The notes under the pieces are model-generated. The model did not search any database and had not been told where the DNA came from. It saw only the letters and a program-made list of their open reading frames with translations. The position numbers and the translations under genes were made by a program. Positions 1 through 64,000 of a DNA stretch of 64,000 nt are shown in pieces. The first letter of the stretch is position 1. Each line of letters begins with the position of its first letter. This DNA comes from Bryobacterales bacterium. Lineage in GTDB: Bacteria; Acidobacteriota; Terriglobia; Bryobacterales; Bryobacteraceae. Location: positions 1-64,000 of the forward strand of contig PMTR01000044.1 of the NCBI GenBank assembly GCA_003167255.1, in the 5' to 3' direction.

Positions 1-613
<613 letters not shown>

Positions 614-680
614 ATAAAATTTACTGCGCACACATTTGCGCTGCTTTCCGTGTTTTCAAGCCCGTCAAATATTCAAAGAA

Positions 681-780
681 GAAGTCAGGAGTCAGAAGTC
701 AGGAGTCAGAAGAAAGAGGGCCGCTTCGCGGCTGCCTCATTCTGAATTCTCGATTCTGACTTCTGGATTCTCTCTTCTGT
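681..780. repeat. 23S-5S spacer repeat with imperfect inverted arms
   Basis: Positions 681-712 are built of alternating gaagtcag and gagtcag units. After a small GC hairpin near 719-735 (ggccgcttcgcggctgcc), positions 740-780 carry the complementary style (gattctgacttctggattct). The two halves can pair imperfectly into a long stem in the rRNA spacer. The same gaagtcaggagtcag units recur at 62870-62902, so this is a dispersed repeat that landed in the spacer. Any role in rRNA processing is speculative. Confidence 0.7.
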
Positions 781-787
781 CACCAAG

Positions 788-906
788 TTCTGGGTGACCA
801 TAGCGAGGAGGACCCACCCGTTCCCTTCCCGAACACGGCAGTTAAGCTCCTCAGCCCCGATGGTACTGCACGCGCAAGTGTGTGGGAGAGTAGGAAGTTG
901 CCCGGT
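788..906 (+). rRNA. rrf: 5S ribosomal RNA
   Basis: Matches the bacterial 5S pattern: ctgggtgaccatagcgagga at the 5' side, the conserved ccgaacacggcagttaagct stretch at 828-847, gccccgatggtactgc at about 855-870, and gagagtaggaagttgcccgg at the 3' side. The ends 5'-ctgggt and gcccgg-3' pair as helix I. It follows the 23S tail by about 175 bp and is followed directly by a hairpin terminator. Confidence 0.95.
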
Positions 907-914
907 TTATAATA

Positions 915-946
915 AAAGCCCGATCCAAAAGGTCGGGCTTTTTCCT
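915..946 (+). terminator. Rho-independent terminator of the rRNA operon
   Basis: A perfect stem, aaagcccga (915-923) with tcgggcttt (933-941), closes a 9-nt loop and runs into a T-rich tail up to 946. It lies 9 bp after 5S. The start codon of the next gene (950) lies 4 bp beyond it. Confidence 0.9.
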
Positions 947-949
947 TTT

Positions 950-1510
950 ATGATCGACCCTTCCAGCGTTAAGGCAATCGCACGCACTTTCTCCGATTCC
1001 ACCGACGGCCAAGCCCTCAAGAGCCGCGACCTCGTGCTGATGCTGCTGGAATGTTCTCCGGCGCCGTTCTCCCGCTTTCAGTTCACCCCCGGTCACATCA
1101 CCTGCACCGGCCTGGTTCTGGCTCCGGACGGCGAGGGAGTGTTGTTGATTCACCACCGCCGGCTGGACCGCTGGCTGCTGCCGGGCGGCCACGTCGAGGC
1201 TGAAGATGCCGAAATCGGCGATGCGGCTCACCGCGAGGTCACTGAGGAAACCGGCGTCGCGCTGCTTGCGAATGCCGCTTTCCCTCTGTGCGGAGTGGAT
1301 GTTCACGGCATCCCTGCCAAAGGCCCCGAGCCGTATCACCTGCATCACGACCTCTTGTTCCACTTTCGGGCGGAATCCGAGGAATTTCGGGTCTCCTCCG
1401 AATCGCACGCGGTTGCGTGGTGCGCCCCGGGCGAGTTCGACCGCTACGGCTTGCCGGGCAACGTGCGCCGGGCCTACGTCCGCGTGAGAGAATTGTCTTC
1501 TAGCAAATGA
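950..1510 (+). CDS. Nudix hydrolase
   Basis: Predicted 186-aa cytosolic Nudix-fold hydrolase that would cleave a nucleoside diphosphate linked to another moiety; the substrate cannot be read from sequence. The Nudix box is visible as GGHVE near residue 83 followed by REVTEETGV. The spacing holds one residue more than the textbook Gx5Ex7REUxEExGU, a variant seen in other bacterial Nudix proteins. The N-terminal part before FTPGHITCTG is typical of this subgroup and supports the ATG at 950 rather than an internal start. That start lies directly on the rRNA terminator tail and has no Shine-Dalgarno sequence, so initiation may be leaderless or further downstream. The stop overlaps the next start by 4 bp (ATGA). 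Confidence 0.85.
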   Translation: MIDPSSVKAIARTFSDSTDGQALKSRDLVLMLLECSPAPFSRFQFTPGHITCTGLVLAPDGEGVLLIHHRRLDRWLLPGGHVEAEDAEIGDAAHREVTEETGVALLANAAFPLCGVDVHGIPAKGPEPYHLHHDLLFHFRAESEEFRVSSESHAVAWCAPGEFDRYGLPGNVRRAYVRVRELSSSK

Positions 1511-2571
1511 AGACATTCACGATTGCAGTGATCGCGGGCGATGGCGTCGGCACAGAGGTCATCCCGCAAGCCAGGCGCATCCTGGAACGGATCGCCAAGA
1601 AACACGACATCACTTTTGCGTTTCAGGATTTTGACTGGGGCGCCGAGCATTTCTTCCGCTGGGGCCGCATGATGCCCGCCGGGGCCATCGACCTCCTGCA
1701 GCCCTGCGACGCCATCCTGCTGGGCGCGGTCGGCCATCCCGATATTCCCGACCACACCACGCTCAACGGCCTGCTGCTGCCCATCCGCCGCGCCTTCGAT
1801 CAGTACGCCAACGTGCGGCCAGCCTACCTCTATCCCGGAGTGGAATCGCCTTTGGGCAAGGTGCGCGGCGGCGACATCGATCTGGTGGTGGTGCGCGAGA
1901 ATACCGAGGGCGAATACGCGCCGGTGGGCGGCTTCATGTACCACCATCAGCCCGAGGAAATCGCCATCCAGACCTCGGTCTTCACGCGCCGCGGCGTCGA
2001 ACGGATCGTGCGCTTCGCTTTCGAGCTGGCCAGCAAGCGCAACAAGAAGCGTCGCGTCGCGTCCATCACGAAGTCGAACGCGCAGGGCTATAGCATGGTG
2101 CTGTGGGACCGCACATTCCAACAAGTGGCCGTCGAGTATCCCGATATTGAGACCGAGTCGCTGCTGGTGGATGCGGCGGCCATGAACTTTATCCGCCGCC
2201 CGCAGAGCTTCGACGTGGTGGTGGGCTCGAATCTCTTCGCCGACATTCTGAGCGATCTCTCCGCCATCATCGTCGGCAGCATGGGCCTCGCCGCCAGCGC
2301 CAATCTCGATCCGCTGCGCCGGTTCCCCTCCATGTTCGAACCCGTGCACGGCTCCGCGCCCGATATCGCGGGCAAGGGCGTGGTCAACCCGCTGGCCACC
2401 ATTCTCAGCGCGGGCCTGATGCTGGATCATCTAGGAATGAATGAGGCCGCCGGCGCCGTGGAATCCGCCGTGGCGGCCGTGCTGGCCGAAGCCAAAGTGC
2501 GCACCCCCGATCTCGGCGGCCACCACAGCACCGAAGAAGTGGCTACCGCCGTGCTTGAGAAGCTGGGTTAG
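1507..2571 (+). CDS. Tartrate/D-malate-type decarboxylating dehydrogenase (isocitrate/isopropylmalate dehydrogenase family)
   Basis: A 354-aa enzyme of the beta-decarboxylating dehydrogenase family, which oxidises a 2-hydroxyacid with NAD and loses CO2. Visible family features are the N-terminal IAGDGVGTEV nucleotide loop, GAVGHPDIPDH, the substrate arginines in LPIRRAFDQYANVRP, the VVRENTEGEY block, the catalytic Lys in SITKSNAQGYS, the metal-binding DAAAMNF and SNLFADILSD segments, and EPVHGSAPDIAGKG. The GHPDIPDH and NVRPAYLYPG style matches tartrate dehydrogenase/D-malate dehydrogenase (TtuC/DmlA) better than LeuB or Icd. It overlaps the Nudix gene by 4 bp, so translation is probably coupled. 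The exact substrate is inference. Confidence 0.85.
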   Translation: MKTFTIAVIAGDGVGTEVIPQARRILERIAKKHDITFAFQDFDWGAEHFFRWGRMMPAGAIDLLQPCDAILLGAVGHPDIPDHTTLNGLLLPIRRAFDQYANVRPAYLYPGVESPLGKVRGGDIDLVVVRENTEGEYAPVGGFMYHHQPEEIAIQTSVFTRRGVERIVRFAFELASKRNKKRRVASITKSNAQGYSMVLWDRTFQQVAVEYPDIETESLLVDAAAMNFIRRPQSFDVVVGSNLFADILSDLSAIIVGSMGLAASANLDPLRRFPSMFEPVHGSAPDIAGKGVVNPLATILSAGLMLDHLGMNEAAGAVESAVAAVLAEAKVRTPDLGGHHSTEEVATAVLEKLG

Positions 2572-4163
2572 TGGAGAAGACAAGTCAGCGTGATGCGACC
2601 GGCCGGCACGCGTTCCTGGTGGGCGCCGGCATTCTGCTCAGCCGCCTCATCGGCTTCGTGCGGCAGCGCATCTTCTCGCGCTACTTCGGTCTCACCGATC
2701 CGGCCGACGCCTTCAACGCCGCCTTCCGCATCCCCAATCTGCTGCAAAACCTCTTCGGGGAGGGCGTGCTCTCGGCATCGTTCATCCCGGTCTACGCGCG
2801 CCTGCTGGCGGAAAATGAAGAGGAAGAGTCGGGACGCGTGGCGGGCGCGGTGGCGGCCGTTCTGGCGCTGACCACATCGGTACTGGTGCTGCTTGGCGTC
2901 TTGTTCACGCCCTTCGTGACCGATCTGGTCGCCGCCGGCTTCCATGGGGCCAAGCGCGAGCTCACCATCCGCCTGGTGCGCATTCTCTTTCCCGGCGCGG
3001 GCCTGCTGGTGCTGTCCGCCTGGTGCCTGGGGATTTTGAACAGCCATCGCAAGTTCTTCCTTTCATACACCGCGCCGGTGCTCTGGAACCTGGCGATGAT
3101 CGTGACGCTGCTGGCCTTCCGCGGCGAGCGGGAGTCATCGCTGGCAGTCACACTGGCTTGGGGTTCGGTGGTGGGAAGCGCTCTGCAGTTCGGCATACAA
3201 CTGCCGGTGGTGCTGCGTCTGGCGCGACACGTTCGTGTGCGACTGGAGACGCATCGGCCGCAGGTGCGCGAAGTGGTCCGTAACTTCGTGCCGGTCTTTA
3301 TGAGCCGCGGCGTGGTTCAGATCAGCGCCTACGTGGATGCGTGGCTGGCGAGCTGGCTGGGCATGGGCGCGGTCGCCGGGCTCACCAACGCGCAGACGCT
3401 CTACACGCTTCCCGTGAGCCTGTTCGGCATGTCGGTCTCCGCCGCCGAGTTGCCGGCCATGTCGAGCGCGCTCGGCGATCGGCAGGAAGTTGCTGGCTAT
3501 CTGCAAGCGCGGCTGAACTCCGGACTGCGCCGCATCGCATTCTTCGTGGTTCCCTCGGCGATGGCTTTCCTGGCGCTCGGCGGCGTCATCTCTTCCCTGC
3601 TATTTGAGAACGGCCGGTTCACGCACGCCGATTCGTTATACGTCTGGGGCATCGTGGCCGGCTCGGCTGTGGGCCTGCTCGCATCCACCATGGGCCGCCT
3701 CTACTCCTCCACCTATTACGCCCTGCGCGATACCCGCACGCCGCTGCGTTTCGCGCTGGTGCGCGTGGGGCTCACCACCGCGCTGGGCTATCTCTGCGCG
3801 CTGCCGTTGCCGAAATTAATCGGCATCGGTCCGCGATGGGGCGCCGCGGGCCTCACCGCGTCGGCCGGTGTCGCCGGTTGGGTCGAGTTTACGCTGCTGC
3901 GCCGCGCTCTGAACCGCCGCATCGGCCCGACTGGCCTGCCGGCGCCTTTGGTGGCAAAGTTGTGGATCTCAGCCGCTGTCGCCGCCGCTGCGGCCTGGGC
4001 TCTCAAGCTGGCCATCGGCATTCGACACCCGATGGTATACGGCGCCTGCATCCTGTGCTTGTATGGCGCTGTCTATTTCGGTGCGACCTGGCTGTTCCGC
4101 GTGGAAGAATGCGCCGGGGCGCTCCGCCGGATTATGCGCCGCCTTACCCCTTCAAGTCCTTAA
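2571..4163 (+). CDS. murJ: Lipid II flippase MurJ (MviN family)
   Basis: A 530-aa polytopic inner-membrane protein of the MATE-like MurJ family, which flips lipid-linked peptidoglycan precursor to the periplasmic side. Near the N-terminus it has the family block GILLSRLIGFVRQRIFSRYFG and PADAFNAAFRIPNLLQNLFGE (each motif spans about 20 residues), with many hydrophobic helices after it. The length fits MurJ with 14 helices. Start is GTG at 2571, whose G is also the last base of the upstream TAG stop. The last 20 bp (4144-4163) overlap a reverse-strand dapA-like 3'-end remnant, suggesting that the extreme C-terminus was rebuilt by local rearrangement. Confidence 0.95.
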   Translation: MEKTSQRDATGRHAFLVGAGILLSRLIGFVRQRIFSRYFGLTDPADAFNAAFRIPNLLQNLFGEGVLSASFIPVYARLLAENEEEESGRVAGAVAAVLALTTSVLVLLGVLFTPFVTDLVAAGFHGAKRELTIRLVRILFPGAGLLVLSAWCLGILNSHRKFFLSYTAPVLWNLAMIVTLLAFRGERESSLAVTLAWGSVVGSALQFGIQLPVVLRLARHVRVRLETHRPQVREVVRNFVPVFMSRGVVQISAYVDAWLASWLGMGAVAGLTNAQTLYTLPVSLFGMSVSAAELPAMSSALGDRQEVAGYLQARLNSGLRRIAFFVVPSAMAFLALGGVISSLLFENGRFTHADSLYVWGIVAGSAVGLLASTMGRLYSSTYYALRDTRTPLRFALVRVGLTTALGYLCALPLPKLIGIGPRWGAAGLTASAGVAGWVEFTLLRRALNRRIGPTGLPAPLVAKLWISAAVAAAAAWALKLAIGIRHPMVYGACILCLYGAVYFGATWLFRVEECAGALRRIMRRLTPSSP

Positions 4164-4191
4164 GCGCCTCTTCGATCTTGCGCTTGGCGGC
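4144..4191 (-). pseudogene. Remnant copy of a dapA 3' end (last 15 codons plus stop)
   Basis: Read on the minus strand this encodes AAKRKIEEALKDLKG followed by TAA, against AAKREIEEAFRDLKG plus TGA at the end of the intact dapA at 7305. That is 12 of 15 residues and 39 of 48 bases identical. Nothing DapA-like precedes it. Upstream on the minus strand the same frame runs open from about 4386 with one TGA at 4198-4200. It could encode a short protein starting at ATG 4344 and ending ...KLPRNAHC at that TGA, of no family I recognise. I read the tail as a leftover of a duplicated or deleted dapA paralogue rather than a functional gene. Confidence 0.55.
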
Positions 4192-4368
4192 CACATGTCA
4201 GCAATGGGCGTTACGCGGCAACTTGACGCCGAACCGACCAACTTGCGGATGGTGCGTGATCCAGGAGTAGGGATCGCGACCTTCGCCCGCCGGTGCTCCG
4301 ACTTGAGGCGGAACTGGCCGAATAACTTGTTGGTTGGATTCCATTTTATACTTGGGGGCAACCAGTTC

Positions 4369-5229
4369 ATGTGCCACTCTGCCTCTACCGGTTCAGCAGT
4401 TCCGTTTCGCGTTCAGGCGTATGTCGAGACAATCGTCCAGACCTGTGCCGATGGTGGACGGGGGCTGGTCAGTGTTGTTCTGTTCGGCAGCGCAGCAATC
4501 GGCAACTGGGTGGAAACCGTCTCGGACGTGGATCTCATTCTGGTTGTCCCTGACTGCGCCACAGACGAGGATACGGACCGCCTTCGCAGCGAAGTGGAGC
4601 GCATCGAAATCCATCACCGGCTCTGCAGCCACTCGGCCCATGGCCAACCAGCGCTGGAGAGATTCCTGGATAGAGTGACCGCACACGGCCAGTCATTCTC
4701 TATTTGCACGCGAGGCGACTTGCTGTCGGGGAACATTGGGCGAATCGCTCGCATGCACCCCTTGCAGGCGATGTTCGTGGATCGCATCGTGCTCGCCCAC
4801 TTCGTCGCCTCTGGCATCACAGTCTGGGGGGAAGCGATACTCCCGCTCGTTCCGGTCGCGCCGATTCGCCGTTTTGACGTCTTCAAGGCGTTCTTTGGGC
4901 TGTTCCCGATGGCACTGCTGTGCGCGGCGATTTTCCCCCTGCACCCAGCGATCACCAAATACGCCATGGGAGTACTCAAGAGCTCCGTCCACAGTTGCTT
5001 CTTTTGCTATGAACGGCGCCGCGCGTCTTTGGAGGAGGAAATCAACTTCTTCGAGCGCCGCCTGGGGTCGAATCGCACGCTCATTCAATTGCTGGATCTG
5101 CGTCGCGAGTACCGGAATTCGTTCCCATTCGTCGTCTCCTGCATCCCAGCTCTGGTGCGGCTCCACTTGCGGACATCCATCGACAACCGGTTTCCGCGAG
5201 AAGCCCACAGCGGCAGACTGCCCCGATAG
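4369..5229 (+). CDS. Nucleotidyltransferase-domain protein
   Basis: A 286-aa protein with a polymerase-beta-type nucleotidyltransferase core near residues 35-65: VVLFGSAAIGNW followed by SDVDLILVV, i.e. GS-x11-DxD, the pattern holding the metal-binding acidic pair. The C-terminal half is mainly helical, with a hydrophobic stretch (ALLCAAIFPLHPAITKYAMG) and a charged helix rich in Glu and Arg; I do not recognise its family. Related proteins include aminoglycoside nucleotidyltransferases and MNT antitoxins, but neither is shown here. ATG 4369 has a G-rich ribosome site at 4354-4358; an in-frame ATG at 4196 would add about 58 residues. The AT-richer leader and accessory neighbours suggest acquired DNA. 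Confidence 0.7.
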   Translation: MCHSASTGSAVPFRVQAYVETIVQTCADGGRGLVSVVLFGSAAIGNWVETVSDVDLILVVPDCATDEDTDRLRSEVERIEIHHRLCSHSAHGQPALERFLDRVTAHGQSFSICTRGDLLSGNIGRIARMHPLQAMFVDRIVLAHFVASGITVWGEAILPLVPVAPIRRFDVFKAFFGLFPMALLCAAIFPLHPAITKYAMGVLKSSVHSCFFCYERRRASLEEEINFFERRLGSNRTLIQLLDLRREYRNSFPFVVSCIPALVRLHLRTSIDNRFPREAHSGRLPR

Positions 5230-5418
5230 CATCAGTTTAGTGATCGCTACCGTTGTTGAGGCCGGCGAGGGCTTCCTGTTGGATGGTCGGCAACCCGGAA
5301 ACAATCCACATGAACGAGATGTCGCCAAATCTGACAAATGACATCCGGGCCATTTGCTATCGTGGATTGATGCTGCCCGAGTTCAACGACGAGGGAGAAC
5401 TGCCTCATTCTCCTGATC

Positions 5419-5622
5419 ATGGACGAAGACTTTGAAGTAGATGCGGTTGCCGCGCCGGCGCAAGCCGTTTTCGATTCCGTGCGGGCCAAACTCATGTTCG
5501 AATCCGACGTCTTCTGGGCGCGAGCTTCCATCGGGAACGAAGTGCTCGATCTTTGGCTGAACACCTATCAGATTTCCAGAAGCTTTCGAAAACGCGATAT
5601 TGTGGAACTGGAGCTGCGGTGA
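5419..5622 (+). CDS. Small hypothetical protein (first of an overlapping pair)
   Basis: A 67-aa soluble protein, acidic at the N-terminus (MDEDFEVDAV) and with a compact Trp-containing C-terminal half (GNEVLDLWLNTYQISRSF). I do not recognise the family. The ATG has no good Shine-Dalgarno sequence. Its stop overlaps the GTG start of the next gene by 4 bp (GTGA at 5619-5622), the coupling typical of small two-gene modules such as toxin-antitoxin pairs. No catalytic motif of a known toxin is visible, so that idea is only a possibility. It lies inside the accessory patch between the dapA-tail copies. Confidence 0.5.
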   Translation: MDEDFEVDAVAAPAQAVFDSVRAKLMFESDVFWARASIGNEVLDLWLNTYQISRSFRKRDIVELELR

Positions 5623-5819
5623 TTCAAACCGACGACCAAATGCTGCTCGCGCAGCAATCGATCGCCAATCTGCGGAGAATCCTCCTGGAGGCGCGCCAGG
5701 TCCATTCGCGGCAGGACTACGCTCGAATGGCGGAGCCGATCCTGCTCGAAATCCAGCAACGCGAGCAGGAGATCCTCGAGTATTTGAGCAGAGACCTGGA
5801 GCAACCGATAGCGAGCTAG
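5619..5819 (+). CDS. Small helical hypothetical protein (second of an overlapping pair)
   Basis: A 66-aa protein starting at GTG 5619, four bases before the previous stop. The sequence is almost all helix-forming: LLAQQSIANLRRILLEAR, then a short loop with the HSRQDYARMAEP element, then LLEIQQREQEILEYLS, which looks like a two-helix hairpin or coiled coil. I do not recognise the family. Coupling to the upstream small gene suggests that the two products act together. The next 338 bp hold only palindromic repeats and the leader of the gene at 6158. Confidence 0.5.
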   Translation: MIQTDDQMLLAQQSIANLRRILLEARQVHSRQDYARMAEPILLEIQQREQEILEYLSRDLEQPIAS

Positions 5820-5857
5820 CGGTCTGCGTCCGAAGTCTTGCGGGTTGTCGCACGGGC

Positions 5858-6040
5858 AAACGCCGGCTGAAAGCCGGCGGTGCACCGATTGACAATCGGT
5901 GCGCAGGATACCATCATGCCCCACCAAAAACCGGCGGCAAGACCGCCGGCGCTACCAGTTGATCAGTTGATCCTTACGAAACTTGAAAATGTAGAAACTC
6001 CAAACGCCGGCTGAAAGCCGGCGGCAGCCAGGATTGGCTG
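5858..6040. repeat. Interspersed palindromic repeat cluster
   Basis: The 338-bp gap 5820-6157 is filled by hairpins: gccggctgaaagccggc at 5862-5878 and again at 6006-6022, tgcaccgattgacaatcggt at 5881-5900, ccggcggcaagaccgccgg at 5931-5949 and cagccaggattggctg at 6025-6040. A stretch with gaccgccggcgctaccagtt and later aatgtagaaactcca also occurs at 20091-20136, so both places carry the same composite element. The rest of the gap holds the leader of the following gene. Confidence 0.85.
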
Positions 6041-6157
6041 CCCCACGCCGATCCGTGGCGGTGGCAGTGGTCGTGCGCGGGCAAAGTTCTGGGAAAATAC
6101 GCTAGCTGATCCCTTTTTTCCTCAAATACTGCGTACTATATCCAGGAGGAGTCTCGG

Positions 6158-7261
6158 ATGCCGAAAAATCGCCTGTTCGTCCCTGCGTTGGCTGCGGCCG
6201 CCATTGCCTTAGTCGAAGCGCCCTATCTGGCAGCGCAGCCATACGCGCCAGCCCCGGAAACTTATTCCATAACCCAATTGAGTTCCCTGATGGGACCGAC
6301 GGTCATCGAGCGAATCTGGCGCGACGGCTCGAAAGCCGTGATCGAGCTGAGCACGCCATCTCCGGAGCCCGGGGGCAAAGCCAGCCACGTCCGCACCTTC
6401 TACGATCTGGCAACCCATACTAACGTCTCCTGGGACCCTACCAACCCCGCTCCGCAATGCGGTACTGGCACGTACGGCGGCGATTGGGGCGATCCGTTTG
6501 CTTCATCGGCGGAGATGAACGCCGACCTGGTCTCCAAAAAGGTCACGCAGTCGGGCACCGAAACCATCAACGGCATTTCCGCCAAGGTCCTCACTGCGGA
6601 CATGGGCGCGCAGGGCAAAGCCAGGGCCTGGATCGAGCCGAAGTACGGGTTGATCATGAAAGCCGAGTTTACGGCGCCGAACGCGGAGCCCCGCATCATC
6701 CTGCAGACCCAGACCGTCTCGTTCGCAAAACCGCCGGCTGCCACGTTTGCTTTACCGGCTGGATGCAGCACAACGCCCGGGGCGGCTCCTTCGGCCGATA
6801 ACGAACAGATCGCCGCCGAAACCGGCGAGCCGGCATCGAACTTCAGCAAAGCGACGGCGCCGCCGGCGACTGCCCAATCGTGCACGGTGCTGTTTCGGAT
6901 GGTTCAGAAGGGATCGATGGCCACCTTGACTGGCGGATACCAGCTCGGAATCGATCGGGACGTGGATGACCAGCATCCGGCCGACTATCAGTTTGGAACC
7001 GATGCCAGTGGTCACATGCTCGTCTCAGGAGGCCACTTGACCGAAGTGACGCGGCAAATGCAAAACGGCGTCCTGCGCATCGACAACCCCGGCAAGGAAT
7101 TCCATATTGATATTCGCGTGCCGAATGGAGGCGCAACCGCCACGCTGTATCGCCAGTGCGCCGGTCCGCAGACCACTCTGCTGCTGGTGGTGAGCAGCCT
7201 GGACAAGCTGAGCCCGGGTGACTGGTTGTGGGTGAAATCGGGGAAACAGGCGGGGCACTGA
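6158..7261 (+). CDS. Exported hypothetical protein
   Basis: A 367-aa protein with an N-terminal Sec-type signal (a basic start, a hydrophobic run with AALAAAAIALV, and likely cleavage after LAAQ near residue 27). The central part (SSLMGPTVIERIWRDGSKAV, then TETINGISAKVLTADMG and WIEPKYGLIMKAEF) resembles the beta-strand pattern of LolA-like or DUF4412-type periplasmic proteins, but this is a weak structural impression. A Pro/Ala-rich linker near residues 205-235 leads to a second beta-rich domain. The ribosome site aggagg at 6142-6147 lies well placed before the ATG. It sits next to dapA at the right edge of the accessory patch. Function unknown. Confidence 0.75.
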   Translation: MPKNRLFVPALAAAAIALVEAPYLAAQPYAPAPETYSITQLSSLMGPTVIERIWRDGSKAVIELSTPSPEPGGKASHVRTFYDLATHTNVSWDPTNPAPQCGTGTYGGDWGDPFASSAEMNADLVSKKVTQSGTETINGISAKVLTADMGAQGKARAWIEPKYGLIMKAEFTAPNAEPRIILQTQTVSFAKPPAATFALPAGCSTTPGAAPSADNEQIAAETGEPASNFSKATAPPATAQSCTVLFRMVQKGSMATLTGGYQLGIDRDVDDQHPADYQFGTDASGHMLVSGGHLTEVTRQMQNGVLRIDNPGKEFHIDIRVPNGGATATLYRQCAGPQTTLLLVVSSLDKLSPGDWLWVKSGKQAGH

Positions 7262-7304
7262 AGCTGACGTGGTTTCGGGCAAGGCGTGCCGCATTCGCCG
7301 GACT

Positions 7305-8189
7305 TCAGCCCTTCAAATCCCGAAACGCCTCTTCGATCTCGCGCTTCGCCGCTTCGGTGGGCGTGCTCAACGGCAGCCGCGGCGGCCCGCCATAGTAACC
7401 GTTCAGATCCATCGCGTACTTCAGCCCCGGAATCCCGTATTTCACCGTCACCAGCGTGGAAGCCCGCCCGATGCGGTTCTGCCAGTCCAGTCCGGCGGCG
7501 TCTTCGCGCGTGCGATATGCCTCCCAGATGGCGATGGTCGAATACGGCGCGGCGTTGGCGTAGGCCAGAATCGCCCCGCAGGCGCCCATCAGCAGCGACG
7601 GCCATAGCGTCGGCGCCGAACCCACCAGAACCTGAAAACCGTGCCTGACCTCGCGGATCAACTGCATCACTTTTTCCATGCTGCCCGAACTCTCCTTGAT
7701 GGCGATCACGTTCGGATGCTCGGAAAGCGCCACCACGGCTTCCACCGGAATGTCGACGCCCGTGGCCTGCGGCCAGTTATAAATGATGAGCGGCAGCTTC
7801 GACCGGTCCGCCACCGCGCGATAATACAACATTTGCGCGTCGGCGCGATTCACCATGTTCTTGTAATAGTGCGGCGTCCGCACCATGGCAGCTTTGTATC
7901 CCATCTCCGCGGCGCGGTTGGTCAGCGCCACGGTTTCGCGCACGCTCTCCATCCCGGTTCCGGCGATCAGCAACTTCTCCGGCGCGGCGTACTTGGCCAC
8001 CATTTCCCAAACCGCAGATTTCTCTTCGGTGGTCACCATCACACTCTCGCCGGTCGAGCCCATCACCACGTACCCGGCCAGCGACGTGCGGTTCCACTTT
8101 TCTACGTTGTGCTGCACCTTCGCGGCATAAATGTCGCCGTTATGGTCGAACGGCGTTGTAATTGGTGGGAAAATACCTTGTAGCTTCAT
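7305..8189 (-). CDS. dapA: Dihydrodipicolinate synthase (DapA) family aldolase/lyase
   Basis: A 294-aa class I aldolase-fold protein. Visible family features are GxTGE as MGSTGESVM near residue 45, the catalytic Tyr in LIIYNWP, and the Schiff-base Lys in VIAIKESSG. Canonical DapA condenses pyruvate with aspartate semialdehyde in lysine synthesis, but relatives act on other 2-oxo acids, so dapA here is a family call. The start is ATG 8189, with ggag just upstream; it is divergent from prmA across 21 bp. Its last 16 codons have a diverged copy at 4144-4191, about 3.1 kb away in the same orientation. Confidence 0.85.
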   Translation of the reverse strand: MKLQGIFPPITTPFDHNGDIYAAKVQHNVEKWNRTSLAGYVVMGSTGESVMVTTEEKSAVWEMVAKYAAPEKLLIAGTGMESVRETVALTNRAAEMGYKAAMVRTPHYYKNMVNRADAQMLYYRAVADRSKLPLIIYNWPQATGVDIPVEAVVALSEHPNVIAIKESSGSMEKVMQLIREVRHGFQVLVGSAPTLWPSLLMGACGAILAYANAAPYSTIAIWEAYRTREDAAGLDWQNRIGRASTLVTVKYGIPGLKYAMDLNGYYGGPPRLPLSTPTEAAKREIEEAFRDLKG

Positions 8190-8210
8190 ATTGAAAGCTC
8201 CACGATAACA

Positions 8211-8969
8211 ATGTTCTCTCTGGAAATCGAATGCGATCCGGACGATCGCGATCTTCTCGTCGCCGAGTTGTGGGAGCACGATTGCGCCGGCATCGTCGAG
8301 CTGGGCGCGGCGCGCGTCCGAGCGTTTTTCGCGGACTCGGTCGATGCGGGCGAATTGCAGTTGCTCTTCCCCGGCGCTCCCATGCGCATCGAAGAGGAGC
8401 GCGATTGGGTGCAATCGGCCCACGATCTTCTGCAACCCATGGAAGTGGGCCGCCGGTTTTTCCTGGTGCCCGAGTGGCGCGACGATCCGGCGCCGCCCGG
8501 CCGCTTCCGCATCGCCGTGAATCCCGGCATGGCGTTCGGCACCGGGGTCCACGAAACCACGCGCCTCGCCATCGAAGCCCTGGAGGAGTTCGTCAAGCCC
8601 GGCATCGTGGTGCTCGATGTCGGCACTGGCTCCGGTATCCTGGCGAAAGCGGCGAAGCTGCTGGGCTCGGCCAGAGTCTACGCCTGCGATACCGACCCCG
8701 TTGCGGTGGAAATTGCGGGCGATGGTTTCATCGGTTCGGTGAACGCCGTCGCGACGGCCTCGGTGGATCTGGCGGTGGCCAACATCAACCCGGAGACCAT
8801 CGTGCGGATCGCCCCGGACCTGGTGCGCGTCCTGCGAAAAGGAGGCGTGCTGCTGGCGAGCGGCTTCGAGCTCGCCGAGGTCGAACAGGTAAGGGCCGCC
8901 TTGCCCCCCGCGCGCGACGTGCGGAAAAAGGGCAACTGGGCGCTGATTGTCGCTCCAGGTTCGCTATAA
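8211..8969 (+). CDS. prmA: Ribosomal protein L11 methyltransferase
   Basis: A 252-aa SAM-dependent methyltransferase of the PrmA family, which methylates ribosomal protein L11 in the cytosol. The N-terminal substrate-recognition domain begins MFSLEIECDPDDRDLLVAEL. The catalytic domain shows GTGVHETTRLAIEAL, the SAM-binding LDVGTGSGILA near residue 134, and VANINPETI in place of the usual VANIL motif. It is slightly short for the family (about 290 aa in many species). It starts 21 bp from divergent dapA and ends 9 bp before the kinase gene, so it may be co-transcribed with it. Confidence 0.92.
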   Translation: MFSLEIECDPDDRDLLVAELWEHDCAGIVELGAARVRAFFADSVDAGELQLLFPGAPMRIEEERDWVQSAHDLLQPMEVGRRFFLVPEWRDDPAPPGRFRIAVNPGMAFGTGVHETTRLAIEALEEFVKPGIVVLDVGTGSGILAKAAKLLGSARVYACDTDPVAVEIAGDGFIGSVNAVATASVDLAVANINPETIVRIAPDLVRVLRKGGVLLASGFELAEVEQVRAALPPARDVRKKGNWALIVAPGSL

Positions 8970-8978
8970 TCGACCGAT

Positions 8979-11159
8979 ATGTCCCCCGCCAACCTGGTAG
9001 GCCAGGTCGTCTCTCACTACCGCGTCCTGGAAAAGCTCGGCGGCGGCGGGATGGGCGTAGTCTATAAGGCCGAAGACACCCGCCTCGGCCGCAACGTGGC
9101 CCTGAAGTTCCTGCCCGAAGATCTGTTGCGCGACCCACAATCTCTCGAGCGCTTCGAGCGCGAAGCGCGCACCGCCTCCGCTCTCAACCACCCGCACATC
9201 TGCACCATACACGAGATTGACGAGTTCGAGGGGCGGCGCTTCATCGCCATGGAACTGCTGGAAGGCCAGACGCTCAAGCATCGCATCGAAGGCCATTCCA
9301 TGGCCATCGATGAGCTGCTCCCACTGGCCATCGAGATCGCCGACGCGCTCGAGGCCGCGCACGCCAAGGGAATCATCCACCGCGATATCAAGCCCGCGAA
9401 CATCTTCATCACGCAACGCCGCGAAGCTAAGGTGCTCGACTTCGGGCTGGCCAAGGCCGCCGCCAGCCTGGGCGAGAGCGACAACACCATGACTGTGGCC
9501 GCCGAGGCGCTGCTCACCAGCCCCGGCGCCACCGTCGGCACTGTGGCGTACATGTCGCCGGAACAGGCTCGTGGCGAGAAGCTCGACGCGCGCAGCGATC
9601 TGTTCAGCTTTGGCGCCGTGCTCTTCGAAATGGCCACCGGGGTTCAACCATTCACCGGCAATACTACCGCCGTGGTCTACGAGCAGATCCTGAACCGCCC
9701 GCCCTTACAGCCCAAGAGCGAATTGCCGGCCGGGCTGAAACAAATCCTCGACAAGGCCCTGGAGAAGGACCGCCGCATGCGCTACCAGAGCGCCTCCGAC
9801 CTCCGTGCCGACCTCGAGCGCCTCAAACGCGACTCCGGTTCGGGAAGGGAAGTGGCCGCCGCTACCGAACAGAAGACGCATGGAAAGTCTCTGGCCGTGA
9901 TGTATTTCGAAAACCTCAGCGGCGTCAAGGACGACGAGTACTTCCGGGACGGCATCACCGAAGATGTCATCACCGAGCTCTCCAAGATCAAGGAGCTATG
10001 GGTCTTCTCCCGCTCCGCCGTTCTGCCCTTCCGCGACAAGCCCCTGGCCGCTCCCCAGGTGGGCGAGCAACTCAAGGCCGCCTTTGTGCTCGAAGGCAGC
10101 CTGCGGCGCGCCGGCAGCCGTCTGCGCTTGACCGCGCAACTCGTCGAGACGCGCACCGGCCGCTCCCTCTGGGCCGAACGGTACGACCGCCAGATGGAGG
10201 ACGTCTTCGCCATCCAGGATGAGATCGCCCAGAACATCGCGCGCGCTCTGCGAGTGGTTCTCAGCGAGGACGAGAAGCGCGCCATCGGAAAAGTCCAGAC
10301 CGCCAACGTCCAGGCCTACGACTATTACCTCAAGGGCAGACAGTTTTTCTACAAGCACTTCGGCGGCCCCGGCCTCTCGTTTGCGCGCCAGATGTTCACG
10401 CGCGCCATCGAGATCGATGCCGGCTATGCCCAGGCGTACGCCGGACTGGCCGACTGCAACGCGTTCCTCTACATGTACCACGACAAGAGCGAATCCAATC
10501 TCAAGCTCGCGGATGAGTACAGCCGCAAAGCTCTCGAACTGGATCCCGAGATGGCCGAAGCCCACGTCTCGCGCGGCAATGCAATTTCCCTGCGCAAAGA
10601 CCACCCCGCCGCCGAGGCCGAATACCGGACCGCCATTCGCCTCGATCCCAATCTTTTCGACGCCTACTACTTCTATGGACGCGCGCTTCGATCCCTCGGA
10701 AGGATGGCGGAAGCCGCCGACCTGTTCCGCCAGGCCGCCCTGGTGCGCCCGGAAGACTACCAGACCAGGGTCGCGCTCGGCGCCTGTTACGCCGCGCTGG
10801 ACCGCGTAGCCGATTCCCAAGCTGCCTACCGCCAGGCCTTGCAGGTCATCGAGAGACATCTGGAACTGCACCCCGACGACAATCGGGCCGTCTACATGTG
10901 TGCCATCGCATGGTGCCGCGTTGGCGAAGGGGAACGCGGTCTCGAATGGGGCCGGCGCGCCCTGGGGATGAATCCCGGCGATCCCCACGCCTGTTACAAC
11001 GTGGCTTGCGTCTATGCCCTCGTCGGAAAGTCCGAGCAGGCCATCGACCTCCTCGAAAAAGCCATCGCCGCGGGGTTCTTCTTCAAGGACTGGACCCGCA
11101 CCGACCCCGACCTCAACTCCCTGCGTGCCCATCCGCGCTTTCAGGCGCTGCTGGCCTAA
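8979..11159 (+). CDS. Serine/threonine protein kinase with TolB-like and TPR domains
   Basis: A 726-aa signalling protein. Residues 14-290 form a Hanks-type kinase: glycine loop [19 protein letters not shown] lysine near 43, HRDIKPANI near 134, DFGLAKA near 154, and the [11 protein letters not shown]-like motif. Residues 310-430 ([12 protein letters not shown] ... [14 protein letters not shown] ... LEGSLRR) form the TolB/FlgO-like domain often found in adenylate cyclases and kinases. Residues 440-726 are TPR repeats. No membrane helix is visible, so unlike many PknB homologues it should be soluble. This architecture is common in Acidobacteriota; its targets are unknown. It is convergent with sthA (5-bp gap). 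Confidence 0.92.
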
Positions 11160-11164
11160 GCCGG

Positions 11165-12553
11165 CTAGCTTCCCTTCAGCTTGTTGAGGCCGTTGAAAGC
11201 CGCCTGCTTGTAGCATTCGGCCAGCGTGGGATAGTTGAAGACCGTGTTCACGAAGTAATCCACCGTGCCCTTGAGGATCATTACGGCTTGACCGATGTGC
11301 ACCAACTCCGATGCCTCTTCACCGATGATGTGCACGCCCAGGATCTCATGGGTCTCGCGGTGGAAAATAATCTTCAGGCGCCCGGTGGTATCGCCGCGGA
11401 TCTGCCCGCGCGCCGTCTCGCGATAATAAGCCAGACCCACTTCGTAGGGCACGTCTTCGGCCGTCAGTTGCTCTTCTGTCTTGCCGGTAAAGGAGATCTC
11501 CGGGATGGTGTAGATGCCATACGGATATGTGGCCGGGTTCGACTGGATCTTCAGTCCGAACGCGTGCGCCGCCGCCATGCGCCCCTGTTCCATGGAAACC
11601 GACGCCAGGCTGGGGAATCCGATCACGTCGCCGGCGGCGTAAATCCCCGGGACGTTGGTGCGAAATTCCGCATCCACCGTGATGCGGCCCCGGCTGTCGG
11701 CTTCCAGACCGGCCGCCGCCAGGTTCAAGTCGTCCACGTTGCCATGGCGTCCTACGGCATGGAGCAGCGCATCGCCGGTGATGCGCTTGTTGCTTTTCAA
11801 GTTGGCCACCACGCCGCCACCCGGGGTCTCCTCCACGCTGACGACTTCCTCGTTGAGCCGCATAGTGACGCGATGGTCCCGCAAGTGGTACGAAAGCGCC
11901 TCCACGATTTCGTTGTCCGCGAATTCCAGCAGGCGCGGGCGCTTCTCCACCAGGATTACGCGCACGCCAAGAATCGCGAACATGCAGGCATACTCCACGC
12001 CGATCACGCCGCCCCCCACCACAATCAGCGTCTTCGGAATCTCCGGCATCTGGAGGATCTGGTCGCTGTTCAGGATATCGCGGCCGTTCACCGGCACCGT
12101 GGCCGACGCCGCGGGCTTGGTGCCGGTGGCGATGATGATACGGGGCGCCGCGATGTCGCTTTGCCCGGCGGAGTTTTCCACGCGGACATGGGTCGCGTCA
12201 AGGAAACTGGCTCGCCCGAACATTACTTCCACACCATTGCGCGCAAGCTGTGACTGGGTCACATCCACTTCGGTCTTGATCACCTGGTTGACCCGGAAGC
12301 CCAGGTCGGCCATGGTGATGTTTTCCTTGACGTGGTAACTGACGCCGTAGATGCCCTGGTATTGGAAGCCGGAGAGGTGCATCACCGCCTCTCGCATGGT
12401 CTTGCTCGGGATGGTGCCGGTGTTGATGCAGGCGCCGCCGACGATCTCGCGCTGCTCGATGACCAGCGGCTTGTGGCCCCATTTGGAAGCCTGAATAGCC
12501 GCACGTTGGCCCGCGGGCCCGGAGCCGATGACGATCAGATCGTAGGTGCGCAC
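11165..12553 (-). CDS. sthA: Soluble (Si-specific) pyridine nucleotide transhydrogenase
   Basis: A 462-aa FAD-dependent flavoprotein of the class I disulfide-oxidoreductase fold. It begins YDLIVIGSGPAGQRAAIQA (FAD site) and has the region that normally holds the redox pair as GGACINTGTIPSKT, where the first position is Ala-Cys-Ile-Asn-Thr; the second Cys is replaced by Thr, as is known for SthA/UdhA. The second GxGxxG is VGGGVIGVEYACMFA, and AAGDVIGFPSLAS binds FAD near residue 300. It moves hydride between NADPH and NAD. The GTG at 12553 gives the family-typical start; a TTG at 12577 would add eight residues. It pairs functionally with the NADPH-producing zwf operon 8 kb away. Confidence 0.9.
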   Translation of the reverse strand: MRTYDLIVIGSGPAGQRAAIQASKWGHKPLVIEQREIVGGACINTGTIPSKTMREAVMHLSGFQYQGIYGVSYHVKENITMADLGFRVNQVIKTEVDVTQSQLARNGVEVMFGRASFLDATHVRVENSAGQSDIAAPRIIIATGTKPAASATVPVNGRDILNSDQILQMPEIPKTLIVVGGGVIGVEYACMFAILGVRVILVEKRPRLLEFADNEIVEALSYHLRDHRVTMRLNEEVVSVEETPGGGVVANLKSNKRITGDALLHAVGRHGNVDDLNLAAAGLEADSRGRITVDAEFRTNVPGIYAAGDVIGFPSLASVSMEQGRMAAAHAFGLKIQSNPATYPYGIYTIPEISFTGKTEEQLTAEDVPYEVGLAYYRETARGQIRGDTTGRLKIIFHRETHEILGVHIIGEEASELVHIGQAVMILKGTVDYFVNTVFNYPTLAECYKQAAFNGLNKLKGS

Positions 12554-12600
12554 AAGAATAATTATAGAGGCCCGCAAAATACAGTGACGAAAAGTGCCGG

Positions 12601-12730
12601 CTTGTGGGGCGGACCCCCAGGTCTGCGCGGGTCCCCCTGGACCCGCTGCTCGCTCGAAGAATCAAGTGCTTGCCCCTCGCGAAAAGCCGGCCGGGGGGCC
12701 GTCTGCAGACCAGGGGGTCTGCCCCACAAG
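12601..12730. repeat. 130-bp element with 26-bp terminal inverted repeats (MITE-like)
   Basis: The left end 12601-12626 begins cttgtggggcggaccccc and the right end 12705-12730 ends ccccacaag. As inverted repeats the 26-bp arms differ at only two bases. The inner part is GC-rich and has no reading frame I would support. It fills the space between the sthA start and the sod stop. It has the form of a non-autonomous mobile element; no flanking target duplication or transposase is visible. Confidence 0.75.
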
Positions 12731-12751
12731 CGCTCGTGGCCCTGAAAGCTC

Positions 12752-13363
12752 CTACTTGTGCGAGTTGAAGCGATTTTCTATTTCCGCCCACTTCACCACG
12801 CTCCACCACGCGGCCATGTAATCCGGGCGGCGGTTCTGGTATTTGAGGTAGTAAGCGTGTTCCCAAACGTCCAGGCCCATCACCGGAGACTTGCCTTCCA
12901 TCACCGGGCTGTCCTGGTTCGCCGTGGAATAAATCTCCAGCTTGCCGCCGGCCTTCACCAGCCACGCCCAGCCGGAGCCGAAGCGTGTGGCGCCCGCGGC
13001 GTTGAACTTCTCCTTGAACGCGTCGAAGCTGCCGAAGGTCCCCACGATGGCCTGGCTCACGTTGCCCACCGGCTCCCCGCCGGCTCCCGGCCCCATGATG
13101 GTCCAGAACATCGAGTGGTTGATGTGGCCGCCGCCGTTGTTGCGCACCGCCGTGCGAATGGCCTCCGGCACAATGGCGCAATTGTTGGCCAGCAGTTCCT
13201 CGACGCTCTTACCGGCAAGGTCAGGCGCCGCTTCGAGCGCTTTGTTCAGGTTGGTTACGTACGCGTTGTGGTGCTTGCCGTGGTGGATCTCCATGGTCAT
13301 CTTGTCGATGTGGGGCTCCAGCGCATCGGGCGCATAAGGCAACGGCGGAAGTGTGAACGGCAT
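12752..13363 (-). CDS. Superoxide dismutase (Fe/Mn family)
   Basis: A 203-aa enzyme that dismutates superoxide. The N-terminal [16 protein letters not shown] and [10 protein letters not shown] blocks are typical. Metal ligands are visible as the His of EIHHGKH near 27, the His of NHSMFW near 82, and Asp and His of [19 protein letters not shown] near 164-168. GPGAGGEP (not GGxxPxG) together with GSGWAWLV is common to both Fe and Mn types, so the metal is not assigned. No signal peptide. It lies 59 bp after the gatA stop on the same strand and may form the end of that transcript. Confidence 0.94.
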
Positions 13364-13421
13364 ATTGATCTCCTATCTCCTCAAGTGATTAAACTGCTTT
13401 GTACTTCATGGAGCAGGGCTG

Positions 13422-14861
13422 CTAGGCCGCCCTGCTATGGGCCTCGAAGGCATCCGCGAGCCGGAACATCGTGGTCTCGTCGAAATGCCGTGTCAAAATC
13501 TGCATCCCCACCGGCAAACCCGACGCCGTCTTTCCGCACGGCACGCTCATGCACGGAATGCCCGCCAGATCGCCGGTAATCGTGTATATGTCCGAGAGGT
13601 ACATGGCGAGCGGGTCGGCCATCTTTTCGCCCAGCCGGAAGGCCGGGTACGGAGAAACCGGAGCCACAATCGCATCCACCTCCTGAAAGGCATCCGCAAA
13701 ATCGCGGGCAATCAACGCCCGCACTTTCTGCGCCTTCAAGTAATACGCATCATAGTAACCTGCACTGAGCACGTATGTCCCCAGCATGATCCGGCGTTTG
13801 CACTCCGCGCCAAACCCCTCGCCGCGTGTGTTTCGATACATCTCCGCAAGCGTCTCGGTCTGTCCGGAGCGGAATGTATATCGTACGCCATCGTACCTTG
13901 CCAGATTCGAGCTGGCTTCCGCAGTCGCCAGAATGTAATAGCAGGCGATGGCGTAATCCGTCGCCGGCAGGCTGATCTCGCGGACCTCACAGCCCAGTCT
14001 TTTCAAATCATCCACGGCGGCGTAGATCAGCTCGCCCGTTTCGCTTGTCAATTCTTTTAGATACTCGCGGGGCAGCCCAAGCTTCAACCCTTTTACCTTG
14101 CCGTCGAGCCCGGCTGTATAATCCGGAACTGGCGCGGCCGCCGAGGTCGCATCGCGCGCATCGCGCCCGGCAATCACACCCAGAACCGTGGCCGCCTCCT
14201 TCACTGAGCGCGCCAGCGGTCCGATATGGTCGAGCGAACTGGCAAACGCCGTCAAACCGTAGCGCGACACGCGCCCGTACGTGGGTGTTACGCCCACCAC
14301 TCCGCAGAACGAGGCCGGCTGTCGGATGGAGCCGCCGGTATCCGATCCGAGCGCCACTACCGCCGTACCCTGCGCCACTGCCGCCGCCGACCCGCCGCTC
14401 GATCCACCCGGCACCCGGTCCAGCGCCACGGGGTTCCGCACCGGGCCGAAGGCCGAGTTTTCGTTGGACGACCCCATCGCGAATTCATCGCAGTTGGTCT
14501 TTCCGATGAGCAGCGCGCCTGCCTGTTCCAGCCGCTCGACGGCCGTGGCGTCGTACGGCGGAATGTAGTTGGCCAGAAGCTTAGACCCGCAGGTGGTCCG
14601 CACGCCCTTCGTGACGATGACATCTTTCACCGCCACCGGCACCGCCGCCAATCGTCCCGGCTCTTCGCCCCGCGCGAGACGCTCATCCACGCGGCGCGCG
14701 GCGTAGAAGGCCCGCTCCGGCGAAAAATGCAGATAGGCGTTGGTGCGCGGATTCTCCGCTTCGGCGAAACGCAGCGCTTCCGCGGCCAGTTCCATGGCGC
14801 TGTACCGGCGCGCGAGCAGACTTGCCCGGATGCCGTCGATCGTCAGAGAAGCAATGTCCAT
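13422..14861 (-). CDS. gatA: Aspartyl/glutamyl-tRNA amidotransferase subunit A
   Basis: A 479-aa amidase-signature enzyme, the glutaminase subunit of GatCAB, which converts misacylated Glu-tRNAGln or Asp-tRNAAsn. The Ser-cisSer-Lys triad is visible: Lys in VAVKDVIVTKG near residue 78, the Gly/Ser loop in PGGSSGGSAAAVA near 152, and GSDTGGSIRQPASFCG near 175 with the nucleophilic Ser. It is the last of the dciA-gatC-gatA run, separated from gatC by only 3 bp. gatB is not in the window. Confidence 0.95.
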   Translation of the reverse strand: MDIASLTIDGIRASLLARRYSAMELAAEALRFAEAENPRTNAYLHFSPERAFYAARRVDERLARGEEPGRLAAVPVAVKDVIVTKGVRTTCGSKLLANYIPPYDATAVERLEQAGALLIGKTNCDEFAMGSSNENSAFGPVRNPVALDRVPGGSSGGSAAAVAQGTAVVALGSDTGGSIRQPASFCGVVGVTPTYGRVSRYGLTAFASSLDHIGPLARSVKEAATVLGVIAGRDARDATSAAAPVPDYTAGLDGKVKGLKLGLPREYLKELTSETGELIYAAVDDLKRLGCEVREISLPATDYAIACYYILATAEASSNLARYDGVRYTFRSGQTETLAEMYRNTRGEGFGAECKRRIMLGTYVLSAGYYDAYYLKAQKVRALIARDFADAFQEVDAIVAPVSPYPAFRLGEKMADPLAMYLSDIYTITGDLAGIPCMSVPCGKTASGLPVGMQILTRHFDETTMFRLADAFEAHSRAA

Positions 14862-14864
14862 GAG

Positions 14865-15164
14865 TCAGCGTTCGATCACTTTGGGCACTTTGAAGTATCC
14901 GGCCCCCGACTGCGGAGCGTTGGCCATGGCCGCCGCATTGCCCAGCGGCTCAACCGGCGTGTCCGCGCGCAGCGTAGCTGTGTCCTCCGCCTCGTACAGC
15001 ACCTGCGCCATCGGCTCCACGCCGCTTGTGTCGATCTCGTTCAGCCGGTCGATGTGCTCCAGTATCCCGTCCAGGTCCGCCCGCAGGTGCGCCACTTCCT
15101 CGACGCTCAGTTGCAGGTTGGAAAGCGCCGCCACATAACGCACCTGTTCTTCGGTGATCTTCAC
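14865..15164 (-). CDS. gatC: Aspartyl/glutamyl-tRNA amidotransferase subunit C
   Basis: A 99-aa protein of normal GatC length. It starts VKITEEQVRYVAALSNLQLS and ends with AGYFKVPKVIER, the typical GatC tail that wraps GatA. The GTG at 15164 is chosen because the upstream frame is only a shadow of the next gene and the family starts at this point. It overlaps the end of the DUF721 gene by 4 bp and lies 3 bp before gatA, so translation of all three is probably coupled. GatC stabilises the amidotransferase rather than catalysing. Confidence 0.92.
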   Translation of the reverse strand: MKITEEQVRYVAALSNLQLSVEEVAHLRADLDGILEHIDRLNEIDTSGVEPMAQVLYEAEDTATLRADTPVEPLGNAAAMANAPQSGAGYFKVPKVIER

Positions 15165-15562
15165 GCCCGCGCCCGATTCCGCGCCGCCCGGTAGATGCTG
15201 CGCAGCACGGGATCCTCGATGGCATCGGCCTCGTCGGCATCGAGCGCCGGCACGGCCTGCATGGCTCGCTGTGGCTCGCGCCGCCGCGGCACCACGCGGA
15301 ATTCCAGGTCGTCTACCAGCCCGCTCCCCACTGCCCGCTCCAGGTTCCGCAGAATCTGGCGCGTCAGGGAGAACAACTGCCGCCGCCAGGTTTGGTCTTC
15401 CACTTCCACCATCAGCCGGGTGCGCACCAGGCGCGCCGCGCGGGTGTGTCCCGCAATCTTTTTTCCCACTGCGTCGGGCCATGCCGCGCACGCCAGTTCT
15501 TCAATGCTGAGCGTACCGCCGGGCAGTGTTAACCCCCGTATGAGCTTGCTGGCACGTTCCAT
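15161..15562 (-). CDS. DUF721/DciA-like protein
   Basis: A 133-aa basic protein of the DUF721 family, whose best-studied member, DciA, loads the replicative helicase in bacteria lacking DnaC/DnaI. The family core is visible as LACAAWPDAVGKKIAGHTRAAR followed by LMVEVEDQTWRRQLFSL and ILRNLERAVG (the first motif runs over about 22 residues from residue 24). The C-terminal third is charged and low in conservation, ending in an Arg/Ala-rich helix. Its stop overlaps gatC by 4 bp, coupling a likely replication factor to tRNA amidation. The helicase-loading role is by family, not shown here. Confidence 0.82.
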   Translation of the reverse strand: MERASKLIRGLTLPGGTLSIEELACAAWPDAVGKKIAGHTRAARLVRTRLMVEVEDQTWRRQLFSLTRQILRNLERAVGSGLVDDLEFRVVPRRREPQRAMQAVPALDADEADAIEDPVLRSIYRAARNRARA

Positions 15563-15594
15563 GTTTGTGTTGGTTGCACTATTCTATCATGGCC

Positions 15595-16404
15595 CTACTT
15601 AAATCGAATCTTCTTCGAGCCCGCCGCCGGCTTCGGGAATTTCAAGTCCATACTGTCCAGGGTGTCGCACAAAATCTGCGAGACCGCCAGATTCCGAAAC
15701 CATTTGTGATTTGCGGGTATCAAGTACCAGGGCGCGTGCCTGGTGCTGCACTTTCGCAACATTTCCTCATACGCGGCCGTATACTCGTCCCAATATTGGC
15801 GCTCTTTCAGATCCGCGGCCGAAAACTTCCAGTTCTTGCTTTTGTCGTCCAGGCGGGATCGGAACCTCGCGGCCTGTTCCTCCTTGCTGATATAGAGCAG
15901 GAACTTGACGATGCGCACGCCGCTATCGCTCAGCATCTTCTCGAAATCGTTGATCTGGCCGTACCGTTTCGACCACACCGGCTTCGGCGCCAGACCATGC
16001 ACTCGCACTACCAGCACGTCTTCGTAATGCGAGCGGTTGAAGATCCCGATCTTGCCCCACTCCGGCACCGCCTGGTGGATGCGCCACAAGTAGTCGTGCC
16101 GCTTTTCCGCGCCTTCCGGTACTTTGAACGACGTCACGTCGACACCCTGCGGGTTCAGCCCGCTCATGACGTGCTTGATGGTGCCGTCTTTTCCCCCGGC
16201 GTCAATCGCCTGCAACACCACCAGCAGCGATCGCCGCGACTCGGCATACAGTCGATACTGCAAATCGCATAGCCTGTCGAGGTTCTTCGCGAGTTGCCCA
16301 ACCCCCGCTTCTTTTGCGACCCGGTGCGTTTTTCCCGGGTCGAAATCCGCCAGCCGGATCCTCGCTCCCGGAGCCACCACCAGTTCCCGTGCCAGATGTT
16401 TCAT
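15595..16404 (-). CDS. Polyphosphate kinase 2 family (polyphosphate:nucleotide phosphotransferase)
   Basis: A 269-aa PPK2-family enzyme that phosphorylates nucleotides with polyphosphate. Visible features are the Walker A region DAGGKDGTIKHVMSGLNPQG near residue 68, the lid-side HDYLWRIHQAVP, FNRSHYEDVLVVRVH (Walker B region), and RFRSRLDDKSKNWKF. The length and GGKDGT motif fit the short, single-domain PPK2 proteins that phosphorylate AMP or ADP. Which nucleotide is used is not decidable here. It is first in the reverse-strand run before dciA (32-bp gap) and divergent from the GH28 gene (50-bp gap). Confidence 0.9.
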   Translation of the reverse strand: MKHLARELVVAPGARIRLADFDPGKTHRVAKEAGVGQLAKNLDRLCDLQYRLYAESRRSLLVVLQAIDAGGKDGTIKHVMSGLNPQGVDVTSFKVPEGAEKRHDYLWRIHQAVPEWGKIGIFNRSHYEDVLVVRVHGLAPKPVWSKRYGQINDFEKMLSDSGVRIVKFLLYISKEEQAARFRSRLDDKSKNWKFSAADLKERQYWDEYTAAYEEMLRKCSTRHAPWYLIPANHKWFRNLAVSQILCDTLDSMDLKFPKPAAGSKKIRFK

Positions 16405-16454
16405 ACGGCCCCCATTCTACCCCTTCGCACCGCTCGCAGTGATACCATCGCGAC

Positions 16455-17843
16455 ATGGTCCACCGGGATCTCGCGCGCCGACGTTTCTTGAAGACCGCCG
16501 GGTGTAGTCTGCTGGCCGCTCCCCTGATGAATCTCAGCGCGGCGCAAACCCCGCAGCCGGCCTCGCCCAGCACTTCGAAACTCACCTTCAACGTGCGCGA
16601 GTTCGGCGCCGCCGGCGATGGCGTCACCAAAGATACCGCCGCCATTCAACAGGCCATCGATCGCTGTTGGGTTTTCGGCGGCGGCGAGGTGTTGGTTCCC
16701 GCCGGCAACTACCTCGCCGGCGCGCTGGCCCTCAAATCCAACACGCTCCTGCGCCTCGACAAGGGCGCGGTCATCCTCGGCAGTCCGGATTTCGCGGATT
16801 ATCCGGTCAGCCAGGTGCGCTGGGAAGGCAAGTGGATACAGGGCCGCACCGCCCTCATCTACGCAAATGACGCCGGACATACCGGCATCGTCGGCCCCGG
16901 CAGGATCGCCGGCAATCCCGCGCTGGGCGGCCGCCCCAACCCTCAGAACCCTCTGCGCCACCCGGCCCTCATTGAGCCCATTAACTGCCACGATCTTCGC
17001 TTCGAAGACTTCTCCACCGACTATCGTCTAATGTGGTGTCTTCATCCGACTTACTGCGAAAACGTAATCATCCGCAATCTTACCATCCGATCCACCGGCG
17101 GCAACGGCGATGGCATCGATATCGATTCCTGCCGGCACGTCCGCATCGATGCCTGCGACATCGCAACCGGCGACGATTGCATCTCCCTGAAGAGCGGCCG
17201 CGGCACGGAGGGCTACTCGTTGCTGCGAACCACCGAAGACGTCGTGATCACCGACTGCACTATGGCCGATTCCATCTTCGCCTGCATCGGCATCGGCAGC
17301 GAAACCTCCGGCGGCATTCGGAACGTCCGCATCGAACACTGCAAATTCACGCACGCCCAGACCTTCGCCATCTATATTAAGAGCCGCCCCGGCCGCGGCG
17401 CGTTCATCGAGGACATCGTGGCGGATGATCTTGACGCCTCCGACATGAAAGGCGGATTCCTTCGCTTCAACATCCTCTCGAGCGGCATTCAGGACCCCGA
17501 GCCGGTCCCCGGCGACGAAGGCATCCCCACCATCAAGAACTTCAAGTTTTCCAATATTCGCCTCAAGGACTGTGGGACTCTCGTGGACGGAACCGGCATA
17601 CACCCCCACAAACCTCTCGACGGTTTCGCCTTAGTGAATGTAACTGGTACCTGTGCCAAAGGTATCTCCCTGGCTAACATTAGGAGCGCCGACGTCCGCA
17701 ACATCCAGGTCACGGGTTACACCGGCCCGCTAATTGGCATCAACAATGTGAGTGGCAACGGCCTTGAGGGAGCCGCTCAAATCGACCCACCGAAACTCCC
17801 CGACCCGATCCAGGCCCCCATCAAACCCAACCAATTCCACTAG
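16455..17843 (+). CDS. Glycoside hydrolase family 28 (polygalacturonase-like), Tat-exported
   Basis: A 462-aa secreted pectinase-type enzyme. The N-terminus DLARRRFLKTAGCSLLAAPL is a twin-arginine signal. After it comes the pectate-lyase-like start NVREFGAAGDGVTKDTAAIQ. The right-handed beta-helix carries GH28 catalytic elements: the NGDGIDID stretch, ATGDDCISLKSGRG with the Asp pair, and IGIGSETSGGIRNV; the canonical G-H-G of endo-polygalacturonases appears as GIGIGSE, as in exo-acting or rhamnogalacturonan-type members. The product is probably an exo-polygalacturonase or related enzyme. It stands alone, followed by a repeat. Confidence 0.9.
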   Translation: MVHRDLARRRFLKTAGCSLLAAPLMNLSAAQTPQPASPSTSKLTFNVREFGAAGDGVTKDTAAIQQAIDRCWVFGGGEVLVPAGNYLAGALALKSNTLLRLDKGAVILGSPDFADYPVSQVRWEGKWIQGRTALIYANDAGHTGIVGPGRIAGNPALGGRPNPQNPLRHPALIEPINCHDLRFEDFSTDYRLMWCLHPTYCENVIIRNLTIRSTGGNGDGIDIDSCRHVRIDACDIATGDDCISLKSGRGTEGYSLLRTTEDVVITDCTMADSIFACIGIGSETSGGIRNVRIEHCKFTHAQTFAIYIKSRPGRGAFIEDIVADDLDASDMKGGFLRFNILSSGIQDPEPVPGDEGIPTIKNFKFSNIRLKDCGTLVDGTGIHPHKPLDGFALVNVTGTCAKGISLANIRSADVRNIQVTGYTGPLIGINNVSGNGLEGAAQIDPPKLPDPIQAPIKPNQFH

Positions 17844-17876
17844 CAAGTTAATGAAAAAGAACTGGCCGCCGCCACT

Positions 17877-17917
17877 GTGGGGCGGCCAATCCTGGCCGCA
17901 GCCGCCTTCAGGCGGCT
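17877..17917. repeat. Interspersed palindromic repeat, GGCCAATCCTGGCC type
   Basis: The unit gtggggcggccaatcctggc continues into a second hairpin gccgccttcaggcggc. It is the same design as at 24125-24168, 28913-29033 and 19971-20165: a ggcc-aat-tggcc hairpin followed by a ccg/cgg hairpin. It lies 33 bp after the GH28 stop. A role as a mRNA 3' structure is possible. Confidence 0.85.
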
Positions 17918-17970
17918 CTCTCCTACTGGATAACTGTCCATCCATTTCTTGGACGCTGCACTAGCCTTAT

Positions 17971-18000
17971 CTGCGTTGATCTGCGTTGATCTGCGTTTAT
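17971..18000. repeat. Short tandem repeat, three 10-bp units
   Basis: Three adjacent units ctgcgttgat, ctgcgttgat and ctgcgtttat occupy the space between the GH28 and TPR-protein genes. Only one such array is present in the window. Confidence 0.8.
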
Positions 18001-18040
18001 CGGAGGCCAAATTATTTTTTCAGCATCCTGCTAACTAGTT

Positions 18041-19951
18041 CTATTGCTGCCTCCGCTTGGCCAGTGCGCTTTCCAAACCTTTTCTGGCAGCCGCAAATCC
18101 CGGCTGGATCTTGAGCGCCTCCGCGAACTGCGCGATGGCATCGTCGTACCGGCCCACGCCGGCCAGTGTAATTCCCAAACTGTTATGCACGTTCGCATCG
18201 TCCGGTTTCAATCGCGCTTCCGCTGTAAACTCGGCGATCGCTTCGGTCAGCCTGCCCCGGCCGGCCAGTGCGATTCCCAAACTATGGTGGGCCTCGGCGT
18301 GGTCGGGCCGCAATCGGGCCGCTTCCCGGAATTCCGCCATAGCCTCGTCCGAACGTCCCATCGCCGCGAGCACCCTTCCCAGGCTATAGTGCCCTTCGGC
18401 ATACCCCGGGCTCAGCCGCACCACTTCCTGAAACTCTCGCAGCGCCTCCGTAATCCGGCCCTGCGTGGCCAGCGCCACTCCCAACCCCGCATGCGCCTCC
18501 ACATTCACAGGCTGGAAACCGAGCGCCACCCGGTATTCCCTCTCCGCATCGCTCATCTTCCCCATCCGGCTCAGCACCGTCGCCAGATTGACGCGAGCCT
18601 CCGGGTAAGTGGGCCTCAGGCGTAGAGCCTCGTTGATCTGCACTCGCGCTTCCTCATTCCGTCTATGGATCAGATAGTAATCCGCCAGGTTGTTGTGTGC
18701 GATGTAATTGCCGCTGGTTACTTCCACCGCGTGCCGAAACAGAGTCCCACTATTCGCCCAGTAAGAGATCTGTTGCCAGGTAAGTACAACGCACGCCGAG
18801 CAAGCTACCACCGCTGCTGCTGCCACAGTCCGCGGCGGCCACTTACCCAGCGCCGCCGCTCCCCAAGCCAGCATGATCGTAAGGCCGATCATTGGCAGAT
18901 AAGTATAGCGGTCCGCCGAGGACTGCCCTCCCACCTGTATGAGTCCGATCACCGGCGCCAGTGTCCCCAAATACCAGAACCATCCCACCGCCAGATAGGG
19001 ATCGGTCCGCAGCCGCCGCACAACCAGGATCGAGACACCCGCCAGTGCGGCTCCCGCTCCCGCTACGCCCCAAGCCGGCAGGTCATGGGAATACGGATAG
19101 AACACCGCCAGGTGCACGGGCCAGAACATCCGCGCGATGTACACCACGTATGAGACCAGCGCATTCTCCAGGCGCAGGCCGAACGGCAGCGTGCTCAGTG
19201 AGCGCACCGCGCGTCCTTGCTCCTGTGCGAGAAAAGTGACCAGCGATTCGCCGGCTGCCAAGACAACCAGCGGTATCTTTTCCCAAAGAATCGTCATCCG
19301 GTTGGCGCGGCGTAGGGGCCACACGTCCAGCAGCAACAGCACGAACGGTAGCGTGACCATCATCGGCTTGGACATCAGGCCCAGGCAGAATGCCGCCACC
19401 ACCGGCCAGTACCGCTCCAGGCTCGGTCGCTCCGCGTAGCGCGCGTAGCACCACAGAGTGAGGCACCAGAAGAACCCGCTCAAGACATCTTTTCTCTCCG
19501 CCACCCACGCCACGGATTCCACGTGCATCGGGTGCAGCGCAAACAGGAAGGCCACAAACGCGCTGCGCCACAGCGCCCCTGTCATGCGCTTTAGCGCCGC
19601 GAACAGCAGCAGCGTCGCCAGCACGTGCAGCAGCACGTTGGTCCAATGATGCCATCCACTCCTTAACCCGAAGAGCTGGCAGTCCGCCATATGCGAAAGC
19701 CACGTGAGGGGAAACCAATTCGCGGCATCGAGGGACTTGAAGGCCCAAACCGTTCCGTCCCACGTCAGACCGGCGCGCACGTGGTTGTTCTCGGTAACGT
19801 ACTCAGGGTCGTCGAAGTTGATAAACTCAAACCGCCGCACCTGGTTGTACACGGCTAGCGTGAACACAACCAGCAGCACGTATATGCAGAGGTCGCGCTG
19901 CCACCAGGCTAGTGCCGGCGGTGCACCCGTAGCTTGTTCTCGGTTTTCCAA
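18041..19951 (-). CDS. TMTC-like polytopic membrane protein with C-terminal TPR repeats
   Basis: A 636-aa protein. Residues 1-400 hold about ten hydrophobic helices of a GT-C-type membrane domain. The first loop has FINFDDPEYVTEN, and LFALHPMHVESVAWVAERKD and TWLSHMADCQLFGL are hallmarks of the TMTC/DUF1736-type mannosyltransferase-like family. From about residue 410 there are at least six TPR units (for example EARVNLATVLSRMGK and AEGHYSLGRVLAAMGR). Related proteins transfer sugars from lipid carriers to proteins, but no substrate is known here. It is convergent with GH28 and followed upstream by a repeat cluster. Confidence 0.82.
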   Translation of the reverse strand: MENREQATGAPPALAWWQRDLCIYVLLVVFTLAVYNQVRRFEFINFDDPEYVTENNHVRAGLTWDGTVWAFKSLDAANWFPLTWLSHMADCQLFGLRSGWHHWTNVLLHVLATLLLFAALKRMTGALWRSAFVAFLFALHPMHVESVAWVAERKDVLSGFFWCLTLWCYARYAERPSLERYWPVVAAFCLGLMSKPMMVTLPFVLLLLDVWPLRRANRMTILWEKIPLVVLAAGESLVTFLAQEQGRAVRSLSTLPFGLRLENALVSYVVYIARMFWPVHLAVFYPYSHDLPAWGVAGAGAALAGVSILVVRRLRTDPYLAVGWFWYLGTLAPVIGLIQVGGQSSADRYTYLPMIGLTIMLAWGAAALGKWPPRTVAAAAVVACSACVVLTWQQISYWANSGTLFRHAVEVTSGNYIAHNNLADYYLIHRRNEEARVQINEALRLRPTYPEARVNLATVLSRMGKMSDAEREYRVALGFQPVNVEAHAGLGVALATQGRITEALREFQEVVRLSPGYAEGHYSLGRVLAAMGRSDEAMAEFREAARLRPDHAEAHHSLGIALAGRGRLTEAIAEFTAEARLKPDDANVHNSLGITLAGVGRYDDAIAQFAEALKIQPGFAAARKGLESALAKRRQQ

Positions 19952-19970
19952 GTCGATACCGCTATTTTAC

Positions 19971-20165
19971 TGGTGGGGCAGCCAATCCTGGCTGCGAGCC
20001 CGCTTTCCAGCGGGCTCAGCCGGGCGCCGCCCGGCTTTCGACCGGCCGGGAGGCCGGTCCCTGCACAAGACACCGGCGGCACGACCGCCGGCGCTACCAG
20101 TTGGTTTTAGCGGAGCTTGAGAATGTAGAAACTCCAGCGACCGGCCAGGAGGCCGGTCCCACTTG
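19971..20165. repeat. Composite interspersed palindromic repeat
   Basis: It contains a ggcagccaatcctggctgc hairpin, gagcccgctttccagcgggct, two ccggccNggaggccggtcc units (20043-20060 and 20141-20158), and gaccgccggcgctaccagtt plus aatgtagaaactcca (20091-20136). The last two parts are shared with 5941-6001. It fills most of the 255-bp gap between the TPR protein start and maf. No gene is seen in the gap. Confidence 0.85.
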
Positions 20166-20206
20166 GTGCGTTGACCCATTCCCACAAAAGATGGGATGGT
20201 AAGTAC

Positions 20207-20818
20207 GTGACGCTGGTACTCGCTTCCCAATCGCCGCGCCGCGCGGAGATTCTCCGCCAGGCCGGGATTCCGTTTACCGTTCGCGTGGCGCTAGTCGACG
20301 AAACGCCGCTTCCCGGCGAGACGCCCGTCGAGTACGTCGAGCGCCTGGCGGAACTGAAGGCGGCGGCTGTCGACGCGGCCCCGGACGAGATCGTGATCGG
20401 CGCCGACACCACCGTCGTGATCGATGGCCACATGCTCGGCAAGCCAGCGGGCGTTGCCGACGCCCGCCGCATGCTCTCGCTGCTTTCCGGCCGCCGCCAC
20501 CAAGTCATCACCGGCATCTGCCTCCGGTGCGGCGCCGAGCGCATGGTCGATCACGCCGCCACCGCCGTTTGGTTCGCACCGATGAGCGAAGGCGAAATCG
20601 CCGATTACGCTGCCAGCGCCGAACCCACGGACAAGGCCGGCGCCTACGCCATTCAGGGCCTCGCTTCCAAGTTCATCACCAGCATCGATGGCTGTTACTT
20701 CAACGTGGTGGGCCTGCCCATCGCACTGTTGTACCGTCACCTCAACTCAACCGGACGGCCATGGTATTTTGGGTTCGATGCCCATCGAGAATCCGTTTCA
20801 GGATCCGCTTCGGTTTGA
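20207..20818 (+). CDS. maf: Maf-like nucleotide pyrophosphatase
   Basis: A 203-aa cytosolic protein of the Maf/YhdE family, which hydrolyses non-canonical nucleoside triphosphates such as dTTP/UTP analogues. The N-terminal VTLVLASQSPRRAEILRQAG is diagnostic. The catalytic region ADTTVVIDGHMLGKPA and SGRRHQVITGI are present, as are DKAGAYAIQG and FITSIDGCYFNVVGLP. GTG 20207 is chosen because the family begins right at this motif and gggatgg lies 7 bp before it. The last 41 bp overlap the start of zwf. It is first of the maf-zwf-opcA-pgl run. Confidence 0.92.
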   Translation: MTLVLASQSPRRAEILRQAGIPFTVRVALVDETPLPGETPVEYVERLAELKAAAVDAAPDEIVIGADTTVVIDGHMLGKPAGVADARRMLSLLSGRRHQVITGICLRCGAERMVDHAATAVWFAPMSEGEIADYAASAEPTDKAGAYAIQGLASKFITSIDGCYFNVVGLPIALLYRHLNSTGRPWYFGFDAHRESVSGSASV

Positions 20819-22298
20819 ACGGCGTGTGCCGGAGTGCGCGGTCGTCATCTTCGGCGCCAACGGAGACCTCACCAAGCGCAAACTGATCCCCGCGCTCTAC
20901 CGCCTTGCCTATGATCGCCGCCTCTCGGCCGGCTTCGCCATCGTGGGCATCTCGCGCACTCCCATGACCGACGACGCGTTTCGCGAAAAGATGCTGGAGG
21001 CGGTGAAGCAATTTTCCGAAGACACCACTTTCGATGCCGACGTATGGAGCGGTTTCGCCAAAGGGCTCTTTTATGTCGCCGGCGATATCGCTGACGCGGC
21101 GCTTTACCGAAGTATCGGCGAGAAACTGGCGCAGATCGAAGCCTCCCAGCACACCGGCGGGAACGTGCTGTTCTATCTTTCGACGCAGCCGAGCCAGTAT
21201 GCGCAGGCTGCTCAGGGCCTGGGCGCCGCGGGCCTCGGTAAGGGCAACGGGTGGCGGCGTCTGGTAGTCGAGAAACCGTTCGGGCACGATCTCGAAAGCG
21301 CGCGCGAATTGAGCGGCCGGCTGCACGAATCGTTCGACGAATCGGAAGTCTACCGCATCGACCACTATCTCGGTAAAGAGACCGTCCAAAACATCTTGGC
21401 CTTCCGCTTCGGCAATGGCATCTTCGAGCCGCTGTGGAATCGCCGCTACGTCAACAACGTGCAAATCACCGGGGCCGAATCGATCGGCGTGGAAGGCCGC
21501 GGCGCCTATTACCAGGAAGCCGGCGCGTTGGACGATATGATCCAGAATCACCTGCTGCAGGTGATGGCCACCATCGCCATGGAGCCCAGCGCCAGTTTCC
21601 GGGCCAATTCCGTGCGCGATGAGCGATCCAAACTGCTGCGGTCCATCCGCCCGATGACTCCGGACGAAGTACGCCGGAATACCGTGCCGGGCCAGTACGG
21701 GCCGGCTCGCATCGGCGGGCAGGACGTGCCGGGCTTCCGCCAGGAGCAAGGTGTCGATCCGCAATCGCAAACCAACACCTACGCCGCCGTCACGCTGTTC
21801 GTCGACAACTGGCGCTGGGCGGGCGTGCCGTTTTACGTGCGCACCGGCAAACGCCTCGCCAAGCGCGTGACCGAGATTGCCATCCAGTTCAATCCCGCGC
21901 CGCTCCACATCTTCGATCAGGAAGGCTTGGACAGCGCCCCCAATCTCCTGATCGTGCGCATCCAGCCGGAGGAGGGGATTTCGCTGAAGTTCCTTTCCAA
22001 GCGTCCGGGCTCGGGGATGACGCTACGCCCGGTATCCATGGACTTTAATTACGGCTCGAGTTTCGGCGAGCGCTCGCCTTCGGCTTATGAGACGCTGCTG
22101 CTCGACGCCATCATCGGCGACGCCACGCTGTACACGCGGCAGGACATGGTGGAGGCCAGTTGGTCGGTCGTTGAGCCAATCCAAAACGTGTGGCGCGAAA
22201 CCAAGTCCGATTTCCCCAACTACGAATCGGGCACTTGGGGACCGGCGGCTTCCGACGAAATGCTGGCAAGGCACGGGCACGCCTGGAGGAAGCCGTAA
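20778..22298 (+). CDS. zwf: Glucose-6-phosphate 1-dehydrogenase
   Basis: A 506-aa enzyme that oxidises glucose 6-phosphate to 6-phosphogluconolactone with reduction of NADP. The N-terminal dinucleotide-binding motif is VVIFGANGDLTKRKLIPAL. The active-site signature RIDHYLGKETVQNILAFRFG lies near residue 195, and the EKPFGHDLESARELS block precedes it. Length is normal. ATG 20778 overlaps maf by 41 bp. It starts the NADPH-generating branch continued by opcA and pgl; 6-phosphogluconate dehydrogenase is not in the window. Confidence 0.97.
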   Translation: MPIENPFQDPLRFERRVPECAVVIFGANGDLTKRKLIPALYRLAYDRRLSAGFAIVGISRTPMTDDAFREKMLEAVKQFSEDTTFDADVWSGFAKGLFYVAGDIADAALYRSIGEKLAQIEASQHTGGNVLFYLSTQPSQYAQAAQGLGAAGLGKGNGWRRLVVEKPFGHDLESARELSGRLHESFDESEVYRIDHYLGKETVQNILAFRFGNGIFEPLWNRRYVNNVQITGAESIGVEGRGAYYQEAGALDDMIQNHLLQVMATIAMEPSASFRANSVRDERSKLLRSIRPMTPDEVRRNTVPGQYGPARIGGQDVPGFRQEQGVDPQSQTNTYAAVTLFVDNWRWAGVPFYVRTGKRLAKRVTEIAIQFNPAPLHIFDQEGLDSAPNLLIVRIQPEEGISLKFLSKRPGSGMTLRPVSMDFNYGSSFGERSPSAYETLLLDAIIGDATLYTRQDMVEASWSVVEPIQNVWRETKSDFPNYESGTWGPAASDEMLARHGHAWRKP

Positions 22299-23299
22299 TG
22301 AGCGCCACCGTGGCCCCCGACAAGATCCTGAAGGAACTGGCGGAGTTGTGGGTCGATACAGCCAAACAGGGGCAAGCCGAAGGCGGCGCGGGAGTGCTGC
22401 GGGCCTGCTCGATGACGTTGCTGGTGCTGGCGGAAGAAAGCGAGGATTCGCAAGGCCTGGGCGAAACCATTGCCGCCCTCATGCCCGAGCATCCGGCGCG
22501 CGCCATTGTGGTGCGGATGAGCGGGCCGGGTGAGCGTTCGCTCACCGAGCGCGTGTATTCCCAATGTTGGATGCCCTTCGGCCAGAGGAAGCAGATTTGT
22601 TGCGAACAGGTGGAGATCACCGTCTCCGACGCCGCGCTGGCGGATCTGCCGTCGGTGGTGCTGCCGCTGGCCGTGCCCGACCTTCCGCTGATTCTCTGGT
22701 GCCGCAGCCCGCGGTTAGCGGCCATGCCGGAGTTCCTGCCGATCGCCGCCATGGCGCAGAAAGTAGTGCTGGACAGTGGTCCCATGAAAGACCCGGCCGC
22801 AGCGCTCAAGCTCATGGCGGCGTTGAACGCGCGCGCCGTGTTGCTGGGCGATCTTTCCTGGACGCGCCTGACGCGCTGGCGGGAGATGCTGGCGCAGGTC
22901 TTCGAGAATCAGCAGAACCTGGCGCAGTTGGAAAGAATATTTGAGGTAAAACTTGAGCGCGGCGAGGGGTTCGAGGTTTCCGCGCTGTACATGGCGGCGT
23001 GGTTGACGGATTGTCTGACCGATGCGGGCGTGCCTGATGTGTCATTCGGCGTAGACCCGGCGCCCGAAGGCGTCTCTATCCGCGTGCAACTGGCCGGCGA
23101 TGGCTTCGCCCTGGAGCTGGCGCGCCGCGAAGATCGAATGGTCGTCACCGTCAACGGCGTTTCGCAGTGCACCAGCCTTTCCCAGCCCACCGACTACCTG
23201 CTCATGCGTGAAGAACTGGGAATCGTACGGCGTGACCCGGTTTTCGAAAGAGCCTTGACCGGCGCGGCCGCGCTCGCGCTGCCTTCGGAGGGGAAATGA
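22298..23299 (+). CDS. opcA: OpcA-like glucose-6-phosphate dehydrogenase assembly protein
   Basis: A 333-aa protein whose position between zwf and pgl and sequence pattern (ACSMTLLVLAEE near the N-terminus, the HPARAIVVR segment, LPLAVPDLPLILWCRSP and RWREMLAQVFE) fit the OpcA family. OpcA is known from cyanobacteria and actinobacteria as an allosteric activator/assembly factor of G6PD. The start ATG shares its A with the zwf stop (TAATG). Although there is no enzyme motif, the conserved operon makes the assignment fairly secure. Its presence suggests redox-regulated G6PD in this organism; that is inference. Confidence 0.85.
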   Translation: MSATVAPDKILKELAELWVDTAKQGQAEGGAGVLRACSMTLLVLAEESEDSQGLGETIAALMPEHPARAIVVRMSGPGERSLTERVYSQCWMPFGQRKQICCEQVEITVSDAALADLPSVVLPLAVPDLPLILWCRSPRLAAMPEFLPIAAMAQKVVLDSGPMKDPAAALKLMAALNARAVLLGDLSWTRLTRWREMLAQVFENQQNLAQLERIFEVKLERGEGFEVSALYMAAWLTDCLTDAGVPDVSFGVDPAPEGVSIRVQLAGDGFALELARREDRMVVTVNGVSQCTSLSQPTDYLLMREELGIVRRDPVFERALTGAAALALPSEGK

Positions 23300-24021
23300 G
23301 CATCGATCGGTTCATCGCGGGGGACGCGCAGTGGGCCGCCTCCGCGTGCGCGCAGCACATTCTGAGTCTGCTCGCGAAGGCGCTTTCCGCGCAGGACTTC
23401 GCCACCTTCGCAGTCTCCGGCGGCACCACTCCGCGGCTCTTGTTCGACGAGCTGGCAGCGGCGCAATTCGACTGGAATCGCGTGCACCTGTTTTGGGTGG
23501 ACGAGCGCTCGGTGCCGCCCACCGACGATGCCAGCAACTACAAACTAGTCGACGATCATCTAATCACTCCGACGGAGATTCCGCTTCAACACGTGCATCG
23601 CATCAGGGGAGAGATCGCCCCGCAAGCTGCGGCTGCGGCTTATGTCGCCGATATCCGTAGCTTCTTCGGACTGGCGCCGGGCGAGATGCCGCAGTTCGAC
23701 ATCGTGCACCGCGGCATGGGCCCTGACGCGCATTCCGCCAGCCTCTTTCCCGGCGACCCGCTGATTGACGACCTCGAAGGAATTGCCGCCGCAACTTTCG
23801 CCCCGCAGTTCAACCAGTGGCGTGTCACATTGCTGCCAGCCTCCTTACTGGCCGCGAAGAACACGGTCTTTCTGGTGGCCGGTGCAGACAAAGCGCAGGC
23901 AGTGCGGGCGGTCTTCAAAGAGCCGTACGATCCCATGAAGTATCCCGCGCAGATTGCCTCCCATCAGGGCCGCGGTGTCACCTGGTTTTTGGATGAGAAA
24001 GCCGCGGCCTTGCTGGATTGA
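23296..24021 (+). CDS. pgl: 6-phosphogluconolactonase
   Basis: A 241-aa enzyme of the NagB/Pgl family that hydrolyses 6-phosphogluconolactone. Visible are AVSGGTTPRLLFDEL near residue 40, VHLFWVDERSVPPTDDASNY near 73, and the catalytic region as RGMGPDAHSASLFPG near 140. In most homologues that region reads LG(I/M)GxDGHTASLFPG, so Leu-Gly has become Arg-Gly and Gly-His is Ala-His; the catalytic His is kept. It overlaps opcA by 4 bp. The product should be active, though the altered loop is unusual. Confidence 0.92.
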   Translation: MSIDRFIAGDAQWAASACAQHILSLLAKALSAQDFATFAVSGGTTPRLLFDELAAAQFDWNRVHLFWVDERSVPPTDDASNYKLVDDHLITPTEIPLQHVHRIRGEIAPQAAAAAYVADIRSFFGLAPGEMPQFDIVHRGMGPDAHSASLFPGDPLIDDLEGIAAATFAPQFNQWRVTLLPASLLAAKNTVFLVAGADKAQAVRAVFKEPYDPMKYPAQIASHQGRGVTWFLDEKAAALLD

Positions 24022-24049
24022 ACGGTGGCCCCTCCGCGCGTGTGGTGGC

Positions 24050-24078
24050 ACAGACGATCGGTTCTTGTCGTCTGTCAA
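24050..24078. repeat. Hairpin repeat, ACAGACGA...TCGTCTGT type
   Basis: acagacga pairs with tcgtctgt around a 10-nt loop. A near-identical unit lies at 46580-46608; only two bases of 29 differ, both in the loop. Here it lies 28 bp after the pgl stop in the convergent pgl/metK interval, so it might act as a 3' structure, although no T-run follows. Confidence 0.75.
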
Positions 24079-24124
24079 GCGGCCTTGTCTAGCGAGGCGT
24101 GACAGGGTCGAAAAAGCGGCGACC

Positions 24125-24168
24125 AAGTGGGGCGGCCAATTCTGGCCGCAGCCGGCTTCAGCCGGCTT
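24125..24168. repeat. Interspersed palindromic repeat, GGCCAATTCTGGCC type
   Basis: The unit agtggggcggccaattctgg plus a gccggcttcagccggc hairpin lies between convergent pgl and metK. It belongs to the family seen at 17877, 19971 and 28913. The rest of the 272-bp gap (24079-24124, 24169-24293) shows no gene. Confidence 0.85.
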
Positions 24169-24293
24169 CCGGTGCTGCCCAGCCCGCCGACGTCCAGGCT
24201 CCCCCACTGTTTCATGAAATTTCGCGGGCCGAAGGCCCTCTGCAACAGACCAAAAAAGTGACGGTCTGTCCCATCGATTCCTGAGGCCCCGCC

Positions 24294-25463
24294 CTACTTC
24301 ACCGCCGCCTGTGCTACCGCGGCCTGTTCCCTGAGCACACCCGCCTTATCCGTGGCTTCCCAACTGAAGCTGTCCTCGCTGCGGCCGAAGTGTCCGAACG
24401 CGGCGGTCTTGCGATAGATGGGCCGGCGCAGCTTCAAGTGGTCGATAATCCCGCGCGGCGTAAGTTGGAAATTCTCGCGCACCAATTCGGTGAAACGCGC
24501 GTCGGGAATCACGCCCGTGCCGAAGGTGTCCACATAGATCGAAACCGGTTCGGCCACGCCGATGGCGTAAGCCAGTTGCACTTCGCAGCGGGTGGCGAGC
24601 CTTGAGGCCACGATGTTCTTGGCAATGTAGCGGGCCATGTAGCAGGCCGAGCGATCCACCTTCGTGGGGTCCTTGCCCGAGAACGCGCCGCCGCCGTGAC
24701 GGCCCATCCCGCCGTAGGTGTCCACAATGATCTTACGGCCGGTCAGGCCGGTGTCGCCGTGCGGTCCGCCCACCACGAAACGGCCGGTGGGGTTGATGTG
24801 ATACTTGGTCTGCGAATCGACCATATTGGAGGGAACAACGGCGTCGATGATGTGCTTCTTCACCTCGCGGCGCAGATCCTCGGTGGAAACATCGGGGCTG
24901 TGCTGCGTGGAGATCACCACGGCTTCGATGCGCTTGGGAGTCTTGCCGGCGTATTCCACGCTGACCTGGCTCTTGCCGTCCGGCCGCAGGAATTCGAGCA
25001 CGCCCTGGCGGCGCGCTTCCGAGAGACGCTGCACCAGCTTGTGGGCCATCATGATGGGGAGCGGCATCAATTCCGGGGTTTCGTCGCATGCAAAGCCGAA
25101 CATCATGCCCTGGTCGCCGGCGCCGCCCGTGTCCACGCCCATCGAAATGTCGGGCGATTGCGATTGGATCAGGTTGTGCACGCCGCACGTATTGGAATCG
25201 AAACCGTAGGTCGCGTCGTTGTACCCGACGTATTCAATCGTGCCGCGCGCGATGCGCGGAACGTCGACGTAAGTGGTGGTGGTGATTTCTCCCGCCACAA
25301 TGCAGGTGCCGGTGGTGACCAGCACCTCGCACGCCACGCGGCCCGTGGGATCGTCCGTCAGGACCGCGTCCAGTACGGCGTCTGAAATCTGGTCGGCGAT
25401 CTTATCCGGATGGCCTTCGGTTACGGATTCCGACGTAAATAAATGCTTTTGAGTATCTGCCAA
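24294..25463 (-). CDS. metK: S-adenosylmethionine synthetase
   Basis: A 389-aa enzyme making S-adenosylmethionine from methionine and ATP. Signatures are [20 protein letters not shown] at the start, [12 protein letters not shown] near residue 118 (ATP/loop region), and [16 protein letters not shown] (phosphate-binding) near 255. Start is TTG at 25463, with GGAGG upstream on the minus strand (25471-25475 region) at good spacing; extending further gives non-family sequence. It lies 32 bp after ahcY on the same strand, so the two should be one transcript. Confidence 0.97.
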
Positions 25464-25495
25464 GTTAACCTCCCTGGTGCGTTCGTGATTCAATT

Positions 25496-26923
25496 CTAAT
25501 ACCGATAGTGATCGGGCTTGTAAGGGCCTTCCGGCGGCACGCCGAGATACTCGGCCTGCTTGGGACTGAGGGTGGTGAGCTTCACGCCAATCTTCTCCAG
25601 GTGCAGCCGCGCCACTTCCTCGTCCAGCTTCTTGGGCAGCGTGTAAACGCCGGCCTTGTATTCGTCGCGGTTCTTCCAGAGATCGAGTTGGGCCAGCGTC
25701 TGGTTGGAGAAGCTGTTGCTCATCACGAAGCTGGGATGGCCGGTCGCGCACCCCAGATTGACCAGACGTCCCTCGGCCAGCAGGAAAATGCTCTGTCCCT
25801 TCGGGAACGTATACATGTCCACCTGCGGTTTGATGTTGGTCCTTTTCGCGGGTGAGGCGTTGAGGCGGTCCACCTGGATTTCGTTATCGAAGTGGCCGAT
25901 GTTGCAGACGATGGCCTGGTCCTTCATCCGTTCCATGTGCTCGAGCGTGACCACGTCGCAGTTGCCCGTGCAGGTGACGTAGATATCGCCGCGGCCCAGC
26001 GTGTCTTCAATGGTCGTGACTTCGAAGCCTTCCATGGCGGCTTGCAGCGCGTTGATGGGATCGATTTCCGTGACGATCACGCGCGCGCCCATGCCACGCA
26101 GGGAATGCGACGAGCCCTTGCCCACGTCGCCATAGCCGCACACCACCGCGATCTTGCCCGCCACCATGACGTCGGTAGCGCGCTTGATGCCGTCCGCCAG
26201 CGATTCGCGGCAGCCATACAGATTGTCGAACTTGGATTTCGTGACCGAATCGTTGACGTTGATGGCCGGAACCAGCAACTTGCCGGCTTCGTGCATCTTG
26301 TAAAGCCGATGCACGCCGGTGGTGGTCTCTTCCGAAACGCCGCGCCATTCCTTCACCACCTCGTGCCAGTGCCGCGGGCTTTCTTTGTGGACCTGCTTGA
26401 GAAGCGCCTTGATGACATCCTCTTCGTGCGCCGAAGAGGGTGTGTTGACCCAATCGCTGCCTTCTTCCAACTCGTAACCTTTATGGATGAGGAGCGTGGC
26501 GTCGCCGCCGTCGTCGACAATCAGCTGCGGGCCCTTGCCGCCCGGATGGCAGAGCGCCTGATACGTGCACCACCAGTAGTCTTCGAGCGATTCGCCCTTC
26601 CAGGCGAAGACCGGGAAGCCCGCGGCGGCGATGGCCGCGGCGGCGTGATCCTGCGTGGAGAAAATGTTGCAACTTGCCCAGCGCACCGAGGCGCCCAGAT
26701 CGGCCAGCGTTTCGATCAGCACGGCGGTCTGAATAGTCATGTGGAGCGAGCCGGTGATGCGCACGCCGTCGAGCGGCCTTCCCTTCGCGTATTTGCGGCG
26801 AATCGCCATCAGGCCGGGCATTTCGAACTCGGCGATGGAGATTTCCTTGCGGCCCCAATCGGCGAGCGCTAGGTCGGCGACTTTGAAGTCGGTGGCGGTC
26901 TGGTTCAAGGTGGTGGTGCCCAT
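25496..26923 (-). CDS. ahcY: S-adenosylhomocysteine hydrolase
   Basis: A 475-aa NAD-dependent enzyme that splits S-adenosylhomocysteine into adenosine and homocysteine. It shows [35 protein letters not shown], the catalytic [20 protein letters not shown] (about residue 235) and the NAD-binding [17 protein letters not shown]. The C-terminal KPDHYRY tail is typical. It leads an ahcY-metK pair and is divergent from a SahR-like regulator across 56 bp. A gagga ribosome site lies just before the ATG. Repression by the divergent regulator is likely. Confidence 0.97.
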
Positions 26924-26979
26924 ATAAAATATCCTCGTATCGAGAAATCTTGATACATTGATATTAGAGTATTTCGATC
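26924..26979. promoter_or_regulatory. Divergent control region between ahcY and the SahR-like gene
   Basis: This AT-rich 56-bp gap must hold both promoters. It has the direct repeat ttgata at 26950-26955 and 26958-26963 (8-bp period), and tatcga at 26939-26944 with a related atttcgat at 26971-26978 in inverted sense. Such clustered half-sites are what an ArsR-type dimer would bind. The assignment as operator is inference from position and symmetry. Confidence 0.6.
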
Positions 26980-27894
26980 ATGGCGTCAATCCTCAAATCG
27001 CTGCGCCTGGCGGCCGACCCGACCCGCGTCCGCCTGCTGCTGCTGCTGGAGCAGGAAGAGCTCTCGGTGGCCGAACTGCAGGACATCCTCGGCAAGGGAC
27101 AGAGCCAGATTTCCACCCACCTGGCGCAGTTGAAGCAGGCCGGCCTGGTGGACGACCGCCGCACCGGCAAGAACGCCTTCTACCGCCTGACCGCGCCCGC
27201 CGACCTGATGGAACTGCTGCGCAAGGCGGCGGGCGAAGTCCCGGAAGCGGCCGGGGACCGGCAGGCGCTACGCCACGCCCTGCGCAAGCGCCAGGACCAG
27301 ATGCGGCGCTACTTCGACGAGCTGGCCGGCAAGTTCGGCCGGCAGCACGTCCCGGGCCGCTCCTGGAAAGGTGTGGCGGAAGCCCTTCTGAAGCTCATGC
27401 CGCCCATGGTAATCGCCGATCTGGGGGCGGGTGAAGGGACCATTTCGCAGTTGATGGCGCAGCGGGCCAAGAAGGTCATCGCCGTCGACAATTCGGAGAA
27501 GATGGTGGAGTTTGGCGCCGCGCTGGCGCGCAAACACGGCATCGTCAACATGGAATACCGGCTGGGCGAGTTGGAAGATGTGCCCATTCGGACGGGCACG
27601 GTGGACCTGGCGTTTCTCAGCCAGGCCCTGCATCACGCCCGCCATCCCGAACGTGCTGCCGCCGAAGCGCGCAGGATTCTCAAGCCGGGCGGCCGCATCG
27701 CTGTGCTGGATTTGAACCGCCACCATTTCGAAGAAGCGCGGGAGATGTACGCGGACCTGTGGTTGGGCTTCACGGAATTGGAACTGGAGCGGTACTTAAA
27801 GGGCGCGGGCTTCAAGCACGTGGAGACCTCGCTGGTTTATAAGGAGCCGGAAGCGCCGTACTTCGAGACGCTGCTGGGGACCGGGCAGAAGTGA
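26980..27894 (+). CDS. SahR-like regulator: ArsR helix-turn-helix fused to a SAM-binding methyltransferase domain
   Basis: A 304-aa protein. Residues 1-75 are an ArsR-type winged helix (LRLAADPTRVRLLLLLEQ, then LSVAELQDILGKGQSQISTH with the recognition helix, and a DDRRTGKNAFYRL wing). Residues 120-300 are a class I methyltransferase fold: VIADLGAGEGTISQLMA near 148, AVDNSEKMVE, and LKPGGRIAVLDL. It has no Cys metal site. The SahR family, described in Proteobacteria, has this layout, senses S-adenosylhomocysteine and controls SAM-cycle genes. The gene faces ahcY-metK across 56 bp, which strongly supports that role here. Confidence 0.82.
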   Translation: MASILKSLRLAADPTRVRLLLLLEQEELSVAELQDILGKGQSQISTHLAQLKQAGLVDDRRTGKNAFYRLTAPADLMELLRKAAGEVPEAAGDRQALRHALRKRQDQMRRYFDELAGKFGRQHVPGRSWKGVAEALLKLMPPMVIADLGAGEGTISQLMAQRAKKVIAVDNSEKMVEFGAALARKHGIVNMEYRLGELEDVPIRTGTVDLAFLSQALHHARHPERAAAEARRILKPGGRIAVLDLNRHHFEEAREMYADLWLGFTELELERYLKGAGFKHVETSLVYKEPEAPYFETLLGTGQK

Positions 27895-27904
27895 GGGGAC
27901 GCAC

Positions 27905-27921
27905 GTACAGCTTTCCTGTAC
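27905..27921. promoter_or_regulatory. Palindrome before the YefM/YoeB-type operon (probable autoregulatory operator)
   Basis: gtacag at 27905-27910 and ctgtac at 27916-27921 form a perfect inverted repeat with a 5-bp centre, 19 bp before the antitoxin start. Antitoxins of this family usually bind palindromes covering their own promoter. A strong ribosome site aggagg follows at 27925-27930. Confidence 0.5.
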
Positions 27922-27940
27922 AATAGGAGGGGACGTTGCG

Positions 27941-28228
27941 ATGGCTTCTGAAACTACCTACACAAACTTGCGCGGCAATCTTGCCAGCGTTCTGGATCGC
28001 GTAGTGGACGATCAGGAAGTGGTCATTGTCCGCCGCAGAGGGGCGAAGGACGTGGCGCTCGTGCCGGCAACGGAACTGGCAGGGCTCATGGAAACAGCCT
28101 ACCTGCTGCGATCTCCACGCAATGCGAAGCGGTTGATCGCGGCTCTGAACAGGGCAGAGCGAAGTCCGGGCCGGGCGATGACCGCGGCACGATTGCGCAG
28201 GGAGATGTCGCTTGAGGCCGGCAGCTGA
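27941..28228 (+). CDS. YefM/Phd-type antitoxin
   Basis: A 95-aa protein of the Phd/YefM family. The start ETTYTNLRGNLASVLDRVVD followed by EVVIVRRRGAKDVALVPATE is the usual DNA-binding domain, and the C-terminal half (SPRNAKRLIAALNRA and on) is the extended toxin-binding helix. It should neutralise the downstream YoeB-like toxin and repress the operon. ATG 27941 follows an aggagg site. It overlaps the toxin gene by 17 bp. The pair lies between the SAM-cycle regulator and a VOC protein. Confidence 0.9.
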   Translation: MASETTYTNLRGNLASVLDRVVDDQEVVIVRRRGAKDVALVPATELAGLMETAYLLRSPRNAKRLIAALNRAERSPGRAMTAARLRREMSLEAGS

Positions 28229-28484
28229 ACGCGAGGCCGTCTTTCAGCGCGAGTTCCTGGAGGATCTCCGGTTCTGGGGGGCCACCGAACGGAGCGTCGC
28301 GCTTCGCGTCCTGGATCTGGTAGAGGCGGTGGTCCGCGGTCCTTTTCAGGGGATCGGCAAGCCGGAGCCGCTCAAGCACAGCTTGGCGGGATGCTGGTCG
28401 AGGCGGATCACCCAGGGGCATCGGATGGTTTACCGCGTCGCCGGGTCACGGATTGACTTCCTGATGGCGCGATATCACTATTGA
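28212..28484 (+). CDS. YoeB/Txe-type toxin
   Basis: A 90-aa RelE-superfamily toxin of the YoeB branch, which cleaves mRNA at the ribosomal A site. Features are FLEDLRFW at the N-terminus, the VRGPFQGIGKPEPLKHSLAG segment with the active-site region, WSRRITQGHRMVYRV, and the family ending ARYHY with the terminal His-Tyr pair. Start is TTG 28212, with ggag at 28201-28204; it lies inside the antitoxin gene (17-bp overlap). All expected YoeB-type residues appear intact. Confidence 0.9.
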   Translation: MRPAAEREAVFQREFLEDLRFWGATERSVALRVLDLVEAVVRGPFQGIGKPEPLKHSLAGCWSRRITQGHRMVYRVAGSRIDFLMARYHY

Positions 28485-28527
28485 GGGACCCGCCTGTGGT
28501 ATTCCTTAAAGGCGAATGGAGGGGACG

Positions 28528-28899
28528 ATGCTGGCGAAAGGCAAAATGGCCGGGTTTGTGATCACGAAAGACTACGACCGGTCGAGGGCGTTTTATGAGG
28601 GCAAGCTAGGGTTTGAGTTTGTCAGTTTGGACCAGTTTGCGTTGGTGGTGAAAGTCGGCGGCCACCACATCCGGATTTCCAAAGCTCCGAATTTTACGCC
28701 GTTGCAGAGCACTGTGCTGGGCTGGGAAGTGGGAGATGTCGAGGCGGTGGTCGCGTGGCTCGCGGAGCGAGGCGTGGCCACCGAGAAGTATCCTTTCGTG
28801 CAGGACAAAGACCGCGGAATCTGGACCACGCCCGACGGCAACAAAGTGGCCTGGTTCAAAGATCCGGATGGCAATGTGCTGTCGGTCAGCCAGCATTAG
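28528..28899 (+). CDS. VOC-superfamily (glyoxalase/bleomycin-resistance-like) protein
   Basis: A 123-aa single-domain protein of the vicinal-oxygen-chelate fold. It has the family layout: AGFVITKDYDRSRAFYEGKL, LGFEFVSLDQFALVV, then the beta-strand HHIRISKAP and the closing WFKDPDGNVLSVSQH with a candidate metal-binding pattern. ATG 28528 is preferred to ATG 28516 because ggagggg lies just before it. The substrate is unknown. It follows the TA pair and precedes an inverted repeat cluster. Confidence 0.82.
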   Translation: MLAKGKMAGFVITKDYDRSRAFYEGKLGFEFVSLDQFALVVKVGGHHIRISKAPNFTPLQSTVLGWEVGDVEAVVAWLAERGVATEKYPFVQDKDRGIWTTPDGNKVAWFKDPDGNVLSVSQH

Positions 28900-28912
28900 C
28901 AGGCGGCCTTCT

Positions 28913-29033
28913 AAGTGGGGCGGGCAATTTTGCCCGCAGCCGTCTTTAGGCGGCCACCCTGGCTCGGCGAGAATCCCGGCGGGCCGGCTGCGCCGGCTGA
29001 AGCCGGCTGCGGCCAGAATTGGCCGCCCCACTT
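28913..29033. repeat. Paired palindromic repeats in inverted orientation
   Basis: Left copy starts aagtggggcgggcaattttg (28913-28932) and right copy ends ggccagaattggccgcccca plus ctt at 29033; the outer arms are near-complementary, so the whole 121 bp can fold into one long stem. It fills the space between the convergent VOC gene and the thioredoxin-fold gene. Same family as at 17877 and 24125. Confidence 0.88.
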
Positions 29034-29036
29034 GAG

Positions 29037-30056
29037 CTATTCCAGCCCCGCGCTCTTGAACATTGCCAGAAACTGGGATTCCGTCCGCATGTCGATGGAT
29101 TGGGCCACCAGGCGGCCCTGGCGATCGAATAAAAAGCTCTTCGGGATGCCTTCCACGTAGAACGCGGTGTTGGTCTTGCGGTCCGGGTCCAGCAGGACCG
29201 GGAACGTGTAGCTCTGTTTGGTCAGAAAGCCTTCCACGGTTTCGCGCTTCTCGTCGGAAACCGCCAGAACGATGAGGCCCTTCTTCTCGAAACGCTCGTA
29301 GAGCATTTGCATGTCGGGCATTTCTTTGCGGCAGGGTGGGCACCAGGTGGCCCAGAAGTTCAGCAGAACCACGTGGCCGCGCAGAGCGTCCAGGTTGTAG
29401 ATTTTGCCGTCGAGCGCGGTGAGCGTGAAGCCGGTCTCCTGGAGCACCTGGTCCCGCAGTTCGAGCACGGCGGTGGCGGCGTCCAGAGCCGGGTCGGCGG
29501 GCGGCGGGGTGACGTGTTCGTAACGGATCAGCTTCGCGAGCTCAACATAATTGCCGGCGGCGCCTTCGGTTTCGTGAAGGGCCTGGACCAGCGCGGCGGC
29601 CACGCCGTTCAACGCTTCTTTGCCCAGATCGCCTTCGGTGGCGAGGCTTGAAAGGCTGGAAGCCAGGTTGAGTTTTTCGCGGCCGGCGGGCAGCGCGCGA
29701 ATGTCGGCAACCAGCTTGATGACCACTTTGCCGCGCTCGGCGTCGGTCGCAAGCGCCCGAATTTGGCCCATGCTCTTCTGGATGGCTGCGGATTCGGCCG
29801 AAAGCGGCGTGCGTGCCGCCGCCGCCCGCGCGGCAGCCGGAGCGGCGGCCGGATCCGAGAATTGGCTCGCCAGATCGGGATAGCGCTGCTGCAGAGCCTC
29901 TGCGGCCAGCTTGCGGAACGCCGGTCTGAGCGACTCGGGCGCTTTAGCGAACCGTTGTTCCACCCGGGCGGCGCCTTGTTTTACGGCGTCGGAATCGGCC
30001 GCGCAGACCAGGCCGGCGGTCAAAAGGCACGCGTTCAGCAGACGAAGAGAAAACAT
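29037..30056 (-). CDS. Secreted thioredoxin-fold (TlpA/ResA-like) protein with a long N-terminal domain
   Basis: A 339-aa exported protein with a signal peptide (LLNACLLTAGLVCAA, cleavage near residue 20). Residues 20-190 are helical and Ala-rich, of unknown family. Residues 200-335 are a TlpA-type redoxin: LRGHVVLLNFWATWCPPCRK with the CPPC active site, then EGIPKSFLFDRQGRLV with the cis-Pro. It should act on disulfides outside the cytoplasm. It may be the last gene of the reverse-strand run from the M20 peptidase. Confidence 0.87.
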   Translation of the reverse strand: MFSLRLLNACLLTAGLVCAADSDAVKQGAARVEQRFAKAPESLRPAFRKLAAEALQQRYPDLASQFSDPAAAPAAARAAAARTPLSAESAAIQKSMGQIRALATDAERGKVVIKLVADIRALPAGREKLNLASSLSSLATEGDLGKEALNGVAAALVQALHETEGAAGNYVELAKLIRYEHVTPPPADPALDAATAVLELRDQVLQETGFTLTALDGKIYNLDALRGHVVLLNFWATWCPPCRKEMPDMQMLYERFEKKGLIVLAVSDEKRETVEGFLTKQSYTFPVLLDPDRKTNTAFYVEGIPKSFLFDRQGRLVAQSIDMRTESQFLAMFKSAGLE

Positions 30057-30084
30057 GGGGGACTCCTGGTACGGACTATAGCAA

Positions 30085-30585
30085 CTACCGGCCGGTGGGG
30101 TCCGGCGGGTTGTTGTTGCCGCCTTCCGCCGTCTTGGTGGAACTGCTATCGTGCCTCGGGCCGAGCCCCAGGGCGATCAGCGAAAGGGAATTGATCTTAC
30201 CGTTGGAGTCGATGTTTTGCTCGGATTGGAACTTCTTAAGGGCGTCGGCGGAGGCCTGGTCCCAGGCGCCCGTGGCGGCATCCGCCGGCAGGTACCCTTT
30301 GGCTACCAGGGCGTTCTGGATTTCCCGGTAGCGGTCGGAACTGGGGGTGGCTTGCCGGTTGCGCCAGGTGGTGCGTTTGACCGGAACTTTCTTGGCGGAT
30401 TTCTTGGTGGCAGCCGTTTGGACCACGGCTCCTGTCTTTGCTTGCGCCGCTGGTTTCCTGGCGGCGGACTTCACGGCCGCTTTCTTTACCGGTGCCTTCT
30501 TTTTCGCCGCGGATGCAGGCGGCTGGAAGCCCCAGGCCAGTGCCGCCATCGACAAGGCGGCTGCGCAGGTCAGAATTGTCCGCAT
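30085..30585 (-). CDS. Exported peptidoglycan-binding-domain protein with Lys/Ala-rich linker
   Basis: A 166-aa protein: signal peptide (AALSMAALAWGFQPPASA), then residues 27-75 very rich in Lys and Ala (KKKAPVKKAAVKSAARKPAA), then a PG_binding_1-type domain (EIQNALVAKGYLPADAATG, WDQASADALKKFQSEQNI) from residue 85, and a short polar tail. The domain type binds peptidoglycan; the basic linker may contact anionic polymers. It lies 28 bp upstream of the thioredoxin-fold gene on the same strand. Confidence 0.82.
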   Translation of the reverse strand: MRTILTCAAALSMAALAWGFQPPASAAKKKAPVKKAAVKSAARKPAAQAKTGAVVQTAATKKSAKKVPVKRTTWRNRQATPSSDRYREIQNALVAKGYLPADAATGAWDQASADALKKFQSEQNIDSNGKINSLSLIALGLGPRHDSSSTKTAEGGNNNPPDPTGR

Positions 30586-30649
30586 CTTCAGTGGACTAGT
30601 GTAACAGGGGTTCAGGGTCGGAGGGGTGGGGGTGCCCTGGGGACGGCTC

Positions 30650-30710
30650 GCAAAACGGGGACTGCTACCAATTCCCGCCTTTGGAATTGGATAGCTGTCC
30701 CCGTCTTGCC
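30650..30710. repeat. 61-bp dispersed repeat with a CCAATTCC...GGAATTGG hairpin
   Basis: It begins gcaaaacggggactgctacc, has ccaattcc and ggaattgg as hairpin arms, and ends near tgtccccgtcttgcc. A copy lies at 36036-36095 with few differences. It lies in the 151-bp gap between htrA and the peptidoglycan-binding gene; no gene is seen there. Confidence 0.85.
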
Positions 30711-30736
30711 TGGCAGGACCCGGTTCGCGGAGCCGG

Positions 30737-32350
30737 TTAGCGCATCTGGTTGGGAAGAGTTCCGGGCAGGAAGACCAAAGCCCACTCGTTGCGTCTGGGG
30801 TCGTGCCGCGTCACCCGGAACATCACCGGGTCGCCCGGCTTCAAGGTGGCTTGGACCTTCTTGATATCCTCCACCGAATTGACCGGATGGCGGTTGATTT
30901 CCAGAATCAGGTCGCCACGAACCAGGCCGACGTCTTCGGCGAAAGAGCCCTGTTCGACCTCGGAGACCATCACGCCGCCCTTTTCCTTGATTCCCTGGGT
31001 CTCGCGCTGGCGGTCGGTCAGCGGGTTGATAGTCATGCCGAAGCTGACGGTGGTGCCTTCACTCTGGCTGGGAGCTTCCTGACGTCCGCCGCCAAACTCC
31101 TCGGGGAAGATCTGAGCCAGGTTCCCCACCACAACCTTGAAGTTTTCGCGTTTGCCGTCGCGTAGCACGCCGATATCCAGGCTGCTGCCGACGGGCGTGG
31201 CGGTGACGATGCCAATCAACTGGTCGCCGTCGTGAATCGTTTGACCGTTGATGGATACAATGACGTCTGCCTGCTTGATGCCGGCCTTTTCCGAAGGACC
31301 ACCGGCGGCCAGGGAGCCGACGAACACGCCTTCACTGGCGCCGCTCACTTTGAGGGCCGCGGCGGTCCGGGGATCGTCCGATTTGCTGAACGAGATGCCG
31401 ATTGAACCGCGCGTCACCTTACCGGTCTTGATGATGTCGTTGTAGACCCCCGCGGCCGTATTAATGGGAAGCGCGAATCCGATGCCTTCATAGCCGCCGG
31501 AACGCGACGCGATGGCCGTGTTGATGCCGATCACTTCGCCGCGCATGTTGAGCAGCGGACCGCCCGAATTGCCCGGGTTGATGGCTGCGTCGGTCTGTAG
31601 GAAATGCTGGAACTGCATCCGGGTGTCGCTATCCATTACGCGTCCCTTGGCGCTGATGATGCCGGCCGTGACGGTTGTGTCGAAACCGAACGGGGAACCG
31701 ATGGCCATGGCCCAATCGCCCACCTGGACGGCGTCGGAGTTGCCGATTTTGACCGGCGCAAGGTTGTGCTTGCCCTCCACGCGAATCACCGCCAGATCCG
31801 TGGGTGCATCCACGCCGATCACACGGGCGTCATACTTCTCCGGGTCGCCGGGGAATTTCACTTTGATCTTGTCGGCCTTGTCCACCACGTGATTGTTCGT
31901 CAGGATGTAGCCGGCCGCGTCCACCACCACGCCGGAGCCCAGCGCTTCGCCTCCGCGGCTGTTGGGCATCTCCGGGACGCCATTGCCAAACGGATTGCCG
32001 CCGAAGAAGTGGTTGAAGAAATCGTTCATGCCATTGTCGTCGCCCTGAGCGCCGTCGTCCGGCGTCGTCGGGCGGCGCCCCGTCCGGGTCCGCGTGGGCT
32101 GTGGTTTGTACATGACCGAGACGTTCACAACCGAGGGCGCCACCTGCTTGGCAATCTGGCTGAAGGTGTTTGACAGCTCCACCGGGCTGGGAATCACCAG
32201 CGGTGTCGCGCCGGGGGCCTGACCGTTGTCTTTGGCCGCCTTCACGCCCGAATTGATGAGCGTGCCCAGGACGATGCCGAACGACAACGTAAACAGCATC
32301 ACCGTAAACGAAAGCAACTTCTGCGTGCGTAACTTGTCAAAGAAACTCAT
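30737..32350 (-). CDS. HtrA/DegP-type periplasmic serine protease with two PDZ domains
   Basis: A 537-aa envelope protease anchored by one N-terminal helix (LLSFTVMLFTLSFGIVLGTL). The trypsin-like domain has the triad: His in ILTNNHVV near residue 150, Asp in PTDLAVIRV near 180, Ser in NPGNSGGPLLN near 253. PDZ1 (GVFVGSLAAGGPSEKAG) and PDZ2 (GVMVSEVEQGSFAEDVG) follow. A 30-residue acidic/Gly-rich insert (TPDDGAQGDDNG and the HFFGG stretch) is typical of HtrA Q-linker/LA loop. It degrades or refolds damaged proteins. It lies 10 bp after the EamA gene. Confidence 0.94.
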   Translation of the reverse strand: MSFFDKLRTQKLLSFTVMLFTLSFGIVLGTLINSGVKAAKDNGQAPGATPLVIPSPVELSNTFSQIAKQVAPSVVNVSVMYKPQPTRTRTGRRPTTPDDGAQGDDNGMNDFFNHFFGGNPFGNGVPEMPNSRGGEALGSGVVVDAAGYILTNNHVVDKADKIKVKFPGDPEKYDARVIGVDAPTDLAVIRVEGKHNLAPVKIGNSDAVQVGDWAMAIGSPFGFDTTVTAGIISAKGRVMDSDTRMQFQHFLQTDAAINPGNSGGPLLNMRGEVIGINTAIASRSGGYEGIGFALPINTAAGVYNDIIKTGKVTRGSIGISFSKSDDPRTAAALKVSGASEGVFVGSLAAGGPSEKAGIKQADVIVSINGQTIHDGDQLIGIVTATPVGSSLDIGVLRDGKRENFKVVVGNLAQIFPEEFGGGRQEAPSQSEGTTVSFGMTINPLTDRQRETQGIKEKGGVMVSEVEQGSFAEDVGLVRGDLILEINRHPVNSVEDIKKVQATLKPGDPVMFRVTRHDPRRNEWALVFLPGTLPNQMR

Positions 32351-32360
32351 GGGATATTAC

Positions 32361-33266
32361 CTATTCCTCTGCTATTGATAATGGATGCCGCCGCGGATTC
32401 AGCGGTTTCACTTCCACCAGCACAACCCCGCCCAGAATGAGAGCCGCGCCCGCGGCGGCGCGCCCTGACAGGCCCTCACCTGCAATGCAATACGACGTAA
32501 TCCAGGCCACCACCGGTTCCAGCATGTAGATCAGAGCCGTCCGTGTCGAACCGGTGTACTGCTGAGCCCACGCCTGAATCGTAAAGGCCAACGCAGTAGC
32601 CAGCAATCCTGTTATCAGTATGGCCCAGACCACCGCCGGACGCCACTCCACCCGCGGGGATTCCACCCACCAGAAGAGTGACAACGATAACAACGCGGCG
32701 ACCCCAACTTGCGCGACCGATAGTAGTTCGAAGCTCATGTGCCCGGTGAAGTGGCCCAGCGTCACGATGTACGCGGCGAACCCAAAGGCGCACAAAAGCG
32801 TCAACAGATCGCCCAGGCTCATGGAACCGGCCGCTCCTTTGAGCGTCATCAGGCCAAGCCCGGCGGTGGCCACTACCACCCCAGCCACCTCGGAAATCTG
32901 GGGTCTAACCCTATAGACGAGGGCCGCCAGCAAAGGTACCGCAATAGACGTTAATCCCGTAAGAAACGCGGAGCGGGGCGCCGTGGTGAGACGCAACCCT
33001 AGAGTTTGTAAAAGATAACCGGAGAAGAGGAAGACGCCGGCGAGAGCCCCGGCCCCCACCGCACGCCACGATCGCCGGCCTTCCCCGGTCGGCCACGCCA
33101 CTCCGCGGAACATCGCCAGCAGGGCCAGCGTGGCCAGCGAAAAGCGCAGCGCCAGGAAAAGCAGCGGGGAGACGTGGAGCAGCGCGGATTTCACCAGGAC
33201 GAAGGTGGCCCCCCAGACGATCGTGTTCAAAACCAGGGCGGCTTCGGCGGCCCGGCGGCGGTTCAC
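32361..33266 (-). CDS. EamA/DMT-family transporter
   Basis: A 301-aa inner-membrane protein with ten predicted helices in two EamA repeats: the first starts LVLNTIVWGATFVLVKSAL, the second near LGDLLTLLCAFGFAAYIVTL. The conserved GATF segment and the second-repeat RTALIYMLEPVVAWI are family typical. The substrate (amino acids, metabolites or drugs) cannot be told. GTG 33266 overlaps the M20 peptidase stop by 4 bp, and htrA follows after 10 bp, indicating co-transcription. Confidence 0.88.
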   Translation of the reverse strand: MNRRRAAEAALVLNTIVWGATFVLVKSALLHVSPLLFLALRFSLATLALLAMFRGVAWPTGEGRRSWRAVGAGALAGVFLFSGYLLQTLGLRLTTAPRSAFLTGLTSIAVPLLAALVYRVRPQISEVAGVVVATAGLGLMTLKGAAGSMSLGDLLTLLCAFGFAAYIVTLGHFTGHMSFELLSVAQVGVAALLSLSLFWWVESPRVEWRPAVVWAILITGLLATALAFTIQAWAQQYTGSTRTALIYMLEPVVAWITSYCIAGEGLSGRAAAGAALILGGVVLVEVKPLNPRRHPLSIAEE

Positions 33267-34501
33267 TTGCCGGTCCCGGAGTCTGCCGTGGCGTCGGCCG
33301 GGCTGCTGCGCAGCAACAGCAGAAGCGTCAGGAAGATCCGCTTCAGGCCCAGATCCCGGCCTTCCGGGCGAAACCATTCTTGCGTGGTGTGGGCGCCGCC
33401 GCCGATGCCCCCCGCCCCGATCGCGATCGCCGGAATTCCCAGCGAAAGCGGAATGTTGGCGTCCGTCGAGGAACAATCCAGATGGGAGCGGACGCCCAGG
33501 TGGGCATCCACCGCCCGCACGTATTGCAGAATGGCCGAGTCTTCCGGAAGCGCCGCGGCGGGCCGCGATCCAATCTCCTTGAGCTTGCTCGTCACTTTAC
33601 CGCCGGTGGCACGCTGGTTTTCCAGATCGCGCGCGCGATCCACCGCGGCAGCCAGCAGATCCACCAGTTCGTCCATCTTCTCGTTGCTCTCGGAACGGAT
33701 GTCGACTTTGGCGCGCGCCAGTTGCGGGATGGCGTTCACGCTGGAGCCGCCCTCGATGAGTCCCACGTTAACCGCGGATTTCGGCGTCCCTTCAATCCGC
33801 GTTTCGGCGAAGAAGGCTACCGCCCGGCACAGCGCATGCAGCGGATTGCCGACGCCAAAATCGCTCCAGCTATGGCCGCCGGGTCCGCTGAAGGCGATTT
33901 CGAAACGGCGGCTGCCCAGGGCGCGCGTCGTAATGTGGTCGGTATTGGCGCCGTCCACCACCACGAAGGCCTCGATCGGGCGGCCGAGTGGCGGCTGTTT
34001 ACAAAGCTGGCGCATTCCCAGCAGGTTGCCTTCGCCCTCTTCGCCCACATTGGCCACCAGCAGCAGGTTGCCGGAAAGCCCGGGAATGCGGGCACCGTTT
34101 TTCCAGACGCGCGCCACCGCCAGCAGCGCCGCCAGGCCGGCGCCGTTGTCGGAGACGCCCGGTCCGCAGAAGCGGCCGTCGGCATCCACGTAGATGTCTT
34201 CCTTGCTGCGCGGCGCGATCACCGTGTCGAGGTGCGCGCTCAGAGCCACGTAGGGGCCTTCCCCCTGGGCCGCGATCACGTTGCCCGTACGGTCGATGGA
34301 CGTATTCCACCCGAGGGACCGCAACTGCTCCTGGAACCACGCGGCGCGGTCCTGTTCCAGGAAAGTGGGGGCGGGGACGCGGCAGAGCTGCAGGTGGATT
34401 TCGTTGATCCACTGCTTCTCGCGAGTGAACCACTGCAAGCATTCGCGAACGCCGCGGTCGCCGGCGAGTTCACTAATGTTGATTCCGGCGGCTGCGGGCA
34501 T
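33263..34501 (-). CDS. M20-family metallopeptidase
   Basis: A 412-aa dizinc exopeptidase of the M20 family (tripeptidase/PepT-like). Metal and catalytic residues are visible: His and Asp in VALSAHLDTVI near residue 86, Asp in GPGVSDNGAGLAALLAV near 118, the Glu pair in ANVGEEGEGNLLG near 150, Asp in VVVDGANTDH, and the late His in GGGAHTTQEW. The lid/dimerisation domain has FSGPGGHSWSDFG. No signal peptide. The ATG 34501 is chosen over ATG 34561, which adds an unrelated basic tail. Substrate unknown. Confidence 0.88.
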   Translation of the reverse strand: MPAAAGINISELAGDRGVRECLQWFTREKQWINEIHLQLCRVPAPTFLEQDRAAWFQEQLRSLGWNTSIDRTGNVIAAQGEGPYVALSAHLDTVIAPRSKEDIYVDADGRFCGPGVSDNGAGLAALLAVARVWKNGARIPGLSGNLLLVANVGEEGEGNLLGMRQLCKQPPLGRPIEAFVVVDGANTDHITTRALGSRRFEIAFSGPGGHSWSDFGVGNPLHALCRAVAFFAETRIEGTPKSAVNVGLIEGGSSVNAIPQLARAKVDIRSESNEKMDELVDLLAAAVDRARDLENQRATGGKVTSKLKEIGSRPAAALPEDSAILQYVRAVDAHLGVRSHLDCSSTDANIPLSLGIPAIAIGAGGIGGGAHTTQEWFRPEGRDLGLKRIFLTLLLLLRSSPADATADSGTGK

Positions 34502-34564
34502 TCCTGACTTAGTGTAGCAGCGTGGCAGGTGAAACCTCCGGCCTGACGCGCCCACCTCCAAACC

Positions 34565-34586
34565 GAGCCGCGACCGTCAGGGAGCG
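34565..34586. repeat. Short repeat gagccgcgaccgtcagggag
   Basis: A 20-bp unit nearly identical to 40104-40123 (one difference) lies in the 128-bp gap between the MFS stop and the M20 start. Confidence 0.65.
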
Positions 34587-34629
34587 AATTCCCGCCATTA
34601 CCAAAACATCACAAGTCCAAAAGTGCGCT

Positions 34630-35967
34630 TCATTCCGGCAGCGGCTGCCCCTTGGTTTCCGGCGCCCACGGCAGCGCCGCCAGCCCCACCAGAAACACCA
34701 GGCACATCGTCACGCCCGCGTACCGCATGGGTTCGGCATGCGCCGCGAATACCGTGCCGGTGAGGTAGCCAAAACTGATCGGGCCGGCGGCGGCCAGGCC
34801 GCGCCCCACGTTGTAACAGAAACTCGTGCCCGTGGAGCGCAAGCGCGTGGGGAACAACTCCGGCAGGTAAATGGCATAGCCCCCGAATAACATGAGCTGC
34901 GAGAAGCCCATCATCGGAACCATCCAGAACATGTCGGTGATCACCTTCATGTGCCAGAAGGTGTAGGCGGTCGCGAACATGGCCGCGACGAAGCTCACCG
35001 CGAAGGCCATCCGGCGGCCCGTGTAGTGCGTGAGATAGGTGAATGCGTAGACGCCAAAAAACCCACCCAGGTTCTGGAACATGGAAGTGACGCCGATCCA
35101 CGTAGTCGTCTTGCCAGCCAGCGCCGCGCCCGTCAGGCCCTGCGCGCGGAAAGAACTGTCCAATACCTGGCGGAAAAGATCGTAACTGAAATAGCCGATG
35201 CCCCACAGCCCCACCACGCCCGCCACCGAAAGCAGCAGCCCGGCGATGGCGTTGCGGCGCCACCGCGGCACAGAAAACAATTCCTTGTAGGACCCCAGCT
35301 TGACTTTTTGCGCGCGCGCTTTCAGCCACTGCTCGGGTTCTTTGAGCTTCATAAAGACCAGAATGGCCAGCGGCGCCGGTATGGCGCCGGCCAAAAAGAG
35401 ATAGCGCCATGCCCCCACGATCGCGCCGGATTGTTCCATCAACCCCAACCCGATTCCGATGAGCGCGGCCAGAATATTGCCAACCGGAGAGAACGCCTGG
35501 ATCGTGCCCAGCGCGTAGGGCCGCGCGCGCTCGGGGACCACTTCGGCGACGATCGCCACGCCCACGGCGAATTGCCCGCCCACGCCCAGACCGCACAGGA
35601 AGCGGTAGACGTCGAAATCCCAAACGCCCGTGGCCAGCGTGCTGAGCCCCGTGAAGACGGTATAAGAAAGGATGGCCAGCATCATCGTCTTGACGCGCCC
35701 CAGGCGGTCGCCCAGGATGCCGAAGAGAATCCCCCCGGTAGCCCAGCCGACCAGGAAAACCGACGTCGCGTACCCGCTCTGCTGGGCAACCGCCGCGCTG
35801 CTGGCGTGCGCTCCCAGCAGTTCCTGGATGGCCGGCCGCCGCGCCAGCCCGAAGATTTGCTGCGCCATGCTGTCAAACATCCAGCCGGTGCAGGCCACCC
35901 CCAGCACGAACCACTGGTAGCGGTTGAGGTCCCGGTACCACGCATACTTCGGTTGGGATGGCGGCAT
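34630..35967 (-). CDS. MFS transporter (metabolite:H+ symporter-like)
   Basis: A 445-aa 12-helix transporter of the major facilitator superfamily. The loop 2-3 signature is visible as GILGDRLGRVKTMML, helix 4 has GLGVGGQFAVGVAIVAEVVPERARP, and the second half has TYLTHYTGRRMAFAVS and LPELFPTRLRSTGTSFCYNVGRG. These are typical of sugar/organic-acid porters of the SV2/MHS type. ATG 35967 gives the usual short cytosolic N-terminus; the upstream frame runs through a repeat (36036-36095). It is 128 bp upstream of the M20 gene. Substrate unknown. Confidence 0.88.
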   Translation of the reverse strand: MPPSQPKYAWYRDLNRYQWFVLGVACTGWMFDSMAQQIFGLARRPAIQELLGAHASSAAVAQQSGYATSVFLVGWATGGILFGILGDRLGRVKTMMLAILSYTVFTGLSTLATGVWDFDVYRFLCGLGVGGQFAVGVAIVAEVVPERARPYALGTIQAFSPVGNILAALIGIGLGLMEQSGAIVGAWRYLFLAGAIPAPLAILVFMKLKEPEQWLKARAQKVKLGSYKELFSVPRWRRNAIAGLLLSVAGVVGLWGIGYFSYDLFRQVLDSSFRAQGLTGAALAGKTTTWIGVTSMFQNLGGFFGVYAFTYLTHYTGRRMAFAVSFVAAMFATAYTFWHMKVITDMFWMVPMMGFSQLMLFGGYAIYLPELFPTRLRSTGTSFCYNVGRGLAAAGPISFGYLTGTVFAAHAEPMRYAGVTMCLVFLVGLAALPWAPETKGQPLPE

Positions 35968-36035
35968 GAACCTGCTATTGTTTCGGAAATGCTCCGATGC
36001 CGCAACCCCAAAGAGCACGCCCGCCGCAAAACGCC

Positions 36036-36095
36036 GCAAAACGGGGACTGCTACCAATTCCCGCTTTTGGAATTGGTAGCTGTACCCGCTTTGCC
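36036..36095. repeat. 60-bp dispersed repeat with a CCAATTCC...GGAATTGG hairpin
   Basis: Second copy of the repeat at 30650-30710: gcaaaacggggactgctacc, hairpin ccaattcc/ggaattgg and a tgtacccgctttgcc end. It lies upstream of the MFS gene and of the ParD-type gene, between divergent transcripts. Confidence 0.85.
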
Positions 36096-36111
36096 CCCGA
36101 GCATCTCTTAT

Positions 36112-36124
36112 CTATTGAGAATAG
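36112..36124. promoter_or_regulatory. Palindrome ctattgagaatag before the ParD-type gene
   Basis: ctatt and aatag form inverted arms around gag. The ttgaga inside it could serve as a -35 element 55 bp before the ParD-type start, so this is a candidate autoregulatory operator. No downstream -10 stands out clearly. Confidence 0.35.
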
Positions 36125-36178
36125 TTAAGAATCGTGCTAGCCTGCATGGCAGGAGAAACCCAAACGAGGAGGCACCCA

Positions 36179-36448
36179 TTGACAACCGTCACCATCTCCC
36201 TGCCCGAATCCCTGAAGGCATTCATCGACCGCCAACTGGCCACCAAGGGCTACGGCAATGTGAGCGAGTATTTCCGCTCGCTGTTACGAGCTGCCCAGAA
36301 GGGAGAAGAAGACGCCCGGCTGGAGGCGCTGCTGCTGGAAGGCCTGGGGAGCAGAGCCGACATTCCGTTGATGCCGGAGTTCTGGAAAGACCTCAAAGCC
36401 GAAGCGCGTGACATCGCCGCGAAGCACCAGGCACGGAAGCGGCCGTGA
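36179..36448 (+). CDS. ParD/CopG-type antitoxin without an adjacent toxin
   Basis: An 89-aa protein with the ribbon-helix-helix start TTVTISLPESLKAFIDRQLA, GYGNVSEYFRSLLRAAQKGE, and a C-terminal tail (MPEFWKDLKAEARDIAAK) normally used to bind ParE. Start is TTG 36179, with gaggagg at 36166-36172. Downstream, where a ParE toxin gene would be expected, is an HTH gene instead. It may be an orphan regulator or the survivor of a broken TA operon. Confidence 0.82.
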   Translation: MTTVTISLPESLKAFIDRQLATKGYGNVSEYFRSLLRAAQKGEEDARLEALLLEGLGSRADIPLMPEFWKDLKAEARDIAAKHQARKRP

Positions 36449-36489
36449 ATCCGGTGATTCTACCGTGAATTGTTGGAAAGGAGGAAGTG

Positions 36490-36801
36490 ATGCGAGCGAC
36501 AAAAGGCAGTGAGAACGTTTTCGCCGACTGCGGATTTCCGCCCGCCGAAGCGGAAAACCTCCGCATCCGCGCTAAGATGATGATGGCTCTGACCGGCTAT
36601 ATCCAGGAGAGAAGGATCACCCAATCTCGCGCGGCCAGAATCATGGGTGTATCGCAGCCGCGAATCTCGGATCTGGTACGCGGCAAGATCGGGCTATTCA
36701 CAATCGACACACTGGTTAACATGGTGACCGCCGCCGGTCTGAAGGTGGATGTAGACATCACTGCCGGCAGGCCGAAAGCGAAGACCAAGCAGGTTGCATG
36801 A
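36490..36801 (+). CDS. XRE/HigA-type helix-turn-helix protein
   Basis: A 103-aa protein of the short HigA2-like class: AKMMMALTGYIQERRITQSR, then the recognition helix in AARIMGVSQPRISDLVRGKI and LFTIDTLVNMVTAAGLKVDV. Such proteins are antitoxins of RelE/HigB-like toxins, but no toxin gene lies beside it. The tail is basic (RPKAKTKQVA). Its stop overlaps the ATG of the large heme-motif gene by 4 bp, so translation may be coupled. Ribosome site aaaggagg lies just before the ATG. Confidence 0.82.
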   Translation: MRATKGSENVFADCGFPPAEAENLRIRAKMMMALTGYIQERRITQSRAARIMGVSQPRISDLVRGKIGLFTIDTLVNMVTAAGLKVDVDITAGRPKAKTKQVA

Positions 36802-39263
36802 CTCGCACATCCGCTGCCTGGGCAATGCTGACCCGGCGTGGTATCCGCGCGCTGGTTGTGGTGGCGCTGTCCGCCGCGGCAGGTGTGCCGCAACAGCCGG
36901 CAACCATCACCGTCGATTACCCCGCGTCCGGATCCGTCTTTCCGCCGGACTTCACGCCGCCGACCTTTCTCTGGCGGGATAGCCAACAGGGCGTTACCGA
37001 GTGGAGCATCGAGGTGACCTTCGCCGCCGGTCCGTCCCCCATTCGGCTGACATCTCGCGGCGAGCCAATGTCCGTGGGTGAAATCGACCCCCGCGCCGTC
37101 GGCCCCACCAACCAACTGCCGCAACTCACCCCCGAGCAGGCCGCCGCACATACCTGGATGCCCGGCAGCGAGGTCTGGGAAATCATCAAGAAGAATTCCG
37201 TGGCGGGCGCGGCCACCATTCGGTTCACCGGGCACCGTCCAGATGGGCAGGTCGTGTCCCGGGGGCAGGTCGTCCTCAGGACGTCCCAGGACCCGGTGGG
37301 TGCGCCGATCTTTTACCGCGACGTCCCGCTGATGCCGTCCGAAACCGAGCCCGGCGTGGTCAAGCCGCTGGCTCCACGCGCCGTGCCGCTGATTGCGTGG
37401 CGCGTGCGCAACGTCTCCGACCCCGCCAGCCGCGTGGTCATGACCGGTATCCACAGTTGCGCCAACTGCCACTCTTTTTCGCGGGACGGAAAGACCATGG
37501 GCATGGACCTGGATGGCCCGCGTAACGACAAGGGGTTGTACGCCATCGTGCCGGTCGAGCCGCGCATGACCATCCGCCAGGAGAACGTCGTCGAGTGGAG
37601 CACCTTCCGCGGAAAACTCGGCGGCGCCCTCCGCGTGGGGTTCATGTCCCAGGTCTCGCCAGACGGACGGCGGGTAGTGACTACCATCAACGACCTCGGC
37701 GAAGCACAATCCGACTACCAGCGGCGGAGGAATCCGCAAGATCTGGTCCGCAACTACTACGTGGCGAACTTCAAAGACTATCGCTTCCTTCAGGTGTTCT
37801 ATCCGACGCGCGGAATCCTCGCGTGGTACGACCCCGCTGCCGGTCACCTGCAAGCTCTGCCCGGCGCGGATGACGCTGGCTATGTACACACCGGCGCGGT
37901 CTGGAGTCCCGACGGAAAATACATCGTGTTCGGGCGCGCCGCGGCTAAGGATGCTTACCCGCCGGGCGCCGGAATCGCCGAATCCGCCAACGATGCCAAC
38001 GAGACCCAGATCCGCTACGACCTCTATCGGATCCCGTTCAACGAGGGTAGAGGCGGCCGCGCGGAGCCGATCGCCGGCGCCTCGTCGAACGGCATGAGCA
38101 ATAGCTTTCCGAAGGTCTCGCCCGACGGCCGATGGATCGTCTACGTGCAGGCCCGCAACGGACAGTTGATGCGGCCCGACAGCCAACTGTACATTGTCCC
38201 GGCGGCAGGCGGAGAGGCGCGGCGCATGAACTGCAACACTCGCCTCATGAATTCCTGGCACAGTTTTTCGCCGAACGGCCGCTGGCTGGTTTTTTCGTCG
38301 AAAAGCCGGTCTCCGTATACGCAGATGTTTTTGACCCACCTGGATGCCGACGGCAACGACAGCCCGGCGATCCTGATCGAAAACTCCACCGCTGCAAACC
38401 GGGCCGTGAACATTCCGGAATTTGTCAATATTCCGCCGGATGGTCTCATGAACATTGACGCTCCGGTTACCGATTATTACCGCGTGATCGACACGGCCAC
38501 CGACTTGGCGAAGGAGCACAAGTCCGCCGAAGCGGCGGCCGAGTGGCGGAAGGCCGTGGCAATGAATCCGAAGGAAGCCTCGAACCATTTCAACCTGGGC
38601 GCCGCGCTCTTCGATGCAGGCAGCGTAGTGGAAGCCATCGCCCAATACAACCAGGCCCTGAACCTGAGCCCCGAGTACGCGGAGGCGCACACCAATCTGG
38701 CAGCGGCCCTGGCCAGGAACGGGAGGCTGGACGACGCCATCGCCCACTTCACCAAGGCCCTGGAGTTGAATCCGGCGAACACCAATGCGCGCAGCAACCT
38801 GGGTACCGTGCTGGCGCAGGCCGGAAGGACCGGGGAGGCCATCCCTTACTTGCGCGCCGCCGCCGCGGAAAGACCCCGGGATGCCGAGGCACAGACCAAT
38901 CTCGGTCTCGCCCTGGCGCTCGCCCGGCGGTTCGATGAAGCAATTGCATGCCTGCAGGAGGTTGTGACGGCCAGTCCGGATTCCTTCGAATACCGATTCA
39001 ACCTGGGCCGGGTTCTGGCGGCCGGAGGGCATTTTGCGGAGGCCGTCCCGCACTTCGAGCAGGCAGTCCGGTTGTCTCACGCGCGGGAACCGCAGATCCT
39101 TGACATGCTGGCCTACGTATATGCCGAGACGGGCCGTTTCCAGGAGGCGGCCCAGGCGGCGCGGCAGGCGCTGGAAGTCGCCGGGCCGGGCAATACTCAG
39201 TTCGTCGATACTTTGAAATCCCGCATCTCCTACTACGAATCGCGGATTCCAAAGGCCAAGTAA
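36798..39263 (+). CDS. Exported PD40 beta-propeller/TPR protein with a CxxCH heme motif
   Basis: An 821-aa secreted or periplasmic protein: N-terminal basic/hydrophobic signal (RRGIRALVVVALSAAAGVP), an Ig-like segment to residue 200, then CANCH at residues 221-225, a single c-type heme attachment motif, followed by PD40/TolB-like propeller blades (QVSPDGRRVVTTIND, WSPDGKYIVFGRA, FPKVSPDGRWIVYVQ, FSPNGRWLVFSS) and at least six TPRs from residue 570. Proteins combining TolB blades with CANCHSFS-type motifs occur in Bacteroidota and Acidobacteriota; function is unknown. It overlaps the HTH gene by 4 bp. Confidence 0.85.
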   Translation: MTRTSAAWAMLTRRGIRALVVVALSAAAGVPQQPATITVDYPASGSVFPPDFTPPTFLWRDSQQGVTEWSIEVTFAAGPSPIRLTSRGEPMSVGEIDPRAVGPTNQLPQLTPEQAAAHTWMPGSEVWEIIKKNSVAGAATIRFTGHRPDGQVVSRGQVVLRTSQDPVGAPIFYRDVPLMPSETEPGVVKPLAPRAVPLIAWRVRNVSDPASRVVMTGIHSCANCHSFSRDGKTMGMDLDGPRNDKGLYAIVPVEPRMTIRQENVVEWSTFRGKLGGALRVGFMSQVSPDGRRVVTTINDLGEAQSDYQRRRNPQDLVRNYYVANFKDYRFLQVFYPTRGILAWYDPAAGHLQALPGADDAGYVHTGAVWSPDGKYIVFGRAAAKDAYPPGAGIAESANDANETQIRYDLYRIPFNEGRGGRAEPIAGASSNGMSNSFPKVSPDGRWIVYVQARNGQLMRPDSQLYIVPAAGGEARRMNCNTRLMNSWHSFSPNGRWLVFSSKSRSPYTQMFLTHLDADGNDSPAILIENSTAANRAVNIPEFVNIPPDGLMNIDAPVTDYYRVIDTATDLAKEHKSAEAAAEWRKAVAMNPKEASNHFNLGAALFDAGSVVEAIAQYNQALNLSPEYAEAHTNLAAALARNGRLDDAIAHFTKALELNPANTNARSNLGTVLAQAGRTGEAIPYLRAAAAERPRDAEAQTNLGLALALARRFDEAIACLQEVVTASPDSFEYRFNLGRVLAAGGHFAEAVPHFEQAVRLSHAREPQILDMLAYVYAETGRFQEAAQAARQALEVAGPGNTQFVDTLKSRISYYESRIPKAK

Positions 39264-39269
39264 CAAACG

Positions 39270-39318
39270 CTATTTGCCGGCTTCCGCGGCCGGCGCCAGG
39301 CGCTCGCCGGCTTTGAGC
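39270..39318 (-). pseudogene. Remnant copy of an efflux-adaptor gene 3' end
   Basis: Minus-strand reading gives LKAGERLAPAAEAGK then TAG, against LKAGDRVMPAAEAGK and TAG at the end of the adaptor gene at 40138. 44 of 49 bases are identical (39270-39318 against 40138-40186). No adaptor-like sequence precedes the fragment. A MazEF-type pair lies between the two copies. I read it as a duplicated 3' end or the stump of a lost paralogue. Confidence 0.65.
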
Positions 39319-39374
39319 AGCAGTCGCCGGGAATGGGGCCAAAGAGATCGTCTTCTGGTAGGATATTCGGTAGG

Positions 39375-39668
39375 ATGATCAGTCGTACCGCTCACCCCAA
39401 AAAGCAGCAGCATCGGAAGGCCAAGAAGAGCTATTCGCTGTCGCACGAGTCGGTTCAGTTTCTCGAAGCGATGCGGAGGAAGCGCCACGCCTCATCCATT
39501 TCCTCGATCCTCGAAGACATCCTGCAAGCTGCCCGGCGCCAGCAGGAAAGGGCCGCTGTTGAAAATGCGGTAGCCGGCTACTACAGCTCGCTTTCCCGCG
39601 CGGAAACGGAAGAACTGGCTGTGTGGGGTGAATTCGCGATGGGCGAGTTTCCGACCGAGGCGGCTTGA
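39375..39668 (+). CDS. MazE/CopG-like antitoxin
   Basis: A 97-aa basic protein, MISRTAHPKKQQHRKAKKSY at the start, then a helical region with a possible ribbon-helix-helix (SYSLSHESVQFLEAMRRKRH, SSISSILEDILQAARRQQE) and an acidic C-terminal tail (LSRAETEELAVWGEFAMGE) suitable for toxin binding. It directly precedes a MazF-type toxin gene with no gap, which identifies it as the antitoxin. ATG 39375 follows a weak purine-rich site. Confidence 0.8.
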   Translation: MISRTAHPKKQQHRKAKKSYSLSHESVQFLEAMRRKRHASSISSILEDILQAARRQQERAAVENAVAGYYSSLSRAETEELAVWGEFAMGEFPTEAA

Positions 39669-40037
39669 GTGGCGGCGGCACAGCGCACACCGCTTCGCGG
39701 CGAGATTTGGTTCGTGCAACTCCATGTCGACCCACCCGAAAAGGGCAGGCGCCCGGTAGTAATTGTTTCGCTCGACGCCAGGAATCGTCACGAGCGGGCC
39801 GATACAGTCTTAGTAGTTCCGTTGACAACCAGCATCCACAAGGAATCTCCTACCCACATTTTTCTGCCGGCAGGCGAAACTGGACTTCGGACCGATTCAG
39901 CGGCGAAAGCCGAGGACATCACCGTGGTTCGGAAACTGAGTTTGATTGAGCCTCGATCCCGCCTGCGCCGACTCAGTGACAGGCGAATCTGCGAGCTCGC
40001 TGCAAAGGTCGGTATGGCCATGGGGTGTGCAAGCTAA
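39669..40037 (+). CDS. MazF/PemK-type endoribonuclease toxin
   Basis: A 122-aa protein of the MazF fold. Visible are PLRGEIWFVQLHVDPPEKGR, RPVVIVSLDARNRHERADTV with the conserved RPVV(I/V)VS motif, VLVVPLTTSIHK, and AKAEDITVVRKLSLIEP near the end, the family's (K/R)xxDixT(V/I)xKxxL pattern. It should cleave single-stranded RNA. Start is GTG 39669, immediately after the antitoxin stop. The pair lies between two copies of an adaptor gene 3' end. Confidence 0.9.
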   Translation: MAAAQRTPLRGEIWFVQLHVDPPEKGRRPVVIVSLDARNRHERADTVLVVPLTTSIHKESPTHIFLPAGETGLRTDSAAKAEDITVVRKLSLIEPRSRLRRLSDRRICELAAKVGMAMGCAS

Positions 40038-40082
40038 GTACGTGGTTTCAGAAGTTCGCCGACGTATCCAAGAGGCGCTTGC

Positions 40083-40125
40083 TAACGCGCGCGGCTCCGA
40101 TGCGAGCCGCGACCGTGAGGGAGCT
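40083..40125. repeat. Hairpin repeat with gagccgcgaccgtgagggag
   Basis: cgcggctc (40090-40097) pairs with gagccgcg (40104-40111) around gatgc; the following bases to 40123 match 34565-34584 with one difference. It occupies the 100-bp gap between the MazF-type gene and the adaptor 3' end. Confidence 0.75.
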
Positions 40126-40137
40126 GCAAGGTCGACC

Positions 40138-41373
40138 CTATTTGCCGGCTTCCGCGGCGGGCATCACGCGGTCGCCGGCTTTGAGCGGAATATCCGGCGG
40201 CATCGCGACCGAATCCCCTTCCGCCAGCCCATCTGTCACTTGAATGCGTGTGACGCTCGACGCCCCGGTCTTTACCGTGCGTCGCTCCAGCGTGTCGCCC
40301 TTCAGCACAAGGACGTAGTCGCCCGTCGCGTCATGGTGCAGCGTCTCTTTGGGAATGGCAAGAGCGCGCTCGACCACCGCCGTGCGGATCAGGGCATCCA
40401 CGTTGGTTCCTGGAACCAGTTCTCGGCCGGGATTCTCGATCATGCAGATCACCTGTCCCACCTGGCGCGAGCCCAGGGTTTCGATGGTGGTCGGCATCTG
40501 CTCCACCACGCCTTGCCACTGCTTGCCTGCAAGCGCCTGCCACGTGATTGTGACGGGCTGCTGTTTGGCGACGCGCCCCAGCTCCGGCTCATCGATGTAG
40601 ACCCGCACGCGGAGGCGGTTCATGAGGCCGATGTTTGCCACCAGGTCGCCCGGGTTGAGGTAAGCGCCGGGGCGAATCGCCAGGCCGTAGACCACGCCGC
40701 CGATGGGTGCGCGGATTTCGCTTTGCGCCGCCTGCCGCTTCACCAGCTCCAGCGCGGCTTGCGCATCCTGCAGCCGCGCACGGGCGCCGGCCACATCGGG
40801 AGCCGTGGCCGGCATCGTGCGGCGCCTCTTTTCAAGCCCTGCGATCTGCACGTGCAGTTGTTCCACTTTATTCCCGGCGGCCGTCACTTCCGCGCCGGTG
40901 GCGGCGTGTTGGGCGGCCAGGCGTTCGAGTGCGGCGCGCTCCCGCTCGGCCTGCTGGAGCTCCACGTTAGCGCGTGCCAGGCCGTTATCGATTTCGGTGA
41001 GTTCGGCCGGCTTGGGGCCGCTTTCAAGCGACGCCAGGTTGGCTTGCGCCTCGGAAACTTTGGCTTCGGCGGCGTCGAGCGAGGCCTTGGCGGAAGGATC
41101 GGTAAGGGTGGCAAGCACCGCCCCTTTTTCGACGGAGCGCCCTTCCGCCACATTGACCTCGCCGGCCATGCCCTTGGTTTCGGCATGCACGGCCCGCCAC
41201 TCGAACGGTTCCACCTTTCCGTTGGTGTTGAGATTGCTAATCAGCGTTTCACTGTGGACGTGAGCGAAGCCCACGGTGGGCGGCGCATTCTTGCGCAGGA
41301 TGCCCCAGGTAATCAGCCCCGCAGCAGCCGCCAGCAGCACGAACAACAGTAACTTCCTCAAAATGATCTCCAC
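40138..41373 (-). CDS. HlyD/RND-type periplasmic adaptor (membrane fusion) protein
   Basis: A 411-aa protein with one N-terminal helix (RKLLLFVLLAAAAGLITWG), the beta-barrel/lipoyl halves (GEVNVAEGRSVEKGAVLATL and IRAPIGGVVYGLAIRPGAYL) and a long alpha hairpin rich in Ala/Glu between residues 90 and 200. Such adaptors connect an inner-membrane pump to an outer-membrane channel; no permease gene lies next to it. Start is uncertain: GTG 41373 gives a normal N-terminus. Its last 16 codons are duplicated at 39270-39318. Confidence 0.85.
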   Translation of the reverse strand: MEIILRKLLLFVLLAAAAGLITWGILRKNAPPTVGFAHVHSETLISNLNTNGKVEPFEWRAVHAETKGMAGEVNVAEGRSVEKGAVLATLTDPSAKASLDAAEAKVSEAQANLASLESGPKPAELTEIDNGLARANVELQQAERERAALERLAAQHAATGAEVTAAGNKVEQLHVQIAGLEKRRRTMPATAPDVAGARARLQDAQAALELVKRQAAQSEIRAPIGGVVYGLAIRPGAYLNPGDLVANIGLMNRLRVRVYIDEPELGRVAKQQPVTITWQALAGKQWQGVVEQMPTTIETLGSRQVGQVICMIENPGRELVPGTNVDALIRTAVVERALAIPKETLHHDATGDYVLVLKGDTLERRTVKTGASSVTRIQVTDGLAEGDSVAMPPDIPLKAGDRVMPAAEAGK

Positions 41374-41423
41374 TACTATCTTAGCTGGCAAAGCTCTGTT
41401 GGCTGGAGTTTCTCCATTCGTGG

Positions 41424-41481
41424 GGCAGGCGCTTTCGCCTGCCAACCTGTCCTTTTCTCCGCGTCTCCGCGCCTCCGCGGT
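41424..41481. repeat. Hairpin plus CTCCGCG repeats between secA-like and adaptor genes
   Basis: ggcaggcg and cgcctgcc form a perfect 8-bp hairpin at 41424-41443; at 41456-41481 the unit ctccgcg occurs three times in variants ending tccgcggtg. The gap 41374-41496 holds no gene. Confidence 0.7.
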
Positions 41482-41496
41482 GAATATGCACTTTGG

Positions 41497-43593
41497 TCAC
41501 GAATAACCCTTCAACCCGAACTTACGCATGATGCTCCGAAAGATCCGCTCGCTCCCTTCGCCGAACGGTCGATCCGTAGTGAGATACGTCCACGTAGCGC
41601 CCCGCTCGGCTGGGTCGAGCCCCCGCTTCTCGGCCTCTTCCAGTCGCGCGGCCGTTTCGCCCTCGAGCGAGTCCTCCAACTCCCGGAACATCACATCCAC
41701 CCGCGTGAGGTATTCATGCAACGGGTCGCGTCCCCCGTACGAATACCATTGCACCCCCGACCGCAATTCGGAAACCGCGGCCAGGTGATCGGCCCACAAG
41801 TCGTCGATCGTGGTGAGAGAGACCAGGCGCTCGCGTTCCGGCAGATCCGAAACCAGGATCGCCTGCCGCCGCTGCTGGATGCGGTTGCGCTGCCCCTCGA
41901 TGATGTTTTCGTACTTCACCAGGAATGTCCGTATGTCCAGGTTCTGCCCTTCGATCACCCGCTGGATACTCTCGGCATCATGCCGGTACTTGGCGTCTTC
42001 GATGCCGTAACGAACCAGCAGGTCGTCTTCGAGCGATATCAGGAATCGGGAGTGCCCCGGGTCGCCCTGCCGGCCGGCGCGGCCGCGAAGCTGGTGATCG
42101 ATGCGGCGGCTCTCGTGGCGATTGGTCCCAATGACGAACAGCCCGCCCAGCGCAGCCACCCCATCGCCCAGTTTGATATCGACGCCGCGCCCCGCCATGT
42201 TCGTCGAAATCGTAACGGCGCCGCGCTGGCCGGCCCGCGCCACGATTTCCGCCTCTTCTTCTTCATTGCGGGCGTTCAGTACGGCGGGCGGAATATCTGC
42301 CAAAGCGCGGCTGAGGCGCTCGGATTCTTCCACGCTGGCGGTTCCGACCAGCACCGGCTGGCCCGAGGAATGCACGCCGCGGATGACTTCCGCCACTGCC
42401 TCTTCCTTGGCCGCTTTGGTCGGGAAGACCACATCCGGCTCATCCTCGCGAATGACCGGGCGATTGGTGGGTATCACGTCCACTTCCAGGCCGTAGCACT
42501 GGCGGAACTCCGCGGCCTGCGTGGCTGCCGTGCCGGTCATGCCGCAGACGTGCGGGTACATCGCGACCAGATTTTGCAAGGCGATCGAGCCCAGCACGCG
42601 GCCCTGCCGCCGGAACGGGACGCCTTCCTTGGCTTCGATGGCGGTGTGCAGGCCGGCGGGCCAGCGGCGGTCCTGCGCGATGCGGCCCTTGAACTGGTCC
42701 ACCGATTCGATGGCCGCATTCTTGACCACGTAGTCCACGTCGCGCCGCAGCAGGAAGTGCGCGTGGATGGCGTTGTGGACCGCGCTGTAGAGTGCCAGGT
42801 TGGGCTCGGCGAAAATGTTGCCGCACCCCAGGGCCGCTTCCGCCACGCGCGCGCCTTCGTCGGCCAGAGCGATGTTGCGGCCGTGTTCGTCCAGTGTGAA
42901 GTGCAGTCCCTGGTGGAAGCGGCGGACAATCGGGTCCACCTGCCGGGCCAGCACTTCCTCGTCGACCACCCCGCCGGCCAGCACCAGCGGGATGCGCGCT
43001 TCGTCGATCAGGATGGAATCGGCTTCGTCGATGACGGCTGCGTGAAACGGCCGGTGCACCTGCTCTTCGGGCCGCAGCGCAATCTGGTCGCGGAGAAAGT
43101 CGAAGCCGATTTCGTTGGCCGTGGCGTAGGTGATGTCGCAGGCGTACGCCGCGCGGCGCTCGGGGCCGCGCATGGTCTGCTGCACGCAACCCACCGTCAG
43201 GCCAAGGAAGGAGTAGATACCGCCCATCCAGCGGGCATCGCGGCGCGCCAGGTAGTCGTTGACCGTTATCACGTGGACGCCTTCTCCGGAGCGGGCCTGC
43301 CACGCCACAGCCGGCGTCGAGGCCAGCGTCTTGCCTTCGCCGGTCTGCATTTCGGCGATGTGGCCGCGCGCCAGAGAGAGCGCGCCTGCGAGTTGCACGT
43401 CGAACATCTCGAGCTTGATCACGCGTGCCGCCACCACGGCCACGGCCGCGATGGCTTCGAGCAGGTCTTCCGATTCCTGGAAGCGGGCGCGCAGCCTGGC
43501 GTCATCGAGGGTTGCGAAATCGGCGCGGAATCGGTTGATGCGCGCCGTCTCCCGGGTCAGCGGAGCGCGCGTCAACCAGGCGGGAAGCTTCAT
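41497..43593 (-). CDS. SecA-type preprotein translocase ATPase, short form
   Basis: A 698-aa member of the SecA family, shorter than housekeeping SecA (about 830-950 aa). Motifs: GHIAEMQTGEGKTLAS (Walker A), VNDYLARRDARWMGGIY, ANEIGFDFLRDQ, the DEAD box in AVIDEADSILIDEARIPLVL, MTGTAATQAAEF, VGTASVEESERLS, STNMAGRGVDIKLG and the RGRAGRQGDPGHSRFLISLE block. The end lacks the C-terminal linker and Cys-rich zinc finger that binds SecB. It may be an accessory SecA2-like ATPase or the only SecA of a reduced type; the rest of the genome would decide. Confidence 0.88.
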   Translation of the reverse strand: MKLPAWLTRAPLTRETARINRFRADFATLDDARLRARFQESEDLLEAIAAVAVVAARVIKLEMFDVQLAGALSLARGHIAEMQTGEGKTLASTPAVAWQARSGEGVHVITVNDYLARRDARWMGGIYSFLGLTVGCVQQTMRGPERRAAYACDITYATANEIGFDFLRDQIALRPEEQVHRPFHAAVIDEADSILIDEARIPLVLAGGVVDEEVLARQVDPIVRRFHQGLHFTLDEHGRNIALADEGARVAEAALGCGNIFAEPNLALYSAVHNAIHAHFLLRRDVDYVVKNAAIESVDQFKGRIAQDRRWPAGLHTAIEAKEGVPFRRQGRVLGSIALQNLVAMYPHVCGMTGTAATQAAEFRQCYGLEVDVIPTNRPVIREDEPDVVFPTKAAKEEAVAEVIRGVHSSGQPVLVGTASVEESERLSRALADIPPAVLNARNEEEEAEIVARAGQRGAVTISTNMAGRGVDIKLGDGVAALGGLFVIGTNRHESRRIDHQLRGRAGRQGDPGHSRFLISLEDDLLVRYGIEDAKYRHDAESIQRVIEGQNLDIRTFLVKYENIIEGQRNRIQQRRQAILVSDLPERERLVSLTTIDDLWADHLAAVSELRSGVQWYSYGGRDPLHEYLTRVDVMFRELEDSLEGETAARLEEAEKRGLDPAERGATWTYLTTDRPFGEGSERIFRSIMRKFGLKGYS

Positions 43594-43680
43594 CTGTCTC
43601 CTTGACGGTTGCGTTTCTGCAATTTTAACGGCACGGCCGCTTCCGACTCACCTTGCCGACATTGGTTACAATGTACCTCT

Positions 43681-44007
43681 ATGCCGCTCTATCGGATCTA
43701 TCGCATGAAGGATTCGCCAAGGCAGCAATTCCGCTGGGCTCCGCATCTTTCCGGTTGCGCTTCGCTCAAGCCCCGCGATTACGAGCCGGACGGCCAGGTG
43801 GAAGCTCGCAACGAATACGACGCCTGGCAGGCGCTGCGTGAGTCCACGGAGCCCTTGTTGGTGGGCGACCTGCTCGAGACCGGGGACGGCCAGTTGCGGG
43901 TTTGCAAGTATGTCGGGTTTGAGCCGGCGCAGTGGGTCATCCCGGAACTCAAGCAGCAGGTTTCGCCGCAGCCCGCCCCCGAGGGAGCCGAATCCATCGT
44001 CAGTTAG
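43681..44007 (+). CDS. Hypothetical protein
   Basis: A 108-aa soluble protein: basic N-terminus (MPLYRIYRMKDSPRQQFRWA), then ARNEYDAWQALRESTEPLLV, DLLETGDGQLRVCKYVGFEP, and a Pro-rich tail (QVSPQPAPEGAESIVS). I do not recognise the family. It starts 87 bp from divergent secA-like and ends 9 bp before the zinc-ribbon gene, so it is probably co-transcribed with it. Confidence 0.65.
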   Translation: MPLYRIYRMKDSPRQQFRWAPHLSGCASLKPRDYEPDGQVEARNEYDAWQALRESTEPLLVGDLLETGDGQLRVCKYVGFEPAQWVIPELKQQVSPQPAPEGAESIVS

Positions 44008-44016
44008 GAGACCCTT

Positions 44017-44484
44017 ATGTTGCGCGATATCCGGTTGGGTGACGATCTCGACGATTATTGCGTGCGGTGCAAACGGATCATGAACCACGCGGTGGTTTCG
44101 GTGATCAACGCGGCTCCGGCCAAAGTCCGTTGCCGCACCTGCCACAGCGATCACGATTACCGCCACGAACAGGCGCCCCCGCCCAAGGTGGATCTGCGCA
44201 AGGCTGCGCTGTTTGCCGAGGTCTTGAAGAAGGTCAGTCCGCAGGAAGCCGCCGTGGTGGGTCTGGTGCCCGAACTTCCTGACGAAGTGGCTGAGGTCGA
44301 AGTTGAAGTGGAGGCTGAAGTGGAGGCTGAAGTAGACCTCGAGGCCGCGGCGTTGGTTGTGATGGAGCCCGAGGCCGAGCCCGAGCCCGTGCCGGAGGCT
44401 CCCAAGCCGAAGACCAAAGCCAAGCCCAAAGCCAAGCCAAAGGCCAAGCCCAAAGCCAAGGCCAAGGCCAAGGGCCGCAAGTAG
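44017..44484 (+). CDS. Zinc-ribbon protein with acidic and AKPK-repeat tail
   Basis: A 155-aa protein. Residues 1-55 carry two Cys pairs, CVRC and CRTCH about 24 residues apart, a treble-clef or zinc-ribbon pattern. A helix follows (LRKAALFAEVLKKVSPQEAA), then an acidic run of Glu-Val repeats from about residue 92, then a tail of KPKAKPKAKPK-type repeats to the end, resembling histone H1/HU tails. It may bind nucleic acid or protein; I do not recognise the family. The gene has a ggag ribosome site. Confidence 0.72.
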   Translation: MLRDIRLGDDLDDYCVRCKRIMNHAVVSVINAAPAKVRCRTCHSDHDYRHEQAPPPKVDLRKAALFAEVLKKVSPQEAAVVGLVPELPDEVAEVEVEVEAEVEAEVDLEAAALVVMEPEAEPEPVPEAPKPKTKAKPKAKPKAKPKAKAKAKGRK

Positions 44485-44494
44485 CAGTAAGGTC

Positions 44495-45985
44495 ATGATC
44501 AGCAGGCGCTCCATTCTGGCCTCGGCACCTGGAATGCTGGCCGCGTGGCCGGCGCTTGCGGCGTCTGCGGCGCCCGCGCCTTACGGAGCACTCCCCACCG
44601 GGCGCCAATTGCGCTGGCACGATCTGGAAACCACCGCCTTCCTGCATTTCACGGTGAATACTTTTACCGGCAAGGAATGGGGCTACGGCGACGAGGACCC
44701 CAATATTTTTCAGCCGGCGAAGTTCGATGCGGATGCCATTATCGAGGCGCTTGCGGCGGCCGGTATGCGCGGCGTGATTCTCACCTGCAAGCATCACGAC
44801 GGCTTTTGTCTGTGGCCTACCAAGACCACCGATCATTCCGTCCGCGAGAGCTCCTGGCGGTCCGGACAGGGTGATGCCGTGCGCGATCTTTCCGCGGCGG
44901 CGGCGCGGCGCAAACTGTTGTTCGGCGTCTACGTCTCCCCGTGGGACCGCAATAACCCGACCTATGGGTCGCCGGCCTACATCGACATCTATCGCCGGCA
45001 ACTCACCGAACTCTTGACCGGATACGGCCCGATTTTTGAGGTCTGGCACGACGGCGCCAACGGCGGCGACGGCTTTTACGGCGGTGCTCGCGATAAACGC
45101 ACCATCGACAAGCGGTCCTACTACGACTGGCCTACCACCTGGGCCCTGGTGCGAAAACTCCAGCCCGGCGCTGCCATTTTCAGCGACGTGGGGCCCGACG
45201 TGCGGTGGGTGGGGAATGAACGAGGCATCGCCGGGGATCCCTGCTGGGCGACCTACGATCCGGTGGGTGCAAACGGCGGGCTGGCTTCGCCCGGCGATGT
45301 CCGCGAACGCGAATCGCCCACCGGCCACCGCCACGGCACCCACTGGCTGCCCGCCGAGTGCGACGTTTCCATCCGGCCTGGCTGGTTCTGGCACCAGAAC
45401 GAAAACGCGCGCGTGAAGACGCCGGCCCAACTCACCGACCTCTACTACAAGTCCGCGGGGCGCGGCGCCAACCTGCTGCTGAATGTCCCGCCCAACCGCG
45501 ACGGATTACTGCAATCCGAGGACATCGCGGCGCTGCACGCATTCGGCGATTACCGGCGCGCCACTTTTTCGCGCGACCTGGCGGCCAAGGCCAAAGTCAC
45601 GGCCTCCAACGTTCGCGGAAACGCGCCTGCTTATGCTGCCGCCAACCTGGTGGATGGCCGCGCGAACTCGTTTTGGGCCACCGGCGATGCTGTTCTCGCC
45701 GCCGAAGTAGTCTTCGATTTCGCCCAGCCCGTCACCTTCAGTGTGATTCGTATGCGTGAGCAAATCCGCCTGGGACAGCGGATCGACAGCGTCGCAGTGG
45801 ATCGCTGGAACACCGGAACCTGGGAGCCGCTAGCAACGGCCACGAGCATCGGACCGCGCCGCCTGATCCGCCTCGATAAGGCCGCTACAGCGGAGCGCCT
45901 GCGGTTGCGCGTGACACAAGCTTCCGCCAGCCCGGCGCTCAGCGAATTTGCCGTGTTTGCCGAGCCGGGCGATGCGGTACGTTAG
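44495..45985 (+). CDS. Secreted alpha-L-fucosidase (GH29)
   Basis: A 496-aa exported glycosidase. The N-terminal signal is ISRRSILASAPGMLAAWPAL, with a twin-Arg-like pair. The GH29 core shows WHDLETTAFLHFTVNTFTGK, LTCKHHDGFCLWPTKTTDHS (the conserved KHHDGF motif), VYVSPWDRN, and the nucleophile region IFEVWHDGANG, where Trp-His-Asp replaces the usual WFDG form. The C-terminal 130 residues are a F5/8-type or carbohydrate-binding beta domain (RANSFWATGD and on). It would remove terminal fucose from glycans. It overlaps the next gene by 14 bp. Confidence 0.9.
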   Translation: MISRRSILASAPGMLAAWPALAASAAPAPYGALPTGRQLRWHDLETTAFLHFTVNTFTGKEWGYGDEDPNIFQPAKFDADAIIEALAAAGMRGVILTCKHHDGFCLWPTKTTDHSVRESSWRSGQGDAVRDLSAAAARRKLLFGVYVSPWDRNNPTYGSPAYIDIYRRQLTELLTGYGPIFEVWHDGANGGDGFYGGARDKRTIDKRSYYDWPTTWALVRKLQPGAAIFSDVGPDVRWVGNERGIAGDPCWATYDPVGANGGLASPGDVRERESPTGHRHGTHWLPAECDVSIRPGWFWHQNENARVKTPAQLTDLYYKSAGRGANLLLNVPPNRDGLLQSEDIAALHAFGDYRRATFSRDLAAKAKVTASNVRGNAPAYAAANLVDGRANSFWATGDAVLAAEVVFDFAQPVTFSVIRMREQIRLGQRIDSVAVDRWNTGTWEPLATATSIGPRRLIRLDKAATAERLRLRVTQASASPALSEFAVFAEPGDAVR

Positions 45986-46565
45986 CCGGCTGGCCATCCT
46001 TCTCTGCGCCGCCTGGTGCGGCCAGCCCGCGCGCGCCGTGGAACTCCATCTTCAGTTTGGCGCGCTGGAACGCATGCTGGCCGAACAGATCTTCACCCAG
46101 GACGGCCGCCGCTATGTGCACGGCGATAAGAACAACAAATGCAATTTCGCCTACCTCGAAAAGCCGCAGATTCAGGGCGAAGGTGGACGTTTGCGCATCC
46201 GCGCGCGCTTCACCGGACGCAGCGCGCTCAATATGCTGGGCCAGTGCGTGGGACTGGGAGATGCCTTCACGGTCGTGATCGCCGCGACGCCCCAATACCG
46301 CGATGGCAACCTGGTCCTTGAGAACGTAACCGCCGTGGGCGAAGGCAAAACCGGGTATTACATCCGGCGCGTGTGCACCGCTTTGGATTCGTCCCTGGCG
46401 CGCGATTTCAAGTATCCGTTGGCGAACGTGGCGCAGAAGTTGCTCGAAGATCCGGCCGCCCAGCCTGGTTACAAGCGCGAGCTGCGGCGCTTCCAGGTGC
46501 CAGCCATCCGCGTCACCAATGACGCGCTGGTGATCGAGGTGGATTTCGAGCTCACCGTAAAGTGA
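45972..46565 (+). CDS. Exported hypothetical protein
   Basis: A 197-aa protein with a signal peptide (MRYVSRLAILLCAAWCGQPARA, cleaved near residue 22) and a beta-rich mature part with VELHLQFGALERMLAEQIFT, CNFAYLEKPQIQGEGGRLRI, LGQCVGLGDAFTVVIAATPQ, and a C-terminal VIEVDFELTV strand. It resembles small periplasmic beta-barrel/lipid-binding-like proteins but I do not recognise the family. It starts at ATG 45972, inside the fucosidase end. Confidence 0.65.
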   Translation: MRYVSRLAILLCAAWCGQPARAVELHLQFGALERMLAEQIFTQDGRRYVHGDKNNKCNFAYLEKPQIQGEGGRLRIRARFTGRSALNMLGQCVGLGDAFTVVIAATPQYRDGNLVLENVTAVGEGKTGYYIRRVCTALDSSLARDFKYPLANVAQKLLEDPAAQPGYKRELRRFQVPAIRVTNDALVIEVDFELTVK

Positions 46566-46579
46566 GTGCTCTCAGTGGG

Positions 46580-46608
46580 ACAGACGATCGGTTTATGTCG
46601 TCTGTCAA
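46580..46608. repeat. Hairpin repeat, ACAGACGA...TCGTCTGT type
   Basis: Twin of the unit at 24050-24078 (two loop differences). It fills the 46-bp gap between convergent genes 45972-46565 and 46612-48918 and ends 4 bp before the latter's stop, consistent with a bidirectional 3' structure without a T-run. Confidence 0.8.
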
Positions 46609-46611
46609 CCC

Positions 46612-48918
46612 CTATCTCGCCCCGGGTGGCAGATACTCCTCGAAGAAACTGTAGCGCAGCGTATCCAGGTGTACCGGGTCGGAACCTTGCACGCCATGGC
46701 GGCGGTTCGGGTACTCCATGAAATGGAATTGCTTGTTGAGCGAGATCAGCCGGTTGAGCAGCCGTTGTGTTCCCTGGAAATGCACGTTGTCGTCGCCCGT
46801 GCCATGGATGATGAGCAGCTTGCCTTTCAACCCCTCGGCGTAACTGATGGGCGAGCCGTCGTGATAGCCCTTGGCGTTATCGGTGGGCAGGCCCATGTAG
46901 CGCTCCTGGTAGATGGAATCGTAGAGCGTCTGGTCGGCCACCGGCGCGCCGGCCACGCCCACCGAGTACAAGTCGGGATAGCGAAACATCAGGTTCAGGG
47001 TCATGGAGCCGCCGCCGCTCCAGCCGTACACGCCCACGCGCGTGAGGTCCACATAGGGATGGGTGGCGGCCAGGCCGCGTAGCGCGGCGGCCTGTTCGTC
47101 CGACGCCAGTACGCCTACCGAACCATAGATCACTTTCCGCCAGTGAGTTCCTTTGGGCGCCGGCGTGCCGCTGTTATCGAAGCTGGCGATCAGATAACCG
47201 TCGTCGGCCAGGCCGAGCATCAGCAGGTGGCCGCCGCCCCAACTATCGTTCACCGTGGAAGAAGCCGGCTCACCATAGACGTTGATGATGATTGGGTATT
47301 TCTTGGTGGGATCGAAATGGCTCGGCTTGATCAGCCAGCCGTCGATGGTCGTGTCGTGGCCCACCGGGATGTGCACCATCTCCGTGCGTCCGGCAATCAT
47401 CGGCCCCACCTTGGCCTTCTCCGCCGCGTTGTCGTTGAGCACGCGCACCACTTTGTGGTCCGGCAGGCTGACTAAGTCGGATTGCCCCGGCGAATCGAAG
47501 GTCGACACGCTGTGGAAGGCCCAGTGGCAGTCGGGCGAGAGGTTGTAAGTGTGTGTCCCCGGCTGGCCTTGGGGAGTCACGCGTTCCGTCTTCGATCCGT
47601 CCAGACGGGAGCGATACAGGTACCGCTGAGTCCCATTGTCCGGCGATGCGATGTAATACAGCCAGCCGCCCGGCTCATCCACCGCGGCGATCGAAACCAT
47701 GTCGAAGGGCGCGTTGGTCACCAGGCGCGCGTCGCCTTCGCGGGTTATGGCATACAAATGCCGCCAGCCGTCGCGCTCGCTGGTGAACAGCAGCCGCTTG
47801 CCGTTTTCGATCCACTTGAGATTGCGGTTCACTTCCACCCAACTGTCGTTTTTGTCCTGGAACATCTGCCGCAGGTCGCCCGTATCCGGATTGGCGATGA
47901 ACACCGTATTGGTATTCTGCAGCCGGTTCATGTGCTGGAGGATCACCTGGTTGTCCTCCAGCCACTCCATATGCGGGATGTACGTGTTGCGCGGATCGCC
48001 CGGAGTCTTGAGCCACACGGTCCGGCCGCCCGTGGCGCCGATCACGCCCACCCGCACCGCCGAATTCGTCTGGCCCGGCTTGGGGTATTTGTATTTCGTA
48101 ATCACCGGGTACAGTTGATCGGTGTAGTTGATCAGCGCGAATTCGGGCACGCCGCTCTGGTCAAACTGGTAATAAGCGATCTTCTGGCCGTCCGGGCTCC
48201 ACAGGAAGCAATCCGCCAGCCCGAACTCTTCGTTGTTGTTCCAGTCGGAAGTGCCGTCGATCATGTCGTCATTGGCGTCGTAGGTGAGCTGTTTGACGGC
48301 GCCGGTTTTCACTTCCTCGACATAGAGGTTCCACCGGGCCTCGGCGCCCTTGGCCTGGCTCAGGTCGCCCAGGTAGGCCACGCTTTTCCCGTCGGGTGAG
48401 AACTTGGCAAACATCAGTCCGGCGGTCGACTTGCCGCCGAGCTTGTGCCAGGAGTTGTCGGACTTGTCCAACGCCCAATAGTCGCTGGCGGTTTTGCGGA
48501 TCATGACCGTGTGCCCGTTGGTGCTGAACAGCAGCTTGGTGCCGTCGGCCGACGTGCCCGCTGCCGTTGCCCTGCCGCCTCCGGGCGGAGTATTGGACGG
48601 CTCCGCCGGCAAAACCTGCCGCGCGCCGGTAGCCGTATCGATGCGCACACTCTGCATGCCGCCGCCGCTCGCCGCTTCGCTGATGACGTAGGCCTTCCCG
48701 CCATCCATCCACCGGCCGGCGCCGCCGCCGCCGCGTCCGCCACGGCCACCGCCGCCCGCGCCGCGCCCGCCGCCGGCGCTGAATTCCCCGGAATTGATGC
48801 GGCGCATCCAATCCTGCATGTTTTGCGACAACTGTGCGTGCGCCGGGAGTGCGCCGAGCAAGCCCGTCAGCAGGAGCGCGACGGGCACAATCGTACGTCT
48901 GGTCAATACGCTTGCCAT
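46612..48918 (-). CDS. S9-family (dipeptidyl-peptidase IV-like) serine peptidase, secreted
   Basis: A 768-aa exported peptidase. Signal peptide: RTIVPVALLLTGLLGALPAHA. Residues 50-75 hold an unusual Gly/Arg-rich run (GRGAGGGGRGGRGGGG). A DPPIV-type eight-blade propeller follows (FAKFSPDGKSVAYLGDLSQA, LADCFLWSPDGQKIAYYQFD). The alpha/beta hydrolase domain has the nucleophile in YGWSGGGSMTLNLMF, Asp in IHGTGDDNVHFQ and His in NRRHGVQG. The ATG 48918 has an agagga site. It would cleave proline-containing peptides outside the cytoplasm. Confidence 0.92.
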   Translation of the reverse strand: MASVLTRRTIVPVALLLTGLLGALPAHAQLSQNMQDWMRRINSGEFSAGGGRGAGGGGRGGRGGGGAGRWMDGGKAYVISEAASGGGMQSVRIDTATGARQVLPAEPSNTPPGGGRATAAGTSADGTKLLFSTNGHTVMIRKTASDYWALDKSDNSWHKLGGKSTAGLMFAKFSPDGKSVAYLGDLSQAKGAEARWNLYVEEVKTGAVKQLTYDANDDMIDGTSDWNNNEEFGLADCFLWSPDGQKIAYYQFDQSGVPEFALINYTDQLYPVITKYKYPKPGQTNSAVRVGVIGATGGRTVWLKTPGDPRNTYIPHMEWLEDNQVILQHMNRLQNTNTVFIANPDTGDLRQMFQDKNDSWVEVNRNLKWIENGKRLLFTSERDGWRHLYAITREGDARLVTNAPFDMVSIAAVDEPGGWLYYIASPDNGTQRYLYRSRLDGSKTERVTPQGQPGTHTYNLSPDCHWAFHSVSTFDSPGQSDLVSLPDHKVVRVLNDNAAEKAKVGPMIAGRTEMVHIPVGHDTTIDGWLIKPSHFDPTKKYPIIINVYGEPASSTVNDSWGGGHLLMLGLADDGYLIASFDNSGTPAPKGTHWRKVIYGSVGVLASDEQAAALRGLAATHPYVDLTRVGVYGWSGGGSMTLNLMFRYPDLYSVGVAGAPVADQTLYDSIYQERYMGLPTDNAKGYHDGSPISYAEGLKGKLLIIHGTGDDNVHFQGTQRLLNRLISLNKQFHFMEYPNRRHGVQGSDPVHLDTLRYSFFEEYLPPGAR

Positions 48919-49032
48919 GGATTCCTCTTTCGGAATTGAACAGGAATGAGTGTAACTCATACCGCCGGGTTCTGGCGAAAATACCCTCAATCGGGTATTC
49001 TCGCAGCCGGTCCCCCCTTCTTATGCTCGTAG

Positions 49033-49758
49033 GTGGGGGACCAATTGACTGGGAACCACGTCCACGCGCTGCCATCGCAAGTCTTCGAAGCCATCCTGCA
49101 GTTCGACACCTGCATCATCGCCAACGCCATCGAAAAGTTCGGTGTCCGGCTTCGCAATGAGGGCTATACCAGACCCGGTTTGCAGTGTGTCACCGGCGGT
49201 TTTCCCCGCTTGTTAGGCTATGCAACCACCTCCAGAATCCGTTCCTCCGACCCGCCGATGATGGGAAACTCCTACTTGGATCGCACCGATTGGTGGGTTG
49301 GCATTCAAAGCCTTCCCGCGCCGCGCATTGCCGTCATTCAGGATCTCCACGCGGAATCCGGCCTGGGATCCGTAGTCGGAGAGGTGCATGCCGCCGTTCT
49401 CAAGGCCCTGCAGTGCCAAGGCGTGATCACCAATGGAACGGTTCGCGATATCCCCGCCGTCGCTCGCATGCAGTTTCCCATGTTCGCTCGCGCCGCCGCC
49501 GTCTCGCACGCCTACACCCACATCGTGGACTACGGTCAACCCGTCCGGATCTTCGGACTCGAAATCCGCCCGGGCGACTTGCTCTTCGCCGATTGCCATG
49601 GCGTGGTTTCCATCCCGCACAAAATCGCGGCGCAACTCCCCGAGGTGGCCGCCCGCATCAGCGCCCAGGAGCAGCGCATCATCGACCTGTGCCAATCCCC
49701 CAATTTTTCAACCGACAGACTCCTGGAAGCTATCCGGACCACGGATCGAGAAAACTGA
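49033..49758 (+). CDS. RraA-like protein (aldolase/regulator of RNase E fold)
   Basis: A 241-aa protein of the RraA/HMG-aldolase family. The core shows FDTCIIANAIEKFGVRLRN, GSVVGEVHAAVLKALQCQGV, ITNGTVRDIPAVARMQFPMF (the metal/substrate site of RraA aldolases has GxxRD here) and GDLLFADCHGVVSIPHKIA. Members are either pyruvate aldolases or RNase E inhibitors; the intact R-D pair favours an aldolase. GTG 49033 has no Shine-Dalgarno; TTG 49045, four residues later, follows a ggggga site and is an alternative. It abuts the adaptor gene. Confidence 0.82.
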   Translation: MGDQLTGNHVHALPSQVFEAILQFDTCIIANAIEKFGVRLRNEGYTRPGLQCVTGGFPRLLGYATTSRIRSSDPPMMGNSYLDRTDWWVGIQSLPAPRIAVIQDLHAESGLGSVVGEVHAAVLKALQCQGVITNGTVRDIPAVARMQFPMFARAAAVSHAYTHIVDYGQPVRIFGLEIRPGDLLFADCHGVVSIPHKIAAQLPEVAARISAQEQRIIDLCQSPNFSTDRLLEAIRTTDREN

Positions 49759-50997
49759 ATGCGCACACCCATCGCCCCGATCTTTCCCTTGCTGCTCGCT
49801 GCATTGGGGTCGCTTCTGCTCTCTTCCTGTGGCCGCAGCAGAGACGTGCAGGCCGGCGCCGCGGCTGCCCCTGAAATCCCCACCGTCGCCGTCGCTAGAG
49901 CCGCCACCGCCGACCTCTCGCGCGATCTGATCCTTACCGCCGAGTTCAAGCCGTTTCAGGAAGTCGACGTGATGGCCAAGGTCTCCGGCTACGTCAAGGA
50001 AATCCGCGTGGATGTGGGCGACCGCGTGAAGGAGGGCGACCTCCTGGCCACCCTGGAAGTCCCCGAAATGGCCGATGACCTCAGAAAGTCCCAAGCCGGT
50101 GTGAGGCACAGCCAATCCGAAGTGGCGCGCGCCCAGGATGAGATCGCCCGGGCTAAATCGGCCCACGATATCGCGCACCTTTCCTATAACCGGTTGCTAC
50201 AGGCATCGCTGAAAAAACCCGGCCTGATTGCCCAACAGGAAATCGACGATGCCCAAAGCAGAGACCTGGTCGCCGAAGCCCAGCTCTCCGCCGCCAACTC
50301 CTCGCTCGCCGCCGCCGGACAACAGGTGGATGTCGACCAGTCTTCCACCGCCAGAGTTCAAACCATGATCGACTATCAACGCGTCACCGCTCCCTTCACC
50401 GGCGTCGTGACCAAACGCTTTGCCGACAAGGGTTCCATGATCCAGGCCGGCACCGCCTCGCAGACCCAGGCCATGCCGGTGGTCCGCCTCTCCCAGAACG
50501 AGCTGCTGCGCCTCATCCTTCCCGTTCCCGAATCCGTCGTCCCGACCGTCCACGTCGGCCAGCAGGTGGAAGTGCGCGTCCCCACGCTGAACCGCACGTT
50601 CCCCGGCAAAGTGGCCCGCTTCTCCGACAAGTTGTCTTACCAGACCCGCACCATGGATACCGAAGTCGACGTGCCCAACCCCAGCCTGGTGCTGATCCCC
50701 GGCATGTACGCCGAAGTCAACCTCACCCTGGCCCGCCACAATGCCGTGGTTGCCGTTCCGGTCATGGCCGTTGACGAAGACGCCGCTGGCGGCAGCGGCT
50801 CGGTAATGGTGATCACTCCCAACAATCGCGTGGAAGTCCGCCACGTGGCGTTGGGCCTCGAAACCGCCAACCGGGTGGAAATCCGCTCCGGCCTGAATGA
50901 CGGCGACATGGTGGTGCTTACCGGCCGCGCTTCTCTCAAGGCCGGCCAGGAAGTGCGGCCCAAGGTCACCGCCATGGCCGCGGCGGCAGGCTCGTAA
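49759..50997 (+). CDS. RND efflux periplasmic adaptor lipoprotein
   Basis: A 412-aa membrane-fusion protein with a lipobox LLSSC near residue 24, lipoyl half-motifs (KVSGYVKEIRVDVGDRVKEG and APFTGVVTKRFADKGSMIQAG), a helical hairpin between them, and the beta-barrel/MP domain (VEVRVPTLNRTFPGKVARFS, NPSLVLIPGMYAEVNLTLA). It is the adaptor of the pump encoded by the next two genes (13-bp gap to the permease). It starts directly after the RraA-like stop. The drug or metabolite exported is unknown. Confidence 0.92.
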   Translation: MRTPIAPIFPLLLAALGSLLLSSCGRSRDVQAGAAAAPEIPTVAVARAATADLSRDLILTAEFKPFQEVDVMAKVSGYVKEIRVDVGDRVKEGDLLATLEVPEMADDLRKSQAGVRHSQSEVARAQDEIARAKSAHDIAHLSYNRLLQASLKKPGLIAQQEIDDAQSRDLVAEAQLSAANSSLAAAGQQVDVDQSSTARVQTMIDYQRVTAPFTGVVTKRFADKGSMIQAGTASQTQAMPVVRLSQNELLRLILPVPESVVPTVHVGQQVEVRVPTLNRTFPGKVARFSDKLSYQTRTMDTEVDVPNPSLVLIPGMYAEVNLTLARHNAVVAVPVMAVDEDAAGGSGSVMVITPNNRVEVRHVALGLETANRVEIRSGLNDGDMVVLTGRASLKAGQEVRPKVTAMAAAAGS

Positions 50998-51010
50998 CCG
51001 AGGCGCCCTC

Positions 51011-54000
51011 ATGTCCGGATTCGCCATCAGAAATCCCTACTTCATCGTTGTAATCTGCCTGTTCATCGCCGTGGTGGGTGTCACCACCCTGACCAGCATG
51101 CCGGTGGATATGTTCCCGGCGATGAACATCCCCGTAGTGGTCGTTGCCACATTCTATTCCGGGATGCCTCCCGAGCAGATCGAAACCGATATCACCAGCC
51201 GCTTCGAACGCTTTTTCACCCTCGCCAGCGGCATCGACCATATCGAATCCCGATCTCTCACCGGCGTCTCCATCATCAAGGTCTATTTCCAGCCCGGATC
51301 CAATGCCGATTCCGCCGTCACCAACATCTCCAACCTCGCCATGGCGCAGCTCCGCCGCTTGCCTCCCGGCACTCTGCCTCCCGTGGTCCTGAAGTTCGAT
51401 GCCTCCAGCCTGCCCGTCTGTCTGGTGACCTTCAAGGGTGAAGGGCTCGACGAGACCGCTCTCCGCGACCTGGCGCAGTTTCAGGTGCGCAACCAGATCG
51501 GCGGCTCCCCCGGAGCCAGCGTGCCCCAGCCCTTCGGCGGCAAATACCGCCAGATCATGGTCTACGCCGACCCCTACAAGCTCGAGGCCCACCAGCTCAG
51601 CCTCATGGACGTCGTCCGCTCCGTCAACAACGCCAACCTCATCCTTCCCGCGGGCGACGTACAACTCGGCCAGCTCGATTACAACATCTACACCAACAGC
51701 CAGTTGCCCACCGTGCAGGAGATCGACCAGCTTCCCATCAAGACGGTAGGTCAGGCGCCCGTCCGCGTCGCCGACATCGGCTATGCCAAAGACGCCCAGC
51801 AGATCCAGACCAACATCGTGCGCATCGATGGGCAGCGTTCCGTATACACGCCGGTCATGAAGCAGGGCGGCGATACCAATACCATCGCCGTGGTGGAAGG
51901 CATCCGCGAAGCTCTCCGGCATCTCGTCGATGTCCCGCCGCAACTCGTCACCAAGGTCGTGTTCGATCAGTCCGTTTTCGTGAAGACCGCCATCGAGACG
52001 CTGCTCCACGAAGGCGCCATCGGGCTGCTGCTCACGTCCATCATGATTCTCATCTTCCTGGGAAGCATGCGCGCCACCGTGGCGGTCTTCTTCTCCATTC
52101 CGCTCTCCGCCCTGGCCGCTTTCATCGCCCTTTCCATGGGGGGCGGGACCATCAACAGCATGGTCCTGGGCGGTTTGGCGCTGGCTTTTTCCCGCCTCAT
52201 CGATAACTCCGTGGTGGTGCTCGAGAACATCTACCGCCACATGGAACTCGGGGAATCGCCCGCCGTCGCCGCCGAACTCGGTGGACGCGAAGTGGCGCTG
52301 CCCGTGCTCGCCGCCACCCTCACCACTGTGGTAGTCTTCTTCCCGGTCACGTTCCTATACGGCGTCAGCAAGTACCTGTTCTCCGCGCTCGCCCTAGCCG
52401 TGGCGCTCTCGTTGTTCGCGTCCTTTGCTGTGGCCCTCACTGTGGTCCCGCTGTTCTGCGCCCGCTTCATCAGGATTTCGGCGCACCATGGAACGCCTTC
52501 CAACGAGCAGCCCGTCACGGTCGACCATGTTGTCAAAAAGCAGACCCTCAGCGACCGCTTCAATATCTGGTTCAACAACCGCTTCGAGAGCTTCCTCAAG
52601 GTCTACGACGTGCTGGTCGGGACCACCCTGCGCTCTCCCGGTCTCACCCTGGCGGGCTTCGGCCTTCTCTGTGCCTCGAGCCTTGTGCTGTTCCCCCAGT
52701 TGGGTCTCTCCTTCTTCCCCCGCACGGACGCCGGCCAGTTCGTCATCAACCTGAAGGCTCCCTCCGGCACGCGCCTCAGCGTTACGGAGAATGAAGTCGC
52801 CAAAGTGGAAGATCTCATCCGCCAGGTGGTCTCCCCGCAAGACCTCGGCATGATCGTCTCCAACATCGGCACCACCCCCGATTTCTCCGCCATCTACACC
52901 ACCAACTCGGCCATGCACACCGCCTTCATACAGGTCAGCCTGAAGGAGGATCACAAGGTCGGCAGCTACGACTACATGGCCCGCGTCAAACAGAAACTGG
53001 CCCGGGAAGTTCCCGAACTCACGGCCTACTTCCAGTCGGGCGGCCTGGTGGATGCGGTGCTGAATATGGGTATGCCCGCGCCCATCGACGTCCAGGTGGA
53101 TGGCGCCAACATGCAGAAATCGCACGATACCGCGCTGGAACTTTCCGCGCGCATTCGCAAGATTCCCGGCGTGGCCGACGTCTACACTCCGCAGGACATC
53201 GACTACCCCGCGCTGCGCCTCGATATCGACCGCACCCGCGCCAGCGAACTGGGGCTGGATCAGCGCGAAGTAGTGGACAACGTCATCACCGCGCTCACCT
53301 CCAACGGCATGATCGCGCCCAGCTACTGGATCGATCCCAAGAGCGGCAACGACTATATGTTGACCGTGCAATATTCCGAGAGCCAGGTGAAGAACCTGGC
53401 CGATCTGCGCGCCATCCCCTTGCGTGGGCCCAATGGAGCGGCATCCGCCCGCCTCGACGCCATCAGCAACGTCACCCGGATTCTGTCGCCCACCGAGGTG
53501 GATCACTACGCGCTGCGCCGCACCACCGATATCTATGTCCGCCCGCTCAATGAGGATCTCGGCAAAATCGCCAACGCCATCGACGGCATCATTGCCGATA
53601 CGAAAAAGCCCGAAGGCCTGCACGTAACCCTGCGCGGTATGGTGCAGGGCATGCGCGATTCCTTCAGCCGCTTTGCCTTCGGCCTGTGCCTGGCGGTGGT
53701 GCTGCTCTATCTCATTCTGGTGGCCCAGTTCAAGTCCTTCATCGATCCCTTTATCATCCTCACCGCCGTGCCGCCCGGGTTGGCCGGGGTTATCGTCACT
53801 CTGTACCTCACCGGTACCACCCTCAACGTCATGTCGCTGATGGGCGTCGTGATGCTGGTTGGGATCGCCGTCTCCAACAGCATCCTGATCGTCGAGTTCA
53901 CGCGCCACCTGCGCTCCGATGGTATGAACGTGCGCGACGCCGTCGCGATGGCCTGCCGCGTCCGCTTGCGTCCGGTGCTCATGACGTCGCTCGCCACCAT

Positions 54001-54157
54001 CATCGGCTTGCTTCCCATGGCGTTGAAGCTCGGCGCCGGCAGTGAGGCCTACGCGCCCTTGGCGCGCGCTATTCTCGGCGGTCTCAGCGTGTCCGTGGCC
54101 CTCACCGTTTTCCTGGTCCCAGCCACTTACGTGCTGGTCTATGACAGGTCACACTAA
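51011..54157 (+). CDS. RND-family efflux permease (HAE1/AcrB-like)
   Basis: A 1048-aa inner-membrane pump with the usual 12 helices and two large periplasmic loops. It begins MSGFAIRNPYFIVVICLFIA and has VVATFYSGMPPEQIETDITS. In TM4 the AcrB motif GLLVDDAIVVVEN reads AFSRLIDNSVVVLENIYRH, so the second Asp is Asn. In TM10 the proton-relay Lys motif reads GIAVSNSILIVEFTRH, with Ser in place of Lys. This suggests altered proton coupling, as in other Acidobacteriota pumps of this clade. It lies between its adaptor (13 bp) and TolC (1 bp). Confidence 0.92.
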   Translation: MSGFAIRNPYFIVVICLFIAVVGVTTLTSMPVDMFPAMNIPVVVVATFYSGMPPEQIETDITSRFERFFTLASGIDHIESRSLTGVSIIKVYFQPGSNADSAVTNISNLAMAQLRRLPPGTLPPVVLKFDASSLPVCLVTFKGEGLDETALRDLAQFQVRNQIGGSPGASVPQPFGGKYRQIMVYADPYKLEAHQLSLMDVVRSVNNANLILPAGDVQLGQLDYNIYTNSQLPTVQEIDQLPIKTVGQAPVRVADIGYAKDAQQIQTNIVRIDGQRSVYTPVMKQGGDTNTIAVVEGIREALRHLVDVPPQLVTKVVFDQSVFVKTAIETLLHEGAIGLLLTSIMILIFLGSMRATVAVFFSIPLSALAAFIALSMGGGTINSMVLGGLALAFSRLIDNSVVVLENIYRHMELGESPAVAAELGGREVALPVLAATLTTVVVFFPVTFLYGVSKYLFSALALAVALSLFASFAVALTVVPLFCARFIRISAHHGTPSNEQPVTVDHVVKKQTLSDRFNIWFNNRFESFLKVYDVLVGTTLRSPGLTLAGFGLLCASSLVLFPQLGLSFFPRTDAGQFVINLKAPSGTRLSVTENEVAKVEDLIRQVVSPQDLGMIVSNIGTTPDFSAIYTTNSAMHTAFIQVSLKEDHKVGSYDYMARVKQKLAREVPELTAYFQSGGLVDAVLNMGMPAPIDVQVDGANMQKSHDTALELSARIRKIPGVADVYTPQDIDYPALRLDIDRTRASELGLDQREVVDNVITALTSNGMIAPSYWIDPKSGNDYMLTVQYSESQVKNLADLRAIPLRGPNGAASARLDAISNVTRILSPTEVDHYALRRTTDIYVRPLNEDLGKIANAIDGIIADTKKPEGLHVTLRGMVQGMRDSFSRFAFGLCLAVVLLYLILVAQFKSFIDPFIILTAVPPGLAGVIVTLYLTGTTLNVMSLMGVVMLVGIAVSNSILIVEFTRHLRSDGMNVRDAVAMACRVRLRPVLMTSLATIIGLLPMALKLGAGSEAYAPLARAILGGLSVSVALTVFLVPATYVLVYDRSH

Positions 54158-54158
54158 T

Positions 54159-55436
54159 ATGCGATCCTCAATTCTCCTCGCTCTGGTTGCTTTCGGCGTG
54201 GCGCAGGCCCAACCGGCCATGCGTCTCAACCTCGCCGAAGCGCAGCGCCTGGCCATCCAGAATAACCCGCAGTTCTCCGGCGCCAGGTTCACAGCCGCCG
54301 CCGCCAACCAGGTACCCAACCAATACAAGGCCAATCTGCTGCCGAACCTCTCCGGCAACTTCACTAGCGTGGGCGCCGACAACGGAAGCCGTATTGCCGC
54401 GGGCGGCCTGAATAACCCGGTGGTCTATGACCGGGTCGGTTCCGGATTGACCATCAGCCAACTGGTCACCGATTTCGGCCGCACCAGCAATCTGATCGGC
54501 ATGGCCAAACTGCAAGCCGCCGCCCAGGATCAGGTCGCCGAAACCACCCGCGCCGACATTCTTCTGGCCACCAGCAGCGCCTATTTCACCGTCCTCAGCG
54601 CCCAATCCGTTTTGAAAGTCGTCGGCGAAACCGTGAAGGCTCGTCAGACTGTGGTGGACCAGGTAACCGCTCTCGTCGAGATAGCCAAACGCAAGTCGAC
54701 ACTCGACCTCAGTTTCGCCAACGTCAACCTGTCGGGCGCCAAGCTGCTTCTGGTGCAGGCCCAGAACGAACTGAAGGCCGCTGAAGCCCGCCTCGCTGCT
54801 GCCATGGGCCTGCCCGGTGAGTTAACCTTCGTGCTGGCGGATGAACCCATGCCTCCCGCCATACCCGATCGCGTCCAGGGCCTGATCGACGCTGCGATTC
54901 AGAATCGACCTGAGTTGAAGGACTTGCGCCTCCAGCAGAGCGCCGCGGAGCGCTTAACCAAGGCCGAGCATGCCCTGTTTTTTCCCAGCGTCGGCGTGTT
55001 GGGCACCGCCGGCTTTGCCCCCGCCGCCGAAGCCCAGATCCCCGGCCGCTACGGCGCCATCGGCCTGAATATCTCCGTCCCGATTTTCAACGGAGGACTC
55101 TTCCGGGCCCGCCAGACCGAAGCCGAACTGAAGGCCAAGGCCGCCGGTGAAAACGTCAACGATCTGCAGAACCGCGTCATCCGCGATGTCCGCATCGCCT
55201 TCGCGAACGCCAACACCGCCTTTGAGCGCATGGCCCTGACCCAGGAATTAGTCAAACAGGCGCAACTGGCCATGGACCTGGCGCAGAACCGTTACGAGCT
55301 GGGCCTCTCCGACATCGTGGAGTTGAGTCAGGCGCAGCTCAACCTCACTTCCGCGCAGATCGCCAACACCACCGCCATGTACGACTACCAGGCGCAGCGC
55401 ATCAACGTCGACTACCAGACCGGCACCCTGCACTAA
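54159..55436 (+). CDS. TolC-like outer-membrane channel protein
   Basis: A 425-aa outer-membrane efflux protein. The signal peptide MRSSILLALVAFGVAQAQPA is followed by two OEP repeats of long helices: LNLAEAQRLAIQNNPQFSGA at residue 25, the QLVTDFGRTSNLIGMAK hinge, and the second-half RYELGLSDIVELSQAQLNLT (the first strand/helix of repeat 2). It completes the adaptor-permease-channel operon with a 1-bp gap to the permease. Length is normal for this type. Confidence 0.92.
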   Translation: MRSSILLALVAFGVAQAQPAMRLNLAEAQRLAIQNNPQFSGARFTAAAANQVPNQYKANLLPNLSGNFTSVGADNGSRIAAGGLNNPVVYDRVGSGLTISQLVTDFGRTSNLIGMAKLQAAAQDQVAETTRADILLATSSAYFTVLSAQSVLKVVGETVKARQTVVDQVTALVEIAKRKSTLDLSFANVNLSGAKLLLVQAQNELKAAEARLAAAMGLPGELTFVLADEPMPPAIPDRVQGLIDAAIQNRPELKDLRLQQSAAERLTKAEHALFFPSVGVLGTAGFAPAAEAQIPGRYGAIGLNISVPIFNGGLFRARQTEAELKAKAAGENVNDLQNRVIRDVRIAFANANTAFERMALTQELVKQAQLAMDLAQNRYELGLSDIVELSQAQLNLTSAQIANTTAMYDYQAQRINVDYQTGTLH

Positions 55437-55448
55437 TAGGCGCCCCCG

Positions 55449-56099
55449 TCAACTGATCACCCCTTTGCGAATCGCATACAGAATCAACTCCGCGCCGCTG
55501 TGCAGATTCAGCTTCTGTAAAATGTTGCCCCGGTGCGTTTCCACCGTGTAGAGGCTCAGGTTGAGGATCGCCGCCACCTCTTTGTTGCTCCTGCCTTCGG
55601 CCAGCAATTGCAGCACTTCGCGCTCCCGCGTGGTGAGCAGCTCGAAACTGTCTTCCACCTGTCGTTCCCGCATCTGTCGAATGTAGTCTTCCACCAGCAT
55701 CTTGCTGATGGCCGGGCTGAAGAAAGCCTTGCCGTCGCTCACCGCCTTCACCGCGTTGATGAGGTCGTGTTCCGCGGAATCCTTCAGGATGTAGGCGCGC
55801 GCGCCGGCCTTCAGAGCTTTGAGCACATAGCCTTCGTCGGAATGCATGCTCAGAAAAACCACCGCCGTCTGGGGAAGTTTGGCGGTGATCTGGCGCGCCG
55901 CCTCGATGCCGTTGAGCGCCGGCATGGCGACATCCATCACCACCACATCCGGTGTATACTGCTCGGCCAGTGCGACGGCTTCGCGGCCATCGGCGGCGTC
56001 CGCGATCACCAGGAAGCCCGGCTGGTTTTCGAGCAGCAGGCGGAGGCCCTTGCGCACCACCGTGTGATCGTCGGCCAGAAGAATGCGAATGGTTTTCAT
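55449..56099 (-). CDS. NarL-type response regulator
   Basis: A 216-aa transcription factor: receiver domain with the phosphorylated Asp in VVVMDVAMPALNGIE near residue 54 (acid pocket DD at the start), Lys in ILKDSAEHD near 105, and a LuxR/GerE helix-turn-helix (LTTREREVLQLLAEGRSNKE, IAAILNLS-type, TVETHRGNILQKLNLHS). It overlaps the kinase gene by 4 bp. It faces the tolC end across 12 bp. Target genes are unknown; the neighbouring pump is a candidate. Confidence 0.94.
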   Translation of the reverse strand: MKTIRILLADDHTVVRKGLRLLLENQPGFLVIADAADGREAVALAEQYTPDVVVMDVAMPALNGIEAARQITAKLPQTAVVFLSMHSDEGYVLKALKAGARAYILKDSAEHDLINAVKAVSDGKAFFSPAISKMLVEDYIRQMRERQVEDSFELLTTREREVLQLLAEGRSNKEVAAILNLSLYTVETHRGNILQKLNLHSGAELILYAIRKGVIS

Positions 56100-57448
56100 T
56101 TTAGCGGAAGCACCACTTCAATCGACGTGCCCGCTCCGGGCGTCGAATCCACCGTGACGCTGCCGCCCAGGTGGTTGACTCGCTCTTCGATGCCCAGCAG
56201 CCCCATGCCGCGTTCGCGGCGCGTGTCGAATCCGCGGCCGTCGTCGTGGATCAATAGCCGCAGGCGGTCCGGCTCCTGCCGCACCGCAACTTCCACGTGC
56301 CGCGCGCCGGCGTGTTGCTCGCAGTTGTGCAGCGCTTCCTGCACGATGCGATAAATGCATGTCTTGTGCTCTTCCGGAAGTTTCTCGGAAACCTGATCGG
56401 CCGAAACCTTCACCCACACGCCGCTGCGCTTGGAAACCTCGCGCGCCTGCCATTCGAGGGCCGCAATGAGGCCAAGGTCGTCGAGCATCGAAGGACGCAG
56501 CAGCAGCGCCATGTTGCGCACCACGCTGATAGAATTCTCCACCTCGTGTTTGATCCCGGCGGCCTTTTCCGCCATGGCTTCCATGTTGCCGTCGCGAATC
56601 AGCGTGGAGAGATTGGCCATCTCCACCAGCACTCCCGTCAGTGCCTGGCCCACTTCGTCGTGCAACTCGCGCGAAATCGAACGCCGTTCCTCTTCCTGGG
56701 CCTCCACCAGCCGGGCGGAGAGAGCCTTCAGTTCTTCCCGCGCCCGCAGGATCTCGTCCAGATTCGTGGCCCTCTGGTTCTCCAGGCCCAGGATGCGCCG
56801 CATGCTCGAAGCGGCCAGCAGCAGGCCCAGCCCGATGGTGAGCCCCAGGATCAACGTGAGGCGGCGGCGGAACTGCGAGAACGTCGCCTCCACCCTCACT
56901 CTTCCGGCATTCAGTTGGGCTTCGTTGAGCGCGCGAATCTGGTCGGCCAGCCCCAGCATCGCCATGCGACGCGGGAAGACCTCGTCGCGCAGGAAAATGT
57001 AGCCGTCGCGCCGGCGTTCCGCCGCACTCCATTCAAAGACCGGCTCGAGCACGCTCCAATAGGACGCCAGATCCTGCGTGAGTACCTGGAATGGCCCGGC
57101 TTCCGCGCCGTTCACCAGTTTCCGGTATTCGCCGAGAGCCGCGTCCATGTCGCTGCGGCTTTCGAGCAGGCTATAGCGGTGGCCTTCCGCCTTGCCGCTT
57201 TCCGGCTCCAGCAGGTAGTCGCGGATGTACGTGCCGGAGACGTAGAGGTCGGCGCGAATGCGGTCGAGCACCCGCGTCCGCCGCAGAAAATCTTCGCGGA
57301 TTTCGTCATTGCTTCTTTGAATCTCCGTGAGCGCCTGCATGCCGTCGAATTCGGCGAAGGCCATCAGCAACAACAGACCGCCGAAGCCGGCCATCAGGAT
57401 CAGGCGGCTATTGGCGGCCAGCGCGCGCTTGCGGGCAATCGAAATCAT
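56096..57448 (-). CDS. Sensor histidine kinase (HisKA_3 type)
   Basis: A 450-aa kinase: an N-terminal helix (RLILMAGFGGLLLLMAFAEF), a helical sensor region residues 40-190 resembling CHASE3, a second helix (LTLILGLTIGLGLLLAASSM), then the HisKA_3 phosphoacceptor in RRSISRELHDEVGQALTGVL and an HATPase with LHNCEQHAGARHVEV (N box), DDGRGFD and GMGLLGIEERV (G boxes). It pairs with the NarL-type regulator with which it overlaps. The signal is unknown. Confidence 0.93.
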   Translation of the reverse strand: MISIARKRALAANSRLILMAGFGGLLLLMAFAEFDGMQALTEIQRSNDEIREDFLRRTRVLDRIRADLYVSGTYIRDYLLEPESGKAEGHRYSLLESRSDMDAALGEYRKLVNGAEAGPFQVLTQDLASYWSVLEPVFEWSAAERRRDGYIFLRDEVFPRRMAMLGLADQIRALNEAQLNAGRVRVEATFSQFRRRLTLILGLTIGLGLLLAASSMRRILGLENQRATNLDEILRAREELKALSARLVEAQEEERRSISRELHDEVGQALTGVLVEMANLSTLIRDGNMEAMAEKAAGIKHEVENSISVVRNMALLLRPSMLDDLGLIAALEWQAREVSKRSGVWVKVSADQVSEKLPEEHKTCIYRIVQEALHNCEQHAGARHVEVAVRQEPDRLRLLIHDDGRGFDTRRERGMGLLGIEERVNHLGGSVTVDSTPGAGTSIEVVLPLK

Positions 57449-57613
57449 GTGTGGCAGGCGACACAGGTTCTATCCTGAGTCGTGGTCTCCCAGTTATTGT
57501 AAAGTAGATCGCTTGGTTAACCTCATGCCTTGGCTCTACACTTCAAGCCTGCCACGCTTGTGCATCGTTGCGCCACGGCACCGCAATTCATCTCCCATGC
57601 TCGGGAAGGAACA

Positions 57614-59296
57614 ATGACGAAATCACGCACAGCAGCATTCGCATTATCCCTGATGGCAATAGCATGCCTGGGCACCGGCTTCGCGGCCGATCCGGCGGAC
57701 GAGCCCAAGACGGTTGCCGGCATCGCCGCGGAACTGGCGGCCTTGAAGGCCCAGCTCGCGGCGCAGCAGAAACAGATCGAGCAGTTGCAAACCGCCTTGC
57801 AAGCCCAAATGATAATGCTGAACGAGATGGCCGCCAACACGGCTGCGGCCGCGGCGCCGCCCCGCGCGGCCGGATTGGGAGAGATCGCTTCTTCCATTAC
57901 TCCCATGTTGCCGCCTGTTCCCACCGCCCGCGCCGCTTCCCGCGTCACCACCCCGCCGGCTCCGCAAGCCGCCGCCGCGGAAGCCTCGTCGCCTTTACAA
58001 ATCAAGATCGGCGACACCACCATCATGCCTGTCGGCTTCATGGATGCCACTGCCTACTGGCGCGATAAAGACGCCGGCGGCAGCATCGGCTCCAATTTCG
58101 GCAGCGTGCCGTTCAACAACGCCGCCACCGCCAAGCTCTCCGAAATGCGCTTCAGCCCGCAGAACTCGCGCATCGGATTCCGAGTCGATGGCGACTGGAA
58201 GGGCACTCACTTCCTGGCTTTCAACGAATTTGACTTCCTCGGCGCCAGCGGAACCAACAACCTCAGCGTCTCCAACGGCGGTTTCGTGCCGCGCCTCCGC
58301 CTGTTCTGGGTGGATCTCCGCAAGGGCGAGTGGGAAATCCTGGCCGGCCAGAGCTGGAGCATGTTGACGCCCAATCGCCACGGTCTCTCCGCGCTGCCGC
58401 GTGACCTCTTCTACAGCCAGGTCATGGACGTGAACTTCATGGCGGGACTCACTTGGACGCGCCTGCCGGGCGTTCGCTTCCTCTATCATCCGAGCGATCG
58501 GGTCGCCGTCGGTCTCTCGCTCGAAAACCCCGATCAATATATCGGCGGCTCCGGCGGCGGCCCCATGGTCACGCTTCCTTCCGCGCTCAGCGGCCTCGCC
58601 GGCAGCCAGGTGGACAACTCGACCAACGTGCAGACCACACCCAACCTGCACCCCGACATCATCGCCAAGATCGCCTTTGACTCCAGCTCGCACGTCCACT
58701 TCGAGATCGCCGGCATCGAGCGGACCTTCAGACTGTGGAACACCACCACCGGCCAGTACTTCACCAAAGCGGGCGGCGGCGGCTCACTCAATGGCAATCT
58801 CGAAATCCTGCCCAAGTTCCGACTGGTCACCAACAATTACTGGAGCGATGGCGGCGGCCGCTATCTGTTTGGCCAGGCGCCCGATTTCGTGGTGCGCGCC
58901 GATGGCAGCATCAGCCCGCTTCACGCCGGCGGTACGGTGGATGGCTTTGAAACTGCCGTAAATAAGAATACCTTGATATACGCCTACTACGGCGGCATCT
59001 ATATCGGGCGCGACGTCGCCCTGGATTCGAACGGCGCCAGCCTGATCGGCTACGGCTACCGCGGCGCCGCCAACAGCCAGAACCGTTCCGTGCAGGAAAT
59101 CACGTTCGGCTTCAACCAGACGCTGTGGAAAGACGCCAGGTACGGCGCGCTCAACTTCATGGGCCAATACGAATACCTCATGCGCGCCCCCTGGTATTGG
59201 GCCGCGGGTATCGCCGGCGGCAAGCAGACCCACGACAACACCATCTACCTCAACTTCCGCTACACGCTTCCGGGTGGCGTGCCGGGCATGAAGTAA
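57614..59296 (+). CDS. Outer-membrane porin-like protein with N-terminal coiled coil
   Basis: A 560-aa exported beta-barrel protein: signal AAFALSLMAIACLGTGFA, then a coiled coil (ELAALKAQLAAQQKQIEQLQ, residues 38-60), a Pro/Ala-rich linker, and a long beta-rich part starting PVGFMDATAYWRD and FRVDGDWKGTHFLAFNEFDF. The coiled coil plus barrel recalls DcaP/OprP-like porins. It ends ...LNFRYTLPGG and the final 37 bp overlap the convergent hemH. The ribosome site gggaagga precedes ATG 57614. The substrate is unknown. Confidence 0.82.
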   Translation: MTKSRTAAFALSLMAIACLGTGFAADPADEPKTVAGIAAELAALKAQLAAQQKQIEQLQTALQAQMIMLNEMAANTAAAAAPPRAAGLGEIASSITPMLPPVPTARAASRVTTPPAPQAAAAEASSPLQIKIGDTTIMPVGFMDATAYWRDKDAGGSIGSNFGSVPFNNAATAKLSEMRFSPQNSRIGFRVDGDWKGTHFLAFNEFDFLGASGTNNLSVSNGGFVPRLRLFWVDLRKGEWEILAGQSWSMLTPNRHGLSALPRDLFYSQVMDVNFMAGLTWTRLPGVRFLYHPSDRVAVGLSLENPDQYIGGSGGGPMVTLPSALSGLAGSQVDNSTNVQTTPNLHPDIIAKIAFDSSSHVHFEIAGIERTFRLWNTTTGQYFTKAGGGGSLNGNLEILPKFRLVTNNYWSDGGGRYLFGQAPDFVVRADGSISPLHAGGTVDGFETAVNKNTLIYAYYGGIYIGRDVALDSNGASLIGYGYRGAANSQNRSVQEITFGFNQTLWKDARYGALNFMGQYEYLMRAPWYWAAGIAGGKQTHDNTIYLNFRYTLPGGVPGMK

Positions 59297-60279
59297 CCCG
59301 CCGGTCCGGTCACGGCCCGGGTAAGCGCCCGGCGCACCAGCCCCGCCAGCGCCGCGATGAACCGCGGCGAATCGTTCAACCCCGCCGCCATCCGATAGTC
59401 TTCGATCCCCAGCCCGCGCGCCTGTTCGCGGTGCTCGATGTCGATTTCATGGAGCGTCTCCACGTGGTCCGACACGAACGAAATCGGAACCACCAGCATC
59501 CGTTTGCGCTTCTCCGCACCGAGGCGCGCCACCGTCTCGTGCATCGACGGCCGCAGCCACTTCGACGCCCCCACTTTGCTCTGGTAACAGAGGTGCCGCC
59601 TCGCCTGCCATCCGCCGCGCTGCCACACCAGTTCCACCGTCCGCTCGATCTGGCGCTGGTACGGATCGCCCTTGTCGATCACCGCCAGCGGCACGCTGTG
59701 CGCGCTGAATACGAAATCGAACTCGCGGCTGTCTTCGCCCGCGAGCGCCGTGCCGATCGCTTCCACCACCGCATCCAGATAGCCTTCGTCCTGGTGAAAT
59801 TCCTCGATCGCGTGCACCACCGGATTCCAACCGTTGGTGTGGAACCTCCGCCGCCATTCGTTCAGGCTGCTTCCCGTGGTGGTGCGCGAGTACTGCGGAT
59901 AGAGCGGCAGCAGCACGAGCTGTTCCGGAGCGTGCGGTTCCAGCAGCCGGATGGCCTCATCGGTAAATGGCCGCCAGTAGCGCATCGCCACCACCACGCG
60001 CGCGTCGCATTCCGCCCGCAGCACCGCTTCGAGCGCCGTGGCCTGGCGTTTGGTGTGCTCCAGGATGGGGCTCCGCCCGCCGATGGCCGCGTAGTGGTGC
60101 GCCACGTGCCGCGCCCGCGTCACCGAGATCAGCTTCGCCAGAGGCTGGCGCGCAATTCGCGCGAACGGGAAGTCGATGATGTCCGGGTCGCAAAACAGGT
60201 TGTAAAGGAAGGGCTCGATGCTTTCCGGCGAATCCGGCCCTCCCAGTTGAAACAGCACCACTCCTAATTTCAAAAGCAT
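59260..60279 (-). CDS. hemH: Ferrochelatase
   Basis: A 339-aa enzyme inserting Fe2+ into protoporphyrin IX (or coproporphyrin). Features: VVLFQLGGPDSPESIEPFLY, LVLLPLYPQYSRTTTGSSLN, the active-site His in FVFSAHSVPLAVIDKGDP near residue 200, CYQSKVGASKWLRP, and VPISFVSDHVETLHEIDIE with the conserved Glu. It lies divergent from the GH-like gene (32 bp) and overlaps the porin end by 37 bp on the opposite strand. No haem genes lie nearby. Confidence 0.96.
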   Translation of the reverse strand: MLLKLGVVLFQLGGPDSPESIEPFLYNLFCDPDIIDFPFARIARQPLAKLISVTRARHVAHHYAAIGGRSPILEHTKRQATALEAVLRAECDARVVVAMRYWRPFTDEAIRLLEPHAPEQLVLLPLYPQYSRTTTGSSLNEWRRRFHTNGWNPVVHAIEEFHQDEGYLDAVVEAIGTALAGEDSREFDFVFSAHSVPLAVIDKGDPYQRQIERTVELVWQRGGWQARRHLCYQSKVGASKWLRPSMHETVARLGAEKRKRMLVVPISFVSDHVETLHEIDIEHREQARGLGIEDYRMAAGLNDSPRFIAALAGLVRRALTRAVTGPAGYFMPGTPPGSV

Positions 60280-60311
60280 CTCCAGGCTCTGTGAGTTTAC
60301 ACTAATATTTT

Positions 60312-62177
60312 ATGGGCTTCCGTCTGGCATTTGGAATTCTCGCGCTGGCGTCGGTGGCGCTCCGTGCGCAGACCGCGCCCGCCGCGGCTTCACCCTGCGC
60401 CTCGACGCCCTCTTACTCCTCGTGCGAGATGGTTTTCGAACTCAGCGCCGAGGATGCCGCTGCGCATCCTAATCCTTACGCCACCGTCGAACTCACCGTC
60501 ACGTTCCGCTCGCCGCGCCAGCACTCCTACGCGCTCGCGGCCTATTGGGACGGCTCGAAGCGCCTGGTCGTTCGCTTCTCGCCGACCGAGGTGGGCAACT
60601 GGGATTACCTGGTCACCAGTAACATCGCCACCTGGAACCAGCAGCGGGGCAGCTTCTCCACCGCGCCGTCGGATTCCCGCGGCTTCATTCACCCCGCCGC
60701 GTTGCACCATTGGGCCTATACCGAAAAAGCCAACGGGCTCGACCAGGGCCATCTCTGGATGGGCGTGAGCGAACCGAACTTCGCCTTCATGGATGACGCC
60801 GCCTGCCGCGCCGTGGTTGATGCGCGCGCCGCCCAAAAGTTCACCCACCTGCGCGTCTCGCTGGCCGGCTCCGGCTCCGATCCTTCCCTGTTTCAGGGCC
60901 CCGACGTCCCCAATACCGCCTTCTTCCAGGCGCTCGACCAGCGCATCCGCTACCTGAACCAGAAGGGCATTATCGCCGACCTGGTTCTCTGGCGCCGGCC
61001 CGCCGATCTGCTCAAGGCCCTTCCCTCGCCCGACCGCCGCCGCCGCTTCGTCCGCTATGTTGCCGGACGTTACGCCGCCTTCAACGTCACCTGGCAGGCC
61101 GCCGAACAATTCGAAGGCGATCCCGACGGCCGCGCCCTGCTCAATGAAGTCGGCGCCTCACTCAAGCAGGCCGACCCTTACCAGCATCCCCGCACCGCCG
61201 GCGCGCTGCTCACTTCCGCGCCGCTGCTCGACGACCACTGGATGGACTTCGTCTCTTATGGCACCTCCGACGACAACCTCGGCGCCGTCGAACACCAGCT
61301 CTATCCGGTTCCCTTCGTCAATCTGAATTTCGGCCGCGAAGACAGCGGGGCGGGGAAGTCCGGCCCGGGTGATGTCGATGCCGCCACCTTCCGCCATCGC
61401 CTGTGGAACGCCACCATGGACGGCCAGTACGTCACTTACACCAACACCGGCTCAGGCGCCCAGTACCTCGATTCGCCCGGCGCCAAGGCCATGAGCGTCT
61501 GGTTCGATATTCTTTCCTCCACGCGCCACTGGGAGCTCGAGCCCTTCTTCGAGATAGATAACGGCCGCGCGCTAGCGCTCGAAGATTCCGATTACCTCGT
61601 CTACATCGAAAAGCCCGGCCCAATCGAGTTGATCGTCGAGCGCCACAGCTACGATATTCTCTGGATTAATCCCGCCAATGGCGAGACCGTCCGCAAGAAA
61701 TGGTCGGGCGATCACTTCACTGCCGAACCGCCCGACCGCTCGCACGACTGGATCCTGCGCGTCGTGCGTCTCTCCCGCCTGGAGGGCATGAACAAGTCCT
61801 ACAAGCTGGAGTCGCGCGAAGACCACGACGGGAATTTCGCGCCGATCGCGCTGCAGGAGATCGAGGCCAACACCGCCAAGGTGCCCTTCGCCATCGAGCA
61901 GCCTTCCGGCGATCTTCCGCTCGCCGCGCCCGTCTCCTACTCCGCCAAGCTCACGCGCGAAAGCCGCGCCACCCGCCTGATGCGCTGGCTCTGGATCGGC
62001 GATGTGGCGGCTGACGGCCAAGGCTACCGCGTGCTCTCGACCAGCCAGAACGGCTCCTTCCGCCTGCCGCCCGATCTCGCCACGGAGTTTCCCGCCATCA
62101 TGCACCTCCGCCTCTATGGCATGAACGCCAACGGCAAAGTCTACGAGGTGGATACCGGTTGCGGGCTGGTCAAGTGA
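60312..62177 (+). CDS. Secreted glycoside-hydrolase-like protein (DUF5060/DUF4038 type)
   Basis: A 621-aa exported protein. After the signal (FRLAFGILALASVALRAQT) comes a beta-sandwich like DUF5060 (VELTVTFRSPRQHSYALAAY, AYWDGSKRLVVRFSPTEVGN), then a TIM-barrel-like middle (DQGHLWMGVSEPNFAF, KFTHLRVSLAGSGSDPSLFQ, WQAAEQFEGDP) and a C-terminal beta domain. The middle resembles apiosidase/DUF4038 hydrolases, but the acid pair is not certain. It is coupled to tsaB by a 4-bp overlap, which is unusual for a secreted enzyme. Substrate unknown. Confidence 0.78.
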   Translation: MGFRLAFGILALASVALRAQTAPAAASPCASTPSYSSCEMVFELSAEDAAAHPNPYATVELTVTFRSPRQHSYALAAYWDGSKRLVVRFSPTEVGNWDYLVTSNIATWNQQRGSFSTAPSDSRGFIHPAALHHWAYTEKANGLDQGHLWMGVSEPNFAFMDDAACRAVVDARAAQKFTHLRVSLAGSGSDPSLFQGPDVPNTAFFQALDQRIRYLNQKGIIADLVLWRRPADLLKALPSPDRRRRFVRYVAGRYAAFNVTWQAAEQFEGDPDGRALLNEVGASLKQADPYQHPRTAGALLTSAPLLDDHWMDFVSYGTSDDNLGAVEHQLYPVPFVNLNFGREDSGAGKSGPGDVDAATFRHRLWNATMDGQYVTYTNTGSGAQYLDSPGAKAMSVWFDILSSTRHWELEPFFEIDNGRALALEDSDYLVYIEKPGPIELIVERHSYDILWINPANGETVRKKWSGDHFTAEPPDRSHDWILRVVRLSRLEGMNKSYKLESREDHDGNFAPIALQEIEANTAKVPFAIEQPSGDLPLAAPVSYSAKLTRESRATRLMRWLWIGDVAADGQGYRVLSTSQNGSFRLPPDLATEFPAIMHLRLYGMNANGKVYEVDTGCGLVK

Positions 62178-62833
62178 AGCCCTGCATTCTGGCGGTTGAT
62201 ACCACCCACGAATTCGGCAGCCTGGCCCTGGCGCGCGGCGCCGAGCTGATCGAGGAGCTGCCGCTGCACGCCCCAACCGGCTTTGCCCACGTGCTCTACC
62301 AGCACCTGGCCGCGCTCCTCCGGAAACACGGGCTCACGGTTGCCGATATCGATCGTTTCGCCGCTGCGTCCGGCCCGGGCTCCTTCACCGGCGTGCGCAT
62401 TGGTCTCGCGTGCGTCAAGGGATTGGCCGAGGCCCTCGGCAAGCCCGCCGTGGCGGTCTCGAACCTGCGGGCGCTGGCCAGTTTCGGATCCGCCCCGCTC
62501 CGCGCCGTGGTGCTGGATGCCCGCCGCGGTGAAATCTATGGCGCCGTTTATGACGCCGGCGCGCGCATCGTCTCTCCGGAAGTGGTCGCGAAGTTTCCGG
62601 CGTGGCTGTCGAATTTGCCCGCTGGCGAGGTTGAATTTATCTCGCAGGATTCCCTTGCCCTCCAGTCCATGCTGGCCGGCACAACCTTCGAGCCCGCCCA
62701 CGTCACCATCGCGCCCCGCTCTCTGGCCGCCGCCATCGCCCGTCTGGCCTTCGCCGCCGTGCCCTCCGATCCCGCGGCCCTGGACGCCAATTACGTCCGC
62801 CGTTCCGACGCCGAATTGTTCTGGAAAGAGTAA
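62174..62833 (+). CDS. tsaB: tRNA threonylcarbamoyladenosine biosynthesis protein TsaB
   Basis: A 219-aa protein of the TsaB (YeaZ) family, part of the complex that installs t6A at position 37 of ANN-decoding tRNAs. The start KPCILAVDTTHEFGSLALAR, the GPGSFTGVRIGLACVKGLAE block near residue 70 and DARRGEIYGAVYD are typical. GTG 62174 overlaps the upstream stop (GTGA). Partners TsaD and TsaE are not in the window. Confidence 0.94.
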   Translation: MKPCILAVDTTHEFGSLALARGAELIEELPLHAPTGFAHVLYQHLAALLRKHGLTVADIDRFAAASGPGSFTGVRIGLACVKGLAEALGKPAVAVSNLRALASFGSAPLRAVVLDARRGEIYGAVYDAGARIVSPEVVAKFPAWLSNLPAGEVEFISQDSLALQSMLAGTTFEPAHVTIAPRSLAAAIARLAFAAVPSDPAALDANYVRRSDAELFWKE

Positions 62834-62836
62834 GCA

Positions 62837-62902
62837 AGGGCTTCGCCCTTGAAATCCCTGCGGGATTTGGAAGTCAGGAGTCAGGAGTCAGAAGTCAGAA
62901 GT
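62837..62902. repeat. Hairpins and gaagtcaggagtcag repeat after tsaB
   Basis: aagggcttcgccctt at 62837-62851 is a tight hairpin; aaatccctgcgggattt follows at 62852-62868; gaagtcag/gagtcag units cover 62870-62902. The last part matches the repeat at 681-712. The remaining gap to 62994 shows no gene. The hairpins may end tsaB transcription although no T-run follows. Confidence 0.75.
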
Positions 62903-62994
62903 GCAACCGCGGCGGAGTCTTCACACGGCCGGACCGAGGAATTGTCGAAATAGCCTTGTTCAGGAATCGCCGGCAGAGAATCTAAGTCCCCGAT

Positions 62995-63807
62995 TCACTT
63001 GGCCGGGCAGTTGAGCAGATCGATCAGCCTGGGCGCCACCGGGCAGTAGCGGTGCGCCTCCCATCCGAGGGCGCCGGCCATCAACAGCACGATCACGAAC
63101 GGAATCCAGGTGGACCAGATCACACCGGCCATCCAGTTGTGATGCTCTTCCTTCGAAACCCGCGTCAAGGAACCGGCCAGAACCACCTGGCAGGCGGCTT
63201 CCGGGAGAATGTGTGGCGCGGCATAAACCAGATACACGCCGCCTCCGAGGATGCAGGAGACCAGCGCGATCAACAGTACGATCACCAGCCAGCCATCGTC
63301 GTCGCCGCCGCCGCCGCCGAGATCGAGATCGGGCCACCAATGCGAGCCGGATGACGCGGAAGATGAATGGGAGGCAAGAGCGGCGCCATCTTCGGCTTCC
63401 CAGGAACTGCTGGCGCCTCCGCCCCCGGAGTCACCTCCGCCGAACCCGGGAAAGCCGCCGCCGGAGCCGCTTCCGCCCCCGCCGAAACCGAAAGAGCCGC
63501 CCTGGCCGCCGCCCCCGCCGAAATTGAGATTGGCGAGTTGGAAGCCCGCCAGGCTATGGACCGTCACGTACCAGATCCACACCCGAATCAGCAACAGGAA
63601 AACGCAGTAGGAGGCCAGTACCGCAATCGGGTAACGGAAGCGAAGAGAGACCCCGAGTTCCATCAGACACTTGCTGGCCAGAACTCCGGAGGAGATCACC
63701 GCGGCGAGGATCACGGTCATGTGGAAGCGGACAAAGTAATCGTGAGCGATGCGGCGCTCGAACTGCGGGCCGTCCACAGAGGACGGGGTCTTGCTGCCTT
63801 GCGTCAT
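62995..63807 (-). CDS. Membrane protein with Gly-rich central loop
   Basis: A 270-aa protein with about four hydrophobic helices: FHMTVILAAVISSGVLASKC, YPIAVLASYCVFLLLIRVWI, then after a long Gly/Ser-rich and partly acidic loop (GGGGGQGGSFGFGGGGSGSG and GGGGGDDDGW) the helices WLVIVLLIALVSCILGGGVY and WIPFVIVLLMAGALGWEAHR. The Gly-rich stretch resembles the tails of TPM/YgcG proteins but no TPM domain is present. ATG 63807 has ggagg at good spacing; GTG 63816 overlaps that site. Family and function unknown. Confidence 0.68.
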   Translation of the reverse strand: MTQGSKTPSSVDGPQFERRIAHDYFVRFHMTVILAAVISSGVLASKCLMELGVSLRFRYPIAVLASYCVFLLLIRVWIWYVTVHSLAGFQLANLNFGGGGGQGGSFGFGGGGSGSGGGFPGFGGGDSGGGGASSSWEAEDGAALASHSSSASSGSHWWPDLDLGGGGGDDDGWLVIVLLIALVSCILGGGVYLVYAAPHILPEAACQVVLAGSLTRVSKEEHHNWMAGVIWSTWIPFVIVLLMAGALGWEAHRYCPVAPRLIDLLNCPAK

Positions 63808-63895
63808 GCTCGCCACCTCCGAGACTTGAGTTTAGCCCGCTTTTCTTACGCCTGCCCGCGATTTTGGCGATGTGTCCTCGCTCCTTCTGCCGGAA

Positions 63896-63986
63896 TACGT
63901 TAGTGAACTTCTGAAGTGACGCACCAAGTACACCGTTAGCAAGCGGTTTTGGATACGCTAGCGAACTTCCGGAGTGACGGACTAAG
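63896..63986. repeat. Two 33-bp direct repeats, 58-bp period, at the window edge
   Basis: Units 63896-63928 (starts tacgttagtgaacttctga) and 63954-63986 (starts tacgctagcgaacttccgg) match at 27 of 33 bases. A 25-bp spacer separates them. The array may continue beyond the window. The rest of 63817-64000 shows no gene. Confidence 0.75.
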
Positions 63987-64000
63987 CTAGGAGGCCCGCG

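Follow-up and report, generated by a model that had tools for sequence, protein, structure and literature searches.

How a toxin-antitoxin (TA) pair can reach new chromosomal sites when no transposon carries it is the question addressed by a small scar in a 64,000-nt stretch of Bryobacterales contig PMTR01000044.1 (hereafter, the window), where the end of an efflux adaptor gene occurs twice, with a predicted MazF-type TA pair between the two copies. TA pairs are highly mobile, and how they become fixed is not understood (PMC2654758). A sequence-only reading of the window had noticed the duplicated gene tail and, together with a second case at dapA, had proposed a common mechanism by which small modules are captured at gene ends. 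Based on the comparisons described below, we consider it rather probable that the 816-bp MazEF segment was inserted behind the adaptor stop codon and that about 50 bp of the gene end were duplicated, one copy remaining on each side. The features involved are listed in Table 1.

Table 1. Features of the adaptor site and of the second example of a duplicated gene tail, in window coordinates
Feature	Position	Strand	Basis or remark
Putative non-functional dapA tail copy, at the murJ end	4145..4191	-	second example in the window
Predicted functional dapA 3′ end, partner of 4145-4191	7306..7352	-	DHDPS PF00701
TPR/PD40-repeat gene	36798..39263	+	convergent neighbour; its end is the left border of the insertion site
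Left repeat: putative non-functional copy of the last 16 adaptor codons and stop, in the ancestral downstream context	39267..39318	-	alignment, neutral substitution pattern
Predicted inserted segment, 816 bp	39319..40134	.	absent at the matching site in same-genus G001
Predicted antitoxin gene, 97 aa from the likely start (ORF opens at 39333)	39375..39668	+	no Pfam or NCBIfam match
MazF/PemK-family toxin gene, 122 aa	39669..40037	+	PF02452, E 6.9e-19
MITE-like repeat, left 91 bp, right side truncated	40034..40124	+	alignment of full-length copies
Right repeat: predicted functional adaptor 3′ end	40135..40186	-	alignments, substitution pattern
Efflux periplasmic adaptor gene, HlyD/RND membrane-fusion family, intact	40138..41370	-	PF16576, PF13437; TIGR01730, E 2.8e-46

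Direct alignment bore out that the last 16 codons of the adaptor gene recur with the same stop: 39270-39318 and 40138-40186 are identical at 44 of 49 positions in the same orientation, and both copies end in CTA, which is TAG on the minus strand. The full repeat extends to 52 bp (39267-39318 and 40135-40186; 46/52, 88%), with a start-to-start spacing of 868 bp and 816 bp in between, and the similarity breaks off sharply beyond it. A chance repeat was ruled out by the E value of 5e-13 obtained in a self comparison over 12 kb and by a search of the 7.35-Mb genome, in which the only other significant match to the tail was the adaptor gene itself; the same search returned no further genomic copy that could have served as a source. 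The proposed identity of the gene as an efflux adaptor was also confirmed, by the HlyD/RND membrane-fusion profiles, and its orthologue in the same-genus genome G001 shares 93% of its amino acids.

The segment between the repeats carries a predicted MazF-type TA pair. The toxin scored 68.5 bits with PF02452 against a curated cut-off of 23.1, which places it in the MazF/PemK family as had been read from the sequence (E 7e-19), but the supposed MazE matched no Pfam or NCBIfam family, neither PF04014 nor any other antitoxin model. Its identity is proposed because of its position and its conserved pairing with the toxin; it is kept beside the toxin in six other genomes (37-63% aa), and toxin orthologues were found at other loci in seven genomes (60-93% aa). 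According to the ORFs and profile searches, the 816 bp contain neither a transposase nor an integrase, only the two genes and a repeat fragment. This fragment corresponds to the hairpin repeat that had been noticed between the tails. It is indeed present, but it is not an inherent part of the structure. Its family, MITE-like and unrelated, has about 40 copies dispersed through the genome, and the window copy lacks its right side; on these grounds, the repeat was ruled out as the mobile unit. Full-length members measure about 140 bp and have imperfect terminal repeats, CTAAGTACGTGGTTTCA and TGAAACGGTGTACTTAG, and an internal hairpin. Their left end commonly overlaps the stop codon of a gene (CTAAG, CTTAG or CTAG; loci L091-L128 and the window copy); the mazF stop codon in the window is supplied by the repeat, and mazF of G001 ends in CTAG with no repeat. 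An Rfam scan of the window returned rRNA only. A dispersed hairpin repeat with 11 copies in the sample surveyed below also occurs at 30649-30710 and 36035-36095 of the window, about 5.4 kb apart and 92% identical, with a ParD-like gene closely downstream of the second copy.

An insert-free version of the adaptor site was found in G001, the Bryobacterales isolate palsa_349 (PLZX01000263.1), which is the single same-genus genome compared and a draft MAG (82% complete, 6% contamination). At the matching site there, 7 bp separate the end of the TPR gene from the adaptor with its single tail; both flanks are continuous, and there is no insert. One 52-bp stretch (G001/L018 1495-1546) aligns to both copies of the adaptor tail, its left context matching that of the left copy and its right context that of the right copy, and the last 126 bp of the TPR gene, 90% identical in G001, adjoin this single tail. 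Most of the TPR gene is missing from G001, together with the pair upstream of it in the window, a ParD-like antitoxin gene followed by an HTH_37/HigA-like gene (36134-36801), beside which no toxin was recognised. The draft state of G001 and the loss of most of the TPR gene count against the proposed insertion.

This arrangement bears on the possibility that the adaptor gene was once duplicated in tandem, that all but the last 49 bp of the second copy disappeared and that the TA pair entered the decaying region. A partial gene copy of several hundred bp does exist at one other site, ctaA-ctaB. Nevertheless, upstream of these 49 bp the far copy showed no similarity to the adaptor in pairwise comparisons, the matching site in G001 holds no trace of a second adaptor, and several independent sites would each have had to retain just a short tail. 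Such a history is thus highly improbable, and the single tail of the sister genome, flush with the next gene, disfavours in general the remnants of tandem paralogues that the earlier reading had named as the alternative to its proposal. In seven other genera that have the adaptor, no MazEF pair lies next to it.

G001 does possess the MazEF pair, located between argS and a TldD-like gene and 86% identical to that of the window at the nucleotide level, with the shared part limited to 39356-40036. The argS-tldD interval of the genome under study (G000) is without MazEF; it contains a different hairpin repeat and no clean scar of a vacated site. Further sites are occupied by the pair in other genera, and at six other MazEF loci there are no flanking repeats of at least 28 bp except low-complexity or paralogous ones, a result that counts against the proposed insertion. 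The divergence of MazEF between the two genomes at 4-fold sites (35/105, 0.33) is near that of the neighbouring genes (0.25-0.31), which indicates that the pair was probably present in the common ancestor of both genomes and moved later in one or both. The two genomes could also have acquired related copies separately. The reciprocal presence and absence at the two loci suggests a relocation of MazEF within the genus.

The identity of the working gene end was approached by counting substitutions by codon position in six tail pairs from five sites, each with a relative for comparison (dapA was scored in both genomes). Those specific to the far copies numbered 13, 11 and 14 at codon positions 1, 2 and 3, an even distribution as expected without a coding role, compared with 1, 5 and 9 in the gene copies and 7, 5 and 26 in the sister or comparison genes, where the third position is favoured. 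On this basis, the adaptor-side copy is predicted to be the working gene end, and the copy at 39270 would be non-functional and neutrally decayed. The far copy may be either a decayed duplicate or a decayed displaced native tail, as the codon-position count fits both.

The timing of the event is a separate matter. The insert might be ancestral to the genus, G001 having lost MazEF by recombination between the two tails, a history that would alter the timing and not the nature of the event. The repeats permit such a loss, and the adaptor gene copy is the closest to the sister gene in raw counts (4 differences versus 5 and 7). Against an ancestral insert, the far copy has fewer neutral changes than that age would require, although this is a weak argument (4 changes in 49 bp, where at least 6.9 would be expected if it were older than the species split; P ~0.18), and G001 keeps its own copy of the pair at the other locus. 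We regard an ancestral insert as unlikely. Since a loss in G001 by recombination between the repeats is possible, the polarity at the adaptor site depends on this weak dating, from which we infer an insertion in the G000 lineage.

In the insertion that we propose, the segment would enter directly behind the adaptor stop codon, and about 50 bp of the gene end would be duplicated. The adaptor would stay intact because its own tail copy reaches the stop codon, whereas the far copy would keep the old downstream context and decay neutrally. On the gene side, similarity to that old context ends no more than 3 nt from the adaptor stop codon, a border that this model leaves unaccounted for. The joining step would most likely take place at a break or stall behind the gene, where repair or template switching would paste in a stray fragment and copy the gene tail a second time. 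We found no sign of an active capture by gene ends, as had been suggested, and the simplest reading is a target duplication on insertion of the module.

Genomic islands are known to integrate at the 3′ ends of genes (tRNA genes, icd, guaA and others), with the duplicated end on both sides and the gene left intact; they encode an integrase and return to one and the same target gene. The adaptor site resembles them in that the gene end is duplicated on both sides and the gene is kept whole. By analogy, site-specific or homologous recombination could have brought in a circle carrying an adaptor tail, so that the gene was made whole again and its native tail moved to the far side, with the integrase since lost or acting in trans. 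An integrative element of this kind would explain that the repeat ends at the stop codon and that 3′ ends are used exclusively, its displaced native tail would likewise decay neutrally, and one VapC-type locus (L213) does lie between two tRNA-like 3′ ends. However, the target genes differ from case to case (adaptor, dapA, murA, ctaA and others), so one integrase cannot serve all of them, and the insertions share neither a target gene nor a core. Additionally, no integrase gene is present in the insert, and the listed cargos of the other tail pairs show no evident integrase or recombinase. The duplicated target varies several-fold in length, from about 47 to 575 bp, and at murA it includes a whole neighbouring gene. 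In comparison with the sister species, the gene copies differ at no more positions than the far copies (4 versus 7, 13 versus 20, 9 versus 15 and 14 versus 14 differences, respectively), and a source of tail-carrying circles would be needed. Taken with these points, an integrative element appears improbable. At L213 itself (1416-2240; G000:C21), a VapC-type toxin and its partner lie between two 47-bp copies that, read by eye, resemble a tRNA 3′ end; ARAGORN found no complete tRNA there.

The second example in the window, at dapA, proved to be real, with 83% identity between 4145-4191 and 7306-7352. The two cases share their anatomy, as the common pattern proposed for them implies, but they are of unequal age: the dapA duplication is older, since it is common to both species of the genus, with different cargo. 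In the window, the dapA cargo (4145-7352) comprises a nucleotidyltransferase-like gene and other genes, and in G001 (L079 314-1579) it includes a broken PIN-domain gene with a small partner. At ctaA-ctaB (C16:20001 block, 29359-34066; G000:C16 ~49.4-54.1 kb), about 4.3 kb separates the two genes, whose functions are neighbouring ones, and there are three copies of the ctaA tail: ctaA itself, a further 3′ part of ctaA, about 330 bp long, and a third tail. Here too, both species have duplicated tails with different cargo. The dapA and ctaA-ctaB sites are older duplications whose contents have turned over.

A younger event was identified at murA (C49:115534-116802 of G000, L259), where a HicAB pair is inserted behind the gene and the duplicated target of about 575 bp takes in the murA tail and an entire rhodanese gene. 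The two rhodanese copies are 98.6% alike, compared with 91% to G001, which places this event after the species split; G001 and G002 have single copies and no insert. What looks like a border at the murA stop codon is produced not by the duplication but by hairpin repeats that differ between the two copies. Elsewhere, a 126-bp tail pair encloses 4.2 kb, including a MazE-like/ParE-like pair, and the corresponding site in G001 has a single tail. The description of the cargo as small modules holds at the adaptor, but some tail pairs enclose 3-4 kb of ordinary genes.

The frequency of such structures was assessed in 882 kb (~12% of the genome), a sample that was picked regardless of the pattern and included the window; an additional 262 kb around MITE copies was surveyed. 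We considered low-copy direct repeats within 6 kb of each other and not inside one gene, taking those within 10 nt of a stop or start codon as flush. The enrichment that the sequence-only reading had proposed to look for was found: 9 of 29 near direct repeats were flush with a stop codon, compared with 0.89 expected from 2000 position shuffles (maximum 5), although these nine include the two cases of the original reading, two pairs from the one murA event and one possible paralogue (C107:20512), so that about five new independent cases remain. None of the 29 was flush with a start codon (0.85 expected from the same shuffles). Except at the doubtful C107:20512, the copy lies downstream of the gene in every case. 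Two further tail pairs, C107:91083 and C120:70888, were dropped as dispersed repeats, and one between two ssb genes in C188 as paralogues.

The survival of tails and not of heads can be attributed to selection, which would favour copies whose upstream gene remains whole and under its own promoter. The position of the border, 0-9 nt from the stop codon in most cases, goes beyond what random breakpoints together with such selection would give and is a point against the proposed model. The existence of a recurring mechanism behind the tail duplications is largely supported by the survey.

The association with TA genes was evaluated with a set of PIN, ParE and HicA toxin loci plus the window MazF, in which direct repeats spanning the toxin were sought. 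They were found at 8 of 53 TA loci and at 16 of 600 random positions (Fisher one-sided P 3e-4), a difference to be read knowing that the hypothesis arose from the same data and that the eight include L227, with paralogous antitoxins, and L213, with the tRNA-like 3′ ends. Two other positives were set aside, L250 because its repeat occurs 76 times in the sample and L240 because it lies at a contig end. The enrichment of flanking direct repeats at TA loci is regarded as likely. Judging from these sites, the adaptor insertion appears to be one of several in the genome, often with TA cargo.

Events of this kind have already been described in Helicobacter. Nobusato et al. 2000 (Gene 259:99-108) introduced the term "insertion with long target duplication" for events involving restriction-modification genes, initially in Helicobacter pylori, as cited in PMC1643837, PMC3874152 and PMC3031569, and the variable direct repeats involved are in the order of 100 bp (PMC3874152). 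As far as these citing accounts describe them, such insertions share with the adaptor site a small selfish complex, no identifiable mobile element and direct repeats of the target sequence, and they were likewise recognised against a related genome lacking the insert. Similarly, the 52-bp repeat with 88% identity is well above the lengths of transposon target duplications, the related genome has a single copy, and the insert is without transposase or integrase. The accounts cited differ from our case in the cargo, which here consists of TA pairs and other genes instead of restriction-modification genes (a TA pair at the adaptor site), and in the host, here an Acidobacteriota; additionally, our case shows a strong bias for gene 3′ ends, with repeat borders at the stop codon. 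If the difference in cargo is treated as non-defining, the adaptor-site insertion would fit this class by its anatomy and by the insert-free site. Relocated genes flanked by direct repeats of the target site, mostly of genic sequence, have also been reported in a eukaryote, among the transposed genes of Arabidopsis, for which a circle and homologous reinsertion were proposed (PMC2869330).

A broader reading would be that insertion in this lineage is directed to gene ends by a process that sets down TA or other cargo right after a stop codon and copies 45-130 bp of the gene tail, with no recombinase encoded by an element; the border at the stop codon would then stem from the mechanism and not only from selection. 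We hold this reading to be quite doubtful. If confirmed across genomes, the stop-codon borders would narrow the mechanism. The adaptor site makes TA mobility testable, through a datable scar, an insert-free site, a pair found at two loci in sister species and a signature that can be counted genome-wide. TA modules thus seem capable of movement even when they carry no transposon themselves.
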